Positions 1 to 64,000 of a DNA stretch of 64,000 nucleotides are shown piece after piece. Positions within the stretch are counted from its first letter, which is position 1. Each line of letters opens with the position of its first letter. The stretch spans positions 468,914-532,913 of the forward strand of contig NZ_FPJW01000001.1 of assembly GCF_900119735.1 (NCBI RefSeq). The letters run 5' to 3'. A model generated the notes under the pieces. It did not search any database, was not told the origin of the DNA, and saw only the letters and a list, made by a program, of their open reading frames with translations. Source of the stretch: Marinospirillum alkaliphilum DSM 21637. GTDB taxonomy: Bacteria > Pseudomonadota > Gammaproteobacteria > Pseudomonadales > Halomonadaceae. The position numbers and the translations under genes were made by a program.

Positions 1-54
1 GCCAAAGTGCCCAGCTTCAAGCCCGGTAAAGGCCTGAAAGACGCAGTTAACTGA
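1..54 (+). CDS. hupB: DNA-binding protein HU-beta, C-terminal end only
   Basis: The window opens inside this gene. Only the last 17 codons and the TGA stop remain, reading AKVPSFKPGKGLKDAVN, the conserved C-terminus of HU. HU is a small dimeric nucleoid protein that bends DNA without sequence specificity. A strong terminator lies about 24 bases downstream and ppiD comes next. The hupB-ppiD neighbourhood is usual in gammaproteobacteria and supports the call. Confidence 0.85.
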   Translation, partial: AKVPSFKPGKGLKDAVN

Positions 55-77
55 TTGATCTCAGTCAGAACCAAAAG

Positions 78-102
78 CGCACCCAGAGGGTGCGTTTTTT
101 TT
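78..102 (+). terminator. Intrinsic terminator of hupB
   Basis: A perfect 7-bp stem (CGCACCC / GGGTGCG) with the 3-base loop AGA is followed at once by eight T residues. It sits just after the hupB stop and separates hupB from the ppiD promoter. Confidence 0.9.
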
Positions 103-123
103 GCCTTGAAAGAAGCTTCTTCG

Positions 124-152
124 TTGGTTGTTGCTGGTCAAAAGGCTATAAT
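124..152 (+). promoter_or_regulatory. Sigma-70 type promoter of ppiD
   Basis: TTGGTT (124-129) and a perfect TATAAT (147-152) are separated by 17 bases. The position, after the hupB terminator and 43 bases before the ppiD start, fits an independent ppiD promoter. The call rests on sequence match alone. Confidence 0.6.
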
Positions 153-195
153 CCGGCGTTGAACTTCATTTCATTTTGCCTGGACCGAGTGTTTC

Positions 196-2055
196 ATGCT
201 TGTAAAAATCAGAGAGAAATCCCGCGGAATCGTCGCCTATTTTCTCGTAGGTTTGATTGCCATTGCTTTTTCCATGTGGGGTATGGATTCACTGTTCACC
301 GCCATGCGCGGTGATCCCAATGAACTCGCCCGAGTGAACGGTGAAAGCATCAGTCAGTTTCAGGTTGACCGCATGGCTCAGCAGCAGATGCGTCAGTTGC
401 TGCAGTCCGGCCAGATCGACCCTGAACAGCTGGATATGAACCTGCTGCGCCAGTTTTCCCTGAATCAGCTGATTCAAGAGGAACTGCTGCGTCAGAAGGC
501 TGCTGACCTGAACATGCGGGTATCGGATCGCCAGGTGGAACGTCAGATCGTTCGCATGCGTGCCTTCCAGGATGAAAATGGTCGTTTCCAGCAGGAAACC
601 TTCACCCAGTTGTTGCGCCAGGAAGGTTTATCACCCGCTGCATTCCGCGCACAGCTGCATGAAGATCTGGTTAATCAGCAGTTGCTGGGTGGCCTCTCTG
701 ACAGTGAGTTTGTGCTGGCTTCTGAGCTGACAGAGTTTCAGTTGCTAGTCGGTCAGCAGCGTGATTACCGTTACCGGGTCATTGCTGCAGAAGACTTCAT
801 CAGTCAGGTCCGTATCACTGATGAAGCGCTGGAAGCCTTTTATCGTGAGCAGATCGCTCGCTTTATGACCCCAGAGCAGATTCGTGTCGACTACCTGATT
901 TTTGATCCGGCCAGCCTGGTTGCCGGGATGAATGTCAGTGAAGAAGAGTTGCAGCAGGAGTATCAGCGTTATGCAGATACCCTGCGCTCCCAGTCCAGCA
1001 GTTATTCTGCTGCTCACATCCTGCTGACTTACAGCAACAATGCAGAAAAACAGGCAGCCACACAGCGTTTGCAGGAAGCCCGCCAGGAAGTACTGGCTGG
1101 TGCCGATTTTGCTGAGTTGGCGCGTGATCTTTCCGAAGATCTGGCCACTGCCCGTCGTGGTGGTGAACTTGGACCGGTGCAGCCTGGCAGCCTGAATGCC
1201 GCCTTTGAAACAGCCCTGTTTGCCATGAGTGAGCCGGGTCAGGTCTCTGAGGTGGTGGAAACCGAGTTTGGACTGCACCTGATCCAGCTGCTGGCACGAG
1301 AAGATGCCAGCGTTCCGCCGTTGAATGAAGTGCGTGAAGAGCTGCGCAGCCGTCTGTTGGCTCAGCCACTACGCGCGGCCACCAGCGACAAGCTGGAACA
1401 GCTGCGTAATCTGAGCTTCAGTTCCGAGAGCTTAAAAGAAGTCGCTGAAGCATCAGGTATCGAACTGCACCAGAGTGGCTGGCTGGTACGTGAAACGCTG
1501 CCGAGCTTCTGGGCTGAGTCTGCGGTACGTGAAGCACTGTTTTCCCGTGATGTGATTGAAGATGGCTGGATCACTGAACCACTGCGACTGCAGGATGGTC
1601 GTTATCTGGTGCTGGCTCGTGATGCTTACCAGCCACGTCAGCAGCAGCCGCTGGAAGCTGTAGCCGATGAAGTACGTGAGCACCTGACGCAGGTTCAAGC
1701 CACTAAAATGGCGCGTGAGGCTGCCACCACTCAGTTGGAGCAACTGCAAGCAGGTGAAACCCTGCGTGGTAACTGGCGTGAAATCACTGGTGCAACACGC
1801 AATACACAGAATGCCCCCCGTGATATCAATCGTGAGGCCTTCCGTTTAAGCAACAACAATACAGCTGGTTTGGTAACCCTGGCCAATGGTGATACTGCGC
1901 TGGTTGAACTGCAGCGCGTTCAGCAAGGTGAGGTGAGTCAGGATCAAGCCGAACTGGCACAGCTACGCCGTTTGTTGCTGGAGGATCGTGGTTATCGTTT
2001 GCAGGCTGGTTTTGTGAAACAGTTGGAAAGTGAAGCCAAGATAGAACTGCGCTGA
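196..2055 (+). CDS. ppiD: Periplasmic folding chaperone PpiD
   Basis: This 619-residue protein has the length and build of PpiD, a chaperone anchored in the inner membrane near the Sec translocon that helps secreted proteins fold. A short cytoplasmic N-terminus precedes one membrane anchor (about residues 12-33). SurA-like N-terminal helices follow, then one parvulin-type PPIC domain (about residues 265-365, containing AAHILL and GGELG) and a long C-terminal chaperone region. It has its own promoter and a terminator just after the stop. PpiD is thought to have little or no isomerase activity despite the parvulin fold. Confidence 0.93.
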   Translation: MLVKIREKSRGIVAYFLVGLIAIAFSMWGMDSLFTAMRGDPNELARVNGESISQFQVDRMAQQQMRQLLQSGQIDPEQLDMNLLRQFSLNQLIQEELLRQKAADLNMRVSDRQVERQIVRMRAFQDENGRFQQETFTQLLRQEGLSPAAFRAQLHEDLVNQQLLGGLSDSEFVLASELTEFQLLVGQQRDYRYRVIAAEDFISQVRITDEALEAFYREQIARFMTPEQIRVDYLIFDPASLVAGMNVSEEELQQEYQRYADTLRSQSSSYSAAHILLTYSNNAEKQAATQRLQEARQEVLAGADFAELARDLSEDLATARRGGELGPVQPGSLNAAFETALFAMSEPGQVSEVVETEFGLHLIQLLAREDASVPPLNEVREELRSRLLAQPLRAATSDKLEQLRNLSFSSESLKEVAEASGIELHQSGWLVRETLPSFWAESAVREALFSRDVIEDGWITEPLRLQDGRYLVLARDAYQPRQQQPLEAVADEVREHLTQVQATKMAREAATTQLEQLQAGETLRGNWREITGATRNTQNAPRDINREAFRLSNNNTAGLVTLANGDTALVELQRVQQGEVSQDQAELAQLRRLLLEDRGYRLQAGFVKQLESEAKIELR

Positions 2056-2084
2056 TATCAGTTAATCACTGATCTTTGTTGGAA

Positions 2085-2123
2085 CGAAAAAACCGGGCAA
2101 TCTTTTGATGCCCGGTTTTTTTT
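2085..2123. terminator. Bidirectional terminator between ppiD and the MFS gene
   Basis: A 9-bp stem (AACCGGGCA at 2091-2099 and TGCCCGGTT at 2109-2117) is flanked by an A-run on the left and a T-run on the right. It can therefore stop transcription of ppiD and of the convergent minus-strand transporter gene. Confidence 0.85.
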
Positions 2124-2179
2124 CGGGAGAAGGACTGAGTTGATTGGTAAGCGTAATAATTAACCAGGCTTCCTGATGA

Positions 2180-3406
2180 TTACGGCGTGCCAGGGCGTGC
2201 CAGGAAGTACCACACCAGAGCCAGCATCTGACAGGCTGCAACGGCAGCAAAGGCGTAAACATAGGCCATATCTGGATAGCTGCCATCTGCTGCCGGAGTC
2301 CAGAGCGCAATCAACACGCCAATCAACCACTGGATCAGGAAGGCCGATGCAAAGACCAGCAGATTGAGTGCGGTGTTAACACGGCCGGCTAGTTTTTTTG
2401 GGAAAGACTGAGACAGGGCTGCATACATCAGGGTGCCAGAGCTACCAAAAAAGCCCAATATCACCCAGAGTAGCGTTGTGGGTACTGGCCAGCGCAGGAT
2501 CAATGCCAGCATGCAAACCGAAAACACCAGCATGCCACTGACACTGACTTGAGTGGTGGTAAAGCCCAGTTGTTGCAGCCGGGTGGTCAGCCAGCCGAGC
2601 CCCATAAAACCAGCCACCATACCCGCTGCCGACCAGAACAGCAGATCAGCAGTAGCCGAACCTGAGTAACCATCAACTTCCCTTAACCAGACACTGGCCC
2701 AGAGGCTGAGCAGGGCAATATAAATTGCCTGGTTCAGTACACTGGCCGGAGCAACCCGAAGAAAGGCGCGATTCCGGAATATGGCCAGGCTGTCACGGAT
2801 TTGTGTCATCAAGGAGTCTTCGCGTGGTTGCTCGGCAGACAGGATCACCGGAACCCGCAAACGAAGCAGCAGTGCAATGGCCAGGGTCAGAATCGCCAGA
2901 CCAAAAAACATGCCGCGCCAACCCGTTAATGGCAATAGCCATTCCACCGGTGCGGTGGCGGTAAGTGCACCCAAACCGCCGCAGGCCAGCTGCAGCCCGT
3001 TAATCATCGCCAGGCGCTCGGGTGGAACCAGGGCGGCATAGGCTCGAAATGCAGACATCAGGCAGGCAGAAACCCCCAGGCCAATGAGCCCGCGTCCAAT
3101 CCAGAGCTGGGTGGCATTTTGGGCCAGGGCAAAAATCAGTGCTCCGGCTGCAGCAATCACCAATATGGCTGAGGCAACCTTGCGGGTATCAAAGCGGTCC
3201 AGCAACACACCCAGTGGCAATTGCGCTGCTGCAAAGAACAGGAAATAGGCACTGCCAATCCAGCCCAGGGTAGCTGGGCCAAGTCCCAGCTCCAAGGTCA
3301 GGGGTTCGGCAATCACACCGTTGACCACCCGGTAAAAATAAGAAAGGTAATAACCCAGCGCAAAGGGCAAAAAGGCATGGAGGAAAAAACGCAGATTAAG
3401 AGTCAC
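2180..3406 (-). CDS. Major facilitator superfamily transporter
   Basis: This 408-residue protein is strongly hydrophobic, with about 12 predicted membrane segments and the MFS signature between helices 2 and 3 (LGVLLDRFDTRKV, about residues 66-78). It is an inner-membrane secondary carrier of unknown substrate. The N-terminal half is typical of MFS proteins of the nitrate/hexuronate or drug type, but I see nothing that fixes the substrate. The start codon is GTG with a weak ribosome binding site. It is transcribed towards ppiD and diverges from nagZ. Confidence 0.8.
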   Translation of the reverse strand: MTLNLRFFLHAFLPFALGYYLSYFYRVVNGVIAEPLTLELGLGPATLGWIGSAYFLFFAAAQLPLGVLLDRFDTRKVASAILVIAAAGALIFALAQNATQLWIGRGLIGLGVSACLMSAFRAYAALVPPERLAMINGLQLACGGLGALTATAPVEWLLPLTGWRGMFFGLAILTLAIALLLRLRVPVILSAEQPREDSLMTQIRDSLAIFRNRAFLRVAPASVLNQAIYIALLSLWASVWLREVDGYSGSATADLLFWSAAGMVAGFMGLGWLTTRLQQLGFTTTQVSVSGMLVFSVCMLALILRWPVPTTLLWVILGFFGSSGTLMYAALSQSFPKKLAGRVNTALNLLVFASAFLIQWLIGVLIALWTPAADGSYPDMAYVYAFAAVAACQMLALVWYFLARPGTP

Positions 3407-3531
3407 GGCAGGCTCGGAAGTCAGAGTTTTAGTTATGATGCACCAAAATATGGCATTCAGGGCATTTTGGCAAGCCAGTCCTGATCTGGTAGAGTTGCGC
3501 AGATCCTTGATGATGCAGGAAAAAGCTGACC

Positions 3532-4572
3532 ATGTTGCCAGGACGTCTCATGCTGGACCTGGAAGGCCCACAACTGACTGATGATGAACGTCTGCTATTG
3601 CAGCGTGAAGCAGTGGGTGGGGTCATCCTTTTTGCACGAAATATTATTAATCGTGAACAGGTTGAACATTTAACGGCTGAAATTTGTTCGTTACGCCCTG
3701 AACTGCTGTTGGCAGTGGATCAGGAAGGGGGACGGGTACAACGTTTAAAAGAGGGCTTTACCCGCCTGCCAGCGATGCGGCAACTGGGCTGCCTTTACGA
3801 TCTTGATGCCAGTGCAGCACTTGAAGCGGCTCGCTTAATGGGCCAGTTGATGGCTGCCGAGGTGATTGATGTTGGGCTGGATATCAGTTTTGCACCAGTG
3901 CTGGATCTGGACTATGGCCAGAGTGAAGTGATCGGTGATCGTGCCTTTGCATCGGATACCGGTACACTGATCCGCCTGGCAGAGGCTTTTATCGATGGCA
4001 TGCATCGGGCAGGTATGGCTGCAACCGGTAAACACTATCCGGGTCATGGTCATGTTGCCGGTGACTCTCACACCTGCCTGCCGGTGGATCATCGCAGCAT
4101 GCAGCAAATTCGTGATACCTGCTTAAAACCCTTTGTTGCCCTGGCGCCGCGTTTACAAGGCATCATGCCAGCCCATGTGATTTATACCGCACTGGATGAT
4201 CGTCCTGCTGGTTTTTCACGCCCGTGGCTGGACTTGTTGCGTAAAGAACTCAAGTTTTCCGGCATGGTTTTCAGTGATGATCTGACCATGGCCGGTGCAG
4301 GTGCAGCAGGTGATTTTGCTCAGCGAGCCGAAGCAGCACTCAGTGCCGGATGTGATCAGGTGCTGGTTTGTAATGACCGAGCTGCTGCCTTGCAGGTGCT
4401 GGAGTGGCTGGAATCAAGCAATGCCGGTTGTTGTGAGGCGGCTAGTGGATTAAAGGCAAACCCACCCACCGGTGGTGACTGGCTGGCATCACCGGAAGCC
4501 TTGTTGGCTCGCCAGCTGGCAGGATTACTGGTTGACAAGGAGTTACAGGCAGCCTTGCATCTGCTGGTCTGA
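3532..4572 (+). CDS. nagZ: Beta-N-acetylhexosaminidase NagZ
   Basis: This is a 346-residue cytoplasmic glycoside hydrolase family 3 enzyme that removes GlcNAc from anhydro-muropeptides during cell-wall recycling. Diagnostic stretches are MLDLEG near the start, AVDQEGGRVQRLKEGFTRLP (about residues 62-81), the catalytic loop KHYPGHGHVAGDSH with its dyad histidine, and FSDDLTMAGA with the nucleophile aspartate. The length is normal for the family. It opens a + strand run with the channel and purine-salvage genes. NagZ products can induce ampC in species that have it. Confidence 0.95.
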   Translation: MLPGRLMLDLEGPQLTDDERLLLQREAVGGVILFARNIINREQVEHLTAEICSLRPELLLAVDQEGGRVQRLKEGFTRLPAMRQLGCLYDLDASAALEAARLMGQLMAAEVIDVGLDISFAPVLDLDYGQSEVIGDRAFASDTGTLIRLAEAFIDGMHRAGMAATGKHYPGHGHVAGDSHTCLPVDHRSMQQIRDTCLKPFVALAPRLQGIMPAHVIYTALDDRPAGFSRPWLDLLRKELKFSGMVFSDDLTMAGAGAAGDFAQRAEAALSAGCDQVLVCNDRAAALQVLEWLESSNAGCCEAASGLKANPPTGGDWLASPEALLARQLAGLLVDKELQAALHLLV

Positions 4573-4603
4573 TCAGACATGACACAATGAACAGGAAAGG
4601 CTA

Positions 4604-5743
4604 GTGATCGATTTTTTGGAAAACGTCTCTTCAGCGGGCGGTATCATTCCCCGGGAGTACGCCTGGATTATCCAGGTGTTTATTGTGGTGTTTGTGGCGT
4701 TGCTGGCGAATTATTTTGCCAGACGTTTTTTTGACAAGCTGGAAATCCGCTTTAACGCCACTCGCAATCACTGGGATGACCTGTTGCTGGATGCTGGACG
4801 TAAACCGGCAGCCATTTTTATCTGGGTTCAAGGCCTTTTGTGGGCACTGGACATTGTGCGCGCCAACTCGGACGTGGACTTGTTTGAGGTGGTCGACCCA
4901 CTGCGCCGGATTACCGTGGTGGTGCTGTTGACCTGGTTTGTGGTGCGTTTTATTTCCGGGTTGGAATCTCGACTGGTGCGTCCTGGCATGTTGCGCAGGC
5001 CGATGGATGTCACCACGGCCCAGGCCATCGGCAAGCTGCTGAAAGCAACCTCATTGATCACCGCCGCACTGGTACTGCTGCAAAGCCTGGGCTTCTCGGT
5101 TGCCGGTGTGCTGGCATTTGGTGGCATTGGTGGCATCGCCATCGGTTTTGCGGCACGCGATCTGTTGGCCAACTTCTTTGGCGCATTAATGCTTTATTTC
5201 GACCGCCCCTTTGCTGTGGGGGACTGGATACGCTCACCGGACCGTGAAATTGAAGGCACGGTAGAAGAAATCGGTTGGCGCCTGACGCGTATTCGAACTT
5301 TTGACCAACGCCCCCTCTATGTACCCAACTCCATTTTTGCCAATATTGCAGTGGAAAACCCATCGCGCATGTTTAACCGGCGGATTTTTGAAACCATTGG
5401 TATCCGTTATCAGGATGCAGACAAGATGGCTGGCATCATTCAGCAGGTGCACAATTATTTGAAAAACCATCCGGAACTGGAAACAGATGCCCGCACCCTG
5501 ATCGTCAACTTTAATACCTATGCAGCATCGTCACTGGACTTTTTTATCTATACCTTTACCAAAACCACCAACTGGGTTGAGTTTCACCGCATCAAGCAAG
5601 AAGTGCTGTTAAAGGTTTTTGAAATCATCCGGGAAGCGGGTGCCGACATAGCCTTTCCAACCCGCACGCTGCATGTGGCTGACCCGGTACTGCTGGAAAC
5701 GGCTGCACCCCCTGTTTCAAATTTGCCGCGAGCTGAATCATGA
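4604..5743 (+). CDS. Mechanosensitive ion channel, MscS family
   Basis: This 379-residue inner-membrane protein has an N-terminal membrane region and the MscS core. The pore-lining helix is rich in Gly and Ala (AFGGIGGIAIGFAARDLLAN, about residues 170-189), followed by the beta domain entry FDRPFAVGDWI and the mixed C-terminal domain. It should open under membrane tension and release solutes after osmotic downshock. The start is GTG at 4604, eight bases after an AGGAAAGG ribosome site. The stop overlaps the next start (ATGA), so it is translationally coupled to the phosphoribosyltransferase. Confidence 0.9.
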   Translation: MIDFLENVSSAGGIIPREYAWIIQVFIVVFVALLANYFARRFFDKLEIRFNATRNHWDDLLLDAGRKPAAIFIWVQGLLWALDIVRANSDVDLFEVVDPLRRITVVVLLTWFVVRFISGLESRLVRPGMLRRPMDVTTAQAIGKLLKATSLITAALVLLQSLGFSVAGVLAFGGIGGIAIGFAARDLLANFFGALMLYFDRPFAVGDWIRSPDREIEGTVEEIGWRLTRIRTFDQRPLYVPNSIFANIAVENPSRMFNRRIFETIGIRYQDADKMAGIIQQVHNYLKNHPELETDARTLIVNFNTYAASSLDFFIYTFTKTTNWVEFHRIKQEVLLKVFEIIREAGADIAFPTRTLHVADPVLLETAAPPVSNLPRAES

Positions 5744-6309
5744 AAGAAGAAAAGCAGGTCGAAATTCAACGCATCAACCAGGTGCTGCAAGAGGCTGATT
5801 GCCTGATCGCTGAGGCTCAGATCAGTGAAGCCCTGGACCGCATGGCAGCGGAGATCACGACCTGTCTGCAAGATCGCCTGCCGGTGGTTTATTGTGTGAT
5901 GAATGGTGGCCTGTTTGTGACGGCTGAACTCTTGCGACGCATGCGTTTTCCACTGGAAGTGGATTACCTGCATGCCACCCGTTACCGCCGCGAAACCTCC
6001 GGTGGCGAGTTGCACTGGCGGGTCGAGCCGGAAATCGACATGAAAGGCCGCAGTGTATTGGTCGTCGACGACATTCTGGATGAAGGGGCCACCCTTGCTG
6101 CAATTCTTGAACACTGTCGCCAGCAGGGTGCCAGTGAGGTGCGTTGTGCGGTGCTGGTGGATAAACAGCATAATCGCAAGGCAGTGCCGGGTTTTGTGGC
6201 TGACTTTACCGGTCTGCAGATCGAGGACCGCTACCTGTTTGGTTGTGGTATGGATTACCAGGGTTACCTGCGTAATCTGCCGGCCATTTATGCCCCACGC
6301 GGGCTTTAA
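5740..6309 (+). CDS. Hypoxanthine-guanine phosphoribosyltransferase family protein
   Basis: This 189-residue type I phosphoribosyltransferase carries the PRPP-binding motif VLVVDDILDEGATL (about residues 106-119) and a conserved YCVMNGGL near residue 50. It should convert hypoxanthine or guanine plus PRPP to IMP or GMP. Its neighbour is a methylthioinosine phosphorylase, which releases hypoxanthine, so the two steps form a short salvage route from methylthioinosine to IMP. It overlaps the channel gene by four bases. A second hpt elsewhere in the genome is possible. Confidence 0.88.
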   Translation: MKEEKQVEIQRINQVLQEADCLIAEAQISEALDRMAAEITTCLQDRLPVVYCVMNGGLFVTAELLRRMRFPLEVDYLHATRYRRETSGGELHWRVEPEIDMKGRSVLVVDDILDEGATLAAILEHCRQQGASEVRCAVLVDKQHNRKAVPGFVADFTGLQIEDRYLFGCGMDYQGYLRNLPAIYAPRGL

Positions 6310-6324
6310 GACGAGGCACAGGTT

Positions 6325-7059
6325 ATGCTGGCGATTATCGGTGGTACCGGACTGACCCAGATTGAAGGGGTGCAGCTGTTGGCCGAGCGTTCTGCGCACA
6401 CCGCACTGGGTTCTGCTTCTTCACCGGTCACCGAGGCCCGTCTGGAAGGCCAGCCGGTACTGTTTCTGGCCAGGCATGGGCATCCCCATCGCATTCCACC
6501 CCATCGCATTAATTACCGTGCCAATCTGCTGGCGCTGCAGGCGGCGGGTGCCACCCGCATACTGGCGATTAATGCCGTGGGGGGCATCGATCCTGCATTT
6601 ACACCCGGTTCGCTGGTGCTGCCCGATCAGATCATTGATTACACCTGGGGGCGTGAAGCCACCTTCTTTGATGGCGATTATCTGCCATTAAAACACCTGG
6701 ATTTCACCTGGCCTTATGATAAAAACCTGCGTAAAAGCCTGCTGGCTGTAGCCGCCAAGGAAAAAATACCTGTCCATGCTGGTGGAGTCTATGGTGCAAC
6801 CCAGGGGCCACGGCTGGAAACTGCTGCAGAGATCACCCGCATGGCCCGGGATGGCTGTACGCTGGTGGGCATGACTGGCATGCCGGAAGCCATGCTGGCT
6901 CGTGAGCTGGAGTTGCCCTATGCCTGTCTTTCGCTGGTGGTCAACCCGGCAGCAGGTCTGAGCAGTGAAGCCATCACCATGGCGGGGATTGAGCAGGTGC
7001 TGCAGCAGGGCATGGGCGAGGTGTTAAAACTGCTGCGGGCCTTTGTCAGAACCTCCTGA
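6325..7059 (+). CDS. S-methyl-5'-thioinosine phosphorylase (MTAP/PNP family)
   Basis: This 244-residue protein has the family phosphate loop IIGGTGLTQ at the N-terminus, RHGHPHRIPPHRINYRAN (about residues 50-67) and GATQGPRLETAAEI. The base-binding segment reads VVNPAAGL, with Asn where adenine-specific methylthioadenosine phosphorylases carry Asp. That fits the 6-oxopurine specificity described for the Pseudomonas enzyme. It should split methylthioinosine to hypoxanthine and methylthioribose-1-phosphate. It lies 15 bases after the phosphoribosyltransferase, in the same run. Confidence 0.87.
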   Translation: MLAIIGGTGLTQIEGVQLLAERSAHTALGSASSPVTEARLEGQPVLFLARHGHPHRIPPHRINYRANLLALQAAGATRILAINAVGGIDPAFTPGSLVLPDQIIDYTWGREATFFDGDYLPLKHLDFTWPYDKNLRKSLLAVAAKEKIPVHAGGVYGATQGPRLETAAEITRMARDGCTLVGMTGMPEAMLARELELPYACLSLVVNPAAGLSSEAITMAGIEQVLQQGMGEVLKLLRAFVRTS

Positions 7060-7084
7060 CCTGCACCTTTAAAAGCCTCGGCCC

Positions 7085-7924
7085 TCAGCGAGTGGCAGCA
7101 GGCACTTCCCGTTCCGGTGCTCGTTCAATGCGAATCAACAGGCCCATATATGGGCTGTCAATAAAGTGCAGTTCGTTACTCCGCATTCTGCGGCGCTGGT
7201 GCATGCGGGCTGAATCGATGGGTTGATAACGTCCCTCCACCCGGGAAGAGCCATGGCGCAGTTCATCCGCTGTCGGCGGCTGTATGAGTGCAGGCAGCTG
7301 CAGTTGAGTGGATGTTGCGCTCAGAGACAGGGGATTGCGGCTGTCGAGTAGTACCTGGTCCACACTGCCGCTGAGCACTTCCGGTACTGCTTCAAAACGG
7401 CTGAAATACAGGTCCGTTTCAACGTGCAGGTAACGGGCTACCATGACTTTTAGTGTGCCTTGCAGTTCGGGCATGCCGTCATAATAGTTACCCCCTTCAA
7501 TCAGCAGTGGAATGCTGCGATCTTCTCCGACGACATGCATGCGCCAGGCGTCATGGAATAACACCCGATAATCACGGCTGCGTTCAATGGCTGCTGCCTC
7601 GCGCACCAGTTGAACCTCGATGGGTTCATAAAGGGGTTGGGGCAAGTAATTCAGACGGCTCCAGGCCGGTGATGGCCCGATTTTCATCGCTGCGGCTGTA
7701 ACCGGCTCAAAAATCTGCGGGCGGCCGGGTTTTTCAGTGGAATTGGTGGCCGGAGTCTGAGTGAAAATCAGTACCTCAATCAGATAATCCCGCTCATTGC
7801 GGTGAGGCTGGGTGTCTTCTGCTTGCAGCGGTGGGGCAGGCAGCAACAGAGCCAGCAGCAACAAACAGGTCCCGAAAGCGGGTTTTAATTGCATGACATT
7901 TTTTTCCATTCTGACTGTACGCAT
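7085..7924 (-). CDS. csiV: CsiV family protein, exported
   Basis: This 279-residue protein has a clear signal peptide (hydrophobic run LLLLALLLPAPPLQA, then AED). The mature part starts with YLIEVLIFTQ, typical of the CsiV family. CsiV is known in other bacteria as a periplasmic peptidoglycan-binding protein needed for growth with non-canonical D-amino acids. Position next to mfd matches the Pseudomonas order. Three in-frame Met codons lie within 11 residues, so the start could be 7924, 7909 or 7894; all keep the signal peptide. It follows mfd on the same strand with a 46-base gap. Confidence 0.75.
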   Translation of the reverse strand: MRTVRMEKNVMQLKPAFGTCLLLLALLLPAPPLQAEDTQPHRNERDYLIEVLIFTQTPATNSTEKPGRPQIFEPVTAAAMKIGPSPAWSRLNYLPQPLYEPIEVQLVREAAAIERSRDYRVLFHDAWRMHVVGEDRSIPLLIEGGNYYDGMPELQGTLKVMVARYLHVETDLYFSRFEAVPEVLSGSVDQVLLDSRNPLSLSATSTQLQLPALIQPPTADELRHGSSRVEGRYQPIDSARMHQRRRMRSNELHFIDSPYMGLLIRIERAPEREVPAATR

Positions 7925-7970
7925 GTCCGGTATCGAAGGTTAGGGGCTTGGCTTCCCGAAGTCAAAAGCT

Positions 7971-10900
7971 TCACGCCAGTGCATCCAGTAACTGTTGCAG
8001 TGCGGTGAAACATTTTTCGGCATCTTCCATGCTGCGAGTGAATTTTAATGCCTGAGCGCCATCCAGCCGGTAGACCTGAGGTTGACGCTGCACCAGTTGC
8101 ACCAGCTTGATGGGTTCCACCCGGGTCTGGCTGCTGAAATGCAGTACCCCCTTGTCCTTGCCGGCGTCAATGCGCTGGATGCCCATGGCCTCAGCCTGAT
8201 GGCGCAGATCGGTCAGGCGAAACAGGTTTTTGGTGGCATCCGGCAGCAGACCAAAGCGGTCAATCATTTCCACCTGCAGCTCTTTTAATCCGGCCTTGTC
8301 ACGGGTGCTGGCAATGCGTTTGTAAAGCTGCAGGCGAGTATTCACATCCGGCAGATAGTCATCCGGAATCAGGGCAGGCAGGTGCAGATTGATTTCCGTA
8401 CCGCGCTGCAGTGGTAAATCCGGGTTGGGAGTTTTACCGCTGCGAATGGCTTTGACCGCTTCATCCAGCAGGTCCATGTAGAGTGAAAAACCAAGGCTTT
8501 CAATCTGCCCGCTCTGTTCTTCACCCAGCAACTCACCGGCCCCACGAATCTCCATGTCCTGTGAAGCCAGCACAAAACCGGAACCCAGATCTTCATTCAG
8601 GGCGATGGCTTCCAGGCGTTTCTCGGCTTCTGCTGTTGGTTTTTTGCCTTCCGGGGTCAGCAGGTAGGCATAAGCCTGGTGATGTGAGCGCCCGACTCGA
8701 CCACGCAACTGGTGCAGCTGAGCCAGACCAAACTTGTCAGCCCGCTCAATGATGATGGTGTTGGCGTTGGGAACGTCAATGCCGGTTTCGATGATGGTGG
8801 AACAGAGCAGCAGGTTAAAACGCTTGTGATAAAAGTCCTGCATCACTCGTTCCAGCTGACGCTCCGGCATCTGGCCATGAGCCACACCCAGGCGCACTTC
8901 CGGAATCAGTTCACGCAGCTTTTCAGCGGCATTTTCAATGGTGCTGACTTCATTGTGCAGGAAATACACCTGCCCGCCGCGCAGCAGCTCACGCAACACG
9001 GCTTCCTTGATGATGGCTTCATCCCGCTGGCGCACAAAGGTTTTTACCGACAGGCGACGAGCCGGAGGCGTGGCAATGATCGACAGGTCACGAATGCCGG
9101 ACATGGCCATGTTCAGTGTGCGCGGAATCGGCGTGGCGGTCAGAGACAGCAGATCCACGTTGGCGCGCAGGGCTTTTAACTGTTCTTTCTGGCGCACACC
9201 AAAACGGTGTTCTTCATCAATGATGACCAACCCCAGGTCCTGGAATTTCACCGAGGACTGCAGCAGCTTGTGGGTGCCGATCAGGATGTCCACCTTGCCT
9301 TCTTCCAGGCGCTGAATGCAGACTTCCTGTTCCTTTGCCGAACGAAAGCGCGACAGCAGCTCCACATTCACCGGCCAGTCGGCAAAACGGTCACGAAAGT
9401 TCTCGAAATGCTGCTGGGCCAGCAGGGTGGTGGGCACCAGCACTGCCACCTGCTTCTGGCCGTGCACGGCAATAAAGGCCGCACGCATCGCCACTTCGGT
9501 CTTGCCGAAACCGACATCACCACAGACCACCCGATCCATTGGGCGGGTGCGGCACATGTCCTGGATCACCGCGTTGATGGCCAGTTGCTGGTCAACGGTT
9601 TCTTCAAAGGGAAAACCGGCACTGAACTGTTCCCAGGCGGTTTCATCCAGCGTGAAGGCATGGCCTTTCTGGGCTTCACGGCGGGCATAGATGTCCAGCA
9701 GTTCAGCCGCTGTGTCACGGATTTTTTCAGCTGCTTTACGACGCTGTTTATCCCATTGATCGGAACCCAGTCGGTGCAGTGGTGCCACCTCATCACTGGT
9801 ACCACTGTAACGACTGATGCGATCCAGTGACGCCACCGGCACATACAGGCTGGCATTGTCGGCATACACCAGCTTCAGGAATTCCTGGGTCTGGCCACCG
9901 GCACTGAGGGTTTCCAGTCCCATGTAACGACCAACACCATGATCGATGTGCACCACCGGTGCGCCGGGCGTCAGCTCAGTCAGACTGCGAAAGGCCAGCT
10001 CCTGATTCACGGCTGCAGTCTGGCGGCGGCGGCGCTGCATGATGCGCTCACCGAACAGGATGGACTCGGTGACCAGCAGCAACTGGGGTTGCTGAATGTA
10101 CAGGCCGCGATCCAGGGGTGCCAGGGTCAGGGCCAGGCGTGGGCGCTCGGTGACAAAGGCGGGCCAGTCAGCCACATCCACCGGTTGCAGATCATGGCGA
10201 CCGAGCAGTTCCAGCAGGGCTTCACGACGACCGCGAGACTCGGCAGTTAGCAGGATGCTGGCCTCCGGGTGTTGTGCCATGAAGTCCTGCAGGGCACCCA
10301 GTGGACGGGGTGACTTGGCCGCTACTGCCAGCTCAGGCAGCGGCAGCGCAGGCATGGTGACATCACCGGACAGGCTGGTGTCACTGGCACCGGCATGGAG
10401 TTCAATGCGGGCAAAGGCATTGCGTTCGCGGTTCAGCTGCTCCAGCGGCAGATAGAGTTCAGTCGGGGCCAGGCAGGGGTGCTGTACATCATGGCGCAGG
10501 CTTTCGTAGCGCCGCTGGATTTCATCCCAGTAGTGGCTGGCGGCCTGCTGGATATTCCCCTGTTCAGCAATCAGGCTGGCGTCCGGCAGGTAATCAAACA
10601 GGGTGGCGGTGTGACTGAAAAACAGCGGCATCAGGAATTCCAGTCCCGGTGTCACACGGCCCTTCAAAGTGTCCTGGTACAGGTCGCAGCGAGACAGATC
10701 CACATCAAAGCGGGTCTGAAATTCAGTGCGAAAATGTTTGAGTGCCGCTTCGGTCAGAGCAAATTCATGGGCGGGCAGCAATGAAATGCGCTCTGCCTTT
10801 TCTTCGGTGCGCTGGGTTTCCGGATTAAAAAACCTCAGTGACTCTATCTCGTCATCAAACAGCTCAATGCGAATCGGCTGCTCACAGCCCATCGGGAACA

Positions 10901-11426
10901 GGTCCAGCAAACCACCCCGCACGGCAAACTCACCGTGTTCGTACACCGTGTCCACATTGCGGTAACCGGCTTCTTCCAACTGGCGTCGGAAACCATGCAG
11001 ATCGAGGCGTTGGCCGGGTTGCAGATCCAGTGCATGGCTGGCCACAAAATCCGCTGGTGGCAGGCGTTGCATCAGGGTGGTGACCGGTACCACCAGTAAT
11101 CCCTGTTTCTGGGTGGGCAGAGCCAGCAGGGTTTTCAGGCGTTCTGAAACGATGTCCTGGTGGGGTGAAAAGCGGTCATAGGGCAACACTTCCCAGTCCG
11201 GCAGGCTGAATACCGGCAGTTGATCACCGGCAAAAAAACGCAGTTCATCCACCAGTTGCTGAGCACTGCTGCTGTCCGGGCAAACCACTAACAGTGGTGC
11301 ATCCAGTGCCGCAGCGGCTTCAGTCAATGCCAGTGCCCCGGCTGCATCTGGAAGCTGCAGCCAGCGTTGTAAAAAGCCGGGTTTACGGGGCAGGGAGGCA
11401 GATAAAAGTTGTGGAGCAGCTGGCAT
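7971..11426 (-). CDS. mfd: Transcription-repair coupling factor Mfd
   Basis: This 1151-residue protein matches the family length. It displaces stalled RNA polymerase and recruits UvrA to the lesion. Seen in order are the UvrB-like N-terminal region (YDRFSPHQDIVSERL), the RNA polymerase interaction domain (VVHIDHGVGRYMGLE), and the RecG-like translocase with Walker A VCGDVGFGKTEVAMRAA, DEEH box and SLTATPIPRTL. The TRG motif and a C-terminal D7 domain follow. It starts with ATG at 11426, back to back with gap. No truncation is seen. Confidence 0.96.
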   Translation of the reverse strand: MPAAPQLLSASLPRKPGFLQRWLQLPDAAGALALTEAAAALDAPLLVVCPDSSSAQQLVDELRFFAGDQLPVFSLPDWEVLPYDRFSPHQDIVSERLKTLLALPTQKQGLLVVPVTTLMQRLPPADFVASHALDLQPGQRLDLHGFRRQLEEAGYRNVDTVYEHGEFAVRGGLLDLFPMGCEQPIRIELFDDEIESLRFFNPETQRTEEKAERISLLPAHEFALTEAALKHFRTEFQTRFDVDLSRCDLYQDTLKGRVTPGLEFLMPLFFSHTATLFDYLPDASLIAEQGNIQQAASHYWDEIQRRYESLRHDVQHPCLAPTELYLPLEQLNRERNAFARIELHAGASDTSLSGDVTMPALPLPELAVAAKSPRPLGALQDFMAQHPEASILLTAESRGRREALLELLGRHDLQPVDVADWPAFVTERPRLALTLAPLDRGLYIQQPQLLLVTESILFGERIMQRRRRQTAAVNQELAFRSLTELTPGAPVVHIDHGVGRYMGLETLSAGGQTQEFLKLVYADNASLYVPVASLDRISRYSGTSDEVAPLHRLGSDQWDKQRRKAAEKIRDTAAELLDIYARREAQKGHAFTLDETAWEQFSAGFPFEETVDQQLAINAVIQDMCRTRPMDRVVCGDVGFGKTEVAMRAAFIAVHGQKQVAVLVPTTLLAQQHFENFRDRFADWPVNVELLSRFRSAKEQEVCIQRLEEGKVDILIGTHKLLQSSVKFQDLGLVIIDEEHRFGVRQKEQLKALRANVDLLSLTATPIPRTLNMAMSGIRDLSIIATPPARRLSVKTFVRQRDEAIIKEAVLRELLRGGQVYFLHNEVSTIENAAEKLRELIPEVRLGVAHGQMPERQLERVMQDFYHKRFNLLLCSTIIETGIDVPNANTIIIERADKFGLAQLHQLRGRVGRSHHQAYAYLLTPEGKKPTAEAEKRLEAIALNEDLGSGFVLASQDMEIRGAGELLGEEQSGQIESLGFSLYMDLLDEAVKAIRSGKTPNPDLPLQRGTEINLHLPALIPDDYLPDVNTRLQLYKRIASTRDKAGLKELQVEMIDRFGLLPDATKNLFRLTDLRHQAEAMGIQRIDAGKDKGVLHFSSQTRVEPIKLVQLVQRQPQVYRLDGAQALKFTRSMEDAEKCFTALQQLLDALA

Positions 11427-11533
11427 GGATGTGGGTCACTTGAAATCGGCAAAAACCGGATGATACCAGCCTGTTGCACAGGACAAAATGTCTGCGTCAC
11501 TCCAAAGTATAAAGGTGTCAGTGGGTGACTGAT

Positions 11534-11562
11534 TTGCCTGCTTTGCCTTCAGCAAGCATAAT
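11534..11562 (+). promoter_or_regulatory. Candidate sigma-70 promoter of gap
   Basis: TTGCCT (11534-11539) and CATAAT (11557-11562) are separated by 17 bases in the mfd-gap divergent region. Transcription would start near 11569, giving a leader of about 90 bases before the GTG start. Both boxes are one or two bases off consensus. Confidence 0.4.
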
Positions 11563-11660
11563 AGCGCCCAAAAAATGGGTACCTGGTCTTCAATGAATCG
11601 CCCAGTGTGAACCTGAAAAGCCGTGCAAAAGTATTAATCAATCAATGAGAGGCAGCCCCC

Positions 11661-13118
11661 GTGACTGACACTAAACTGGATTCCTACTTCGAAGACTGGC
11701 AAGAGCGTGAATCCACTGCTGAAGCCATGATCCCGATGATTGGACGCCTGTACCGCAAATACAATGTGGTCACCTCCATCTTCGGTCGTGCACTGGTGAA
11801 TCGTTCCGCCATCCGCATTCTGAAGGATCACCGTTTTGTGCGTCAGGTGGAAGGTGACGAGCTGGATGTGCGTGACAGCCATCTGCTGCTGGAAACACTG
11901 CTGAAACTCAAGCCTGCTCCCGCTCACGTGGATATCGGCAAGCTGGCTGCCAAATTCCGCAAGCAGGGCGGTGGCGACATGGAAGCCTTCCTGCAGGCTG
12001 AAATGGGTTCAATTCTGGGTAAGCACAAGGATGCTGATCTGGGTGGTGAACCAAAAGACGTGGTGCTCTACGGTTTTGGTCGCATCGGTCGTCTGGTCGC
12101 GCGCATCCTGATTGAAAAAGCCGGTGGCGGTAGCCTGCTGCGCTTGCGTGCTGTGGTCGTGCGTGGCGGCAAGGATGGTGACCTGGAAAAGCGTGCCAGT
12201 CTGCTGCGTCGTGACTCGGTACATGGCCCGTTCAATGGCACCATTTCCATCGATAGCGAAAATAAGGCACTGATTGTCAACGGTAACTACATCCAGTTCA
12301 TCTATGCCAATTCACCCGAAGAGGTTGATTACACCAAATACGGCATCAGCAATGCCCTGGTGGTCGATAACACTGGTATCTGGCGTGATGAAAAAGGCCT
12401 CAGTCAACACCTGGCCTGTCCGGGTGCTGCCCGTGCGCTGTTGACTGCGCCGGGCAAGGGTGACATCAAGAACATTGTTTATGGCATCAATGACAAGACA
12501 CTGACGGATGATGACAAGATCATCTCTGCAGCGTCCTGTACCACTAACGCCATCGTGCCGGTATTAAAAGCAGTGAATGACAAGTTCGGTGTGGTCAGTG
12601 GTCACGTGGAAACCGTGCATGCTTACACCAACGACCAGAACCTGATCGACAACTTCCACAAGGGAGATCGCCGTGGTCGTTCTGCTGCCATGAACATGGT
12701 GTTGACCGAAACCGGCGCAGCAAAAGCGGTTGCCAAGGCACTGCCGGAACTGGCTGGCAAACTGACCGGCAACGCCATTCGTGTGCCGATCCCCAACGTT
12801 TCCATGGCGATCCTGAATCTGACCCTGAATCAGGAGACCAGTGTTGAAGAGTTGAACAACTACCTGAGCTGGACCGCCCTCTACTCACCGATGCAAAAAC
12901 AGATCGACTTTGTTGAGTCTGCAGAAGTGGTGTCCTCGGACTTTGTTGGCAACCGTCACGCCGGCATTGTGGATGGCAAGGCCACCATCGTCAGTGGCAA
13001 ACAGGCTGTTCTCTACGTATGGTATGACAACGAGTTCGGTTACAGCTGTCAGGTGGTGCGTATCCTGCAGGATATTGCCAACGTGAAGTTCCCCTACTTC
13101 CCGGCTGATCGCGACTGA
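11661..13118 (+). CDS. gap: Glyceraldehyde-3-phosphate dehydrogenase, long form
   Basis: This 485-residue protein contains a full GAPDH: the nucleotide-binding stretch VVLYGFGRIGRLVARIL (about residue 134) and the catalytic cysteine in SAASCTTNAIVPV. Classical GAPDH is about 335 residues; the extra 130 or so residues are an N-terminal extension before the Rossmann fold. Long forms of this kind occur in Pseudomonas and relatives, next to mfd and nqr. It oxidises glyceraldehyde-3-phosphate to 1,3-bisphosphoglycerate; whether it serves glycolysis or gluconeogenesis is not visible. The start is GTG with GAGAGGCAG upstream. Confidence 0.9.
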   Translation: MTDTKLDSYFEDWQERESTAEAMIPMIGRLYRKYNVVTSIFGRALVNRSAIRILKDHRFVRQVEGDELDVRDSHLLLETLLKLKPAPAHVDIGKLAAKFRKQGGGDMEAFLQAEMGSILGKHKDADLGGEPKDVVLYGFGRIGRLVARILIEKAGGGSLLRLRAVVVRGGKDGDLEKRASLLRRDSVHGPFNGTISIDSENKALIVNGNYIQFIYANSPEEVDYTKYGISNALVVDNTGIWRDEKGLSQHLACPGAARALLTAPGKGDIKNIVYGINDKTLTDDDKIISAASCTTNAIVPVLKAVNDKFGVVSGHVETVHAYTNDQNLIDNFHKGDRRGRSAAMNMVLTETGAAKAVAKALPELAGKLTGNAIRVPIPNVSMAILNLTLNQETSVEELNNYLSWTALYSPMQKQIDFVESAEVVSSDFVGNRHAGIVDGKATIVSGKQAVLYVWYDNEFGYSCQVVRILQDIANVKFPYFPADRD

Positions 13119-13136
13119 CCCTTCGGTCATACTGAT

Positions 13137-13172
13137 AAAAGGCTGTAAGCTTTTGGCTTACAGCCTTTTTTT
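13137..13172 (+). terminator. Intrinsic terminator of gap
   Basis: A perfect 10-bp stem (GGCTGTAAGC at 13141-13150, GCTTACAGCC at 13156-13165) with loop TTTTG is followed by seven T residues and preceded by AAAA. It ends the gap transcript and isolates the nqr operon. Confidence 0.9.
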
Positions 13173-13228
13173 ATCTGTTTCAGGTCAAATGATCCTTGAG
13201 TTGAGTAGCCATCAGGGGGCAGGGTCTT

Positions 13229-13422
13229 TATAATGCTCCCAATTTTATGACCCATCCGCTGCGACAAATGGACGCGGAAAAAACGGGTCAGCGAATACTT
13301 CAAGTCCTGCAGGGTGGTGCAGACAACCGCCGAGCAAGCTGCAGGGCGAGACACGATTTTTTTGATGTAAAACCTTAGCTTTAAAAAGCTGTGTCTTTAA
13401 ACTTGGTGATTGGGCGAGACCT
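13229..13422 (+). promoter_or_regulatory. nqr operon promoter -10 and structured leader
   Basis: The 304-base gap between gap and nqrA holds, after the terminator, a perfect TATAAT at 13229-13234 without a convincing -35 box. A leader of about 180 bases follows. It has a nested inverted repeat (TGACCC at 13248-13253 with GGGTCA at 13285-13290, and CCGC/GCGG inside). A short AGCTTT/AAAGCT hairpin lies near 13377-13390. The 9-base direct repeat GGGCGAGAC occurs at 13344-13352 and again at 13412-13420, just before the nqrA start. The leader could be an RNA control element, but no known family was identified by eye. Confidence 0.35.
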
Positions 13423-14784
13423 ATGATTAAAATCAAGCGTGGCCTTGATCTACCCATCGCCGGCGCACCGCAGCAGTCCATCTCGGACGGCAAGGCAGTG
13501 CGCTCAGTTGCAGTCCTTGGACCTGACTATGTCGGCATGAAGCCGACCATGGCAGTCCAGGAAGGTGACGAGGTGAAACTGGGTCAGATCCTTTTTACGG
13601 ACAAAAAAACCGCAGGTGTGCAGTACACGGCACCCGCAGCAGGCAAGGTGGTAGCCATCAATCGTGGTCACCGTCGCGCACTGCAGTCCGTAGTGATTGA
13701 AGTAGCGGAGCAGGAAACAGCTGTTGAGTTCACCGCTTATGGTGAAAGTCAGCTGGATGGCCTGAATCGCGAGCAAGTGCAGCAGCAGTTGGTTGACTCC
13801 GGCTTGTGGACTGCCTTCAGAACCCGGCCTTTCAGTCGTGTTCCAGCGCTGGATGCCAAACCCAGCTCGGTGTTTGTCACCGCGATTGATACCCACCCCC
13901 TGGCTGCTGATCCGGCAGTCATCATTGCCGAACAGAAAGAAGCCTTCCTGGCCGGTCTGAAGGTGGTCAGCAAGCTGACCGAAGGCAAGACCTTCATCTG
14001 TAAAAAAACCGGCGCTGATCTTCCGGTAATCACCGGCGGCTCTTTTGAAGTAGCCGAGTTTGAAGGTGTGCACCCTGCTGGTCTGGTCGGTACCCACATT
14101 CATTTCCTTGATCCGGTCAGTGCCAAGAAACAAGTTTGGCACCTGGGCTATCAGGACGTGATTGCTGTCGGTCACCTGTTCCTGACCGGTAAGCTGAATC
14201 CTTCCCGTGTGGTGGCCATTGCTGGTCCGCTGGTTAAAGAGCCGCGCCTGGTTCGTACCCGTGTCGGCGCTGATCTGAATGATCTGCTGGCTGGTGAAGT
14301 GAATGCCCCCAATGGCACTCAGCTGATTTCCGGTTCTGTCTTTGGTGGCCGTGCTGCCAATGGACCGCTGGCTTATCTGGGTCGTTACCACAATCAGGTT
14401 TCGGTGCTGGCAGACGGCAGCAACCGTCAGTTCCTCGGCTGGTTGTCTCCAGGTCTGCCGGGCAGCAACCGTCACTCGGTGATGGGCATCTACCTGTCCA
14501 GCTTCTTTGGTCTGGGTCAGCGTTTTGCGCCGAATACCTCTACCAACGGCTCCGAGCGGGCCATGGTACCGGTAGGCGCTTACGAAAAAGTCATGCCGCT
14601 GGATATTCTGCCCACGCAGCTGCTGCGCACACTGATTGTTGGTGATGTGGAAGTGGCCATGCAGCTGGGTTGTCTGGAGCTGGATGAAGAGGACCTGGCC
14701 CTGTGCACCTACGTGTGTCCTGGCAAGTATGAATACGGTCCGATCCTGCGTGACAACCTGACGCTGATCGAGAAAGAGGGCTGA
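13423..14784 (+). CDS. nqrA: Na+-translocating NADH:quinone reductase subunit A
   Basis: This 453-residue protein starts [14 protein letters not shown], the standard NqrA opening, and continues with the biotin-carrier-like fold and [12 protein letters not shown]. NqrA is the cytoplasm-facing peripheral subunit at the quinone-binding side of the Na+ pump. It is first in a tight operon whose next start overlaps its stop, and it matches the usual length of about 445-450. Confidence 0.96.
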
Positions 14785-15995
14785 TGATGAAGGCTATACG
14801 TAAACTTCTGGACGCCATGGAGCCCCACTTCCACAAGGGTGGCAAGTACGAAAAGTGGTACGCGCTCTATGAAGCCGTTGATACCATTTTTTATTCTCCT
14901 CCGAGTGTGGCCAAAACCACTGCGTTTGTTCGTGATGGCGTGGATCTGAAGCGCATCATGATCACTGTGTGGTTCTGTACTTTCCCGGCCATGTTCTTCG
15001 GCATGTGGAATGCCGGTTACCACGCCAATACCGCCATTGATGCCGGTTTTGGTTCCCTGGGTGGCCTGCGTGAAAGCTTTGTAGTGCTGCTGGGTGCTGG
15101 TAGCTATGATCCAAACAGTATCTGGGACAACATCATCCACGGGGCAACCTACTTCATTCCCATTTATGCCGTGACCTTTATTGTCGGCGGTTTCTGGGAA
15201 GTGCTGTTTGCCATGCGTCGTGGCCATGAAGTCAACGAAGGTTTCTTTGTGACTTCCGTGCTGTTTGCACTGATTCTGCCGTCCACCATTCCCCTGTGGC
15301 AGGTTGCACTGGGCATCACCTTCGGTGTGGTGATTGGTAAGGAAATCTTCGGCGGTACTGGTAAGAACTTCCTGAACCCGGCACTGACTGGCCGTGCTTT
15401 CCTCTACTTTGCTTATCCGGCAGAAATTTCCGGTGATGCAGTGTGGGTTGCCGCTGACGGTTACACCGGTGCTACCGCACTGTCTGTTGCCTATCAGGAT
15501 GGCATGGCCAGCCTGCAGCAGCAGCTGAGCTGGTGGGATGCCTTCATTGGCGTGATGCCTGGCTCCATTGGTGAAACCTCCACCCTGGCAATCTTCATTG
15601 GTGGCGCAATCCTGTTGCTGACCCGCATTGCCTCCTGGCGCATCATGGCCGGTGTCATGCTCGGCATGGTATTCACCTCTACGCTGTTCAACATGATTGG
15701 TTCCGAAACCAACGCCATGTTTGCCATGCCCTGGTACTGGCATCTGGTGATCGGTGGGTTTGCCTTCGGCATGGTGTTCATGGCCACCGACCCGGTGTCT
15801 GCCTCCATGACCAATCAGGGCAAGCTGGTGTTCGGTGCACTGATCGGCATCATGACTGTGCTGATTCGTGTCATCAACCCGGCCTTCCCGGAAGGCATCA
15901 TGCTGGCCATTCTGTTTGCCAACCTGTTTGCACCGCTGATTGACAGTATGGTGGTGAAGGCAAACATCAAGCGGAGGATGCTGCGCAATGTCTAA
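14784..15995 (+). CDS. nqrB: Na+-translocating NADH:quinone reductase subunit B
   Basis: This 403-residue subunit has about ten membrane helices and forms the main Na+ path. The covalent FMN site is present as GYTGATALS, with the acceptor Thr at about residue 231 in TGAT. Translation can begin at either of two adjacent ATG codons (14784 or 14787), and the first overlaps the nqrA stop. FMN attachment here requires the flavin transferase ApbE, which is not encoded in this operon. Confidence 0.96.
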
Positions 15996-16752
15996 GAGCA
16001 ATGATTCAATCAAAAAGACTCTGACCGTTGCTTTCCTGCTGTGTTTGGTCTGTTCGGTCATCGTCTCTGGCGCTGCCGTGGCTCTCAAGCCGCTGCAAGT
16101 TGCCAACCAGGAACATGATCGCCGCACCAACATTCTGGTGGCTGCCGGTCTGATTCAGCCGCGTGAAGCAACCCGCGAGCGCGTCAACGCTGAGTTTGAC
16201 AAGATTCAGGTGAAGGTTGTTGACCTGCGTACCGGCCAATATGTTGACCATATCAATCCTAACGAGTTTGATCAGCTGCGTGCAGCCGCTGAGCCTGCCA
16301 CTTCAGAGCGTCTGGCTGTAGATCCAGCGGGTATTCGCCGTCTGGAACACTATGGTCTGGTGTACCTGGTGGGTGATGTGGACAATCCTGATCGCATCAT
16401 CATTCCAGTACGTGGTTCTGGTCTGTGGTCCACCCTCTATGGCTTCCTGGCCCTGGAAGGTGATGGCTCTACCATTGCTGGCCTGGGTTTCTATCAGCAT
16501 GCTGAAACCCCCGGCCTGGGTGGTGAAGTGGACAACGCTAACTGGAAAGCCCAGTGGCCCGGCAAGCGTGTTTTTGCTGAGGATTCCATGCAACCCCGTC
16601 TGGGTCTGGCCAGTAATCCGGATCCGGATCACCAGGTGGATACCCTGGCCGGTGCGACCCTGACTGCGCGTGGTGTAACCAACCTGCTGCAGTTCTGGAC
16701 CGGTGAGCGTGGCTACGGACCTTTCCTGGCTAAATTTCGGCAGGGAGTCTAA
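15988..16752 (+). CDS. nqrC: Na+-translocating NADH:quinone reductase subunit C
   Basis: This 254-residue protein has an N-terminal membrane anchor (about residues 11-31) and a periplasmic FMN-binding domain. The covalent FMN site is the AGAT motif in [11 protein letters not shown], acceptor Thr about residue 224. The [18 protein letters not shown] block is typical. It overlaps nqrB by eight bases. Confidence 0.96.
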
Positions 16753-16754
16753 TC

Positions 16755-17423
16755 ATGGCAACTGAAACTCCGAAAACAGTTCTGATCAATCCGGTGTTCA
16801 AGAACAACCCCATTGCCCTTCAGGTACTGGGTGTATGTTCTGCACTGGCAGTGACCACCAGCATGAGTGTTGCGCTGGTCATGACCTTTGCGGTTATTTT
16901 TGTAACAGCTTTCTCCAACTTGTCGGTATCGCTGATCCGGAATCACATTCCCACCAGCATCCGTATTATTGTGCAGATGACCATCATTGCTTCGCTGGTT
17001 ATTCTGGTTGACCAGGTGCTCAAGGCTTTTGCTTATGACATCAGTCGCCAGTTGTCAGTGTTTGTGGGTCTGATCATCACCAACTGTATTGTTATGGGGC
17101 GCGCAGAAGCCTATGCCATGAAAAATGGTCCGGGCATGAGCTTCATGGATGGTATTGGTAATGGTCTGGGCTACGGCATGGTGTTGTTGGTCGTGGGCTT
17201 CTTCCGTGAACTCTTTGGTGCCGGCAGTCTGTTTGGCATCCAGATTCTGGAACTGTCCAAAGATGGCGGTTGGTATGTGGCTAACGGCATGATGCTGCTG
17301 CCACCTTCTGCCTTCTTCATCATTGGTCTGATGATCTGGGCCATTCGCTCCTGGTATCCGGAGCAGAATGAAGTGCCAGAGTTCAAGATCACCCACAACA
17401 CCAAACCCGGGGAGGCGATGTAA
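16755..17423 (+). CDS. nqrD: Na+-translocating NADH:quinone reductase subunit D
   Basis: This 222-residue integral membrane subunit has about six helices. It carries the conserved cysteine of the intramembrane iron site in [13 protein letters not shown] (about residue 110). NqrD and NqrE are antiparallel homologues that together hold the Fe centre between the membrane leaflets. It begins two bases after nqrC. Confidence 0.95.
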
Positions 17424-17426
17424 ATC

Positions 17427-18047
17427 ATGTTTGAACATTATCTGTCGCTGTTTATCTCGTCAGTGTTCGTGGAGAACATGGCACTGGCTTTCTTCCTGGG
17501 CATGTGTACCTTCCTGGCGGTATCCAAGAAGATTGATGCAGCCTTTGGTCTGGGTGTTGCGGTTGTGGTGGTGCTGGCCATCACCGTGCCGGTCAACAAC
17601 CTGATCTACAATGGCCTGCTGCGTGAAGGCGCACTGACCTGGACCGGCATTGCCGGTGCAGAAAACATTGACCTGTCCTTCCTGGGACTGCTGAGCTACA
17701 TCGGTGTTATCGCCGCGATGGTTCAGATTCTGGAAATGTTCCTGGATAAATACGTACCGGCGCTGTACAACGCCCTGGGTGTATTCCTGCCGCTGATCAC
17801 TGTGAACTGTGCCATTCTTGGTGCTTCCCTGTTCATGGTGGAGCGCGATTACAACCTTGGTGAGTCAGTGGTTTACGGTGCTGGTGCTGGCGTTGGCTGG
17901 GCTCTGGCAATCGTGGCTCTGGCCGGTATCCGCGAGAAACTGAAATACAGTGACGTCCCTGCGGGTCTGCAGGGTCTGGGCATCACCTTCATTGTGGTGG
18001 GCCTGATGTCTCTGGGCTTCATGTCTTTCTCCGGCGTGCAGCTGTAA
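17427..18047 (+). CDS. nqrE: Na+-translocating NADH:quinone reductase subunit E
   Basis: This 206-residue integral membrane subunit is homologous to NqrD. The conserved cysteine lies in [15 protein letters not shown] (about residue 127). It starts three bases after nqrD and completes the pseudo-symmetric iron-binding pair. Confidence 0.95.
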
Positions 18048-18082
18048 GCCGCTCATGAACAGGTTAAGGAAAGGGTATTAAC

Positions 18083-19318
18083 ATGGTCGACTCAACCATC
18101 ATTCTGCTGGGCGTCGTCATGTTCACCTTGGTCGTGGTTAGTCTCGTCCTGGTGATCCTGGCGGCCCGCAGCAAGCTTGTTAGCTCGGGTAACGTCACCA
18201 TTGAAATCAATGGTGATCCCAATCACACCATCGTTACTGCGGCGGGCGGCAAACTGCTGACCACCCTGGCAGCGAATGGCATTTTCCTGTCATCCGCTTG
18301 TGGCGGTGGTGGCTCTTGTGCCCAGTGTACCTGCCGGGTACTGGAAGGTGGCGGCTCGATTCTTCCGACCGAAGAATCTGCCTTCACCATGCGTGAGAAA
18401 AAAGAAGGCTGGCGCCTGTCTTGTCAGGTGCCGGTCAAGCAGGACATGAAAATCGAAGTGCACGAAGAAGTCTTCGGTGTGAAGAAGTGGACCTGCGAAG
18501 TGGTATCCAACCCCAACGTAGCCACCTTCATCAAGGAACTGACGCTGAAACTGCCGGAAGGCGAAAACGTCGAGTTCCGTGCCGGTGGTTATGTGCAGCT
18601 CGAGTGCCCGGCGCACACCGTTCATTACAAGGACTTCGACATTCAGGAAGAGTACCGTCCTGACTGGGACAAGTTCAATGTATGGAAGTATGTGTCCAAG
18701 TGCACTGAACCCACCATCCGTGCTTACTCCATGGCTAATTACCCGGAAGAGCGTGGTCTGGTGAAGTTCAACATCCGTATCGCTTCACCGCCGCCCGGTC
18801 GTGATGACCTGCCGCCCGGCATCATGTCGTCTTACGTCTTCAGTCTGAAGCCGGGTGACAAGATTGATGTGTACGGTCCTTTTGGTGAGTTCTTTGCCAA
18901 GGAAACCGATGCCGAAATGGTGTTTGTGGGTGGTGGTGCCGGTATGGCGCCGATGCGCTCGCACATTTTTGACCAGCTCAAGCGCCTGCACTCCAAGCGC
19001 AAGATCAGCTTCTGGTACGGTGCTCGTTCACTGCGCGAAGCCTTCTACGTGGAAGAGTTCGACAAGCTGGCTGAAGAAAATGAAAACTTCTCCTGGCACC
19101 TGGCCTTGTCTGATCCGCTGCCGGAAGACAACTGGACTGGCCCAACAGGCTTCATTCATAACGTGCTTTATGAAAACTACCTGAAGGACCACGTTGCACC
19201 AGAAGACTGCGAGTTCTACATGTGCGGACCGCCCATGATGAACGCTGCTGTCATCAAGCTGCTGGAAGACATGGGTGTTGAGCCTGAGAACATCCTGCTG
19301 GATGACTTCGGTGGCTAA
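18083..19318 (+). CDS. nqrF: Na+-translocating NADH:quinone reductase subunit F
   Basis: This 411-residue electron-input subunit has one N-terminal membrane helix, a 2Fe-2S ferredoxin domain ([16 protein letters not shown], about residues 71-86) and a ferredoxin-reductase module. The latter has the FAD motif RAYSMANYP and the NADH-binding [12 protein letters not shown]. It oxidises NADH and passes electrons into the pump. In Vibrio and Pseudomonas apbE usually follows; here nqrM follows after 97 bases. Confidence 0.96.
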
Positions 19319-19415
19319 TGCAACAGACTGACAGTTTCAATTCACGGAATTGTTAGACGCATGGGGTTGTCTCTTAACCAGAGGCAACCCTTTGTTCTTT
19401 TTAACGAGGTCAACA

Positions 19416-19658
19416 ATGCAAACCTTCTTTTTAACCCTGCTGGTGCTGGGCACCATTATCCTGATCATGTCGGTGGGTGTACTGATGGGGCGTAAACCGA
19501 TTGCCGGTTCCTGCGGTGGCATGAGTGCGCTGGGTATGGATACTGAATGCGATATCTGCGGTGGTAACAAGGACATCTGCGAAACCGAACAACAGAAAAA
19601 TCGCAAGGCGCGCAAGTCATCAGCAGCCGACCTGGCTTATGATGCAACGCGTAAATGA
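19416..19658 (+). CDS. nqrM: NqrM, Na+-NQR maturation factor
   Basis: This is an 80-residue protein of the DUF539 family. An N-terminal membrane helix (FFLTLLVLGTIILIMSVGVL) is followed by four conserved cysteines in GSCGG and TECDICGGNKDIC. NqrM is required for assembly of the iron centre formed by NqrD and NqrE. The start is ATG at 19416, seven bases after ACGAGG; the reading frame is open further upstream but lacks a ribosome site there. Confidence 0.92.
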   Translation: MQTFFLTLLVLGTIILIMSVGVLMGRKPIAGSCGGMSALGMDTECDICGGNKDICETEQQKNRKARKSSAADLAYDATRK

Positions 19659-19753
19659 TAACCTGCTTCCAAAGCCCTATTGCCCTTCAGTGACTGATTG
19701 GTCATCATAACGGCAATAACGAGGGTAAAATACTGAAATACAAGGGGTAGTGA

Positions 19754-21148
19754 ATGGCCGTTTATAACTATGACGTGATTGTGATCGGGACCGGACCTGC
19801 CGGGGAAGGCGCTGCCATGAATGCTGCCAAGCACGGCAAAAAGGTGGCTGTAGTGGAAGACCAGCGTTCAGTTGGTGGTAACTGTACCCACAAAGGCACC
19901 ATCCCATCCAAGGCGCTGCGTCATGCGGTCAAACAGATTATCCAGTTCAACACCAATCGCATGTTCCGTGACATTGGTGAGCCCCGTTGGTTCTCCTTTC
20001 CCAAGGTGCTGGAGCGCTCCAAGCGTGTGATCGAAAAGCAGGTGTCCCTGCGCACCGGTTTTTATGCCCGCAACCGTGCGGATGTGTTTTTTGGCAAGGC
20101 CCGCTTTGTTGATCCCCACACGGTGGAAGTGCGTGATTTCAACAGCGGCATCGAATTCCTGAAAGCCCAGAAGATCATCATTGCCACCGGCTCCAGCCCC
20201 TATCGTCCGGCAGACATCAACTTTGATCACCCGCGCATCTACTGCTCCGACTCCATCCTGGGCCTGTCCCACACTCCACGCTCCATCATCATTTATGGTG
20301 CCGGTGTCATCGGCTGTGAATATGCTTCCATTTTCAGCGGCCTGGGTGTGAAGGTCGATTTGATCGACAACCGTGATCGTCTGTTGTCTTTCCTGGATGA
20401 TGAGATTTCTGATGGCCTCAGCTACCACCTGCGCAACAATGGGGTGCTGATTCGCCACAACGAAGAATATGAAAAGGTTGAAGTGGTTGAGCAGGGTGTG
20501 GCGCTGCACCTGAAAAGCGGCAAGAAGCTCAAGGCCGATGCCTTCATGTGGTGTAATGGCCGTACCGGTAACACCGCGGATCTGGGCCTGGAAAACATCG
20601 GTCTGGAAGCCAATTCCCGCGGTCAGTTGCAGGTGGATGACCACTATCGCACCGCCATTCCGCACATTTATGCAGCGGGTGATGTGATCGGCTGGCCCAG
20701 CCTGGCTTCAGCGTCTTATGACCAAGGGCGTTCTGCGGCAGCTGACTTCCTGGAAGAACCGGATTTCCGCTTCATTGATGACGTGCCCACCGGCATCTAC
20801 ACCATTCCTGAAATCAGCTCCATCGGTAAAACCGAGCGCGAACTGACCGAAGAAAAAATTCCCTATGAAGTTGGGCAGGCTTTCTTCCGCACCCTGGCCC
20901 GTGCCCAGATCACCGGTGAACCAGTGGGCATGCTGAAAATCCTGTTCCACCGCGAAACTCTGGAAATCCTGGGTATCCACTGCTTTGGTGACCAGGCCTC
21001 GGAAATTGTGCACATCGGTCAGGCTGTAATGGCACAGAAGGGTGGTGGTAACACCCTCAAATACTTCATCAACACCACCTTCAACTACCCAACCATGGCT
21101 GAGGCTTATCGCGTAGCAGCCATCAACGGCCTGAACCGGGTGTTCTGA
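19754..21148 (+). CDS. sth: Soluble pyridine nucleotide transhydrogenase
   Basis: This 464-residue FAD-dependent enzyme belongs to the dihydrolipoamide dehydrogenase fold group. It interconverts NADPH + NAD+ and NADP+ + NADH. The FAD motif [19 protein letters not shown] is near the start. The redox-site segment reads [17 protein letters not shown]: one cysteine only, as in true Sth, where the disulfide of lipoamide dehydrogenases is lost. [16 protein letters not shown] is the NAD(P) motif. It follows nqrM, as in Pseudomonas, and ends at its own terminator. Confidence 0.94.
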
Positions 21149-21182
21149 CCTGCGTTCAACATGTAAGTGAAAGCTTTGCTGA

Positions 21183-21209
21183 GCCGGGGGGAAACCTCCG
21201 GCTTTTTTT
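21183..21209 (+). terminator. Intrinsic terminator of sth
   Basis: An 8-bp stem (GCCGGGGG at 21183-21190 with CCTCCGGC at 21195-21202, one G-T pair) closes a GAAA tetraloop and is followed by seven T residues. Confidence 0.85.
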
Positions 21210-21231
21210 ATGGGTGCGCCAGGCACGGTGC

Positions 21232-21281
21232 GTAGTGTTGACCAGGACCCCTAGTGTTGACAAGGCCCCCAGGTGTTGGCC
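21232..21281. repeat. Three imperfect tandem copies of a roughly 19-21 base unit
   Basis: GTGTTGACCAGGACCCC, GTGTTGACAAGGCCCCC and GTGTTGGCCAG follow one another directly in the gap between the convergent sth and tus-like genes. Three units without spacers do not make a CRISPR array. Function is unknown; decayed tandem duplication is the simplest reading. Confidence 0.5.
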
Positions 21282-21326
21282 AGAACCAGTATGCCTGCAA
21301 CCTGTCCACCGTTAATACGAACAAGG

Positions 21327-22196
21327 TTATTGGCTGTATCGATAAACCCGAATGCTGGGCAGGAAAGGCGTGTCATCCAGGCGGTTGTCTGAGCGCACGG
21401 CACGCTGGCGTTTTTCTGGTGGTTCACTGGACGGGATGTTGAAGGGGGGGAGTTTGCCATCCGGTGATAACACAAACAGCGGCATGGCGGCATTGATGGC
21501 TTTACGATCCGGCAGGCCAGGTAACTGATCTTTGAAAAACAGATTGGCGCGCATCAAAGGAGCCTGGGTCTGCACCTGCGCCAAGGGCTCATCCAGCGGC
21601 AGTGCAGCCAGTTTTTTCAGCTGAATCTGGATATGGGGCGCTTCAGTATTCATCTGCAGCAGGCGGTATTCGGCTTCTTTGCGGCTGATGCGGCGAATAC
21701 TGCGGCCACTGGTGTACCAACTGAAACGGATTTGCTCCAGTGCTGTCTCACATCCCGGTATCTGTCGCCAGCTCTGTTTCAGGTGCAGTCTTGCCAGGCC
21801 TTCATCGGTCAGGTGGGCATGCAGGGCTCGATGACGAGCAGCCAGGCGTTCACGGGCTTCGGGTAGCTCATCGGGGCTTTCCCGGCGAATGGCTTCAATG
21901 GCGCGGGAAAAGGTGACCTTGCAGTAGTTCACACTGCCCAGTTGATCCCAGATCACCGGATCACAGGCCACCAGCCCCGGATAACTGCGCGTGGCGCGAC
22001 CATCCTGCCCATCCAGATACCAGAGATCCTGCAGGCTGTGATGCAGGCTACGGCGGCTGTCTTCTTCTGTCTGACAGCCAAGCATCCAGCAAGCAGGCTG
22101 TGCTTCATCCAGCAGATCAGACAGGGTTTCGAGGCTGTTCACCAGCATCTCGAAACAGCTGTCCAGCTGGGACAGAAGACGATAGTGTGTGTTCAT
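21327..22196 (-). CDS. tus: Replication terminus site-binding protein, Tus-like
   Basis: This 289-residue basic protein resembles E. coli Tus (309 residues), which binds Ter sites and blocks replication forks from one side. Matching landmarks are the N-terminal helix YRLLSQLDSCFEML, the core strand IRFSWYTSGRSIRRIS (compare LRFGWANKHIIKNL in Tus), and a C-terminal end in PSIRVYRYSQ (compare PRLHLYVAD). RALHAHL (residues 123-129) aligns with FEWVHRHL, placing His126 where Tus has His144, the residue that traps the flipped cytosine. The alignment was made by eye from memory. It diverges from lolC. A TTGTAA core lies just upstream of its start. Confidence 0.65.
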   Translation of the reverse strand: MNTHYRLLSQLDSCFEMLVNSLETLSDLLDEAQPACWMLGCQTEEDSRRSLHHSLQDLWYLDGQDGRATRSYPGLVACDPVIWDQLGSVNYCKVTFSRAIEAIRRESPDELPEARERLAARHRALHAHLTDEGLARLHLKQSWRQIPGCETALEQIRFSWYTSGRSIRRISRKEAEYRLLQMNTEAPHIQIQLKKLAALPLDEPLAQVQTQAPLMRANLFFKDQLPGLPDRKAINAAMPLFVLSPDGKLPPFNIPSSEPPEKRQRAVRSDNRLDDTPFLPSIRVYRYSQ

Positions 22197-22246
22197 GTTT
22201 TTCCCTTACAATGAGCGACTTCACATCTTAAGGAAGCTGGTCTTAC

Positions 22247-23485
22247 ATGGCATCAATACCACTGCTGATCGGACTGCGTTACACCCGCGCCAAGCGCAGA
22301 AACCATTTTATATCCTTTATCTCCCTCACATCCATGCTGGGCATGACCCTGGGTGTGGCAGTGCTGATTTTAGTTCTGTCGGTGATGAACGGTTTTGACC
22401 GGGAACTGCGGCAGCGCATTCTTGGTATGGTGCCTCATCTTGCCATCAAAAACTATCAGGACTTTTCCAACTGGCCGGATATTGCCGAGCGCTTGCAGCA
22501 GTATCCCGGTGTTCAGGGGGCTGCACCGTTTATCAATACCCAGGGCATGCTGATGCATCGGGGCAATCATCGCGGTGCACTGGTGTCCGGCATTCTGCCA
22601 GAGTGGGAAGGCCAGGTGTCGATCATCGGCAACCACCTGCGTGGTGTGCAACTGGATGATCTGCAGCCGGGTGAATACGGCATCATCATTGGTGATCTAC
22701 TGGCGCGTTTCCTACGTGTGTCACTGGGTGATCAGGTGACGCTGCTGCTGCCGGAGGCCTCCATCACCCCGGCCGGTGTTTTTCCACGCCTGAAGCGCTT
22801 CACGGTGCTGGGTACCTTCAGTGTCGGGGCGGAGCTGGATGGCAATCTGGCGTATGTGCACCTGCAGGACATGCAAACCCTGATGCGTATGGGCGATGGC
22901 ATTGAAGGCATTCGACTGCAGCTGGATGACCTGTTCCAGGCGCCCCGCATCACCCGTGAACTGGTCAACCAGTTGGGGCATCCCTATCGGGGGCAGGACT
23001 GGACCCAGACGCAGGGCAACCTGTTTCAGGCCATCCAGATGGAAAAACGCATGATCGGTCTGCTGTTGATGATCATTGTGGCGGTGGCAGCCTTCAACAT
23101 TGTTTCCACGCTGGTGATGGTGGTGACTGACAAACAGTCCGACATTGCCATCCTGCGCACCTTGGGTGCCAGCCCGGCCACCATCATGGGAATCTTTATG
23201 GTGCAGGGGCTGACCATCGGTGTGGTGGGCACGGTGGTCGGGGTCCTACTGGGCATCATTCTGGCACTGAATGTCAGTGACCTGGTGTTGTGGATTGAAG
23301 GGCTGCTGGGTATTCAATTCCTCGATGCCAATGTTTACTTCATCAACTACCTGCCATCCGAGCTGCGCTTTGATGATGTGCGTTTCATTACGCTGGCGGC
23401 ATTACTGCTGAGCCTGCTGTCCACCCTTTACCCGGCCTGGCGAGCATCCCGTGTGCAACCGGCGGATGCCTTGCGTCATGACTGA
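22247..23485 (+). CDS. lolC: Lipoprotein-releasing ABC transporter permease (LolC/LolE/LolF family)
   Basis: This 412-residue inner-membrane protein has one N-terminal helix (about residues 24-46), a large periplasmic domain and three C-terminal helices of the FtsX fold. With LolD it extracts outer-membrane lipoproteins and passes them to Lol[18 protein letters not shown] after helix 1 and [19 protein letters not shown] near helix 3 are family hallmarks. Most gammaproteobacteria encode lolC-lolD-lolE; here one permease is followed by lolD, and the next genes are unrelated. That suggests a homodimeric LolF-type system or a second permease elsewhere. Confidence 0.9.
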
Positions 23486-23501
23486 ACAGGGAAACAACAA
23501 G

Positions 23502-24194
23502 ATGAATCAGGCAGTACTGCGCTGTCAGGCGCTGAAAAAAATCTATACCGAAGGCCCGCAGGATGTTGAGGTGCTGGCAGGCATTGACCTGGACATTCAC
23601 CCAGGTGACCGGCTGGCGATCATTGGCAGTTCCGGCTCTGGCAAAACCACCCTGTTAAACCTGCTGGGTGGGCTGGATCTGCCCAGTGAAGGGCGGGTGG
23701 AGCTGGCGGGTAAAAGTTATGCTGATCTGAGCGAAAAGCAGCGAGGCTTCCTGCGTAATCGTCATCTGGGATTTGTGTACCAGTTTCACCACCTGCTGGC
23801 TGAATTCACCGCACTGGAAAATGCCGCCATGCCACTGTTGTTGCGGGGTGAAACCATGGACAAGGCCAAAGCCAGTGCCATGAAACTGCTGGAACGGGTC
23901 AATCTGGCACACCGGGCGGATCACAAACCGGCAGAACTTTCCGGTGGTGAACGCCAGCGTGTGGCACTGGCCCGCGCATTGGTCGGAGAACCCGGCTGTG
24001 TGCTGCTGGATGAACCCACCGGCAACCTCGACCAGCACACTGCAGCCCAGGTACAGGACATGATCCGCGAACTGGCAGAAAACTCCGGCACCGCCTTTGT
24101 CATCGTCACTCACGACCCTAAATTAGCCATGCAACAAAGCCGCATCCTGCGGCTGGATGATGGCCGGCTGGTGGAAGAACATCAGCCGGGGTGA
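23502..24194 (+). CDS. lolD: Lipoprotein-releasing system ATPase LolD
   Basis: This 230-residue ABC ATPase energises lipoprotein release. Walker A is [19 protein letters not shown], the Q-loop segment is [21 protein letters not shown] (LolD-specific FHHLL), the signature is [15 protein letters not shown], and Walker B is [13 protein letters not shown] chose ATG at 23502, nine bases after AGGGA, because MNQAVLRC aligns with the E. coli start MNKILLQC. ATG at 23478, overlapping the lolC stop, is the alternative. Confidence 0.95.
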
Positions 24195-24200
24195 TGCCTC

Positions 24201-24740
24201 TTACTGATCTTTTGGCGGTGGTGGTGGCAGGCGTTTGTATTGTCGGCGATTCCAGAGGGAAGAGACATGCCAGCGCCAGATCAGTCGCACGGCAATATTG
24301 GCCAGCAGGGAGGCTGTTGCTCCCACCACCACACAACCCAGTAGCAGGGGTTTCCAGACGTGGGTGAACTGGGCAGAGATCCAGTCCAGCATGCCTTCCG
24401 CGGGGCGGGGATGAACGGGCATGTCCAGCATCCAGGCACCCAATAGATAACAGACATAAAGCATGGCAGGCATGGTGATGGGATTACTGATCCAGACCAT
24501 GCCCACAGAAATGGGCAAGTTCACTCGGAACAAAATGGCCAGCAGGGCAGCAGGCAGCATCTGAAAAGGCATCGGCATAAAAGCAAAAAACAACCCAATG
24601 CTGAAAGCGCCCGCCACGGAGTTGCGGGTCAAGGTCCATAGCCCCGGATCACCCAGATGACTGGCGATGAAACCGAGGGATTTCTGTTGGCGGAGTTTTT
24701 CAGGCTTGGGCAAATAGCGCTTGATAAACTTGCGGGGCAT
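24201..24740 (-). CDS. DUF2062 membrane protein
   Basis: This 179-residue protein starts MPRKFIKRYLPKPEKLRQQK and has the DUF2062 core with three to four hydrophobic segments, including SVAGAFSIGLFFAFMPMPFQ and the conserved ISNPITMPAMLY. A proline-rich tail (LPPPPPKDQ) ends it. The role of the family is not established; it is common beside lolD and comEC in Pseudomonas-like genomes. It converges with lolD (6-base gap) and diverges from comEC. The start was set at the Met beginning the conserved domain rather than at upstream in-frame codons. Confidence 0.82.
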   Translation of the reverse strand: MPRKFIKRYLPKPEKLRQQKSLGFIASHLGDPGLWTLTRNSVAGAFSIGLFFAFMPMPFQMLPAALLAILFRVNLPISVGMVWISNPITMPAMLYVCYLLGAWMLDMPVHPRPAEGMLDWISAQFTHVWKPLLLGCVVVGATASLLANIAVRLIWRWHVSSLWNRRQYKRLPPPPPKDQ

Positions 24741-24820
24741 GATCTGTGCCAGTACCTCTTCAAAAAGTGCGCGTATTATGACTGTAACGGAAGCAATGAC
24801 CAAGCAGGGAGGCGCACATT

Positions 24821-27241
24821 TTGACAGGGACTGTCCGCTTATTGTTCGACCGATTTTTAAAACCTCAGCCGACCTGGCGTCTTCCACTGGCGGCAAGCGG
24901 GCTGCTGACAGGTATCCTGCTGGCTTTATGCTTGTCTGCCTGGCCACCGGTTGAACTGCTGATCCTGCTGCTGTTGGTGCAGCTTCGCCTGCTGCGGTTG
25001 CAATTTCATGGCATTGCCGCATTTCTGTTCGGGTTTTGCTGGTTGTTGCTGTTTCTGGCCTGGCGCATGGATCTGGCGGTGAATCGGGCGGATACCCAGG
25101 GCACGGCAGTCATCACGGCGCAGGTGCTGGAAGTGAGACACTCGCCCGGTGGATTGGATTCACTGCTGGTCAAAATCCACCGCTGTGAGCGGGCCAGTGA
25201 CCTGCAAGCGAGTGGCCTGCAAAAGAGTGGCCTGCAGAAGAGCCCCCAGCCCTGCCAATTACGTGCTCCGGCCCGAATACGCCTGAACTGGTATGCACCG
25301 GCTGATCTGCCACAGCCCGGTGAAACCTGGCAATTGCAGGTGCGGCTGCGTCCGTTGCGATCCCTGAAAAACTTTGGTCAGCCGCCTTCCACCGGTTTGC
25401 ATCTGGCACAGGGTCTGGTTGCCAGGGGTTATGTGACACGCGATGCCAAGGTGCAACGCCTGCAAATCGCCAGTGGTTGGCAACAGGCACGCCAGTCACT
25501 GATTGATGCCATTCATTTCCAATATCAAGACCAGCATCAACCTCACTCACCTATCTTCAGTACACCCATCCCCAATCCCACCACCCTCAGTCAGGGGCAG
25601 CGTTTTCTGTTGGCACTGGGTCTGGGGGAGCGTCAGGCGCTGCTGCCGGAAGACTGGCAACTGCTGGAGCGTACCGGCACCATTCATTTGTGGGTGGTGT
25701 CTGGCCTGCATCTGGGCATGGTAGCCGGGGTGATGCTGTGGCTGGCTCGGCGCTTACGGGTGCCCTGGAGTCTGGCATTGGTGCTGGCAGGGGGGTGTGC
25801 CTGGGGTTATGCCCATCTGGCAGGCTGGGGCGTGGCTGCCGAGCGGGCGGGCATCATGCTGGTGTTCGGATTGCTGATACTCAGTGGCTGGCGGCAACTG
25901 GCACCCTGGACCGCCTTTGCACTGGCATTGCTGATCCTGTTGCTGATCAATCCGTTGCTGCCATTGACGCGTGGCTTCTGGTTATCCTTTGGTGCGGTGG
26001 CCATTCTGCTGGCTGGATCAAGAGGTTATCCGGCCATGCCGGGGTGGCTGGCGCTCATTCGGGTGCAATGGCTGATCACCCTGGGATTAACACCGCTGCT
26101 GATCTGGCAGGGCGCCTGGTTCAGTGTGTGGGCGCCACTGGTTAATCTGGTGGCGGTGCCGCTGGTCGGATTGGTGTTCCTGCCGCTGACACTGCTGGCT
26201 TTGTTGCTGCAATTCATCACCGGCTTCAGTCAGCCGCTGTTCTGGCTGGCCCAGTTGTTTGAATGGGCGGCTCTGGGGCTGATGTATGCTGCCCAGTTGC
26301 CGCAATGGCCCATTCATTACCCGATGTTTTTATGGATCGGGCTGCTGGCACTGCTGCCACCCGGTTTTCCGGGGCGTTCCCTGGCCTGGCTGGGGTTGCT
26401 GCTGGCATTTTTGCCACCACCGGTTAATCACCACCTGACAAAGCAGCAGGAACTGACCTGGCAGGTGCGGGTGCTGGATGTCGGGCAGGGCACCGCCGTA
26501 CTGGTGGAAAGTCAGGGACAAACCCTGCTGTACGACACCGGGCGAGGTTTTGCATCCGGTTGGGCTCCCGTGGTTCCTGCATTGCAACCCTGGCTGAAAC
26601 CTGCCGGGCTGGACTGGCTGGTGATCAGCCATGATGATCAGGATCACAGCGGTGGCCTGCCAGCCGTGCTGCGTCACTGGCCGGTTGAGCAACTGGTATA
26701 TGCAGAAGCACGCCGAGAAGTGCTGGATGTTAAAAGTCAGCAAATACACGACTGTAAAGCCGGTGATCACTGGCAAATGGGAGCACTGCAGGTGCTGGCG
26801 CTGTGGCCACCGCAATCGCCACAGGGGCGCATCAATAATGAAGACTCCTGTGTGTTGCTGATCACCGGACCTGGTGCCAGCCTGTTGTTAACCGGTGATG
26901 CCCGTACTCAGGAAGAAGCTTTTTTCAGCCAGGGTTTGCCACACCTTTTGCAAGATCAGCCTCTGACCCTGCTGGTCAGTGGCCACCACGGCAGCCGCAC
27001 CTCCACCGGGCAAGCCCTGCTGGATGCCACCCAACCGCGCTGGACGGTACACACCGCCGGTTGGCGCAATGCTTATGGCCATCCGCATCCAACGGTGGTG
27101 CAGCGCTTGCGGCAAAATCAAAGCATACAACTGGATACTGCAGATCAGGGTGCGGTGCACTTCAGTTTTTCACCGGAACAACAGCAGCTGCGCTGGTGGC
27201 GTCAGAAACATCGTCCTCTCTGGGAAGGGCTGGTAGAATAG
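24821..27241 (+). CDS. comEC: DNA internalization protein ComEC/Rec2
   Basis: This 806-residue inner-membrane protein forms the channel for single-stranded DNA uptake in natural transformation. An N-terminal soluble domain (about residues 40-200) precedes the competence domain with many helices (RTGTIHLWVVSGLHLGM). A C-terminal metallo-beta-lactamase domain has LDVGQGTAVLVE and the metal motif SHDDQDHSGG. The start is TTG at 24821, preceded at eight bases by a strong AGGGAGG site. The length is close to that of Pseudomonas ComA (about 740-800). Pilus and ComEA genes are not in this window. Confidence 0.93.
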   Translation: MTGTVRLLFDRFLKPQPTWRLPLAASGLLTGILLALCLSAWPPVELLILLLLVQLRLLRLQFHGIAAFLFGFCWLLLFLAWRMDLAVNRADTQGTAVITAQVLEVRHSPGGLDSLLVKIHRCERASDLQASGLQKSGLQKSPQPCQLRAPARIRLNWYAPADLPQPGETWQLQVRLRPLRSLKNFGQPPSTGLHLAQGLVARGYVTRDAKVQRLQIASGWQQARQSLIDAIHFQYQDQHQPHSPIFSTPIPNPTTLSQGQRFLLALGLGERQALLPEDWQLLERTGTIHLWVVSGLHLGMVAGVMLWLARRLRVPWSLALVLAGGCAWGYAHLAGWGVAAERAGIMLVFGLLILSGWRQLAPWTAFALALLILLLINPLLPLTRGFWLSFGAVAILLAGSRGYPAMPGWLALIRVQWLITLGLTPLLIWQGAWFSVWAPLVNLVAVPLVGLVFLPLTLLALLLQFITGFSQPLFWLAQLFEWAALGLMYAAQLPQWPIHYPMFLWIGLLALLPPGFPGRSLAWLGLLLAFLPPPVNHHLTKQQELTWQVRVLDVGQGTAVLVESQGQTLLYDTGRGFASGWAPVVPALQPWLKPAGLDWLVISHDDQDHSGGLPAVLRHWPVEQLVYAEARREVLDVKSQQIHDCKAGDHWQMGALQVLALWPPQSPQGRINNEDSCVLLITGPGASLLLTGDARTQEEAFFSQGLPHLLQDQPLTLLVSGHHGSRTSTGQALLDATQPRWTVHTAGWRNAYGHPHPTVVQRLRQNQSIQLDTADQGAVHFSFSPEQQQLRWWRQKHRPLWEGLVE

Positions 27242-27268
27242 CGCACGGATTTGATCTGGAGAAAGCGC

Positions 27269-27961
27269 GTGCTGGAGATACTCATTGCCGGTGGCTGGCT
27301 GATGCTGCCATTACTGCTCTGTTCCATTGTGGCCACGGCCATCGTGCTGGAGCGCCTGTGGGCCTTGCGTGCAGAACAGGTGGCCCCCCCCGGTCTGTTA
27401 CAGCAGACATTAACACAGAGCAGTCAGCAGCCTCTCAGCAGTGAACAACTGCAGCAACTGCGTGAAAACTCTTCACTCGGCCGCATTCTGGCAGCCGGGT
27501 TGGCTCGCCGTGAACAAGGCGCTGCCCGCATCCGCGAAGCCCTGCAAACAGCCGGTGCGCATGAAGTGCATCTGCTGGAGCGCTTTCTCAGTCCACTCGG
27601 TTCGATTGCGGCCATTACACCACTGCTGGGTCTGTTGGGCACAGTGGTCGGCATGATTGATGTGTTCCAGCAACTGGATCTGGCTGCCGGTAACGCCCAG
27701 CAACTGGCCGGTGGTATTTCGGTGGCATTGATCACCACGGCAGCCGGTCTCACCGTTGCCATTCCGGCACTGGTCATGCATCGCTATTTTCTGCGCCGGG
27801 TCAGTGACCTGGTGGTGGCTTTGGAAGAAGAGTCCCAGAAGCTGCTGGATCACCTCACGCCCAATGCCAACGCGGTGGCTGCAACACAGCCTCAATTACA
27901 CCTGCAACTGGATCAGGAGATCACTGACCCGGTGCAGGAAAACAGCAGCAGCTGGAACTGA
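27269..27961 (+). CDS. exbB: ExbB/TolQ family proton channel protein
   Basis: This 230-residue inner-membrane protein has three predicted helices: one at the N-terminus (GGWLMLPLLLCSIVATAIVLE) and two in the family core (PLLGLLGTVVGMIDVFQQL and GGISVALITTAAGLTVAIPAL). It couples proton flow to energising an outer-membrane partner. GTG at 27269 was chosen because TGGAGA lies seven bases upstream and the protein then starts as in Pseudomonas homologues. Paired with exbD next to lpxK and comEC, it is the MotA/TolQ/ExbB paralogue of unknown partner rather than a tonB- or tol-linked copy. Confidence 0.88.
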   Translation: MLEILIAGGWLMLPLLLCSIVATAIVLERLWALRAEQVAPPGLLQQTLTQSSQQPLSSEQLQQLRENSSLGRILAAGLARREQGAARIREALQTAGAHEVHLLERFLSPLGSIAAITPLLGLLGTVVGMIDVFQQLDLAAGNAQQLAGGISVALITTAAGLTVAIPALVMHRYFLRRVSDLVVALEEESQKLLDHLTPNANAVAATQPQLHLQLDQEITDPVQENSSSWN

Positions 27962-27964
27962 TCC

Positions 27965-28375
27965 ATGCAATTCCGTCGCCAGGCTCCGGAAGCCGTACAG
28001 ATCAACATGACACCCCTGATCGATGTGGTGTTTCTGCTGTTGATCTTTTTTATGGTCACCACCAGTTTTGCCGAACGCCAGCTCAGCCTGCAACTGCCAC
28101 CGGCAGAAACCGCCACCGTGCAGCGCGACCCGGTGTCGCAGTTGCAGGTACTAACCCTTTATGCTGATGGTCGCCTGCTGCTGGATGAACAGGAACTGCA
28201 GGATGTTGCAGCCCTTGAAAATGCGCTGCAGGCACTGTTGCAAGACAACCCTGAGCTGGACCTGGTGATTCGAGCCGAAGCCGATGCCAGCCACCGTCAG
28301 GTGGTAGCGGCCCTGGATCTGGCAAGACGCCTGGGCATTGAGCGGGTTAGAATAGCAACCCGTTTAGCGGATTAA
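27965..28375 (+). CDS. exbD: ExbD/TolR family protein
   Basis: This 136-residue protein has a short cytoplasmic N-terminus, one membrane helix with the conserved proton-path aspartate (MTPLIDVVFLLLIFFMVTTS, Asp about residue 20), and a periplasmic domain. It works as the partner of the preceding ExbB-like protein. It starts three bases after exbB and is followed five bases later by lpxK, so the three are probably one operon. Confidence 0.9.
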   Translation: MQFRRQAPEAVQINMTPLIDVVFLLLIFFMVTTSFAERQLSLQLPPAETATVQRDPVSQLQVLTLYADGRLLLDEQELQDVAALENALQALLQDNPELDLVIRAEADASHRQVVAALDLARRLGIERVRIATRLAD

Positions 28376-28380
28376 ACCCC

Positions 28381-29400
28381 ATGATGAAGCTTCAGCGCTG
28401 GATTGAACAACGCTGGTACGCCAGCACACCCGGTACCTTGCGTCTGCTGCAGCCCTTGGAGTGTTTTTATCGTTATTTGCAGCAACGGCGCAGCAGGGCA
28501 TTCCAGACCGGTAAAAAAAACAGCCACCACCCCGGTGTGCCGGTGATCATAGTCGGCAATATCACTGTGGGTGGCAGCGGTAAATCCCCGGTGGTTGCTG
28601 CGCTGGCTGATTTCTTCAAACAGCAGGGCTGGAAACCGGGCATCGTCAGCCGGGGTTATGGCGGCCAGGCCACGCAATACCCCCTGCTGGTCACACCGCA
28701 AACAGATCCTCAACGCAGTGGCGATGAACCCCTGATGCTGGCACGTCAGACGGGGGTGCCGGTTGCCGTGGACCCGGATCGGCCCAAAGCTGCTGACCTG
28801 CTGGTGCAGCAAGGCTGTAATCTGATTCTCAGCGATGATGGTCTGCAACATCTGGCGCTGGCACGAGACATTGAGCTGGTGGTGATTGATGGCACAAGGG
28901 GGTTGGGTAATGGCCATTGTTTGCCGGTTGGTCCTTTAAGAGAGCCAGCCACCCGCCTGCAAAGTGTTGATCACCTGCTGTGCCAGGGCGAACTGCAATC
29001 AGGCTTGCTCATAACCGGTTCAGATCAAACGCCTGAACTGATTCATTACCACCTGCAGCAAACCGGCTGGCGGCGCGGTGATGGGCATTGGCAACAACAA
29101 ATGCCTTTTCAGCCCGGTGAAACAGTACATGCCCTGGCGGGTATAGGTCATCCGCAGCGTTTTTTTGAACAATTAAAGCAGCAGGGGCTGGTTGTGATTG
29201 AGCATCCGCTGGCTGACCATGCCCACATGGATGCCCAGACCCTGAACCTGCCGGGTGACCATCCCATCGTGATGACCGCCAAGGATGCCGTCAAACTCCA
29301 GCCCTGGCTGAACGCACGCCATTGGGTCGTAGAAGTGCAGGCTGCATTGCCGCAAACCTTTTTGAACACCTTGCAAACACAACTGAAATCCCTGACATGA
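28381..29400 (+). CDS. lpxK: Tetraacyldisaccharide 4'-kinase LpxK
   Basis: This 339-residue inner-membrane-associated kinase phosphorylates the 4' position of the lipid A disaccharide. The P-loop is VGNITVGGSGKSPVV (about residues 58-72), followed by GIVSRGYGG, and ILSDDGLQHLALARDIELVV contains the conserved DDGLQH. Two adjacent ATG codons can serve as the start. In Pseudomonas kdsB comes next; here miaE does, overlapping by four bases. Confidence 0.94.
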   Translation: MMKLQRWIEQRWYASTPGTLRLLQPLECFYRYLQQRRSRAFQTGKKNSHHPGVPVIIVGNITVGGSGKSPVVAALADFFKQQGWKPGIVSRGYGGQATQYPLLVTPQTDPQRSGDEPLMLARQTGVPVAVDPDRPKAADLLVQQGCNLILSDDGLQHLALARDIELVVIDGTRGLGNGHCLPVGPLREPATRLQSVDHLLCQGELQSGLLITGSDQTPELIHYHLQQTGWRRGDGHWQQQMPFQPGETVHALAGIGHPQRFFEQLKQQGLVVIEHPLADHAHMDAQTLNLPGDHPIVMTAKDAVKLQPWLNARHWVVEVQAALPQTFLNTLQTQLKSLT

Positions 29401-30017
29401 ACATTGAAGCACCCGCCATACCTGAAATTGATGCCTTCCTGAAATGCCGCACGCCACAGGCCTGGGTGAACAAGGCACTGGATAATCTGCCCACGCTGTT
29501 GATTGACCACGCCCAGTGTGAAAAAAAAGCCGCTGCCACTGCCATGAGCCTGATGCACAAACACCTGCATCGGCCGGAGTTGCTGAAAAAAATGTCTCAG
29601 TTGGCGCGGGAAGAGCTGCTGCACTTTGAACAGGTGGTGAACCTGCTGCAGGCGCGGGGGATTGCCTATGAAAACCTGAGTCCGGCGCGTTATGCCGAAG
29701 GCTTGCGCAAGGCCATGCGCACCAGTGAAGAAGGGCGCTTCATTGATCTGCTGATCATCGGTGCCATCATTGAAGCTCGCTCCTGTGAGCGTTTTGTGGC
29801 GCTGATTCCGCACCTGGATCAGGAACTGGCAAAATACTACCGCTCACTGGTCAAATCCGAAGCCCGGCATTTTGAAGACTATCTGATGCTGGCAGAACTC
29901 TACTCATCCGAGCCGATTACGGGGCGAGTGGAGCAACTGCTGCAGGTGGAGCAGGAACTGATCGAAGGCCCCGATGCCCAGTTCCGCTTTCATTCGGGTG
30001 CACCGGTGGCTGCCTGA
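29397..30017 (+). CDS. miaE: tRNA-(ms2io6A)-hydroxylase MiaE
   Basis: This 206-residue non-haem diiron monooxygenase hydroxylates the isopentenyl group of ms2i6A37 in tRNAs that read UNN codons. Iron ligands are visible in a ferritin-like four-helix pattern: EELLHFEQV (about residues 72-80), EARSCERF and SEARHFEDY. It is the shorter, Pseudomonas-type form (Salmonella MiaE is about 270). The start ATG overlaps the lpxK stop. Confidence 0.92.
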   Translation: MNIEAPAIPEIDAFLKCRTPQAWVNKALDNLPTLLIDHAQCEKKAAATAMSLMHKHLHRPELLKKMSQLAREELLHFEQVVNLLQARGIAYENLSPARYAEGLRKAMRTSEEGRFIDLLIIGAIIEARSCERFVALIPHLDQELAKYYRSLVKSEARHFEDYLMLAELYSSEPITGRVEQLLQVEQELIEGPDAQFRFHSGAPVAA

Positions 30018-30167
30018 TCATGACCAATACAATAAAGAGGCACCACCAAAGCAGCGGTTTACTGTTTGATACCTGGGAAATATGCTATACCTGAAATACA
30101 ACCTATAAGAACAACAAAAAAACAAGGAACTGCAGCAGTTGATTACAGCAATCATGAGGAACTTAAA

Positions 30168-31532
30168 ATGAAATTATCCCGTCTGGCCGTTGCCATGGCA
30201 GCACTCAGCCTGCCACTGGTCGCCACCACCGCCGCTGCTAACCAATCCCTGGTATCGCCGGGCTACTCTGCGACCATAGGTGGTGTATCCAACCGAGGCA
30301 CTGTGCACTCGAGTTCATTCAATCCGGCCAGTAACAACCTGCTGCTGAAGGAAGGTGAGCGCCTGCGCTTTGGCTATTTCAGTAATATTGGGATGTACAT
30401 GGAGTTCGGTCAGGTCGATGAGCTGGAAGATACACTGGATGGTCTGGTAGATCTGTTTGGCGACAAAGAAATTAACCTGGAAGATATTGGTCTGGACCCT
30501 CAAGGTGCAGTTGATGAGGTGGTGGATGCCATTGACAAGCTGCTGAATGATCTGGAGCGTAATGGCCAGTTCCGTTTTGGGGGCATGGTGCAGGCCCCGC
30601 TGACACCTTTTATCATTGGCTCCCAGTCAGCCAAGGGTACCTTCAGCATCAATGCTTCCGGTAGTGTGCAGGGCTCGCTGGGTATTATTAACGGTAAAAC
30701 TAATATCACGCTAAAGACCTATAATCCAGGAGATGAAACTATTGAGCTGGACTCAGGTAACACCGATGCGGGTGTTGATCTGCGTGTTGCCAGTATCACG
30801 CATCTGGCAGTGGGTTATGGTACCAACCTGGGTGAGTGGGCGGACTTCAGCCTGCCAAAGGGTGAGCTGGAACTGGGTGCGCGCCTGAACCTTTACCAGG
30901 TGGAAACCGCGCGTACCTTCATTGCTTTGCAGACTGATGACGACGAGTTTGATATTGGTGACAGCTTTGATGCAGCTGAGAACAACACCAAAAACACCAG
31001 CCAGATGGGTCTGGACCTGGGTCTGATGTGGCACACCAGCAATATGCAGGCGGGTGTTACTCTGTACAACCTGAATGAGCCTACTTTCAAGTACCCTGAT
31101 CTGACGGATGTGCTGGACAGTGGTTCGCTGACCGCACTCCAGAATCTGGAATCCTACGGTAAGTCCAAGGTGGCTGATTCAGTGACTCTGACCCGCCATG
31201 CTGTGGTGGAAGGTGCCTACTTCACCCAGAATCGCAACTGGGTGATCCAGGGTTATTACACCCTGGGCACGGCCACCAACTTTGTGGGTGATGAGTCCCA
31301 GATGATGGGTGTGTCCGCAGGTTACTTCTCTGATTCCTGGTTTATACCGGGTGCCCGTTTTGGTTACAACAAGAACCTCACAGGTACTGAGCTGAGTACC
31401 ATCAATGGTGGTATCACGCTGGGCGGCATGTTCAACCTTGATGTGGCCATGGGTCTGGAAACTGTGGATGTTGATGGTGACAGCATCCCTCGCTACTTTG
31501 CCATCAGTCTGGGCTTTGAAGAGAAATTCTGA
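30168..31532 (+). CDS. TraF-like (PF13729) outer-membrane beta-barrel protein
   Basis: This 454-residue secreted protein has a signal peptide (MKLSRLAVAMAALSLPLVA, cleavage near residues 24-25 before NQSLV) and ends in Phe (SLGFEEKF), as outer-membrane barrels do. It fits the family annotated as conjugal transfer protein TraF, a misnomer outside plasmids; the fold is probably a FadL-like barrel. An acidic insert (about residues 85-120) contains ELEDTLDGLVDLFGD. The start was placed at 30168 because GAGGA lies seven bases upstream and the signal peptide begins there. No conjugation genes are near. It stands alone with its own terminator. Confidence 0.7.
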   Translation: MKLSRLAVAMAALSLPLVATTAAANQSLVSPGYSATIGGVSNRGTVHSSSFNPASNNLLLKEGERLRFGYFSNIGMYMEFGQVDELEDTLDGLVDLFGDKEINLEDIGLDPQGAVDEVVDAIDKLLNDLERNGQFRFGGMVQAPLTPFIIGSQSAKGTFSINASGSVQGSLGIINGKTNITLKTYNPGDETIELDSGNTDAGVDLRVASITHLAVGYGTNLGEWADFSLPKGELELGARLNLYQVETARTFIALQTDDDEFDIGDSFDAAENNTKNTSQMGLDLGLMWHTSNMQAGVTLYNLNEPTFKYPDLTDVLDSGSLTALQNLESYGKSKVADSVTLTRHAVVEGAYFTQNRNWVIQGYYTLGTATNFVGDESQMMGVSAGYFSDSWFIPGARFGYNKNLTGTELSTINGGITLGGMFNLDVAMGLETVDVDGDSIPRYFAISLGFEEKF

Positions 31533-31565
31533 CGTCGCCTGCCTTCGGGCCAGCAGTGCTCAGAC

Positions 31566-31596
31566 AAGAAAGGGTGCTTCGGCACCCTTTCTTTAT
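31566..31596 (+). terminator. Intrinsic terminator after the TraF-like gene
   Basis: A perfect 12-bp stem (AAGAAAGGGTGC / GCACCCTTTCTT) closes a TTCG tetraloop. The A and T residues at the stem base give it the look of a bidirectional terminator. Confidence 0.88.
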
Positions 31597-31702
31597 TTCT
31601 GGGTCATGAAATCACTATTCAGGCTTAATTTTATGTTCAAGCTCTTGCTGGAAGCACATGTTAAACTTTCCTGAAAACGGAACCACCTCAGGAGCTTTCA
31701 GC

Positions 31703-32569
31703 GTGTTAACCAACCTTCGCAAGGCCATCATTCCCGTTGCCGGTCTCGGCACTCGTCTGTTACCCATCAGCAAGTCCATTCCCAAGGAAATGGTGCCGGT
31801 GGTAGATCGCCCGCTGATTCAGCATGTGGTGGAGGAAGCACTGGCTGCAGGCCTTAATGAAATCATTCTGGTGACCCGTGGTGGCAAGTCGGCAGTGGAA
31901 GATCATTTTGATACCCACTATGAAATTGAAGCTGAACTGGAAAAAAAGGGCAAAACGGCCCTGCTGGAAGCGCTGCGCACCATTACACCACCTCAGCTGA
32001 AAGTCACCAGTGTGCGTCAGGATCGTGCACTGGGTCTGGGGCATGCCATTCACTGTGCAGCGCACCTGCTACAGGCTGATGAACCCTTCGCCGTGATCCT
32101 GCCGGATGTACTGGTGAAACCGGTACCGGGGGATGCAGCACCGGTCGACCTGGCGGTGATGGCTGAAGCCTACCAGCGTGATGCGGCAGCACAGATCATG
32201 GTGGAAGCCGTGCCGCTGGAGCGAGTGGACCAGTACGGCATAGTGGATTGTGGTGGTGTGGAGCCTGCTGCGGGTACGGCAGCGGCCATGCGAGGCGTGG
32301 TTGAAAAACCGAAACCTGCCGATGCGCCCAGCCGCCTGTCTGTGATCGGGCGCTACATCCTGCCCGGCGAAATCATGGGCCTACTCGCCAACACACCGCC
32401 CGGTGCCGGTGGTGAAATCCAGTTGACCGATGCCATTGCCGAGCTGATTCGTCTGGGCCGTCCGGTGGAAGCTTTCCGCATGCAGGGGCGTACCTTTGAT
32501 TGTGGTTATGTGCAAGGCTGGTTGCAGGCCAATCAGCAACTGGCCCGCGAAGCAGGATTGCTGGAATAA
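31703..32569 (+). CDS. galU: UTP--glucose-1-phosphate uridylyltransferase GalU
   Basis: This 288-residue cytoplasmic enzyme makes UDP-glucose from UTP and glucose-1-phosphate. The nucleotide-binding stretch AIIPVAGLGTRLLPISKSIP is at the N-terminus, followed by PKEMVPVVDRPLIQHVVEEA and FAVILPDVLV. The start was set at GTG 31703, eight bases after CAGGAGC. It leads a galU-pgi-nucleotide sugar dehydrogenase-like run that supplies sugar nucleotides. Confidence 0.93.
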   Translation: MLTNLRKAIIPVAGLGTRLLPISKSIPKEMVPVVDRPLIQHVVEEALAAGLNEIILVTRGGKSAVEDHFDTHYEIEAELEKKGKTALLEALRTITPPQLKVTSVRQDRALGLGHAIHCAAHLLQADEPFAVILPDVLVKPVPGDAAPVDLAVMAEAYQRDAAAQIMVEAVPLERVDQYGIVDCGGVEPAAGTAAAMRGVVEKPKPADAPSRLSVIGRYILPGEIMGLLANTPPGAGGEIQLTDAIAELIRLGRPVEAFRMQGRTFDCGYVQGWLQANQQLAREAGLLE

Positions 32570-32575
32570 AACAGA

Positions 32576-34189
32576 ATGAAAAAACTGGATGCTTTTTCTC
32601 GGTTGACGGAACTCAGCCAGCGTCCCTTAATCCTGGCTGATCTGTTTGCCGATCAACCTGGGCGAGGACAAGACTTTTCACTGCAAGCCCCTTGGCTGCG
32701 GCTGGATTACAGCAAGCAGCGGGTCACCGCAGAGGTGCTGGCAGCCTTGCAACAGCTGGCCACACAGGCTGAGTTGCAGAGCTGGCGTGAAAAACTCTTT
32801 ACCGGTGAAGTCGTTAATGCCAGTGAAAACCGTGCCGCGCTGCACACTGCCTTACGCACACCGGCAGAGAACCAGCCGGCTGAACTGGCCTGCGTGGAAG
32901 AACAACTGCAGCGCATGGAGCAACTGGTAACTCGCATCCAGTCGGGTGTATGGCGCGGCTTTTCCGGCAAGCGCATCACCGATGTGGTCAACCTTGGGGT
33001 GGGGGGCAGTGATCTGGGACCTTTGATGGTCACCCATGCGTTACGCGAACATGCCCAGCCTGAAGCAAAATCCCTGCGCGTGCATTTTGCATCCACCATT
33101 GATGGCAGCCAGCTGTTTGACCTGCTGGAACACCTGAACCCGGAAACCACCCTGTTCATCATCTGCTCCAAGTCCTTCACCACCATTGATACCCTGTCCA
33201 ACGCCAGCACCGTACGATCCTGGCTGAACAGCCACTGTGCTGATGAGCAGCGGGTATTGCGTTGCCACTTTATTGGTGTCTCAGCGGCAGCAGACAAGAT
33301 GCATGCCTGGGGCTTGCCAGCCGAAAATCAACTGGCTTTCTGGCAGTGGGTTGGAGGGCGTTTTTCACTCTGGTCAACCATCGGCCTGCCGATTGCACTG
33401 GCGCTGGGTGCCCCTGTATTCCGCCAACTGCTGGCGGGTGCACATGCCATGGATGAACACTTCCGGCATGCGCCCCTGCTGCAGAATCTGCCGGTCATGC
33501 TGGGGTTGCTGGGTGTCTGGAATGTCAATTTTCTCGACATTCGTGCCCATGCCATCCTGCCTTATGATGGTCGCCTGAAGTATTTTCCGTCTTACCTTGA
33601 ACAGCTGGAAATGGAAAGCAACGGCAAATCCGTGAGCCGTGATGGCGAGCCGATTGACCACGCCACCTGCCCGGTACTCTGGGGTGAAATCGGTGCCAAT
33701 GCCCAGCATGCGTTTTACCAACTCTTGCATCAGGGCACTCAGGCAGTGGCGTCGGACTTCATTCTGGCGGCCCGCCGTTATGACAATGCCCGCCATTATG
33801 CCCATCATGCTGAGCTCCAGGCCCAGCACCAGCTGAACATTGCCAACTGCCTGGCCCAGTCACGAGTACTCGCACTCGGCAATGCTGCTGTGGAGCCGAC
33901 TGATAACCCGTTTCGCCACTATCCCGGTAACCAACCTTCCTCCACCCTGCTGATGGAAAGCCTGGAGCCGGAAAGCCTGGGTGCCCTGATAGCGGCTTAT
34001 GAACACAAGGTGTTCACCCAGGCGGTGATCTGGGGCATCAACCCCTTTGACCAGTGGGGCGTGGAACTGGGTAAACAGGTCGCATTGCAGCTGCAGCCAC
34101 TGCTGGTTTCCACCCTGGATGAGGGAGAAGTGCTGCTGGACTCTTCCACCCTGCAACTGGCACGTTACATACAGGAGCAGCAAGCATGA
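32576..34189 (+). CDS. pgi: Glucose-6-phosphate isomerase
   Basis: This 537-residue enzyme interconverts glucose-6-phosphate and fructose-6-phosphate. Signature parts are VVNLGVGGSDLGPLMVTHAL (about residues 141-160), FIICSKSFTTIDTLSNA and the C-terminal GINPFDQWGVELGKQ with the catalytic Lys region. It starts six bases after galU and overlaps the next gene by four bases. Confidence 0.95.
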   Translation: MKKLDAFSRLTELSQRPLILADLFADQPGRGQDFSLQAPWLRLDYSKQRVTAEVLAALQQLATQAELQSWREKLFTGEVVNASENRAALHTALRTPAENQPAELACVEEQLQRMEQLVTRIQSGVWRGFSGKRITDVVNLGVGGSDLGPLMVTHALREHAQPEAKSLRVHFASTIDGSQLFDLLEHLNPETTLFIICSKSFTTIDTLSNASTVRSWLNSHCADEQRVLRCHFIGVSAAADKMHAWGLPAENQLAFWQWVGGRFSLWSTIGLPIALALGAPVFRQLLAGAHAMDEHFRHAPLLQNLPVMLGLLGVWNVNFLDIRAHAILPYDGRLKYFPSYLEQLEMESNGKSVSRDGEPIDHATCPVLWGEIGANAQHAFYQLLHQGTQAVASDFILAARRYDNARHYAHHAELQAQHQLNIANCLAQSRVLALGNAAVEPTDNPFRHYPGNQPSSTLLMESLEPESLGALIAAYEHKVFTQAVIWGINPFDQWGVELGKQVALQLQPLLVSTLDEGEVLLDSSTLQLARYIQEQQA

Positions 34190-35466
34190 ATGTCTTGATG
34201 CTGGGCAATAATCTGGAGTCCTGGACACTGACGGCTGCACTGGCCTCGACCGGTTGTGTGGTGCACTTGAGTGCCGCGCAACTGCCGGAAGCAGACAGTG
34301 AATTGATGGAGCCGGACCTTTATCGCCTGTTGCTGAAACAGCAGGATGCCGGACGCCTGGTGTACGCTTCCTCAATGGCTGCCGTGGAGTTGTTGATTGA
34401 TGCGCGCCACCATGACAAGGGGCAGCACCAATTGCAGCAGGATTTGCTGGATTTTGCTTCACATGTGGCAGCCTTGCCGGGTGATCACACCTGTGTGGTG
34501 GCTTTGGTGCAGCCCGTACCCGTGGGCACCACCGAGCGCCTGCAAACCTTGTTGCAACAGCAGGGCTATCACCAGTTGACGTTGGTGTATTGGCCCGGCT
34601 TTGTGCAAGCCGGTCGGGCATTGGAAAGTTTTACCCGTGCCGGTCGTATCATTCTGGGCAGCAACCAGCCCGTGGCAACCCGGCTGATTCGCCGTTTGAT
34701 GTCACCCTTTAACCGCAGTCGTGATGCCTTGATGGTGATGCCGCCCAAAGAAGCGGAGCTCACCAAAATAGCCATCAATGGCATGCTGGCCACGCGTGTC
34801 AGTTTCATGAACGAACTGTCGGAGCTGGCCAGTCAGCGTGGCATTGACATTGAAACCGTACGCCAGGGCATCGGTTCAGACGGTCGCATCGGGCACCAGT
34901 ACCTTTACCCCGGTTGTGGTTTTGGTGGTGAGGCATTTTTACAAACCCTGGATCAACTGGCTGATGAACTGCAGGATCGAACCGGTTTTGGCCTGCTGTG
35001 CAGTGTGCGGGCGATTAATGATCAGCAGAAAGACCTGCTGTTCCAGAAACTCTGGCGCTTTTACCGTGCAGACCTGAAGGGTAAACGTGTTGCCCTGTGG
35101 GGTTGTGCCTTTAAACCCAACACCGCCAGTATTGCCGGAAGCCCTGCACTGGTACTGATTGAAGCCCTGCTGGCGCATGACGTTCAGGTGCAGGTGTATG
35201 ACCCCATGGCCCTGCCAACCTTGAAAAAGCATCTGGGCCAGCGATCAGAATTGATTTATGCAAGCTCACCGGAGGCTGCTGCAGAAAGCGCTGATGCCAT
35301 CCTGCTGGTCACCGAGTGGAAAGAATTCTGGAACCTGAACCTGCAGAAAATCCAGAGCAGCATGAACACCCCGTTATTGCTGGATGGCCGCAACATCTAC
35401 GATCCACAGGACATGCATCACCAGGGCTGGACCTACTCAGGCATTGGCAGGGGGCAGGCCATTTAA
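34186..35466 (+). CDS. UDP-glucose/GDP-mannose dehydrogenase-like protein lacking the catalytic cysteine
   Basis: This 426-residue protein has the three-domain layout of nucleotide-sugar 6-dehydrogenases. It keeps MEPDLYRLLLK (42-52), PVPVGTT (110-116), TKIAINGMLA (193-202) and a C-terminal Rossmann-like domain. Key residues are altered: the N-terminal glycine motif GxGYVG reads GNNLES (7-12), and the active-site GFGGSCFPKD reads GFGGEAFLQT (245-254), so the nucleophilic Cys is Ala250 and the Lys and Asp are lost. It probably does not oxidise UDP-glucose; it may be a regulator, a binding protein or an altered enzyme. The true ugd lies 1.7 kb downstream. It overlaps pgi (ATGA). Confidence 0.8.
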   Translation: MNVLMLGNNLESWTLTAALASTGCVVHLSAAQLPEADSELMEPDLYRLLLKQQDAGRLVYASSMAAVELLIDARHHDKGQHQLQQDLLDFASHVAALPGDHTCVVALVQPVPVGTTERLQTLLQQQGYHQLTLVYWPGFVQAGRALESFTRAGRIILGSNQPVATRLIRRLMSPFNRSRDALMVMPPKEAELTKIAINGMLATRVSFMNELSELASQRGIDIETVRQGIGSDGRIGHQYLYPGCGFGGEAFLQTLDQLADELQDRTGFGLLCSVRAINDQQKDLLFQKLWRFYRADLKGKRVALWGCAFKPNTASIAGSPALVLIEALLAHDVQVQVYDPMALPTLKKHLGQRSELIYASSPEAAAESADAILLVTEWKEFWNLNLQKIQSSMNTPLLLDGRNIYDPQDMHHQGWTYSGIGRGQAI

Positions 35467-35504
35467 AAAGCCCTGAAGCTGAACAACAAAACAAGGAGGT
35501 TTTT

Positions 35505-36917
35505 ATGCAATACCCGGACTTTATTCATCATGGTGGTGCATCAGGCGTTACCGGTAGTTGTCACCAGTTGCTGGCGGATGCTGAAAACAGCTTGCTGGTG
35601 GATTGTGGGTTGTTTCAGGGTGAAGATGAAGCAACCGACAGCTTTGAACAGCTGCAGGTGAAGTTTGACATCAGCACCCTCAAGGCACTGATTGTCACCC
35701 ATGTGCACATTGACCACATCGGGCGCCTGCCTTACCTGTTGGCTGCCGGTTACACCGGGCCGATCCTCTGCAGTAAACCCTCTGCTCAATTATTGCCGCT
35801 GGTGATTGAAGATGCACTGCGCATTGGTTTCACACGTGATGCCCGGCTGATCGAGCAGTTCCAGCAGCGGGTGCAGCAACAGCTGAAACCCCTGGATTAC
35901 AAAACCTGGTTCACCCTGGTGGACAATCCAAAGCTCAGCCTGCGGGTCAAACTCCACCGGGCTGGGCATATTCTCGGCTCCTGTTATGTGGAAGTGGCCG
36001 TTAACAACAAAAGTGCTGGCGACCAACTCGGCAACAAAAAGCAGCGCATTATCTTCTCCGGCGATCTGGGTGCCCCCTGGTCGCCACTGCTGCCCGCACC
36101 CCAGTCGCCTTACCGTGCTGACACCCTGATTCTGGAAAGCACCTACGGCGACCGCTTGCATGCCCACCGGCGTGATCGGGTGAAACAACTGCAGCAGGCC
36201 ATTGAAAAAGCCCTGCAGAATGGCGGCACCGTGATGATCCCGGCCTTCAGCATCGGGCGCACCCAGGAGTTGTTGTATGAGCTGGAAGGACTGACTCATT
36301 CTGCCGGTGGTCTCTGGAAAGACCTGGAAATCATTGTGGATTCGCCTCTGGCAGCCCGCTTCACTCAGGTTTATCGCCAGCTCAAACCCTACTGGGACAA
36401 AGAGGCCCAGCGGCGTCTGCAGGCCGGTCGTCATCCGCTGAGTTTTGACAACCTCTACACCGTGGAAAGCCATGAAGCCCACGAACAAACCGTGCGTTAC
36501 CTTGCCAGCAGCGGTCGTCCGGCAGTGGTGATTGCTGCCAGTGGCATGTGTGCCGGCGGACGCATCGTGAACTACCTCAAAGCCATGCTGGGTGATGAAC
36601 GCCATCAGGTAGTGTTTGTGGGTTACCAGTCATCCGGTACACCGGGCCGGAAAATCCAGAAATACGGCCCACAGGGCGGCTGGGTGGAGCTGGAAGGTCA
36701 ACGCTATACCATCAAGGCCGGCGTCGACACCATCAGCGGTTATTCGGCCCATGCAGACCAGAAAGACCTGCTGAACTTCATCCGGCGCATGCGCCACTGG
36801 CCCAGCCAGATACGACTGGTGCATGGGCAGGATACTGCCCGACAAACCCTGAAGCAGCAGATTGAGCGGTTATATGCCAGTAAACGGAAGGGTGTGGAAG
36901 TGCTGCTGCCAGAATAG
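35505..36917 (+). CDS. Beta-CASP metallo-beta-lactamase fold RNA nuclease
   Basis: This 470-residue protein has the metallo-beta-lactamase metal motif THVHIDHIGRLPYL (about residues 65-78), RAGHILGSC, FSGDLG and STYGD. The beta-CASP part has VMIPAFSIGRTQELLY, and the C-terminal metal motif is SGYSAHADQ. Members are RNA endo/exonucleases related to CPSF-73 and bacterial YsgA/RNase-J-like proteins; the bacterial role of this branch is poorly defined. The start at 35505 follows a perfect AAGGAGGT site by four bases; an in-frame extension upstream is not needed. It ends at a terminator. Confidence 0.85.
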   Translation: MQYPDFIHHGGASGVTGSCHQLLADAENSLLVDCGLFQGEDEATDSFEQLQVKFDISTLKALIVTHVHIDHIGRLPYLLAAGYTGPILCSKPSAQLLPLVIEDALRIGFTRDARLIEQFQQRVQQQLKPLDYKTWFTLVDNPKLSLRVKLHRAGHILGSCYVEVAVNNKSAGDQLGNKKQRIIFSGDLGAPWSPLLPAPQSPYRADTLILESTYGDRLHAHRRDRVKQLQQAIEKALQNGGTVMIPAFSIGRTQELLYELEGLTHSAGGLWKDLEIIVDSPLAARFTQVYRQLKPYWDKEAQRRLQAGRHPLSFDNLYTVESHEAHEQTVRYLASSGRPAVVIAASGMCAGGRIVNYLKAMLGDERHQVVFVGYQSSGTPGRKIQKYGPQGGWVELEGQRYTIKAGVDTISGYSAHADQKDLLNFIRRMRHWPSQIRLVHGQDTARQTLKQQIERLYASKRKGVEVLLPE

Positions 36918-36959
36918 AACAAGTGGTTCAGTCTACTGAATCCAAAGTAAAAAATGACC

Positions 36960-36985
36960 AAGGGCACAAAAGCGTGCCCTTTTTC
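36960..36985 (+). terminator. Intrinsic terminator after the beta-CASP nuclease
   Basis: An 8-bp stem (AAGGGCAC at 36960-36967, GTGCCCTT at 36974-36981) with loop AAAAGC is followed by T residues. It separates the galU run from the polysaccharide locus. Confidence 0.82.
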
Positions 36986-37064
36986 ATGCCTGAACGGTGC
37001 CGGAAAATGCTAGAATCCGTGAGTGTTTTTATCCGGCTTCGGGAATGCGCCGCAAAAATCTCGG

Positions 37065-37076
37065 GGCGGTAGCGTG
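37065..37076 (+). promoter_or_regulatory. ops element (RfaH recruitment site) in the ugd leader
   Basis: The 12 bases GGCGGTAGCGTG match the E. coli ops element exactly. They lie in the untranslated leader 40 bases before the ugd start. In enterobacteria RNA polymerase pauses at ops, RfaH binds the exposed non-template strand and turns the polymerase into a terminator-resistant form for long LPS and capsule operons. Placement at the head of the polysaccharide locus, just after a terminator, is what such an element should show. Confidence 0.8.
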
Positions 37077-37116
37077 TTCTTTTCAGGAATCTACTCACAG
37101 GCAAGAACCTTCAATC

Positions 37117-38283
37117 ATGAAAATCGCCATTGCAGGCACGGGTTATGTCGGCCTCTCCAATGCCATACTGCTGGCGCAGCACCACCAGGTGGTTGCGCTG
37201 GACATCCTGCCGGAAAAAGTTGCACTGCTGAACAACCGTCAGTCACCGATTGAAGATACGGAAATTCAGCAATACCTGACTGAAAAAACACTCAACTTCA
37301 GGGCTACGCTGGACCCTCAGGATGCTTATCAAGGGGCAGATTTTGTCATCATCGCCACCCCCACGGATTACGATCCACAGACCAACTACTTCAATACCAA
37401 AAGTGTAGAAGCCGTTGTTCAGGATGTGTTGGCCATCAACCCTGATGCAGTGATGGTGATCAAATCCACCGTGCCGGTGGGCTACACCCAAAGCCTGCGA
37501 GAAAGATTCAGCACACAGAACATTCTGTTTTCACCTGAGTTCCTGCGTGAAGGCAAGGCTTTGTATGACAACCTTTACCCCTCACGCATCATTGTGGGTG
37601 AGCAGTCCGAACGCGCAGCAGTATTTGCCAACCTGCTGAAGGAAGGAGCCATCAAACAGGATGTGCCTGTGCTGTTCACCGACTCCACCGAAGCGGAAGC
37701 CATCAAGTTATTTGCCAACACTTACCTCGCCATGCGAGTGGCCTACTTCAATGAACTGGACTCCTATGCCCAGAGCCATGGCTTGAACTCTCGTCAGATC
37801 ATTGAAGGTGTCGGGTTGGACCCACGCATTGGCAACCACTACAACAACCCCAGTTTTGGTTATGGTGGCTACTGCCTGCCCAAAGACACCAAACAACTGC
37901 TGGCCAACTACGACAAGGTGCCCAACAACCTGATTCGTGCCATTGTTGACTCCAACACCACCCGCAAAGACTTCATTGCCGAATCCATTCTGGCCCGCAA
38001 ACCGAAAACAGTGGGTGTTTACCGCCTGGTGATGAAATCCGGCTCAGACAACTTCCGAGCCTCTGCCATCCAGGGCGTGATGAAACGCATCAAGGCCAAA
38101 GGCATCGAAGTGGTGGTTTATGAACCGGTGTTGAAAGATGAGCACTTCTTCAACTCCCGCGTCATCCGTGACCTGAAAGAATTCAAACGCATCAGTGACG
38201 TGATAGTCGCCAACCGCCGAGCCCCCGAACTGGCAGACGTTGAAGATAAAATCTACACCCGCGACCTGTTCGGTAGCGATTGA
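37117..38283 (+). CDS. ugd: UDP-glucose 6-dehydrogenase
   Basis: This 388-residue enzyme makes UDP-glucuronate from UDP-glucose with two NAD+. It has an intact N-terminal motif [11 protein letters not shown] (4-14), [28 protein letters not shown], the conserved Lys/Asn helix [11 protein letters not shown], and the active site [11 protein letters not shown] with Cys253 and Lys256. The start ATG at 37117 begins the Rossmann fold directly. It follows the ops element and is first in the surface-glycan locus; UDP-GlcA is a common precursor for capsule and LPS core sugars. Confidence 0.95.
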
Positions 38284-38331
38284 ACATTACTCTATAATTT
38301 AGTCCTCTGACATACACAGGCACCAAAACAC

Positions 38332-40134
38332 GTGGCAAAGAAAGAAACAAAAGTTCTGGAGCAGATCCGCGCGGAAAGCTATGAGACCCTGCCCAGCAGC
38401 TGGACAACCTACAAGCGCCTGCTGACTTATGTAAAACCCTACTGGTGGGCCTTCATGCTGGCTTTCATCGGTTTTGGCATCTATGCCGGCAGCAGCGCCG
38501 GGCTGGCCCATGTCATGAAAATGCTGATTGACTCCATTGAAACCGGCCTGGCAGACAAGCGGCTGTTTTTCCCACTGGTTGTCATCGGTATCTTTGCCCT
38601 GCGTGGGGTTGGTACCTTTCTCGGTACTTTTTTCATGGGGCACATTGCCAGGCAACTGGTGCATCACCTGCGCATGCACCTGTTCAGTCGTTTTCTTGTA
38701 TTACCTGCACGCTATTACGACCAGAGCTCTTCCGGTCATCTGGTCTCCCGCCTTACCTATAACGTCAATCAGGTCACTGGCGCTGCCACCGATGCACTGA
38801 AAACCCTGTTGCGTGAAGGTTTGTTTGTGATCGGTCTGATGGGCTACCTGCTGTGGGTGAACTGGGCACTGTCACTGGTGTTTGTGGCCGTGGCACCGAT
38901 CATCGGACTGGTGGTGCGTTATGCTTCCAAACGTTTTCGTAAACTCAGCCAGCGCATCCAGATGTCCAGTGGTGAAATCACCCATGCTGCATCTGAAGCC
39001 ATTGGTGGTTACCGGGTCGTGCGCAGCTTTGGTGGTGAGGAATTTGAATACCAGCGCTTCAATAAGGCCAGTGATTACCACCGACGCCAAACCATGAAAA
39101 TGGCCGTCACCAAATCCATCAATACCCCTGTGGTTCAGCTACTGATCGCTCTGGCCATGGGGTTTCTGGTGTGGTTGGCGCTGTCACCGGAACTGGTGGG
39201 TGCCATGACACCAGGAGAGTTCATCGCCTTTCTGACAGCCGCCTCCATGATGGCCAAGCCTATGCGGCAACTAACCGAAATCAACAGCACCATCCAGAAA
39301 GGTCTGGCCGCAGCTCAGGATATCTTCACCTACATTGATGCACCCGCTGAACCAGATCATGGTACTCATATGATTGAGCGAGCTGCTGGTGATATTGAAT
39401 TTGATCAGGTCAGCTTCCGTTACGGACAAGACCAGCCGCTGGCTCTGAAGGGGATCAGCTTCAACATCAAGGCTGGGGAGATGGTGGCACTGGTGGGGCG
39501 TTCCGGTTCCGGCAAATCCACCATTGCCAGCCTGATACCGCGTTTTTATGAAATTGAAGAAGGCGATATCCGGCTGGATGGCATTTCCACCAAGGAGCTT
39601 ACCTTAAAGAGCCTGCGCCAACAGATTGCACTGGTGACTCAGCAAGTCACACTATTTAACGGTACCCTGGCAGAAAACATTGCCTATGGCATGCCAGGTA
39701 TCAGTCGCGAAAAAATTGAAAGCGCAGCAAAGGCAGCATATGTAACAGAGTTTGCAGAAAAGTTACCCGAAGGTCTGGATACCCTGGTGGGTGACAACGG
39801 GATACTCTTGTCAGGTGGTCAGCGCCAGCGCATTGCCATTGCCAGGGCCATTTTGAAGGATGCGCCAATCCTGATCCTGGATGAAGCCACTTCAGCACTG
39901 GATACTGAATCCGAACGTTATATCCAGAGTGCACTGGAAGAAGTCACCAGAAACCGTACCACCCTGGTGGTGGCACATCGCTTGTCCACCATTGAAGCTG
40001 CAGACAGAATCCTGGTGGTTTCGGAAGGAAAAATTGTTGAAGAAGGCAGCCATCAACAGCTGCTGGAAAAAGGCGGCATGTATGCCACCCTGCATAAAAT
40101 GCAGTTTAATGATGATGCCACTAGTCTGGCGTGA
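38332..40134 (+). CDS. msbA: Lipid A-core flippase MsbA (ABC exporter)
   Basis: This 600-residue half-transporter has six membrane helices (about residues 25-325) and an ABC ATPase. Walker A is VALVGRSGSGKSTIASLIPRF, the signature is LLSGGQRQRIAIARAI, and Walker B is ILILDEATSALD. MsbA flips lipid A-core across the inner membrane. The start is GTG at 38332. A TATAAT at 38293-38298 may be a local promoter, though no clear -35 box pairs with it. Being inside an RfaH-type locus links it with LPS or capsule assembly. A dedicated glycolipid exporter of the same family cannot be excluded. Confidence 0.88.
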   Translation: MAKKETKVLEQIRAESYETLPSSWTTYKRLLTYVKPYWWAFMLAFIGFGIYAGSSAGLAHVMKMLIDSIETGLADKRLFFPLVVIGIFALRGVGTFLGTFFMGHIARQLVHHLRMHLFSRFLVLPARYYDQSSSGHLVSRLTYNVNQVTGAATDALKTLLREGLFVIGLMGYLLWVNWALSLVFVAVAPIIGLVVRYASKRFRKLSQRIQMSSGEITHAASEAIGGYRVVRSFGGEEFEYQRFNKASDYHRRQTMKMAVTKSINTPVVQLLIALAMGFLVWLALSPELVGAMTPGEFIAFLTAASMMAKPMRQLTEINSTIQKGLAAAQDIFTYIDAPAEPDHGTHMIERAAGDIEFDQVSFRYGQDQPLALKGISFNIKAGEMVALVGRSGSGKSTIASLIPRFYEIEEGDIRLDGISTKELTLKSLRQQIALVTQQVTLFNGTLAENIAYGMPGISREKIESAAKAAYVTEFAEKLPEGLDTLVGDNGILLSGGQRQRIAIARAILKDAPILILDEATSALDTESERYIQSALEEVTRNRTTLVVAHRLSTIEAADRILVVSEGKIVEEGSHQQLLEKGGMYATLHKMQFNDDATSLA

Positions 40135-40152
40135 AAGTGCTGAGCAGCGGGT

Positions 40153-40248
40153 GATGATCAAGCCGAAAACCTTGTGTGACTACCTCATCAATTGGGTGCA
40201 GAAGAAGCGCATCTGGTGATCTTCAACCGTACCGAAAACAGCATCTGA
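40153..40248 (+). pseudogene. Possible decayed C-terminal fragment of an AAA-ATPase/PD-(D/E)XK nuclease family gene
   Basis: The 425-base stretch 40135-40559 has no intact gene. One frame reads QAENLV, a stop, then LPHQLGAEEAHLVIFNRT. This resembles the C-terminal strand-helix of the AAA-ATPase-like nuclease family that ends in LG-x-EEGHLVIFDR. The rest of the stretch is AT-rich and holds one 8-base inverted repeat (CCGATACA at 40290-40297, TGTATCGG at 40332-40339). It is probably a scar of past insertion at the border of the AT-rich block. Confidence 0.3.
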
Positions 40249-40559
40249 GATAAAAGAATTTGGCACCTTGCAGCAGAGTACAAACAACACCGATACAGGT
40301 TGGGGGTGTGAATTGAAATACCGACTAGGTTTGTATCGGATGGCTAAATAAATTTAGGTTAGTATTAGACACATTACAATGAACCACTTGAATAACAAAG
40401 CCAGTCTCAAAGCTTGGACAAAAGAAAGCAGAAAAGGCGGCAATGAAGGAATGTTTCTTTGGATGTTTTAACAGTTGCTTGTAAATAAATATTTAAGTTG
40501 TTTGCCATTAAGCTAATTGCAGAAGCTTTTCAATGGTTTTTGATGCAGGAAGGTAAGGT

Positions 40560-41450
40560 ATGTTAATATTTGATTTTTTTAGGAAGGAAGATGTTTTTAT
40601 ATCTGCAAAAAGACCGGGTGATCTTTATAAGCAATTAGCTGCGCTTGCAAGTATTTCATCGTATTTGAATCGTGTGTTTTACAGGGCTGATAGCCTTTTT
40701 TTTGATTATAGGTTGCTTGATATATTTTCATCTATAGATTTTATTGAGGTTCCTAATCGAAGGGGTAATTATGTCGCACCACATAGATCGACGTTTTTTT
40801 TAAATAGTGGTGGTGTGTTTAAATATTCGGAACTTTACGATTCTTTTAAAAGGTATTCTTACAGCTTTTCTGCTAATTATTTTGAGGGTCGAAAAGCTAT
40901 TTTTCTATCTTTTGAGTCAGAAAAAAGAAAGTGGTTAAATCAGCTGGATTTTTTAGATTTTATTGTACGAAGATTGGGTTCTAAAGCTGTTATTATAAAT
41001 AGTGGGATGACGCAGACCATTAACAGGGTTTGTTCTGGGTATAAAACAGATCAGAGGTTGTATGAGGAAAATATTCTTACTTCTTGGTGTAAAGAAAATG
41101 ATTGTGATTTTGTAAATTGTTTTGGGATGAGTGTAGACGAAAAAATCCCGTTTGCTTTATCGTGTGCTTATTCGATTGGTTCTATTGGAACATCAAATTT
41201 TATTACTAATGCATTGAGTATTCCTACCTTAAGCGCTGGTAATAACTATATTTATGATTATGCGGTAAGTAGAGGGGTTTCTGGTCATAATAAGAATGAA
41301 GTTGTTGTTACAAAAGACTATGTTATCGAAGTCGGTGTTGATGGGAGATTTATAGATAAGGATTATGTTTTTTCTGAACAGCTGGTATCTTATTTAATTG
41401 ATGAAAGATTTTTTGATATTCTTTCTGAGCGTTTTTGTTTGGGTAGTTAA
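40560..41450 (+). CDS. Unrecognised protein, possibly a GT-B-like glycosyltransferase part
   Basis: This 296-residue protein matches no family I recognise. It is rich in Phe, Tyr, Ser and Ile, has no signal peptide or membrane segment, and its DNA is far more AT-rich than its neighbours, which points to acquisition. The segment SIGSIGTSNFITNALSIPTLSAGNN (from about residue 206) recalls the nucleotide-sugar end of GT-B enzymes, where a small-residue loop precedes a helix and an IPT strand. A ribosome site GGAAGG lies eight bases before ATG 40560. Location among glycan genes supports a role there; the exact function is unknown. Confidence 0.6.
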   Translation: MLIFDFFRKEDVFISAKRPGDLYKQLAALASISSYLNRVFYRADSLFFDYRLLDIFSSIDFIEVPNRRGNYVAPHRSTFFLNSGGVFKYSELYDSFKRYSYSFSANYFEGRKAIFLSFESEKRKWLNQLDFLDFIVRRLGSKAVIINSGMTQTINRVCSGYKTDQRLYEENILTSWCKENDCDFVNCFGMSVDEKIPFALSCAYSIGSIGTSNFITNALSIPTLSAGNNYIYDYAVSRGVSGHNKNEVVVTKDYVIEVGVDGRFIDKDYVFSEQLVSYLIDERFFDILSERFCLGS

Positions 41451-41454
41451 AGAT

Positions 41455-43053
41455 ATGGTTTTATTGGATTGCACCTTGAGAGATGGTGGTTATTATAACG
41501 GTTGGAACTTTTCTGAAGTTTTGATACGGAAATATCTTGCAGCAGCAGCTGCTGTTGGCGTGAATGTGGTCGAGTTGGGCATGAGAACGCTGACCAATAA
41601 TGGTTTCAAGGGGGCTTGTGCTTTTACGACGGAAGCGTTCGTTAACTCTCTGGATGTACCTACGAGTTTGAAAGTTGCTGTCATGGTTAATGCCAGTGAG
41701 CTGGTTGGTTCTTTACCACAGGATCAGGTGCTGGAACAGTTGTTTCCTGTGAATGCTGTAAATTCACGTGTGGATTTAGTGCGCATTGCATGCCATGTGC
41801 ATGAGTTTTCTGCAGCTTTACCGGCCAGTGACTGGTTGAAGAAAAAAGGCTACCGTGTTGGGTTCAATCTGATGCAGGTTGCTGATCGCAGTGAAGCAGA
41901 AATTAAAGCACTTGCCAGAGAGGCCGCTGACTACCCCCTTGATGTGCTTTATTTTGCAGATAGCATGGGAAGCATGACTCCTCAGCAAACGGCACAGGTT
42001 ATCAGTTGGATACGCAGTGAGTGGCATGGTGATCTTGGCATTCATACCCATGACAATATGGGGCTTGCCTTGTCAAATACCCTGCGAGCTCTGGGTGAAG
42101 GAGCAACTTGGGTCGATTCAACTGTCACTGGTATGGGACGTGGACCCGGGAATGCGCGTACGGAAGAGCTTGCTATCGAAATTGCAGAGCGCCGTGGCGT
42201 AAATATCAATCTGGTGCCACTCATGTCATTAATTCGCCAACACTTCGCTCCAATGCAGCAAAAGTGCGGCTGGGGAACTAATCCTTATTACTATTTGACT
42301 GGAAAATATGGGATTCACCCCACCTATATCCAGGAAATGTTGAATGACGCCCGCTATGATGAAGAAGATGTATTGGCTGTAATTGAGCATCTGCGTGTTG
42401 AAGGCGGCAAAAAATTCAGCCTGAATACACTAGATGCAGCACGTCATTTTTATCAGGGCAAGCCTGATGGAAAATGGTCTCCATACACTGCTTTTGAGGG
42501 GCAAGAGGTTCTGCTTCTTGGTACTGGACCAGGTGTTGAACAGCATGGTAAAGCTATTGAGTCTTATATTCGTAGTCACCGGCCATTGGTTCTGGCTCTG
42601 AATACGCAGACACATATTGCAGCTGATTTGATTGATTTTCGGGCGGCCTGCCACCCGGTTCGCTTACTGGCTGACTGTGAGGCGCACACAAGGCTTCCTC
42701 AGCCCTTGATTACACCCTACTCTATGTTACCCGAAGATGTTAAAGAAGCTTTGAAAGATAAGAACCTGCTGGACTATGGTTTGAAAGTTCAATCCGATAC
42801 GTTTGAGTTTCATGAAAACTTTTGTCTCCTTCCTACTTCGTTAGTGGCTGCTTATGCACTAGCTTTACTCACCAGTGGGAAAGCCAGGAAAATTGCCATG
42901 GCAGGTTTTGATGGTTATGGTGCAGATGATCCACGAAGTAAGGAGATGCAGAGCTTACTGGATGTATACCAGAGAAATGAAGCCGCCATCCCACTGGAGT
43001 CAATTACCCCCACGCGTTATAACTTGCCAGTTCGATCGGTTTATGCACTTTGA
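41455..43053 (+). CDS. DRE-TIM (HMGL-like) aldolase fused to a sialyltransferase/DUF115-like domain
   Basis: This is a 532-residue two-domain protein. Residues 1-300 form a DRE-TIM metallolyase: LDCTLRDGG (4-12, with the catalytic Arg9 and metal ligand Asp10), the metal pair GIHTHDN (His197, His199) and DSTVTGMGRGPGNARTEEL. The family includes 4-hydroxy-2-oxovalerate aldolases and citramalate/HMG lyases, which form or split bonds next to pyruvate- or acetyl-derived carbons. Residues 345-532 start LLLGTGPGVEQ and contain TSLVAAYALALLTSG and IAMAGFDGYG, a pattern seen in GT42/DUF115-like glycosyltransferase folds. The start is ATG 41455, five bases after the previous stop. Pathway role is inferred from neighbours. 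Confidence 0.72.
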   Translation: MVLLDCTLRDGGYYNGWNFSEVLIRKYLAAAAAVGVNVVELGMRTLTNNGFKGACAFTTEAFVNSLDVPTSLKVAVMVNASELVGSLPQDQVLEQLFPVNAVNSRVDLVRIACHVHEFSAALPASDWLKKKGYRVGFNLMQVADRSEAEIKALAREAADYPLDVLYFADSMGSMTPQQTAQVISWIRSEWHGDLGIHTHDNMGLALSNTLRALGEGATWVDSTVTGMGRGPGNARTEELAIEIAERRGVNINLVPLMSLIRQHFAPMQQKCGWGTNPYYYLTGKYGIHPTYIQEMLNDARYDEEDVLAVIEHLRVEGGKKFSLNTLDAARHFYQGKPDGKWSPYTAFEGQEVLLLGTGPGVEQHGKAIESYIRSHRPLVLALNTQTHIAADLIDFRAACHPVRLLADCEAHTRLPQPLITPYSMLPEDVKEALKDKNLLDYGLKVQSDTFEFHENFCLLPTSLVAAYALALLTSGKARKIAMAGFDGYGADDPRSKEMQSLLDVYQRNEAAIPLESITPTRYNLPVRSVYAL

Positions 43054-43086
43054 TTTTTGTTTTTTAAAGGCTTATCTGGAGTAATC

Positions 43087-43830
43087 ATGCGTACAGTAAT
43101 ACTGATTCCGGCTCGTTTTGCATCAAGCCGCTATCCTGGAAAGCCACTGGTTTCACTTCTGGGTAAACCGATGATTTTATGGGTTGCTGAGCTGTCTGCT
43201 AAAGCTGTGGGGCAAGAGAATGTATATGTTGCCACTGAAGATGAGCGTATAAGAAGTGTCGTGGAGGCTGCTGGTTTTCAGTCCGTAATGACCAGTGCCG
43301 AGGCTTTGACCGGGACTGATCGGCTTGCAGAGGCAGCTGAAAAAATAAAGGCTGATATTTATATCAATGTTCAGGGTGATGAGCCATTGGTGGATCCGAA
43401 GGACATCCTGAAAATAATGAATGAAAAACTGACAACGCCAGAGCATATTATCAATGGTTTCAGTTGGGTATCAGAATCAGAAGATCCTCATTCAGTGAAT
43501 ATCCCGAAAGTGATTACGCGTGAAGATAATACTCTGGTTTATATGTCAAGAGCAGCCTTGCCGGGATTTAAAGATCAAAAGTGTGCACCTGTAGGCTATA
43601 AAAAACAAGTTTGTATCTATGCATTTAATCAGGATGAGTTGAAAGCATTTCGTAGCTTTGGAAGAAAAAGTCAGTTGGAGCATAGTGAAGATATTGAAAT
43701 TCTGCGCTTTCTTGAGCTAGGTAAAAGTATACGAATGGTTGAAACAAAGCCAGGAAGTCTTGCTGTTGATGTTCCAGAAGATGTAGGGCGTGTTGAAAAA
43801 GCCATGTTGGAACTTGGGTATCATGCTTAA
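43087..43830 (+). CDS. CMP-Kdo synthetase family cytidylyltransferase (KdsB-like)
   Basis: This 247-residue protein has all KdsB landmarks: LIPARFASSRYPGKPL (about residues 6-21), YVATEDERI, INVQGDEPLVDP and AVDVPEDVGRVEKAM at the end. KdsB joins CTP and the 2-keto-3-deoxy sugar acid Kdo to give CMP-Kdo. Its operon partners are an aldolase and a HAD phosphatase, so it may activate a related ulosonic acid rather than Kdo. It may still be the only KdsB of the cell, since the usual place after lpxK is occupied by miaE. The start ATG 43087 is preceded by GGAG. Confidence 0.87.
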   Translation: MRTVILIPARFASSRYPGKPLVSLLGKPMILWVAELSAKAVGQENVYVATEDERIRSVVEAAGFQSVMTSAEALTGTDRLAEAAEKIKADIYINVQGDEPLVDPKDILKIMNEKLTTPEHIINGFSWVSESEDPHSVNIPKVITREDNTLVYMSRAALPGFKDQKCAPVGYKKQVCIYAFNQDELKAFRSFGRKSQLEHSEDIEILRFLELGKSIRMVETKPGSLAVDVPEDVGRVEKAMLELGYHA

Positions 43831-44503
43831 TAATTTATCAGAATATAAAACCTTGGTTTTTGATTGTGATGGTGTGGTTCTCAACTCCAACAAGGTAAAA
43901 ACGCAAGCTTTTTATAATTCAACCTTGCCTTTTGGTAAGTCGGCTGCGAAGGCGATGGTTGATTATCACATTAAAAATGGTGGTATATCGCGATACAGCA
44001 AATTTGATTACTTCTTAAAATCCATTGCACCAGAGTATGCTGGTAACCCAGATGTGTTGAGTATTAAAGAGCTGCTGTCAATTTACGCTGAGGAAGTTCG
44101 TAAAGGACTTCTGAGCTGTGAAATTACTAATGGCCTTTCGGTGCTTCGTGAACAGACATCGGATTCAAGATGGATGATTGTTTCTGGTGGCGATCAGAAG
44201 GAACTTCGCGAAATATTTAAAGTACGTAATATTGACCAATATTTTGATGGTGGTATTTTTGGAAGCCCAGCTACAAAAGATGAAATACTGAATGAGCTAA
44301 CAATAGATGGTCGCTTGCAAAAGCCTGCTCTTTTTATTGGTGATAGCAAGTATGACTTTGAAGCTGCATCCGGAGCTGATTTAGATTTTGTTTTTATTCG
44401 TGCATGGTCTGAAGTTGATGATATAGATTCATGGTTGATGTTAAATGGTATTTATGGATTAAATTTTGTTTCTGATCTTTCTGAAACCATGTGGAAAAAA
44501 TAA
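43823..44503 (+). CDS. HAD superfamily phosphatase
   Basis: This 226-residue protein has the four HAD motifs: FDCDGVVLNS (nucleophile Asp and acid Asp, about residues 13-22), IVSGGD, the motif III Lys in ATKDEIL, and FIGDSKYDFEAA. The helical cap after motif I is of the beta-phosphoglucomutase/phosphoglycolate phosphatase type. In an operon with an aldolase and a CMP-transferase, a role like KdsC (dephosphorylating a keto-deoxy sugar phosphate before activation) is plausible but unproven. The ATG lies inside the last codons of the KdsB-like gene (8-base overlap). Confidence 0.8.
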   Translation: MLNNLSEYKTLVFDCDGVVLNSNKVKTQAFYNSTLPFGKSAAKAMVDYHIKNGGISRYSKFDYFLKSIAPEYAGNPDVLSIKELLSIYAEEVRKGLLSCEITNGLSVLREQTSDSRWMIVSGGDQKELREIFKVRNIDQYFDGGIFGSPATKDEILNELTIDGRLQKPALFIGDSKYDFEAASGADLDFVFIRAWSEVDDIDSWLMLNGIYGLNFVSDLSETMWKK

Positions 44504-44505
44504 TA

Positions 44506-45270
44506 ATGCGAGTGCTTGTTTGTGGTTCTCGACCTGGTGCAAAGATTTATGATGCCGAATATGGTTTTTTTGTTAATGGAGCTATTAGCAAGGCGCATCT
44601 TGGAAAGTTTAAGAAGATTTATCAGGTTGTAGCTAAAAATGCCTTTATAAAAGCCTCAAAAAGCACTAAAGATTATGATGTTGTGTGGAGAAGTCAGGTT
44701 GTTTTAAAGAATGTTAGCCATATTGATCACATTTTATTTGTTGGTAAGGGTGATTTCGAAAATTTTTCTTCCGTCTATAATGATTTTGGTGGACAGTTAG
44801 ATGGTTTAAGTTTTGAAGATGTGCAACCTGAATCTCGCAATGAAAAGGTCAAGAAAGTTTGTAGTATTGATATTCCAGTTGGTTTTTTTGTTTCTTTGAA
44901 ACTGTTGGCTAGATTTCATTTTTTACCTTTTTATGAGAGTCTGAGGTATTTTTTCAGTGGGATAGCAAATAATGATGATTGCCCGGGCTTGTTCAGGCCT
45001 TCAAATGGTGTTTATGCTTTGGTTGAGGCAATAGATCGATTTGGGGCTGATTTTGAATATTACCTTGTAGGGGTTGGTATTCACTTTTATGATTATCAAT
45101 ACGATGTTGATGGGGTTGCATATAAAAGAAAGAAAGCGCTTCGACCACATTTGCTTGCAGATATTGCTATTCTTCAAAAGCTCTCAAAATACAATGTATT
45201 TGTTGATGATGTTTTTGTTTCTGATTTGTGTGGACTGAAGCTTATAAAAGATGATTCAGATGAGGACTGA
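44506..45270 (+). CDS. Putative CMP-sugar glycosyltransferase (GT42-like fold)
   Basis: This 254-residue protein has low-level similarity to no family by simple inspection, but its layout recalls bacterial GT42 sialyltransferases. It opens MRVLVCGSRPGA, where GT42 has a GNGPS loop that binds CMP. FFVNGA occupies the strand that carries RCN in GT42, and PSNGVYALVEAIDRFGADFE then YYLVGVGIHFYD sit where GT42 has TSG-x-LL...EIYLIGFDFY. It is encoded beside a CMP-sugar synthetase, which fits. Its DNA is AT-rich. It starts two bases after the HAD gene. Confidence 0.5.
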   Translation: MRVLVCGSRPGAKIYDAEYGFFVNGAISKAHLGKFKKIYQVVAKNAFIKASKSTKDYDVVWRSQVVLKNVSHIDHILFVGKGDFENFSSVYNDFGGQLDGLSFEDVQPESRNEKVKKVCSIDIPVGFFVSLKLLARFHFLPFYESLRYFFSGIANNDDCPGLFRPSNGVYALVEAIDRFGADFEYYLVGVGIHFYDYQYDVDGVAYKRKKALRPHLLADIAILQKLSKYNVFVDDVFVSDLCGLKLIKDDSDED

Positions 45271-45271
45271 T

Positions 45272-45700
45272 ATGACCAAGAAAATTGGCTACACAACAGG
45301 AGTTTATGACCTCTTTCATATTGGTCACCTGAACGTACTCAAGCGTGCAAGGCTGGAGTGTGATTACCTGATTGTCGGGGTCACCACCGATGAACTCTGC
45401 GAATCACGCAAGGGCAAGCGGCCAATCATTCCTTTTGTTGAGCGAATGGAAATTGTTGAGCACATTGATTTTGTGGACGAGGTAGTGCCGCAGGTCAATA
45501 TGGACAAAATGGAAGCCTGGCGTAACCTGAAGTTTGACAAGATGTTTGTGGGCGATGACTGGAAGGGATCCGAAAAGTGGAATCAGATGGAAAAGGAATT
45601 TGCGGCTGTTGGTGTTGAAATTGTTTATTTTCCCTATACATCTCATACATCAAGTACCAAGCTAAGGGAAGTGCTTAACAAGTTTCTTGAGGAGAGCTGA
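45272..45700 (+). CDS. Cytidylyltransferase of the TagD/glycerol-3-phosphate type, first copy
   Basis: This 142-residue protein has the HxGH nucleotidyltransferase motif in YDLFHIGHLNVLKRA (about residues 12-26) and the ribose/phosphate loop SSTKLREVL near the end. Enzymes of this group link CTP to alcohol phosphates such as glycerol-3-phosphate. The C-terminal motif differs from the canonical RTxGISTT of TagD (here YTSHTSSTKL), so the substrate may be another phospho-alcohol. ATG 45272 overlaps the preceding gene's end region (GAGGAC site inside that gene). It is followed two bases later by the HIT gene. Confidence 0.83.
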   Translation: MTKKIGYTTGVYDLFHIGHLNVLKRARLECDYLIVGVTTDELCESRKGKRPIIPFVERMEIVEHIDFVDEVVPQVNMDKMEAWRNLKFDKMFVGDDWKGSEKWNQMEKEFAAVGVEIVYFPYTSHTSSTKLREVLNKFLEES

Positions 45701-45702
45701 GC

Positions 45703-46131
45703 ATGAGCGACAACGCGCTGAAAGTTTTTCAGGAAAAGTTTCGGGTTCATGAGTTGAGCATAGCCGAAACACCTGGCTGGATTCTTTCAGTGCGTCCACA
45801 GCAGTTGACTCTTGGCTCAATGGTTTTAAGTGTGCAGACTGAAGCAAAAAGCTTTGCTGAGCTTACTGCATGCCAGTGTCAGGAGATGGGGCAGTTGCTT
45901 GCCCATGCTGAGCAGTTGGTAAAAGAGCGCCTTGATGCCGTTCGCATCAATGTATTGTGTCTGATGATGCAGGACCCTTTGCTGCACTTTCATGTTTTTC
46001 CGCGTTATGCTGAGCCACTGCAGTTTGCTGGCCAGGTCTGGCAGGACGAAGACTGGCCGGGTCCGCCACTGATTCGCCCTGTGGTGACTGATCAAGCAGT
46101 GCTGCATGAGTTGCAAGGGATTTTTAAATAA
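45703..46131 (+). CDS. HIT-like nucleotide-binding protein with incomplete triad
   Basis: This 142-residue protein carries the C-terminal HIT signature as LLHFHVFPRY (about residues 92-101). Compared with HVHVHVLPR in Fhit, the first His is Leu while the nucleophile-position His and the last His remain. HIT enzymes hydrolyse or transfer nucleoside monophosphates from dinucleotides and nucleotide-sugar-like substrates. Standing between a cytidylyltransferase and LicD genes, it may handle a CDP- or CMP-linked intermediate. The ribosome site AGGAGA precedes ATG 45703. Confidence 0.75.
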   Translation: MSDNALKVFQEKFRVHELSIAETPGWILSVRPQQLTLGSMVLSVQTEAKSFAELTACQCQEMGQLLAHAEQLVKERLDAVRINVLCLMMQDPLLHFHVFPRYAEPLQFAGQVWQDEDWPGPPLIRPVVTDQAVLHELQGIFK

Positions 46132-46144
46132 ATATAAAAGGGGA

Positions 46145-47497
46145 ATGTTTTTGAATCATTTTTTTGATGTGATCAGGTACCGTTATCTGCGTTCATTTGT
46201 TGTTAAAACTGCGCGACGATATTACCGGGTCGGTAAATTCAGTGCGGCATGCAAATCCTATAAAAAATGCCTTGCTTCCCTGGAAAGGGTTGATTTGCCA
46301 AGTGTTTATAATGTAAAGCGCCAGTGGGAGTTTGAGTATTACCGTTCACTTTATCGGTTGGGTGAATCGCCTTTTGCAGACCCTTTTTTTGATGTGGACT
46401 TTAAACAGGCAGTTCCCTCCGTTATACCGCAATCTGTTACCGGTAGCTTTTCCATTCGGACTTTGCACTCTGGATACTTCATCACGGGGATTTATAAAGG
46501 GACTGGAAAGCAAGTTTGTTTATGCATTGATGACCAGCCGGTGACCAGTCTTTCGTTCAGAAAGAGTGGCCTTCGAAAAGGACATTTCAAAACTTATCTC
46601 AAGCGTTCGGTCGTGGATCGTTTGCCTGCTGAATCCTGCTTGTCACTCAGGGATGATCTTGGTCAGCCGCTGGCCTGTAGTGGTGTGACTTGTTTTAATC
46701 TGCTGGTACCTCATGGGGATGGCAGCTTGTTTGAGCGGCTTGCACAGGGCTCAAAAATCAACAAGAAGGGATTTCTGACCCTGACGAATGAGCAGGTCTC
46801 GCTGCAGCAGGATCGGTTTCTGGATCTTTATGTACGTGTGCGTCAGCACTTTGATGAAAAACTCGACAAAAAGCTCTTCATTCTTTATGGCACCTTACTG
46901 GGATTGATCCGGGAGGGTGATTTTATCAAGGGTGATGATGATTTTGATGCCGGTTATGTTTCCTTTGCCGACAACGCTGAGTCTGTGAAACAGGAAACCA
47001 TGCAATTGGTTGTGGAGCTGGTTCTGGCTGGATTCACCTGCAGCTTCAATACCAATGGCCGTTTGTTCCGGATTCGTGACCAGGCCACACCTGGACTGCA
47101 TCTGGATGTACGTCCGGTCTGGTTTGAGAAGGGCAAGGCATGGCTGCACAAGCAGGCTTGCCTGCCACTGGATCAATCAGACTTTTTGCCGGTGACAGAA
47201 CAGCAGTTGCGCGGCAAGCTGGTTTATACTCCCGCATCTGCAGAAAAGTTTCTGATCAGTTATTACGGCAGCGGCTGGAAAGTTCCGGACCCCACCTATT
47301 CCAACGCATCTCAGCGGATCCCGAAATCAGTGACACGGCATTTGAAAAAGCTGTGTATTGGCCCAGAGGATTATCGAGTCATGGTGGATGAAATCGAACG
47401 CAGAAGGCCGGATTATCCCAATGCAGGTCAGTTTATTTCTATTGGTCTGCACCCCCTGTATCCCTTGACTGAATATGAGGCCAACTGTGAGTGGTAG
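46145..47497 (+). CDS. LicD family phosphotransferase, large form
   Basis: This protein of about 450 residues has a LicD domain in its second half: LFILYGTLLGLIREGDFIK followed by GDDDFDAGYV, the acidic cluster that binds metal and the CDP substrate. LicD proteins transfer phosphocholine or other phospho-alcohols from CDP donors to glycans. The first 200 residues have no family I recognise. The start is uncertain: ATG 46145 is very close to the AAAAGGGG ribosome site, TTG 46151 has better spacing, and ATG 46106 lies inside the HIT gene. Confidence 0.75.
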   Translation: MFLNHFFDVIRYRYLRSFVVKTARRYYRVGKFSAACKSYKKCLASLERVDLPSVYNVKRQWEFEYYRSLYRLGESPFADPFFDVDFKQAVPSVIPQSVTGSFSIRTLHSGYFITGIYKGTGKQVCLCIDDQPVTSLSFRKSGLRKGHFKTYLKRSVVDRLPAESCLSLRDDLGQPLACSGVTCFNLLVPHGDGSLFERLAQGSKINKKGFLTLTNEQVSLQQDRFLDLYVRVRQHFDEKLDKKLFILYGTLLGLIREGDFIKGDDDFDAGYVSFADNAESVKQETMQLVVELVLAGFTCSFNTNGRLFRIRDQATPGLHLDVRPVWFEKGKAWLHKQACLPLDQSDFLPVTEQQLRGKLVYTPASAEKFLISYYGSGWKVPDPTYSNASQRIPKSVTRHLKKLCIGPEDYRVMVDEIERRRPDYPNAGQFISIGLHPLYPLTEYEANCEW

Positions 47498-48101
47498 TGC
47501 ACGTTTGGTAGGTGCAACGGCTGATAAAGCTCGAAAGTATCTGAAGCAGGTCACTGATGTGCTGGACAGAAAGGGTGTGATCTATTGTCTGGATGGTGGA
47601 ACCCTGTTGGGGATCGCCAGAGAAGGGCGTTTGCTGCCCTGGGATGATGACATGGACCTTTTTGTACCTGCTTCAGAAGTGGATAAGCTTAGAAAGTGCA
47701 TTCTGCCACTGTGGTTGAGTGGCCTGCGGGTAAGAACAGAGGCTTTTGAATCTGTCTGTGGCCCGGCAAAGCCGGGCGATCTGCGTGTTGTGAAGTTCAG
47801 GAACCGCAAGCGGTTGATCAGTCGCGGCGAGATTCTGCTGGATATTTTTGTCAAGTATGCCGATGAGGCGTTTTACCATTGGTCGGTTGGCAAGGGTGAA
47901 GGTCAGACGGTGAACAAGAAAGTGCCGCGTCACTTTTATGATAACCTTGCAACCCTTGAGTTTGATGGCAAAACCTACCCTGTTCCGGCGGATCTGGATG
48001 GTTATCTGACCTGTCGCTACGGTGACTGGCGCACGCCGGTGGAAGCGTGGAACTACAGGCAGGATGACCTGGCTGCTGTTTCTGCTGATCAACAACGCTA
48101 A
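47487..48101 (+). CDS. LicD family phosphotransferase, compact form
   Basis: This 204-residue protein is nearly all LicD domain: YCLDGGTLLGIAREGRLLPW then DDDMDLFVP (about residues 33-61), GEILLDIFVKY, and a C-terminal RYGDWRTP that is typical of the family. It should transfer a phospho-alcohol from a CDP donor. GTG 47487, six bases after ATGAGG, was preferred over ATG 47475. It overlaps the larger LicD gene by 11 bases, so the two are coupled and probably act on the same glycan. Confidence 0.83.
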   Translation: MSGSARLVGATADKARKYLKQVTDVLDRKGVIYCLDGGTLLGIAREGRLLPWDDDMDLFVPASEVDKLRKCILPLWLSGLRVRTEAFESVCGPAKPGDLRVVKFRNRKRLISRGEILLDIFVKYADEAFYHWSVGKGEGQTVNKKVPRHFYDNLATLEFDGKTYPVPADLDGYLTCRYGDWRTPVEAWNYRQDDLAAVSADQQR

Positions 48102-48121
48102 TCTTCTGAGTTCTGTCTGAC

Positions 48122-48583
48122 ATGTCCAAAACCATTCTGACCTATGGCACTTTTGATATGTTCCATATCGGTCATCTGCGCTTGCTGGAGCGCCTGAGTC
48201 ATATGGCTGACCGGGTTATCGTGGGTGTATCCACGGATGAGTTCAATCTCGGTAAAGGCAAGAAAACCCTGATTCCTTATGAGCAGCGGGCAGAGATTGT
48301 GTCGGCCATCAGTCATGTTGACCTGGTGATTCCCGAGGTTTCATGGGATCAAAAGGTTGAGGATGTAAAAAAGTATGGTGTTGATGTGTTTGCCATGGGC
48401 AACGACTGGGAAGGCAAGTTTGATTTTCTGAAAGAGCACTGCGAGGTGGTCTATCTGGAGCGCACCCGGAACATTTCCACCACAGAGCTGAAAAAATCCT
48501 TGAAAAGCTTTTTGTCGATTCCGCATGAAGACCTGTTGAAGGCTTTTGAAGTGCTGGAAATGCTGCGCCAGGATCTGGAGTAA
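48122..48583 (+). CDS. tagD: Glycerol-3-phosphate cytidylyltransferase (TagD-like), second copy
   Basis: This 153-residue enzyme has YGTFDMFHIGHLRLLERL (HxGH motif, about residues 8-25), the GNDWEGKFD loop and the canonical TagD end RTRNISTTELKK. It should make CDP-glycerol from CTP and glycerol-3-phosphate. Nearby LicD and TagF-like proteins are candidate users of CDP-glycerol. It is closer to true TagD than the copy at 45272. A helical tail of about 30 residues extends past the usual 129-residue B. subtilis TagD. Confidence 0.87.
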   Translation: MSKTILTYGTFDMFHIGHLRLLERLSHMADRVIVGVSTDEFNLGKGKKTLIPYEQRAEIVSAISHVDLVIPEVSWDQKVEDVKKYGVDVFAMGNDWEGKFDFLKEHCEVVYLERTRNISTTELKKSLKSFLSIPHEDLLKAFEVLEMLRQDLE

Positions 48584-48591
48584 CTCACACA

Positions 48592-49548
48592 ATGTTTGCC
48601 AGGTTTTCCAAGGCACTGCACAAGGCGGGTTTTTATCTTTCGGGTGCAACAACGGCTTATCTGCCGGATGCCTTGTTTCGACCATTTCTGCAATCCAGAC
48701 TGGCTGCCCTGTCCGATTATGACGAACAGGCGGTGATGGACCGGGTGAACTATTACAACCGCCTGGATGCGCCTTTTGATCTGGGTGATGCCGGTGTACG
48801 CATCGGTGATTTCCGACGCGATGGCAGCAGTGCCTATTTTCTTGATCTGAAGCGGTTGGCGCGGTATTTCCCTGCTGATTACCGCATGCACTATCTTTTT
48901 GGTGACATCACGCACGTACCGGATGTGCCGAGCTTTCTGAAAAGCCGCCCGATTGAGGGAGATGTCCGCAATTCCGTGTTGCTGAAACTGAATTCGGTTC
49001 GACACTATTATGCTGAGTCGGACCTTCTTTCTTTTGAAGGAAAGATTGGTAAGGCGGTATGGCGTGGTGTGGATCATATGCCCTGGCGTCAGGAGTTTCT
49101 GCAGCGGTATGCAAATAGCCATTTCTGTGATGTGGGCTGTGTTGGCAAAAAGGCTCGCAGGCCCGAGTTTTTAAAGCCTTTTATGTCGATTCGGGAGCAG
49201 TTGCGTTACCGTTATGTGGTGAGCATTGAAGGTTATGATGTTGCCACCAATCTGAAGTGGATTTTGCGCTCCAATTCCTTGTGCATGATGCGTCGCCCAC
49301 GTTTTGAAACCTGGTTTATGGAGGGGCGTCTGCAAGCGGGTGTGCATTATGTGGAGCTGCGTGATGACCATGCTGATCTTGAAGAGAAGATTGCCTGGTA
49401 CGAGTCGCATCCGGATGAGGCGCTACAGATTATTGCCAATGCCCGCCAGTTCAGCCGGATGTTTGAAGATGCCCGGCTGGAGGAGCTGGTAGGGCTTTTG
49501 GTGCTGGAAAAGTTTTTCCGTTACTCCGGTCAGTTATTGAGCAAGTAG
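48592..49548 (+). CDS. Glycosyltransferase family 90 (CAP10/LpsA-like)
   Basis: This 318-residue protein has the CAP10 pattern: AVWRGVDHMPWRQEFLQRYA (about residues 153-172), then YRYVVSIEGYDVATNLKWIL and a C-terminal block with LEEKIAWYESHPDEAL. GT90 enzymes are best known from fungal capsule and animal O-glucosyl/xylosyltransferases; bacterial members modify LPS. No signal peptide is seen, so it is likely cytoplasmic. Its 3' end overlaps the convergent TagF-like gene by 19 bases. Confidence 0.82.
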   Translation: MFARFSKALHKAGFYLSGATTAYLPDALFRPFLQSRLAALSDYDEQAVMDRVNYYNRLDAPFDLGDAGVRIGDFRRDGSSAYFLDLKRLARYFPADYRMHYLFGDITHVPDVPSFLKSRPIEGDVRNSVLLKLNSVRHYYAESDLLSFEGKIGKAVWRGVDHMPWRQEFLQRYANSHFCDVGCVGKKARRPEFLKPFMSIREQLRYRYVVSIEGYDVATNLKWILRSNSLCMMRRPRFETWFMEGRLQAGVHYVELRDDHADLEEKIAWYESHPDEALQIIANARQFSRMFEDARLEELVGLLVLEKFFRYSGQLLSK

Positions 49549-50606
49549 TTAACAATTCTTTCTGAAACCTTCCCATCCAGCGTGCCAATCAATTCTTCTG
49601 TGGTGCGATTTCTTTCGCTGCTGAGTCGCTCAGGGTTTGATAGTTCTGCCTTGAGGATTTTGACCAGTTGTGATGGTTTTTCTACATGAGCAGCAAGAGT
49701 TTGATAGGGCGTGATGGTCTGGTCCATGCGCTTTTCAAATCGGAAACGTAAGGGGCCGCGATAACTCCAGCGCAGTTTGAGGAAATCCAGCCAGACTACT
49801 GGTTTGTTCAGTGCTGCAAATTCAAACAGGGCTGATGATGCTTCGCTGATGAGCAGGTCGGCAGTAGCCATGTAGGGCAGCAGGGAGAGCTCTTCCGGTG
49901 GGGCCAGATAGGTGTTGTTGTGTTTGCTCCATGCCTGAAAGCATTTGCGCTGTGCCTTGTAGTTCGGATGCAGGTAGCTGTTCAGGTGGGGTTTGATGAT
50001 GATGTTGCAGTCAGGTAGCAACGCTGGCCAATCGCGGGGCATGCATTCAATGGAGCTGGGATAAAAGGTGGGTGCATACAGCAGGGTGGGTTTGTTGCTG
50101 CTTAGCCCGTGTTGTTCCGGTTTGAAAGCCTGTGGGTATGGCAGGTTTATGGGGGCCAGGGGGTCAAGTTTGGCGAATCCACTCTGGATGAAGCAGGCTT
50201 GCGGGTAGAGGTTCTGGAGTTGTTGTTGGCGGTGTGGGCCTTCAGTGAAACGTACATCAAAGTGACTCAGGTCTTCAGCGTAGTAACAGGCTTTTGTTCC
50301 TATTCCATGATACAGCAGGGCTGTTCGGGTTTTTTCCGGCAGTTGCGACAGTTCGCTGTAGTTGTTGCCAAAAATGATCCAGTCTGGTTCTTCCTGTTGG
50401 TAGTGTGCTGTCACAGCAGCTTCTTCAATAATCCTGAATCGCAGTTGGGATGTTGCGGCAAAGTGTTGTATGAGTGTTTTTGCATCGCTTTTGTTGTGAA
50501 TCAGCAGTTGGCTTTTAATGCCTCGTAGCTCCAGTTCATGATAAACAGGAAGAAATTGCGGAAGGTGGTACAGGCTCGAAACGTTAAACCAGATATTGTG
50601 GGACAT
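49530..50606 (-). CDS. CDP-glycerol glycerophosphotransferase family (TagB/TagF-like)
   Basis: This 358-residue GT-B-type protein has the family signs: ALLYHGIGTKACYY (about residues 97-110), TLLYAPTFYPSS, IIIKPHLNSY, and a C-terminal DLLISEASSALFEFAALNKPVVWLD. These proteins transfer glycerol-phosphate or related units from CDP-glycerol to a lipid-linked or glycan acceptor. It lies on the minus strand within an otherwise + strand locus and so has its own promoter, yet its likely donor is made by the neighbouring TagD-like gene. Confidence 0.85.
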   Translation of the reverse strand: MSHNIWFNVSSLYHLPQFLPVYHELELRGIKSQLLIHNKSDAKTLIQHFAATSQLRFRIIEEAAVTAHYQQEEPDWIIFGNNYSELSQLPEKTRTALLYHGIGTKACYYAEDLSHFDVRFTEGPHRQQQLQNLYPQACFIQSGFAKLDPLAPINLPYPQAFKPEQHGLSSNKPTLLYAPTFYPSSIECMPRDWPALLPDCNIIIKPHLNSYLHPNYKAQRKCFQAWSKHNNTYLAPPEELSLLPYMATADLLISEASSALFEFAALNKPVVWLDFLKLRWSYRGPLRFRFEKRMDQTITPYQTLAAHVEKPSQLVKILKAELSNPERLSSERNRTTEELIGTLDGKVSERIVNYLLNN

Positions 50607-50700
50607 TGGGCTGAGGTGTCTGCTGTAAGTTGCTTGGTGTTGGTGTATCTTACCGTTTTTGGTCCTTGGTTTGAATGGACCCTTGTCTGAAGAGTAGCGT

Positions 50701-51516
50701 ATGACGACCAGTGTGATTTTTACAACCTACAACTCACCTGCCTGGCTGGAGAAGGTGTTGTGGGGTTTTTTTGAGCAGACCGTGAAGGATTTCGAGATCG
50801 TTATTGCTGATGATGGCTCACGTGACGAAACCCGCGAGCTGATTGAGCGGATGCGCAGTCAGTCACCGGTGCCGATTCAGCATGTGTGGCAGGAGGATGA
50901 TGGTTTCCAGAAGTGCCGCATCATGAACAAGGCCATTCTGGCAACAAAGGGTGATTACCTGATTTTCACGGACGGAGATTGTATTCCGCGTGCTGATTTT
51001 GTTGAGCAGCATCTACGTCATCGTGAGCCGCGTGCTTATCTGTCCGGCGGTTATTTCAAGTTACCCATGCATGTGAGTGAAGCCATCACTCAGGATGATG
51101 TGATGCATCAACGTCCTTTTGATCCGGCCTGGTTGGTCAGTCAGGGCATGAAAAAAACGCATAAGTTCATGAAGCTGACCGCTCAGGGGCGCTGGGCTGA
51201 CTTTCTGAATACCATTAGCCCGACGCGTCCGACCTGGAACGGCCATAATGCCTCTTGTTACAAGGAGTTTGCGCTGGCGGTGAACGGTTTTGAGGAGAAG
51301 ATGCAGTATGGTGGTCAGGACTGTGAGTTTGGTGATCGTTTGGTGAACTTTGGTCTGAAGGCAAAGCGCATCCGTTATTCTGCGGTATGTGTGCATCTGG
51401 ATCACAAGCGGGGTTATGTAACGCCTGAGATGCTGGCCAATAGCCGTGCTATCCGCCAGGACACCAAAAAGAATCGTGTAGTGAAGGCGCGTCTGGGTAT
51501 TGATCAATATTTATAG
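50701..51516 (+). CDS. Glycosyltransferase family 2
   Basis: This 271-residue GT-A enzyme starts with TSVIFTTYNSPAWLEKVLWG and has IVIADDGSRDET, the metal-binding FTDGDCIPR (DxD-type, about residues 89-97) and a C-terminal acceptor part with TWNGHNASCYKEFALAVNGF and YGGQDCEFGDRL. The latter resembles the galactosyltransferase-like C-domain of chondroitin-type polymerases. It transfers a sugar in the cytoplasm; donor and acceptor are unknown. It diverges from the TagF-like gene and is followed 15 bases later by another GT. Confidence 0.88.
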   Translation: MTTSVIFTTYNSPAWLEKVLWGFFEQTVKDFEIVIADDGSRDETRELIERMRSQSPVPIQHVWQEDDGFQKCRIMNKAILATKGDYLIFTDGDCIPRADFVEQHLRHREPRAYLSGGYFKLPMHVSEAITQDDVMHQRPFDPAWLVSQGMKKTHKFMKLTAQGRWADFLNTISPTRPTWNGHNASCYKEFALAVNGFEEKMQYGGQDCEFGDRLVNFGLKAKRIRYSAVCVHLDHKRGYVTPEMLANSRAIRQDTKKNRVVKARLGIDQYL

Positions 51517-51531
51517 TGAGATGATCACAAA

Positions 51532-52428
51532 ATGAAACTACGTGAAGTCTGGCCATCCTTGCGAGCGACCTGGCGTGTCTGCCGACTTTCTTCGGCTGTT
51601 TTGAAGCGGTCAGCCGAAAAACCCTTGCCTGTCATTGTGACACTGACATCGATTCCTTCTCGTTTGCGGACTTTGCACTTAACAATTCGCAGTTTATTGG
51701 CACAATCAACAAAGCCTGAGCGTATTGTGTTGTGGCTTCACCGTGATCTTGAGCACAGCCTGCCGCAAAGCCTTGTTGAGCTGCAGGGTGAGGTATTTCA
51801 AATCCATTATGTGGATTTGACTTGCTCACATCGTAAGTTGATTCATTCGCTGACTGCTTTTCCGGATCGCGTGCTGGTTACCTGTGATGATGATGAGATT
51901 TATGAGGAGACATGGCTTGAGCGCTTGTATCGTGATCACTTGCAGTTTCCTGGGGATGTGATTGCTCATGAGTGCCGCAGAATTGCTTATGGTGCTGATG
52001 GTGCGCCTTTGCCCTACAGGAAATGGCGAACCCTTACGCAGGCGGGGGCTGCAGGTATGGATTTGCTGCCAATCGGTTATGGAGGGGTGCTTTATCCCCC
52101 GGGTGCCTTGATGCCCGAAGCCACGGATGTTGACTTGTTCATGCGCCTGGCTCCAAAGGCTGATGATCTTTGGTTTAAGGCGATGTCTTTTCGTAAGGGT
52201 ACACGAGTCAGGCGCTCGCGTGATCCCTTGCCAAAGCCAGTAGGAATTATTGGTTCCCAGTGGGTGTCTTTGCAGAAAACCAATGTGCATGAGGATGCCA
52301 ATAGGCTGCAGTGGTTGGCGATTTGTGAGCATTTTGGGATAGAGCTGGAACCACGACCTGCTCAGCGTAAGGCCGGTCCACTGTTGATGCTTTGGTTGTA
52401 TTTCAGTAGCTGTTGGCGGCTATCCTGA
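51532..52428 (+). CDS. GT-A fold glycosyltransferase
   Basis: This 298-residue protein has PVIVTLTSIPSRLRTLHLTI (about residues 33-52), ERIVLWLHRDLE, and a DxD-type metal motif VTCDDDEIYEETW. This arrangement is typical of glycosyltransferases found in capsule and LPS loci with no firm CAZy family in my memory. It begins with a basic stretch and ends with a hydrophobic tail (LLMLWLYFSSCW) that may touch the membrane. It ends at a terminator shared with the convergent yrbL-like gene. Confidence 0.78.
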   Translation: MKLREVWPSLRATWRVCRLSSAVLKRSAEKPLPVIVTLTSIPSRLRTLHLTIRSLLAQSTKPERIVLWLHRDLEHSLPQSLVELQGEVFQIHYVDLTCSHRKLIHSLTAFPDRVLVTCDDDEIYEETWLERLYRDHLQFPGDVIAHECRRIAYGADGAPLPYRKWRTLTQAGAAGMDLLPIGYGGVLYPPGALMPEATDVDLFMRLAPKADDLWFKAMSFRKGTRVRRSRDPLPKPVGIIGSQWVSLQKTNVHEDANRLQWLAICEHFGIELEPRPAQRKAGPLLMLWLYFSSCWRLS

Positions 52429-52435
52429 TAGCTTG

Positions 52436-52459
52436 AAAGGGGAGTTATTTCCCCTTTTT
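52436..52459. terminator. Bidirectional terminator between the GT-A gene and the yrbL-like gene
   Basis: The 8-bp stem AAAGGGGA (52436-52443) / TCCCCTTT (52450-52457) has loop GTTATT and T residues on the right, A residues on the left. It overlaps the stop codon region of the minus-strand gene. Confidence 0.75.
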
Positions 52460-53152
52460 ACTGTTTTTTCCTATAAGGGGCGTTGTGCTGATGGCGCGAA
52501 CTGTTTCCAGCATGATTGAGTGTTTAAACAGTTTGCGGTACCGGCGTCTTTGACGCTCAATGGATTTTATTTTCAGTAGCTTGTTGCTGATTGCACAGGT
52601 TGAGCGAATGGGAAACAGGGTTTTGTCGCCTAAACCGTCAATGATCATGAAACGGTGGCAATCACCTTGCCATGCATAGACAATATTTCTGCCTGTCAAG
52701 TCACTCATCACGAGTGATGAGGCCTTGTAGGTTTGAAAAAAAGCTTCCAGATCTGCAGCGGCCTGGGCATCAAAGCGGCCCGTTTTGAGAAGTTCTGTAT
52801 AGGTGGGGGCAAGCTTTCCATACTGATCTTTTTGAGCTTCAACAATAATGCCCGGACCCAGGTCTGTATCAGCAAATCCTCTGAAGCTTGCCAGGTGTGG
52901 AAAGATTGAAGATTCAGTGGCAATGGATTTAATGCGTACGTATTCGTTTAGCTCACGCAGTACACAAAGGTGCTTGAAACGAAAGCGCAGCTCATGGCGC
53001 CATTCTTTAAGTGAGCCTGGTCTTGTGGCATAGGGTTGGTGGATGAGCACCTTTACGAGCAGATTTTTGTCATGCGGATGCTGGTAAATGTGTCGTGCAG
53101 AACCTTTGAGTAAAGGTGTCTCTGCAGCCAGCAACAGCTTATGATCAGACAT
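52445..53152 (-). CDS. YrbL family kinase-fold protein
   Basis: This 235-residue protein matches the PhoP-regulatory-network YrbL family. It begins with a Gly-rich strand (PLLKGSARHIYQHPHDKNLLVKV) like a kinase nucleotide loop, followed by EWRHELRFRF, LGPGIIVEA and a catalytic-loop-like VMSDLTGRNIVY and FMIIDGLGDKT. The layout is that of a small protein-kinase or LPS-kinase fold. Members are often encoded among LPS core genes; the substrate is not established. It is cytoplasmic and transcribed towards the GT genes. Confidence 0.75.
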   Translation of the reverse strand: MSDHKLLLAAETPLLKGSARHIYQHPHDKNLLVKVLIHQPYATRPGSLKEWRHELRFRFKHLCVLRELNEYVRIKSIATESSIFPHLASFRGFADTDLGPGIIVEAQKDQYGKLAPTYTELLKTGRFDAQAAADLEAFFQTYKASSLVMSDLTGRNIVYAWQGDCHRFMIIDGLGDKTLFPIRSTCAISNKLLKIKSIERQRRRYRKLFKHSIMLETVRAISTTPLIGKNSKKGK

Positions 53153-53205
53153 TTATTTACATCCCGCCCATGGTTAAATACTACAATTATATGAAATTTC
53201 CATTG

Positions 53206-53326
53206 CGGGGTAAAACATTACCCACTCTTCTTTGAGCTGTGCAGGGAGTTATGGTTCAGTTTGCTTGATTCGTTTAGTATTGCAGCAAGGCATTTTCTGA
53301 AGGAGCAGCCGGTCTGCTCCTTTTTT
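53206..53326 (+). promoter_or_regulatory. Leader with hairpin and orphan terminator before the M16C peptidase
   Basis: On the + strand no gene lies between 53153 and 53361, yet a textbook terminator stands at 53300-53326: stem AAGGAGCAG / CTGCTCCTT, loop CCGGT, six to seven T residues. Upstream at 53208-53223 is a GGGTAA/TTACCC inverted repeat with loop AACA. The arrangement fits either a small RNA ending at 53326 or an attenuated leader of the peptidase gene, whose ATG is 36 bases further on. Confidence 0.5.
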
Positions 53327-53361
53327 ATTGGGTTTTTTGAATCTGGTTTTCCGAGGTTTTT

Positions 53362-56283
53362 ATGGCAGTTACCCCTGCACATGCTTCCGCTTTTCGTTTT
53401 GTTCGTTCCCAGTCTGTGGCCTCTCTGAACCTGGATGTGCAGGAGTTTGAGCATCTGCAGACCGGGGCAAAACATTTTCACCTGGCGGCGGATAATGACG
53501 AGAAGGTGTTTCTGGTGGCATTTCGTACCATGCCGCAGGATTCCACCGGGGTGGCGCATATTCTGGAGCATACCGCGCTGTGTGGCAGTGAGCGCTATCC
53601 GGTGCGTGATCCCTTTTTCATGATGACGCGCCGTTCGCTGAATACCTTCATGAATGCGTTCACCAGCAGCGACTGGACGGCCTACCCCTTTGCCAGCCAG
53701 AACCCGAAGGATTTTGACAACCTGCTGGATGTGTATCTGGATGCCGCTTTCTTTTCCCGGTTGGACCCGCTGGATTTTGCCCAGGAAGGCCATCGGGTGG
53801 AGTTTGCCGAGCCTGAAAATCCTGAGTCGGATCTGGTCTACAAAGGGGTGGTTTACAACGAGATGAAAGGTGCCATGAGCGCGCCGACTTCGATTTTGTG
53901 GCAGACCCTGACCAAATACCTCTTCCCGGAAACCACTTACCACCACAATTCCGGTGGTGAACCGGCGGCGATTCCGGATCTGAGTTATGAGCAGTTGGTG
54001 GATTTTTACAAAAGCCATTATCACCCCTCCAATGCGGTGTTCATGACCTTTGGTGATGTGGATGTGGCAGCCTTGCAGCAGAAGGTGCACGACCAGGCCT
54101 TGAGCCGTTTTGTGCGCAGTGAGCTGGAGTTATCGGTACCGGACGAGAAGCGGTATTTTGCGCCGCTGCGGGTGGAGGAAGCCTATGCCCTGGAGCAGCC
54201 GGATACCAGCAAACAGACGCATCATGTGCTGGGCTGGCTGCTGCCGAAATCCATTGATGTGGAGTCGTTGCTGAAGGCGCATCTGTTGAGTCGGGTGCTG
54301 CTGGACAATTCCAGTTCGCCCTTGCTGGCGGCGCTGGAATCCAGTGAGCTGGGCAGTGGTCCGTCACCCTTGTGCGGGCTGGAGGATTCCAACCGTGAGA
54401 TGAGTTTTGTTTGTGGTCTGGAAGGCAGTGAGCCAGAACAGGCGGCTGCGTTTGAGCAGCTGGTGCTGGATACCCTGCAAAAGGTGGCCGATGAAGGTGT
54501 GGATCAGCGGGCGGTGGAAGCCCAGTTGCATCAACTGGAGCTGAGTCAGCGTGAAATCTCCGGTGACGGCATGCCTTTTGGCCTGCAATTGATTCTGACC
54601 GCCATGTCTCCGGCTGTGCATCGGGGTGATCCGGTATCGGTGTTGAACATTGATCCGGTGCTGGAACAGCTGCGTGAGGCGGTGAAAGACCCGCAGTTCA
54701 TTCCGGGGCTGGTGCGTGAATGGCTGCTGGATAATCCGCATCGGGTGCGGGTGACCCTGCGTCCCGACAATCAGCTGGCGCAGCGTCGGGATGCTGCCGA
54801 AGCGGCCCGTCTGGCTGCGATCAAGGCACAACTGACCGATGCTGAAAAGCAGGCCATTGTGGTGCGTGCCAAGGCGCTGGAAGCACGTCAGCAACAGGTG
54901 GATGATGATGCCGTGCTGCCGAAGGTGACGCTGCAGGATGTGCCGCTGGAACTGCATCTGCCGCAGGCGCATGAACTGACGGCAGGCCCGCTGAAAACCA
55001 CCTGGTTTAATGCTGGCACCAATGGCCTGGTGTATGTGCAGGCGGTGCTGGATCTGCCGCAGTTGGATGAAGACGAACAACAGCTGCTGCCCCTTTACAC
55101 CCACTGCCTGACCGAACTGGGTTGTGGTGAGCGGGATTACCGCGCCAATCAGGCGTTGCAGAGTGAAATCACCGGTGGCCTGAGTGCTTCGGTATCGGTG
55201 CGTGGTGCGGTGGAGGATGAACAGCAGGTGTCTGGTTATCTGGTGTTGTCCGGCAAGGCGCTGGCGGTGAACCAGCAGCCGCTGCAACAACTGATGGCGG
55301 AAACGCTGGAAAAGGCCCGTTTTGATGAACTGTCGCGCATTCGTGAAATCGTGGCGCAGCGGGCTTCACGTCAATTGCAGTCGATCACCGGTCGCGGGCA
55401 TGGTCTGGCGATGCAGGCGGCGGCGGCCGGTTTCAGCCCCGCAGCCCGTTTTGCGCACCTGACGCGTGGCCTGGCCGCGATTCAGGCCAGCAAGCAACTG
55501 GATCTGGCACTGGCTGATGAGACTCAATTGCAGCAGTTGGGGCAGCGTCTGGCCGCCCTGCACAATAAATTGAAGCAGGCACCGCGTCAGTTCCTGTTGG
55601 TGGCTGAAGCCGATCATCAACAGGCCTTGTTGCGGGCACTGGAAATGAACTGGGCGGATCTGCTGCATGTGCCGGAACAGGCTGCATTCAGCCTGCCGAC
55701 TACGCGTGAACCGGTGCAGCAGTTGTGGCTAACCAGCACTCAGGTGAACTTCTGTGCGCTGGCTTTCCCGACCGTGCCGGGTGGTCATGCTGATGCTGCC
55801 GCGCTGACGGTGCTGGGTGATTACCTGCGCAATGGTTTCCTGCACCGTGCCATTCGTGAGCAGGGCGGTGCTTATGGTGCCGGTGCCGGGCAGGACAATG
55901 GGGATGGCGTGTTCCGTTTCTTCTCTTACCGTGATCCGCGCATTGAAGGCACCTTGCAGGATTTCCGTGCTTCACTGGACTGGCTGCAGAGCCAGCCGGT
56001 GGATGCCGTGAAGCTGGAAGAGGCGATTCTGGGCGTGGTGGCATCCATCGACAAACCCGGTTCACCGGCCGGTGATGCCCGTCAGACCTTCCATTCCAGC
56101 CTGTTTGGTCGCACCCCGGAACACCGCCGTGCCTTCCGTGCCCGCATCCTGCAGGTCAGTGGTGAAGACCTGCAGCGGGTGGCAGCCACCTGGCTGAAAC
56201 CGGCACAGGCCAGCGTCGCCATTGTCACCGGCAGCAAAATGGCCGAAGGGCTGGATGCTGGTTACACCCGAATCGAGATTTAA
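53362..56283 (+). CDS. M16C metallopeptidase (PreP-like)
   Basis: This 973-residue protein is a full-length presequence-protease type M16C peptidase made of four homologous domains. The inverted zinc motif HILEH is at residues 66-70, and VVYNEMKGAMS holds the further Glu ligand. No signal peptide is seen, so it should degrade peptides in the cytoplasm. The C-terminal half contains the substrate-side GGAYGAGAGQDNGDG. It stands alone behind a structured leader. Confidence 0.9.
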   Translation: MAVTPAHASAFRFVRSQSVASLNLDVQEFEHLQTGAKHFHLAADNDEKVFLVAFRTMPQDSTGVAHILEHTALCGSERYPVRDPFFMMTRRSLNTFMNAFTSSDWTAYPFASQNPKDFDNLLDVYLDAAFFSRLDPLDFAQEGHRVEFAEPENPESDLVYKGVVYNEMKGAMSAPTSILWQTLTKYLFPETTYHHNSGGEPAAIPDLSYEQLVDFYKSHYHPSNAVFMTFGDVDVAALQQKVHDQALSRFVRSELELSVPDEKRYFAPLRVEEAYALEQPDTSKQTHHVLGWLLPKSIDVESLLKAHLLSRVLLDNSSSPLLAALESSELGSGPSPLCGLEDSNREMSFVCGLEGSEPEQAAAFEQLVLDTLQKVADEGVDQRAVEAQLHQLELSQREISGDGMPFGLQLILTAMSPAVHRGDPVSVLNIDPVLEQLREAVKDPQFIPGLVREWLLDNPHRVRVTLRPDNQLAQRRDAAEAARLAAIKAQLTDAEKQAIVVRAKALEARQQQVDDDAVLPKVTLQDVPLELHLPQAHELTAGPLKTTWFNAGTNGLVYVQAVLDLPQLDEDEQQLLPLYTHCLTELGCGERDYRANQALQSEITGGLSASVSVRGAVEDEQQVSGYLVLSGKALAVNQQPLQQLMAETLEKARFDELSRIREIVAQRASRQLQSITGRGHGLAMQAAAAGFSPAARFAHLTRGLAAIQASKQLDLALADETQLQQLGQRLAALHNKLKQAPRQFLLVAEADHQQALLRALEMNWADLLHVPEQAAFSLPTTREPVQQLWLTSTQVNFCALAFPTVPGGHADAAALTVLGDYLRNGFLHRAIREQGGAYGAGAGQDNGDGVFRFFSYRDPRIEGTLQDFRASLDWLQSQPVDAVKLEEAILGVVASIDKPGSPAGDARQTFHSSLFGRTPEHRRAFRARILQVSGEDLQRVAATWLKPAQASVAIVTGSKMAEGLDAGYTRIEI

Positions 56284-56305
56284 CGGCTGGCTGTAAGGTG
56301 ATGCT

Positions 56306-56728
56306 ATGAGTGACATGGATTCAGACCAGTGGATCAAACAGGATAAAACCTTGTCGGCTCTGCGCCATCTGGCGGAAAATGCGCCAGTGGACGTGCTTTG
56401 GTTATATGGCTCGAGGACAAAAGGAACGGCTGATGAATCCAGTGATTATGATCTGGCTGTTGCTTTCACTGATTTTGAAACCGATCCTCTGGAGCGACGG
56501 TTGCGACCAGAGCTGTTAAGTCAGCAGTGGTGCGATGCATTGGGGCTGGATGGTGACAGGTTGTCTCTGGTTGATATCAATCAGGCCCCTTTGCCCTTGG
56601 CAATGGCTGTGATTCGTGATGGAAAAGCAGTGTTTGTGCGCAACCCCTTGCGGCTGATTCGTGAGGAACTGCGAATCAGCTCCATGTGGGAGGTCGATTA
56701 TCAGTATCACAGGGCTCATTATGGATGA
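56306..56728 (+). CDS. mntA: MntA-like antitoxin (nucleotidyltransferase), type VII toxin-antitoxin
   Basis: This 140-residue minimal nucleotidyltransferase has the motif GSX10DXD complete: Gly35-Ser36, Asp47 and Asp49 (GSRTKGTADESSDYDLAV). In the Shewanella system MntA silences HepT by adding AMP units to a tyrosine near its active site. The HepT-like partner follows with an 8-base overlap, giving the standard paired arrangement. Confidence 0.88.
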   Translation: MSDMDSDQWIKQDKTLSALRHLAENAPVDVLWLYGSRTKGTADESSDYDLAVAFTDFETDPLERRLRPELLSQQWCDALGLDGDRLSLVDINQAPLPLAMAVIRDGKAVFVRNPLRLIREELRISSMWEVDYQYHRAHYG

Positions 56729-57128
56729 AATCTACATCGCAGCAATGCAAGAGCACTTGGCTCAGCTGGCAGAGGAACTGGAAGAGTTAAGTGCTTTGCT
56801 TGAAGTATCCGAACGTTTGCCGCAACTGATTTATCGGGGGGCTGAACGTAATCTGCAGTTGTTGACGGAGGCTTGTATTGGCATTGCCAAGCAAACCCTG
56901 AAATCCAGAGCCCTGGCTGTGCCAAGTGATGCTCGCCAGTCATTCATCAAGCTGCGTGCGCTGGGTCTGGATCCGACAGATGCAGACTGGAATCGTATTA
57001 TCGGTTTACGCAATGCGCTGGTTCACGACTACCTCAACTTTGATCCAGCGGTAGTGCTGCAGATCATCAAGGCTCGCAAGTATCAGGTTTTACTGGATTT
57101 TGCATTTGGCATCCTGCGTTCTTGCTGA
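56721..57128 (+). CDS. hepT: HepT-like toxin (HEPN ribonuclease), type VII toxin-antitoxin
   Basis: This 135-residue all-helical protein has the HEPN ribonuclease motif RX4HXY intact as RNALVHDY (Arg97, His102, Tyr104). Tyr104 is the residue modified by MntA in characterised pairs. It is likely a tRNA or mRNA nuclease kept inactive by the antitoxin. The start at 56721 overlaps mntA. Both motifs being intact suggests a working pair. Confidence 0.87.
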   Translation: MDEIYIAAMQEHLAQLAEELEELSALLEVSERLPQLIYRGAERNLQLLTEACIGIAKQTLKSRALAVPSDARQSFIKLRALGLDPTDADWNRIIGLRNALVHDYLNFDPAVVLQIIKARKYQVLLDFAFGILRSC

Positions 57129-57177
57129 CTTGGACGTCTGCAGCAACAATTGTATCAGCCCTCAGGGTAGGGGAGCG

Positions 57178-58527
57178 TCAATTGCTGTTTTCATTCAGTC
57201 CTTTCAGGTAGATGGCAAGTGCATGCCATGCCGGTAATGAAGTTGCGTCGTTGGCAGCGTTGGCAGCAACAGGATGGCTGGCAAAGCGAGCGATCACCAT
57301 TTCTGCTTCGGGATCGATGTAGAGGGTCTGCCCGTGGACACCGCGAGCCATGAAGGCACCATGTTCATTATGGGTGATCCACCACATGCTTCGGTAGCTC
57401 CAGCCCGGCAGTGAGGTGTAGCCTCCAGCTGCAAATGCAGCCTTGTTGCCACCGTTTCGGATATCCTGAATGGCTGCAGGGGGAATAACCTGTTTACCTT
57501 CCACCTGCCCATGATCACGAATCATTTCTCCAAAGCGAGCGAGGTCTCTGAGGCTGGTGTTCAGGCCACCTCCGGCAAAAGGGGTGCCTGTGGAGTCAAC
57601 CGACATATAGGCATCCCGCTCTGCTCCAATTTTCTTCCAGATACGCTCAGACAGCAGTTCTGCAACATTTTTTCCGGTCACTCTGGCCAGCACCCATCCC
57701 AGGGCATCAGTGTTTGCTGTGCGGTAATGAAAGGCTTCACCATGCTTTCCCTGGGGTTGCACTGTCTGGAGAAACTCATGGTAGCTGCGAGGACCGGTAT
57801 ATTCAGCCGGTTTGGGAAGCGGGTTGCCAGCCGCCGCATGAGCCCAGACTTCAGCACCGGGGTCAGCATAGTCTTCGCTGAACTTGATACCGGTTGTCAT
57901 ATCCATCAACTCTCTGATGGTGGCTGTGCCAAAGGCGGAGTCAGCAAGTTCCGGCACATAAAAAGCCACACTTTTTGCCTCATCCAGTTTGCCTTCAGCA
58001 ACCAGCATGGCAGCCAGTGTACCAACGAAGGTTTTCGTGACTGACATGGCACCGTGCTGCCCTTCACGTGTGAGCACACCAAAATAGCGCTCATAAACCA
58101 GCTTGCCTCTGTGCAGGACAAGTATTCCATCTGTGTAATTTTCCAGAAGGGCATCATCCCAGCGCATTTTTTGATGGCTGCCAGTGGGAGTGAAAGTCAG
58201 GCTGTCAATTCGGGCGTCAGGGTGCTCCGGGAAATGGTGAATAGGGTCGCTGCCACGTGAAACGCTGATCGTCGGCATCAGTTGACGAAAGTTCGATACA
58301 CTCCAGCGCATGGCGGGAAACTCAAAGTAGCTTCCATCCTCAAAGCGAAGGATTTTATCTGCTGGTGGTGGTGAGCCTTGCATCCAGCCTAGTTTTTTCG
58401 GGTCACTGGCTTGTGCATCAGGAAAGGGTTGCGCTGCACCGGGGGTTATTGATGTCACACCGATACTGAGGCAAGCGATTGCAAGCAGGCTTGCTTTGAT
58501 GCGAGATGTTTTTTTGATCAGATTCAT
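57178..58527 (-). CDS. Exported serine hydrolase, beta-lactamase class C fold
   Basis: This 449-residue protein has a signal peptide (KKTSRIKASLLAIACLSIG then an Ala-rich cleavage region near residue 32). The nucleophile motif SVTK is at 162-165, YRTAN (268-272) fits the catalytic Tyr motif, and HGQ near the C-terminus replaces the KTG box. This pattern is that of 6-aminohexanoate-dimer hydrolase/esterase-like relatives rather than a true AmpC. It acts in the periplasm on an unknown ester or amide. No resistance phenotype should be assumed. Confidence 0.82.
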   Translation of the reverse strand: MNLIKKTSRIKASLLAIACLSIGVTSITPGAAQPFPDAQASDPKKLGWMQGSPPPADKILRFEDGSYFEFPAMRWSVSNFRQLMPTISVSRGSDPIHHFPEHPDARIDSLTFTPTGSHQKMRWDDALLENYTDGILVLHRGKLVYERYFGVLTREGQHGAMSVTKTFVGTLAAMLVAEGKLDEAKSVAFYVPELADSAFGTATIRELMDMTTGIKFSEDYADPGAEVWAHAAAGNPLPKPAEYTGPRSYHEFLQTVQPQGKHGEAFHYRTANTDALGWVLARVTGKNVAELLSERIWKKIGAERDAYMSVDSTGTPFAGGGLNTSLRDLARFGEMIRDHGQVEGKQVIPPAAIQDIRNGGNKAAFAAGGYTSLPGWSYRSMWWITHNEHGAFMARGVHGQTLYIDPEAEMVIARFASHPVAANAANDATSLPAWHALAIYLKGLNENSN

Positions 58528-59369
58528 TGTCAGCCCCTGATGACAGCTTGATGGTGAAGACTCTTTGTGTCTTGTAGCCTGACACTTTTGCTGAATTCAG
58601 CTTCACCTTTTTTGTCCGTTTGATCAAGTATCTCTGAACAAAGTGGCTATTCAAACTATTTATTCTTGTCGTGACATGCCGCCCTCATTTGTTCGCCTAT
58701 ACCAAACAATGGGTTGTTTTAGGTCTTTGTTTGATATATGGCGAATTATTTGGGGAATTCAGCAAAAACCTGCTCCAGATTATCCAGTGAAAAACAGCGC
58801 TGTTCCAGACTGTAACCCTGGCAGTTGAGCTTTTGCAGAAGTTGCTCCGTTTTGGCAGCCAGCTGTTCCGGTTTAAAGCGTTTACTCTGGCGTTTGACTT
58901 CAGCCACCAGCAGGCGCTTTTCCAGATCGTTAATGGCGACGATGTCTATTTCGTGTTCGCCTTTGTTGTCCCAGTAGCTGCCAATGCGGTTGAACTGACC
59001 TGAGTGCTTCAACTGGGCGACAAAAAGACCTTCCAGCTGCTTGCCTGAGAAGGTATCAAAGTCACGGGCAATCAGCTGGTGCAGATAGCTGAAGTTTTCC
59101 ATTTCCACTGCGCTGCGGTTGGCATGAATAAAATGAAACCAGAAGAGGAGGAAAGGGTCGACCAAGCTGTAGCGAAGATTGCGCGAGTTTTCTTTGGCAT
59201 GAATGGGGCGCTGCCTGGCAATAATGTCGAACTCGTTTTCCAGTTTGTCCAATGCCGGGCCGACGCCCATGTCTAAATAGCTTTCTATTCTTGCTCTGCT
59301 GGTATGCCCCTTGGCAAGAGCTGCCAGGATGCTGAAATAAGCACGGTGCTCACTGCCAAAATCTTCCAG

Positions 59370-59520
59370 TGACTGCTCCCCGCCCTGGCGCTAAAGCGCC
59401 ACGGGCGAGGCTTCCAACTTCTCAGGCAGCAACTGGTGCGTGACCAGATTGACGCTTGCCTCCATTGGCAGAGACCGACAGTCCTGCGGCCTTTAATTTC
59501 AAAATACCCTGCGCTCGAAT
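59370..59520 (-). ncRNA. Predicted omega RNA (reRNA) of TnpB at the element right end
   Basis: TnpB elements produce a guide-bearing RNA that overlaps the 3' end of tnpB and the right end, with the guide supplied by the flanking host DNA. Here that region includes the tnpB stop (59422) and the strong hairpin 59381-59407. The guide would begin at 59369 and read towards 59350, inside the ATPase pseudogene. The 5' boundary is a guess; only the 3' hairpin and flank are visible. Confidence 0.35.
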
Positions 59521-60600
59521 GTTGATCGCAGCATTGATGTCTCGATCATGCTCTACCAAACAAGCTGGACATTGCCAGTCACGCACTTTCAGCGATAACT
59601 CTTCCAGCTTGTGTCCGCAGCAAGAGCATGTCTTGGAGCTGGCAAACCATTGATCAATTTTGATCAGGTGTTTGCCTTGCTCTTTGGCTTTGTACTCCAG
59701 CTTTTGAATCAAGCCTGACCAACTGGCATCAGCAATGTGCCTGGACAGCTTTTTGTTTTTCAGCAAGTTTTTGACTTTTAGTGTCTCGACAATCACCGCT
59801 TGGTTTTCGTCAATAATCATGCGAGACAGTTTGTGCTGAAAATCAGCACGGGCATTTGCCAGGCGTTGATGCGCCTTGGCGAGTTTGAGTCGCGCTTTTG
59901 CACGACCTTTGCTGCCTTTTTTGCAGCGTGATAGGGCTTTTTGCTTGCGGCGCAGATTGGCACTGGCTTTCTTCAAAAAGCGTGGATTCGGTGTTTTATC
60001 GCCGCTTGAATCAATGGCAAGATGCGTTAAGCCCATATCCAGTCCGAACACCAGGCTTGCATCCAGATCATGGATCGGTGCTGGTGCTTCTTGCCCATCG
60101 TCATGCAGCAGTGAGGCATAGTATTCACCGGTCACGGTGCGAGACAGGGTGATACTTTTCAGCTTGCCATCAACCTTGCGATGCATCCGCGCTTTGATCG
60201 GTTGCTTCAGCTTAGGCACTTTGATCCAGTCATCACCACAATCAACGCTCATGCAATGATAGCTGGATTGCCTGCCGTGTTTACGCTTGAACCTGGGGTA
60301 ACGGGAGGCAAGCTTCGGATCAAAGAAGCTTTGGAAGGCTTTATCCAGATTGATGCAGGCCTGCTGCAATGCAATCGAATCAAAATCTTTGAGCCAGTGA
60401 TACTTGCGAGATTTCTTCGCCACGACCAACAACGGTTTCATATCCCGCTTGGCATTCAGTTTGGTTCCATGACGCTTGTACTGTGAGCTGATGATATGCA
60501 GCGCCTTGTTGTACGCAAAGCGCACAGCACCGAACTGGCGGTTTAAAAATTCCGCCTGCTCAGGTGTGGGATAGATGCGTACTTTGGTGGCTTTAATCAT
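59422..60600 (-). CDS. tnpB: RNA-guided endonuclease TnpB
   Basis: This 392-residue protein begins MIKATKVRIYPTPEQ and has the OrfB helix-turn-helix N-terminus, a RuvC domain and a zinc finger. RuvC residues are present: FGLDMG (Asp188), VETLKVKNL (Glu272) and DRDINAAIN (Asp354). The zinc finger is TCSCCGH (from residue 324) with CPAC at 344-347. All are intact, so the nuclease may be active. TnpB cuts DNA next to a short target-adjacent motif using an RNA made at the element right end. The Met at 60600 was preferred over upstream in-frame codons because the family starts there. Confidence 0.93.
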   Translation of the reverse strand: MIKATKVRIYPTPEQAEFLNRQFGAVRFAYNKALHIISSQYKRHGTKLNAKRDMKPLLVVAKKSRKYHWLKDFDSIALQQACINLDKAFQSFFDPKLASRYPRFKRKHGRQSSYHCMSVDCGDDWIKVPKLKQPIKARMHRKVDGKLKSITLSRTVTGEYYASLLHDDGQEAPAPIHDLDASLVFGLDMGLTHLAIDSSGDKTPNPRFLKKASANLRRKQKALSRCKKGSKGRAKARLKLAKAHQRLANARADFQHKLSRMIIDENQAVIVETLKVKNLLKNKKLSRHIADASWSGLIQKLEYKAKEQGKHLIKIDQWFASSKTCSCCGHKLEELSLKVRDWQCPACLVEHDRDINAAINIRAQGILKLKAAGLSVSANGGKRQSGHAPVAA

Positions 60601-60936
60601 ACTGTATATGATGACAGTCATCGCTGCGACCAGCAACCCATGACTGCTACGCAGTCATCCGCTTATATCCCCGCCCGATTGGGCGAGGGTTTACGCGGGG
60701 TTTGCTAAACGATGCAAGCCCTCTTCGATCAGGGGGGAAGAGGCAGAAATGAGTTTTTCAAAGGGTGCTTCACCCGCATTCAGCAGCCACTCCAGGTACT
60801 TGGGAATGCCACCGGATAAGCACCACCATTGCAGTAAACGCTCAGGTGTAAAAAGCTGATTGTCCTTTAATACTTGTTGCAGGTATTGGGGTGCCAGAGG
60901 TCAAAAATTCGCCTGGCTTGGCATAAAGCCTGTTTG

Positions 60937-60976
60937 TTGGATACTTGAAAACTGCTATTATATACTTCGGGTATAT
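60937..60976 (+). promoter_or_regulatory. vapBC promoter and putative operator
   Basis: TTGGAT (60937-60942) and TATACT (60961-60966) are 18 bases apart. The palindrome ATATAC-TTCGG-GTATAT (60960-60976) covers the -10 box. Overlap of a palindrome with the promoter is what autoregulation by a VapB dimer needs. The AGAGGAG ribosome site follows at 60994-61000. Confidence 0.5.
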
Positions 60977-61007
60977 GGTTGGTAGTGAAAGGTAGAGGAG
61001 TATCGAT

Positions 61008-61250
61008 ATGGTGACTGGAAGTGTTTTTGAAAACAACAAAACTCAGGCAGTGCGTTTACCCGTATCAGTGCGCTTTCCCTCAACAGTAAAAAAAGTCATG
61101 ATCCGCAGCGTCGGGCAGGATCGTATTATTTCGCCGGTGGAACACAGTTGGGAGAGCTTTTTTCACAACCCGCAAGCCACTGTAAGTCCTGACTTTATGG
61201 CCGAGCGGGCCGAGCAGATAGAAACGCCACGGGAAGGCTTTGATGATTAA
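61008..61250 (+). CDS. vapB: VapB-type antitoxin (AbrB-like fold)
   Basis: This 80-residue protein has an N-terminal swapped-hairpin DNA-binding domain typical of VapB (SVFENNKTQAVRLPVSVRFP, about residues 5-24) and an acidic C-terminal tail that would wrap the toxin. It is translated from a good ribosome site eight bases upstream. The stop overlaps the vapC start by eight bases, the normal toxin-antitoxin arrangement. Confidence 0.88.
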   Translation: MVTGSVFENNKTQAVRLPVSVRFPSTVKKVMIRSVGQDRIISPVEHSWESFFHNPQATVSPDFMAERAEQIETPREGFDD

Positions 61251-61650
61251 ATATCTGTTGGATACCAATATCTGTATCTATGTGATCAAGCGCCGCCCCA
61301 TTGAGGCTTTAGCGCGTTTTAATGAGGCCGCTGGGCATCTGGCCATCTCATCAGTCACGCTGGCAGAACTGCTGCATGGCGTGGAAAAAAGCCAGCAGGT
61401 CGCCAAAAACTTGCTGGCAGTTGAGGATTTCTACAGTCGGTTGGATGTTCTGGAGTACGGTGAACAGGCCGCTTTTCATTATGGCGATATCCGTGCTCAA
61501 CTGGAGAAACAGGGGCGGCCTATCGGGGTGAATGACCTGCATATTGCTGCTCATGCCAGAAGCATCGGTGCCACTCTGGTCACCAATAATATGAAAGAAT
61601 TTGAGCGCGTTGATGGACTCCGGCTACAGAACTGGGTGGCTGGTTCTTAA
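61243..61650 (+). CDS. vapC: VapC toxin (PIN-domain ribonuclease)
   Basis: This 135-residue PIN protein has the acidic residues of the active site: Asp7 in YLLDTNICIYV, Glu42 in TLAELLHG, and Asp98 in GVNDLHIAAHA, with TNNMKEFERVDGL near the end. VapC toxins cut tRNA or rRNA and are neutralised by VapB. ATG 61243 lies inside the vapB end. It converges with the GGDEF gene after nine bases. Confidence 0.9.
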   Translation: MIKYLLDTNICIYVIKRRPIEALARFNEAAGHLAISSVTLAELLHGVEKSQQVAKNLLAVEDFYSRLDVLEYGEQAAFHYGDIRAQLEKQGRPIGVNDLHIAAHARSIGATLVTNNMKEFERVDGLRLQNWVAGS

Positions 61651-61658
61651 GTTTTACC

Positions 61659-62663
61659 TCAATCCGCCACCCGGTAGCTGTCACGCCCGGCATGTTTGGC
61701 CTGGTAGAGCACTTCATCCGCCTGGTGCAGCCACAGGGACCAGTCCTGGTATTCGCTGTGAGCCTGGGCCAGGCCTGCGCTGGTGGTGATTTTCAGGCCG
61801 TTGCTGAAGGTGTGGGTGCGGATGGTCTGCAGCAAGCCTTCTGCGGTTTGCATGGCTGCTCGTTGATCCTGTTGGTCCAGCAGCACTAAGAACTCTTCAC
61901 CGCCTAAGCGGAATAATCGGTCTGATTTGGTGATGTGCTGGCGAATCAGCTCGGCAAACTCCACCAGCAACACATCCCCCTGGTGATGGCCATAACGGTC
62001 ATTCACCTCCTTGAAATGATCCAGATCCAGCAGCAAAAGGCTGTAAGGTGTTTGCTGTTGTTTATGTTGTTGCAGGGCGGCGGCGAGGCTGTCTTGCAGT
62101 TGGCTGCGGTTCAGGCAGCCGGTGAGTGGGTCACAGGTTCCCAGCTTGACCAGATCCCGGTGCAGGCGCACCACTATATCGGCAAAGAAGTTGATAAACA
62201 GGGTGGTCAACCCCAGTGCGAGCAATACCCGAATGGCTTCTTGCCAGGGAAAGCTGTGCAGGATCACCGGGGTCAGACAGGCCATGAAGGCCAGTGCCGC
62301 TTTGCCGGCCTGAGTGGAGTGCAGCATGAAAAAGTAACTGGCCATCACCGGAAAGGCCCAGTAGATGCCCTGATGCCCATTCAGCCAGGTGGAGTAGATC
62401 ACGCAGACACTGGCAAACAGCACAAAACCTTTCGCCTGCCAGTGTTGCAAGGCTTGTTGGCGGCCAACCCGCAGGTTGTAGGCAAGGAATATCGCAAAGG
62501 CTAGCATCATCAATGCCAGGCCATGATGCTGCTGATAAAACTGCACAGCAATCATTGGCAGCAGGGCCAGTAAAGTCCAGAGCTGGACGTTAAACGTGAC
62601 CCGGTTACGAAAGCTGAACAGGGTGGTGCGGGGATTGATGGTTTGTTGTTGGAGTTCCATCAC
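61659..62663 (-). CDS. Membrane-bound GGDEF diguanylate cyclase
   Basis: This 334-residue protein has an N-terminal region with about five or six membrane helices (residues 25-160) and a C-terminal GGDEF domain. The active site is RLGGEEFLVLL, a functional variant, after DPLTGCLNR and LLLDLDHFKEVNDRYGHHQGD. The inhibitory site that should be RxxD five residues before GGEEF reads TKSD, so feedback by c-di-GMP is probably absent. The 5' flank abuts the ModA-like gene on the same strand, with a gap of about 100 bases. Confidence 0.9.
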   Translation of the reverse strand: MMELQQQTINPRTTLFSFRNRVTFNVQLWTLLALLPMIAVQFYQQHHGLALMMLAFAIFLAYNLRVGRQQALQHWQAKGFVLFASVCVIYSTWLNGHQGIYWAFPVMASYFFMLHSTQAGKAALAFMACLTPVILHSFPWQEAIRVLLALGLTTLFINFFADIVVRLHRDLVKLGTCDPLTGCLNRSQLQDSLAAALQQHKQQQTPYSLLLLDLDHFKEVNDRYGHHQGDVLLVEFAELIRQHITKSDRLFRLGGEEFLVLLDQQDQRAAMQTAEGLLQTIRTHTFSNGLKITTSAGLAQAHSEYQDWSLWLHQADEVLYQAKHAGRDSYRVAD

Positions 62664-62761
62664 TATAAACCCTTGTATAAAACAGGTGTTTTACATTCTG
62701 GGCAAGAGTGACGAATTAAACAAGTGTTTGCTTTGAAGCTTTTTGTTAAGTAGAAGTTTTT

Positions 62762-63625
62762 TCAGTCAAAACCGGCACGACGCAATTCGGTTGCGCTTCG
62801 GTCGTTAAACAGAAAGTCCCAGAAACTGCGGGCATTGGCGCGTTGATTACCGGCGTTGGTGAGGGCAGCGGCATAAACAATGCGCGAGTGATGATCAGCA
62901 GGAAGTTTTAAAACATCGCGCTGGCGATCAATGCCACCTTCAACCAGGCGCTGCCAGGGTAGGAAGGCTATGGGTATTTCACGGGTTTTCACGCGTTCGA
63001 ACAGGTCTTCAAATTCTCCGGTGGCTTTCAGGCGGTTTTCCACTTCCCGCAGCATTTCCTGGCGCTCAAGCACTTCGCGGGCAGCGCGGTAGTGCACGGA
63101 GTTTTCAGCAGCCAGGCCAATGGCTTCGTTTTGCAGGCGCAGTACGTTCAGGCTGCGGGCGCTTTCCAGTGGTGCCCATAAGCCCATGCGACCAATCGCC
63201 AGCACGCGGGCTTCGGTGGCGCGATTGCGTGTCACCTGCTCATGCGCGCGGGCCATTTCGGTAAAAATCAGAATGTCGAACTGCAGGCCTTCATCCAGTA
63301 GTCTTTCCAGGTCCAGGTGAGTGCCCTGGTGAATGCGGAAAGGGCTGGGTCTGGTTTCCTGATAGCGGTCGATGATGCGGTTGATGACCCAGTAAAAGCT
63401 GGGGTCAACCAGCAGGCGAATGAGGTTGGGATCTTCTTCTGCCTGTCTGCGGGCTTCCCTGCTGTCTGGTACAAAGCCCTGAAAGTTGAACTGGCTCATG
63501 GGCAGTTGTGACTGGGTCATGGAACTGGCAAATAGCGGCCAACTGATACCAAGGACCAGCAAGGTAAAACACTGCTTCAGAAGGGTGGTCAGCTTCATCA
63601 TCATCCTGATCAGACTGGGTAGCAC
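62762..63625 (-). CDS. ModA-like periplasmic binding protein
   Basis: This protein of about 287 residues has a signal peptide (LKQCFTLLVLGISWPLFAS) and a type 2 periplasmic-binding fold. The end SRIVYAAALTNAGNQRANARSFWDFLFNDRSATELRRAGF matches the closing helix region of molybdate-binding ModA proteins. No modB or modC is adjacent. It lies upstream of and in line with the GGDEF gene, so it may act as a sensor partner rather than a transport component. The start could be any of several Met codons; M9 or M10 would still give a signal peptide. Confidence 0.72.
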   Translation of the reverse strand: MLPSLIRMMMKLTTLLKQCFTLLVLGISWPLFASSMTQSQLPMSQFNFQGFVPDSREARRQAEEDPNLIRLLVDPSFYWVINRIIDRYQETRPSPFRIHQGTHLDLERLLDEGLQFDILIFTEMARAHEQVTRNRATEARVLAIGRMGLWAPLESARSLNVLRLQNEAIGLAAENSVHYRAAREVLERQEMLREVENRLKATGEFEDLFERVKTREIPIAFLPWQRLVEGGIDRQRDVLKLPADHHSRIVYAAALTNAGNQRANARSFWDFLFNDRSATELRRAGFD

Positions 63626-63743
63626 AAATTTGGACTATCATCTTAGCGGCTGAAGTGGCGTTTGCCTATCGCTCTTTTGCTTCGGTACTGTTAACCTTCT
63701 GGCCTTTTCTTTTGCATCATTTCACGGATTGCCAGAGTCACTG

Positions 63744-64000
63744 ATGAGAACACCCAAGCCCCTGCCGTATAGCAAGCTTTACAAGGCCTGCCGCCACAGG
63801 GATTTCAGTTTTGAAGATACCCGCCATATTCCTGCCCTGGACACCATCATCGGCCAGCAACGTGCCGAAGAAGCGCTGCGTTTTGCCACTTCGGTCAATC
63901 GCAAGGGTTACAACATTTTTGCCGTGGGGCATGCTGGTCTTGGCAAGCGCACCATGGTGCGCCGCTTTCTGGAGCAGCGGGCAGTCAGTATGGAGGCGCC
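63744..64000 (+). CDS. Lon-related ATP-dependent protease, N-terminal part (runs off the window)
   Basis: The 85 visible codons read MRTPKPLPYSKLYKACRHRD and later IIGQQRAEEALRFATSV and IFAVGHAGLGKRTMVRRFLE. This is the start of the AAA_32/LonB-like family of Lon-related putative proteases, with a Walker A variant GHAGLGKRT. It is cut by the window end. The ribosome site before ATG 63744 is weak. It diverges from the ModA-like gene. Confidence 0.82.
   Translation, partial: MRTPKPLPYSKLYKACRHRDFSFEDTRHIPALDTIIGQQRAEEALRFATSVNRKGYNIFAVGHAGLGKRTMVRRFLEQRAVSMEA

Follow-up and report, generated by a model that had tools for sequence, protein, structure and literature searches.

The window analysed here, a stretch of 64,000 nucleotides from Marinospirillum alkaliphilum DSM 21637, carries a three-gene unit encoding a two-domain aldolase, a cytidylyltransferase and a phosphatase of the HAD superfamily, which, judged from sequence, probably cooperate to supply a surface glycan with one 3-deoxy-2-ulosonic acid in CMP-activated form. 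In textbook pathways, CMP-ulosonate synthesis starts with one of two condensing families, KdsA-like and NeuB-like enzymes; here, an aldolase of the DRE-TIM type would take this step, and the predicted product is probably not Kdo. Full-text literature searches returned no description of the module, and passages of PMC5109656, PMC12925313, PMC9736851 and PMC12388113 contain nothing that bears on it.

Gene layout and conservation

The four genes of the original prediction are all present between 41455 and 45270 (Table 1), and the operon spacing it described is close, with a gap of 33 bases, an overlap of 8 bases and a gap of 2 bases. Their GC content is 41.7%, compared to 52.8% for the whole window. 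A relative of the protein encoded directly upstream lies near the module in one other locus (L032; 36% over 188 aa). Of the context genes downstream, the TagD-like pair reaches 86 and 163 bits with TIGR01518 (cut-off 165), and PF04991 matches the second LicD-like protein only.

Table 1. Features of the module and its surroundings (positions in the window).
Feature	Position	Strand	Basis
Protein without family, possible glycosyltransferase (upstream)	40560..41450	+	No Pfam/NCBIfam match
Two-domain DRE-TIM aldolase, 532 aa	41455..43053	+	ATG 41455, stop 43053; PF00682
MptE-like (PF01973) C-terminal domain of the aldolase	42457..43050	+	AlphaFold2 model, Foldseek, Pfam matches in the family
KdsB-like cytidylyltransferase, group apart from housekeeping KdsB	43087..43830	+	PF02348, 7.5e-39
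HAD-superfamily phosphatase, HAD_2 type	43823..44503	+	ATG 43823, stop 44503; PF13419, 6.3e-10 (searched from 43826)
Possibly GT42-like protein, candidate CMP-ulosonate transferase	44506..45270	+	ATG 44506, stop 45270; Foldseek, CstII
TagD-like cytidylyltransferases (context, outside the module)	45251-45700, 48122-48583	+	PF01467
142-aa protein without assignment (context, outside the module)	45703-46131	+	
Two LicD-like proteins (context, outside the module)	46106-47497, 47475-48101	+	NF045866, weakly on both

The predicted cluster does recur in other genomes. In a survey of 80 loci with the aldolase, with counts taken from profile searches on stop-to-stop frames, a PF02348-type cytidylyltransferase lies beside the aldolase or at most 4 kb away in 79 and is the very next gene in 64; in the single exception (L014), the contig ends inside the aldolase. 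A related HAD protein is encoded in 64 of the 80 loci and was not found in 16, nine of which belong to SAR11 (L071-L076, L079, L080, L082) and a few of which have little downstream sequence; it was not found in the same-genus relative G019 either. The conserved unit is aldolase, cytidylyltransferase and HAD. Seven phyla are named among the 80 loci, with Gammaproteobacteria, Bacillota, cyanobacteria and SAR11 all represented; some of the phylum labels may be wrong, because some loci are metagenome bins. A chance neighbourhood of the genes is ruled out by an order that is conserved across phyla. On a Leisingera plasmid, the genes are labelled “aldolase catalytic domain-containing protein” and “3-deoxy-manno-octulosonate cytidylyltransferase”.

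In tblastn searches of the 80 loci, the KdsA of this genome gave no match and its NeuB matched in three loci, which leaves the DRE-TIM aldolase as the obvious condensing enzyme. The proposal that an HMGL/DmpG-type aldolase stands in for KdsA or NeuB gains from these counts, but is complicated by a second aldolase, of the HpcH/HpaI type, in ten loci (L028, L029, L031-L034, L048, L054, L055, L068), of which L034 belongs to Methylotuvimicrobium buryatense 5G. This enzyme could be the pyruvate aldolase in those ten loci, and the DRE-TIM aldolase may not be the sole C-C bond former at every locus.

A barrel with a second domain

The original prediction of a DRE-TIM aldolase was correct for the barrel, but missed a further domain, some 198 residues long: residues ~1-330 form an HMGL/DmpG-type TIM barrel, and residues ~335-532 an MptE-like domain that is present in nearly all 80 loci. 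PF00682 (HMGL-like) matches residues 3-251 (6.7e-27, 95 bits against a cut-off of 29), and the features of DRE-TIM membership, i.e., an RDG motif and an HxH pair in an HMGL-like barrel, are present. In a 79-row alignment of aldolases, counting at each position only the rows without a gap, R9 is conserved in 76 of 76, D10 in 75 of 76, and both H197 and H199 in 78 of 78. The cut-offs of DmpG-type families are missed (117.5 of 229 bits for NF006049, 98.4 of 286 for TIGR03217). DmpG, BphI and HsaF have the barrel family, the RDG motif, the HxH pair and a GMGxGxGN loop in common with the window aldolase, but carry RDGMH where the latter has RDGGY, and differ from it in its fused domain and its glycan-gene surroundings. 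His21 of DmpG is replaced by Tyr13 in the window aldolase, a point against the proposed role. The nearest solved structure is 3dxi of Bacteroides (1.3e-46), followed by DmpG-type aldolases; as the closest solved barrel relative, it shares the RDGGYY motif, whereas its solved chain (320 aa) comprises the barrel only and is annotated merely as a “putative aldolase”. We know of no activity for the two-domain family.

The AlphaFold2 model of the C-terminal domain, built on an alignment of 54 sequences, has a pLDDT of 96.3. In Foldseek it matches HPPK of M. jannaschii (8sd5, TM 0.56) and SteA, with no sialyltransferase among the best 50 of 1649 matches. PF01973 matches 23 of the 54 family members at E<=1 (best 2.3e-6) and has no match in the window's own copy, whose membership therefore rests on fold and kin. 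According to a passage of PMC11339370, PF01973 takes in the Maf domain, which resembles CstII; by this link alone, a transferase role is suggested for the C-terminal domain.

Four barrel relatives without a match to the C-terminal domain (three plasmid loci and L116), few and hand-picked, have no KdsB/NeuA-type gene within 7 kb flanks or, for L116, within short flanks, so that the barrel is not bound to CMP-ulosonate chemistry. The neighbours of the Mesorhizobium barrel-only relative are SDR and carboxylase-family genes, and that of Priestia lies in another gene context than the module. In the Streptomyces locus, DHDPS-like and SDR-like neighbours were named by eye, and a module-family HAD follows the aldolase.

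Cytidylyltransferase and phosphatase

The window cytidylyltransferase passes two NCBIfam KdsB subfamily models (277 bits against 255, 234 against 193), fails a third (201 against 234) and reaches neither KdsB equivalog cut-off (147 of 281 and 146 of 155 bits). Its best PDB match is the KdsB entry 1gq9. The catalytic residues of CMP-Kdo synthetase, K19, D98 and D228, are kept in all 53 module-family sequences and all 10 canonical ones; the roles of the lysine and the two aspartates are described in a passage of PMC3149649. At residues 73, 124, 176 and 181, module KdsBs differ from the ten housekeeping KdsBs, which were our own choice of canonical sequences, and two module-family members (L042_11, L054_12) group among these canonical enzymes. 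In an excerpt of PMC12409901, E. coli KdsB tolerates Kdo changed at C8, but not at C7, which hints mildly at selective substrate pockets in KdsB enzymes.

A KdsB-like CMP-transferase, as predicted, is encoded in the window, but is not required elsewhere: the partner is NeuA-like in 24 of 78 labelled rows, KdsB-like partners being commoner. A quick tree of the aldolases requires at least 12 exchanges between the two types, which points to CMP activation as the function of this slot.

The genome encodes KdsA, KdsB, NeuB and a NeuA-like enzyme elsewhere, KdsA and NeuB each on another contig than the module, which makes the window cytidylyltransferase surplus. The genes next to KdsA, KdsB and NeuB were named by eye. 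That the KdsB-like protein is the cell's sole CMP-Kdo synthetase was rejected: a stronger KdsB match (224 bits), with 36% identity to the window enzyme, lies elsewhere, as does a third PF02348 enzyme (95 bits). Thus, neither part of the outcome named as fatal to the proposal, a sole CMP-Kdo synthetase in a cluster without conservation, was encountered. Among 15 other hand-picked genomes, several that bear the module have NeuB or KdsA, and Bacillus PS06 has KdsA- and KdsB-type matches side by side on another contig than its module. In Metabacillus (M. litoralis SW-211) and Rossellomorea, both Gram-positive, the module is present and a separate KdsA or NeuB match was not found: the sole PF00793 match is DAHP-synthase-sized (in Metabacillus joined to a chorismate mutase-like start), the sole NeuB match is weak and lies at the same place, and the one strong PF02348 match in each is the module's own.

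The FDCDGV and GDS..D motifs are conserved in 61 module HADs, and no KdsC model of NCBIfam matches the window HAD.

The fourth gene

The original prediction had all four genes acting in series. Three of them recur as a cluster, but a search of 369 genomes of the class recovered the fourth only from the window's own, and it was rejected as a core component. At 0.001, neither Pfam nor NCBIfam has a match for its protein, and a profile built from the protein alone matches nothing but itself. The best four PDB matches in Foldseek are chains of CstII, a GT42 sialyltransferase (E 0.004-0.02, none below 0.001; probability 0.93-0.99), and derive from a low-confidence model (pLDDT 56). A kinship to three SAR11 proteins was drawn by eye, and the joint profile was built from the window's protein and the SAR11 proteins together; this link is therefore weak, as is the model based on it. 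Compared with the C-terminal domain of the aldolase, the alignment of the fourth protein with the SAR11 proteins gave a profile-comparison probability of 4.

Putative pathway and alternatives

From gene content and order, conservation, folds and conserved residues, we infer the following reactions, substrates and product. The metal-dependent DmpG-type barrel would carry out an aldol addition between an aldose phosphate and a three-carbon keto acid, most likely pyruvate itself, in the manner of DmpG, and not PEP as in KdsA and NeuB. After dephosphorylation by the HAD, the KdsB-like enzyme, or its NeuA-like counterpart in other loci, would join CMP to the anomeric hydroxyl. Transfer would fall to a CMP-sugar transferase, in the window perhaps the fourth protein, elsewhere another enzyme. 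A KpsF-type sugar-phosphate isomerase was found in only two of the 80 loci, each time with a second KdsB-type gene, and the aldehyde is therefore probably a common metabolite, e.g., glyceraldehyde-3-phosphate or erythrose-4-phosphate; the resulting ulosonate would have six or seven carbons and would not be Kdo.

The order of condensation, dephosphorylation and CMP activation is that of the Kdo pathway (KdsA, KdsC, KdsB, with KpsF/KpsU in capsule variants), whose conserved catalytic residues the KdsB-like enzyme keeps. The module differs in that PEP-using KdsA gives way to a DRE-TIM aldolase carrying an additional domain, the HAD fits HAD_2 and no KdsC model, and a KpsF-type isomerase is rarely found. 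It is improbable that the module is a parallel route to ordinary Kdo or a stereoisomer for capsule or outer core, similar to KpsU/KpsF of group 2 capsules. The fit to KdsB subfamily models and to 1gq9 would agree with this, as would the capsule-specific second CMP-Kdo synthetase described in a passage of PMC3149649. However, the genome already encodes KdsA and KdsB, and Amphritea (L018) has a KpsF-like gene with a second KdsB within 8 kb in addition to its module. The deviations of module KdsBs at positions conserved in housekeeping enzymes, the NeuA-like swaps and the failure to find the isomerase in 78 loci also fit poorly.

With the NeuB/NeuA pathways for sialic, legionaminic and pseudaminic acids, the module has in common PF02348 CMP activation, in part by NeuA-like enzymes, and Maf-type and possibly GT42-like folds nearby. 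These likenesses, the folds being those of nonulosonate transferases, would suit an aldolase that makes a nonulosonate of the Kdn/sialic-acid kind from a hexose phosphate. This is less probable still, given an aldolase from another family than NeuB, the rarity of NeuB in the loci, NeuC-like matches in only two of the 80 (in L052, the match overlaps with a WecB-like gene) and the predominance of KdsB-like partners. Least probable is that the aldolase serves another role, such as catabolism or the making of a branched-chain or acyl substituent on a glycan, and only happens to lie in the same glycan islands as a CMP-sugar synthetase. The contexts of the barrel-only relatives and the HpcH/HpaI aldolases would be explained, but the near-constant proximity of the cytidylyltransferase would not, and a module-family HAD follows the aldolase even in Streptomyces.

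Significance

The proposed CMP-ulosonate synthesis might be extended to a third route in its own right, in which a fused DRE-TIM aldolase joins pyruvate to an aldehyde phosphate from central metabolism to give a C6-C7 product, interchangeable CMP-synthetases activate it, and a Maf/CstII-related domain handles or transfers the CMP-sugar, in about seven phyla including Gram-positive bacteria; in this full form, the idea is tentative and rather doubtful. If true, it would add a third condensing family to CMP-ulosonate synthesis, and many genomes would make an acidic surface sugar that is hidden under the present generic labels of aldolase and cytidylyltransferase, which would be corrected. The synthesis of 3-deoxy sugars would gain a new aldolase, and cultured strains would allow the question to be tested directly.

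Gene Content of the Locus

The genome of Marinospirillum alkaliphilum DSM 21637 (3.14 Mb in 22 contigs, 100% complete) carries four closely spaced genes starting at 41455 of the window. GC content is 52.8% for the window, 45.7% for 40560-53150, 41.7% for the four genes and 38.0% for 43826-45700. The two TagD-like cytidylyltransferases of the locus differ from each other, and together with two adjoining LicD-like proteins these paired genes suggest decoration with glycerol phosphate.

Features of the window (upstream and downstream refer to the four genes)
Feature	Position	Strand	Remarks
tRNA-like match (ARAGORN)	10484-10585		four-base anticodon; probably spurious, as it falls inside a long reading frame of the reverse strand
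two UDP-sugar dehydrogenase-type genes	upstream
ABC exporter	upstream		MsbA-like, judged by eye
DRE-TIM aldolase	41455-43053	+	532 aa; first of the four
KdsB-like cytidylyltransferase	43087-43830	+	247 aa; second
HAD phosphatase	43823-44503	+	third
fourth gene	44506-45270	+	254 aa; last; no family match
two TagD-like cytidylyltransferase genes, with LicD-like genes	downstream; TagD-like at 45251-45700 and 48122-48583
GT90-type gene and CDP-glycerol-phosphotransferase-like gene	downstream
two GT2-type genes	downstream		one under the curated cut-off
YrbL-like gene	downstream

A Widespread Three-Gene Module

The module of aldolase, cytidylyltransferase and HAD phosphatase is real and widespread. 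A pattern-based scan of genome contigs, biased toward close two-domain relatives by its use of patterns from both aldolase domains, gave 87 relatives, the best 80 of which (36-68% identity) were taken as loci for profile searches. A PF02348-type enzyme accompanies the aldolase in 79/80 loci: in 77 on the same strand, in the span from 2.5 kb upstream to 4 kb downstream, and in two (L071, L082) adjoining it on the opposite strand; at L014 the contig stops within the aldolase. A same-family HAD is present in 64/80 loci (63 by the distance rule, plus L083), and L054, which lacks one, has another HAD in its cluster. The gene right after the aldolase is KdsB-like (49 loci), NeuA-like (15), HpcH/HpaI (6), HAD (2) or none of these (8). 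On a Leisingera plasmid, the trio is annotated as aldolase catalytic domain-containing protein, 3-deoxy-manno-octulosonate cytidylyltransferase and HAD family hydrolase.

The 78 locus rows of the aldolase tree, from which L025 and L055 are absent and several of which come from metagenome bins, belong to Pseudomonadota (65), Bacillota (4), Cyanobacteriota (3), Actinomycetota (2), Planctomycetota, Bacteroidota and Chloroflexota (1 each), with one unnamed. Occurrence is patchy, the full-length aldolase being found in 3/58 relatives searched (own genome counted) and in 2 of the genus's 8 genomes, a set that includes two of <90% completeness. A full aldolase (E ≤ 1e-60) occurs in 7/369 genomes of the class, the window's own counted; this draw is not an independent sample, because at least three genomes (G320, G263, G132) are apparently already among the 80 loci. 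In the other six, the cytidylyltransferase is a neighbor in four and separated from the aldolase only by an HpcH/HpaI gene in G320 and G125; the HAD is seen in five, the sixth (G230) lying at a contig end. The original prediction of a candidate CMP-ulosonate pathway is upheld in its core idea, with three recurring genes whose chemistry is predicted, but not in its four-gene form: the fourth-gene protein was found in none of the 369 class genomes beyond the window's own.

Relation to Kdo and Sialic Acid Pathways

The module is probably distinct from an ordinary Kdo or sialic acid pathway. The aldolase had been proposed to replace KdsA or NeuB, and the genome has KdsA-, KdsB- and NeuB-family matches elsewhere, on contigs other than the window's: by eye, kdsA is beside pyrG, kdsB lies not far from murB, and neuB belongs to a neuC/aminotransferase/neuA-like cluster. 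The latter (L143; names by eye except for Pfam matches) also holds a CBS-type nucleotidyltransferase, and its product is perhaps legionaminic acid. When the 80 loci were searched with these proteins and a KpsF from an Amphritea locus (L018) as queries (tblastn, E ≤ 1e-8), KdsA was matched in none, NeuB in three, and NeuC-like proteins and KpsF-type isomerases in two each; the NeuC-like match of L052 overlaps a WecB-like gene. On the stretch that carries the module, L018 itself also has a KpsF-like gene as well as another KdsB, which is KpsU-like.

The KdsB-like enzyme of the module is 36% identical to the genome's own KdsB. Across 53 module-family members and 10 author-chosen housekeeping KdsBs, K19, D98 and D228 are invariant (residue number being listed position minus two), whereas four positions differ: residue 73 is His in 10/10 housekeeping enzymes but Cys or Ala in 50/53 module-family ones, residue 124 Leu (10/10) versus Gly or Ala (51/53), residue 176 Gly (8/10) versus Cys (49/53), and residue 181 Arg (9/10) versus Asn, Thr, Pro or Ser (51/53). 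The housekeeping KdsBs form a single clade except for two module-family members (L042_11, L054_12).

Fifteen further author-picked genomes of the loci, assemblies of unstated completeness, were searched as well. In Metabacillus (G001), the single PF00793 match is by eye a chorismate mutase-DAHP synthase, the sole NeuB match is weak and at the same place, and the single strong PF02348 match is that of the module; Rossellomorea (G003) gives the same picture, judged from match sizes. In Bacillus PS06 (G002), KdsA-sized and KdsB-type matches are adjacent on contig C29, a pair that may be genuine or contamination. Strong NeuB matches occur in the genomes of L011, L012, L038, L054 and L055, which are therefore not clean cases, and the Gram-negative genomes mostly have KdsA/KdsB-type matches of their own.

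The Aldolase and Candidate Transferases

Residues 1-330 of the aldolase form an HMGL-like barrel, nearest to the putative aldolase 3dxi and, after it, to DmpG-type aldolases. Its scores are far beneath the DmpG cut-offs, and the family has RDGGY where DmpG has RDGMH. R9 (76/76) and D10 (75/76) of the RDG motif and H197 and H199 (78/78) of the HxH pair are conserved, counted over rows with a letter in a 79-row alignment, and presumably have a metal role. Barrel-only relatives occur in other gene contexts; one, on a Streptomyces plasmid (L126, 6479-8750), adjoins a module-type HAD in an apparent natural-product cluster with DHDPS-like and SDR-like genes (by eye).

Maf glycosyltransferases use CMP-sugars as donors. 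The Maf flagellin glycosyltransferase domain belongs to PF01973 and is CstII-like (PMC11339370). The C-terminal 198 residues of the aldolase have a high-confidence predicted fold (pLDDT 96.3) resembling M. jannaschii HPPK 8sd5 (TM 0.56) and SteA, and PF01973 was matched at E ≤ 1 in 23 of 54 aldolase members searched, the window's own copy not being among them. Because of the family, fold and donors of Maf, handling of a CMP-sugar by this domain is possible by analogy.

The fourth-gene protein is a plausible transferase outside the module core. Although its model is poor (pLDDT 56), the top four structure matches are CstII chains. A profile built on this protein alone matched only itself; three SAR11 loci have possible distant relatives near the module (21-26% identity, paired by eye). 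Elsewhere, PF01973-type proteins (L021 and L030 above the cut-off, L028 under it) may take the transferase role.

Partner Exchange and Deviating Loci

Exchange of the partner (swapped CYTIDYLYLTRANSFERASES) was followed on a quick aldolase tree without bootstraps, labeled KdsB-like (54, window included) or NeuA-like (24), with L014 unlabeled, L071 and L082 labeled by hand and L032, which has both kinds, counted as KdsB-like. The label needs 19 changes, at least 12 of them forced by well-supported branches, and clusters no more strongly than shuffles (112/500 as low). Distances of aldolase and partner correlate (Mantel, 11 listed divergent loci dropped ahead of the count) for the HAD (r = 0.47, n = 59), KdsB-like (0.51, n = 43) and NeuA-like proteins (0.37, n = 22), values reached in 0, 0 and 7 of 999 permutations. 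Our reading is that one CMP-synthetase has repeatedly been exchanged for another doing the same job.

Some findings, the barrel-only relatives among them, are at odds with the module reading. An HpcH/HpaI aldolase, possibly for a second condensation, lies amid or near the module genes in 10/80 loci (L028, L029, L031-L034, L048, L054, L055, L068; PF03328 confirmed on the one tested), seven of them with a NeuA-like partner (L032 with both kinds). A module-type HAD was not seen in 16/80 loci, nine of them SAR11 and some with little downstream sequence. In a genome of the window's genus (G019), aldolase and KdsB-like gene are followed by a PEP mutase and a phosphonopyruvate decarboxylase-like TPP enzyme instead of a HAD, so phosphatase supply may be general. 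By eye, the PEP mutase of this locus (L140, 9973-13512) carries an attached cytidylyltransferase domain and is accompanied by the TPP enzyme and a dehydrogenase-like gene, a phosphonate branch in the place of the window's TagD/LicD-like genes.

Predicted Product

The searched open-access literature yielded no description of the module; subscription papers lie mostly outside it, and absence from print is not implied. Some bacterial glycans are reported to contain short ulosonates (C5-C7). The predicted product of the module is probably a CMP-activated ulosonate. In M. alkaliphilum, we infer that the region around the four genes is a surface-glycan island adjoining msbA, whose glycan is perhaps outer-core LPS.
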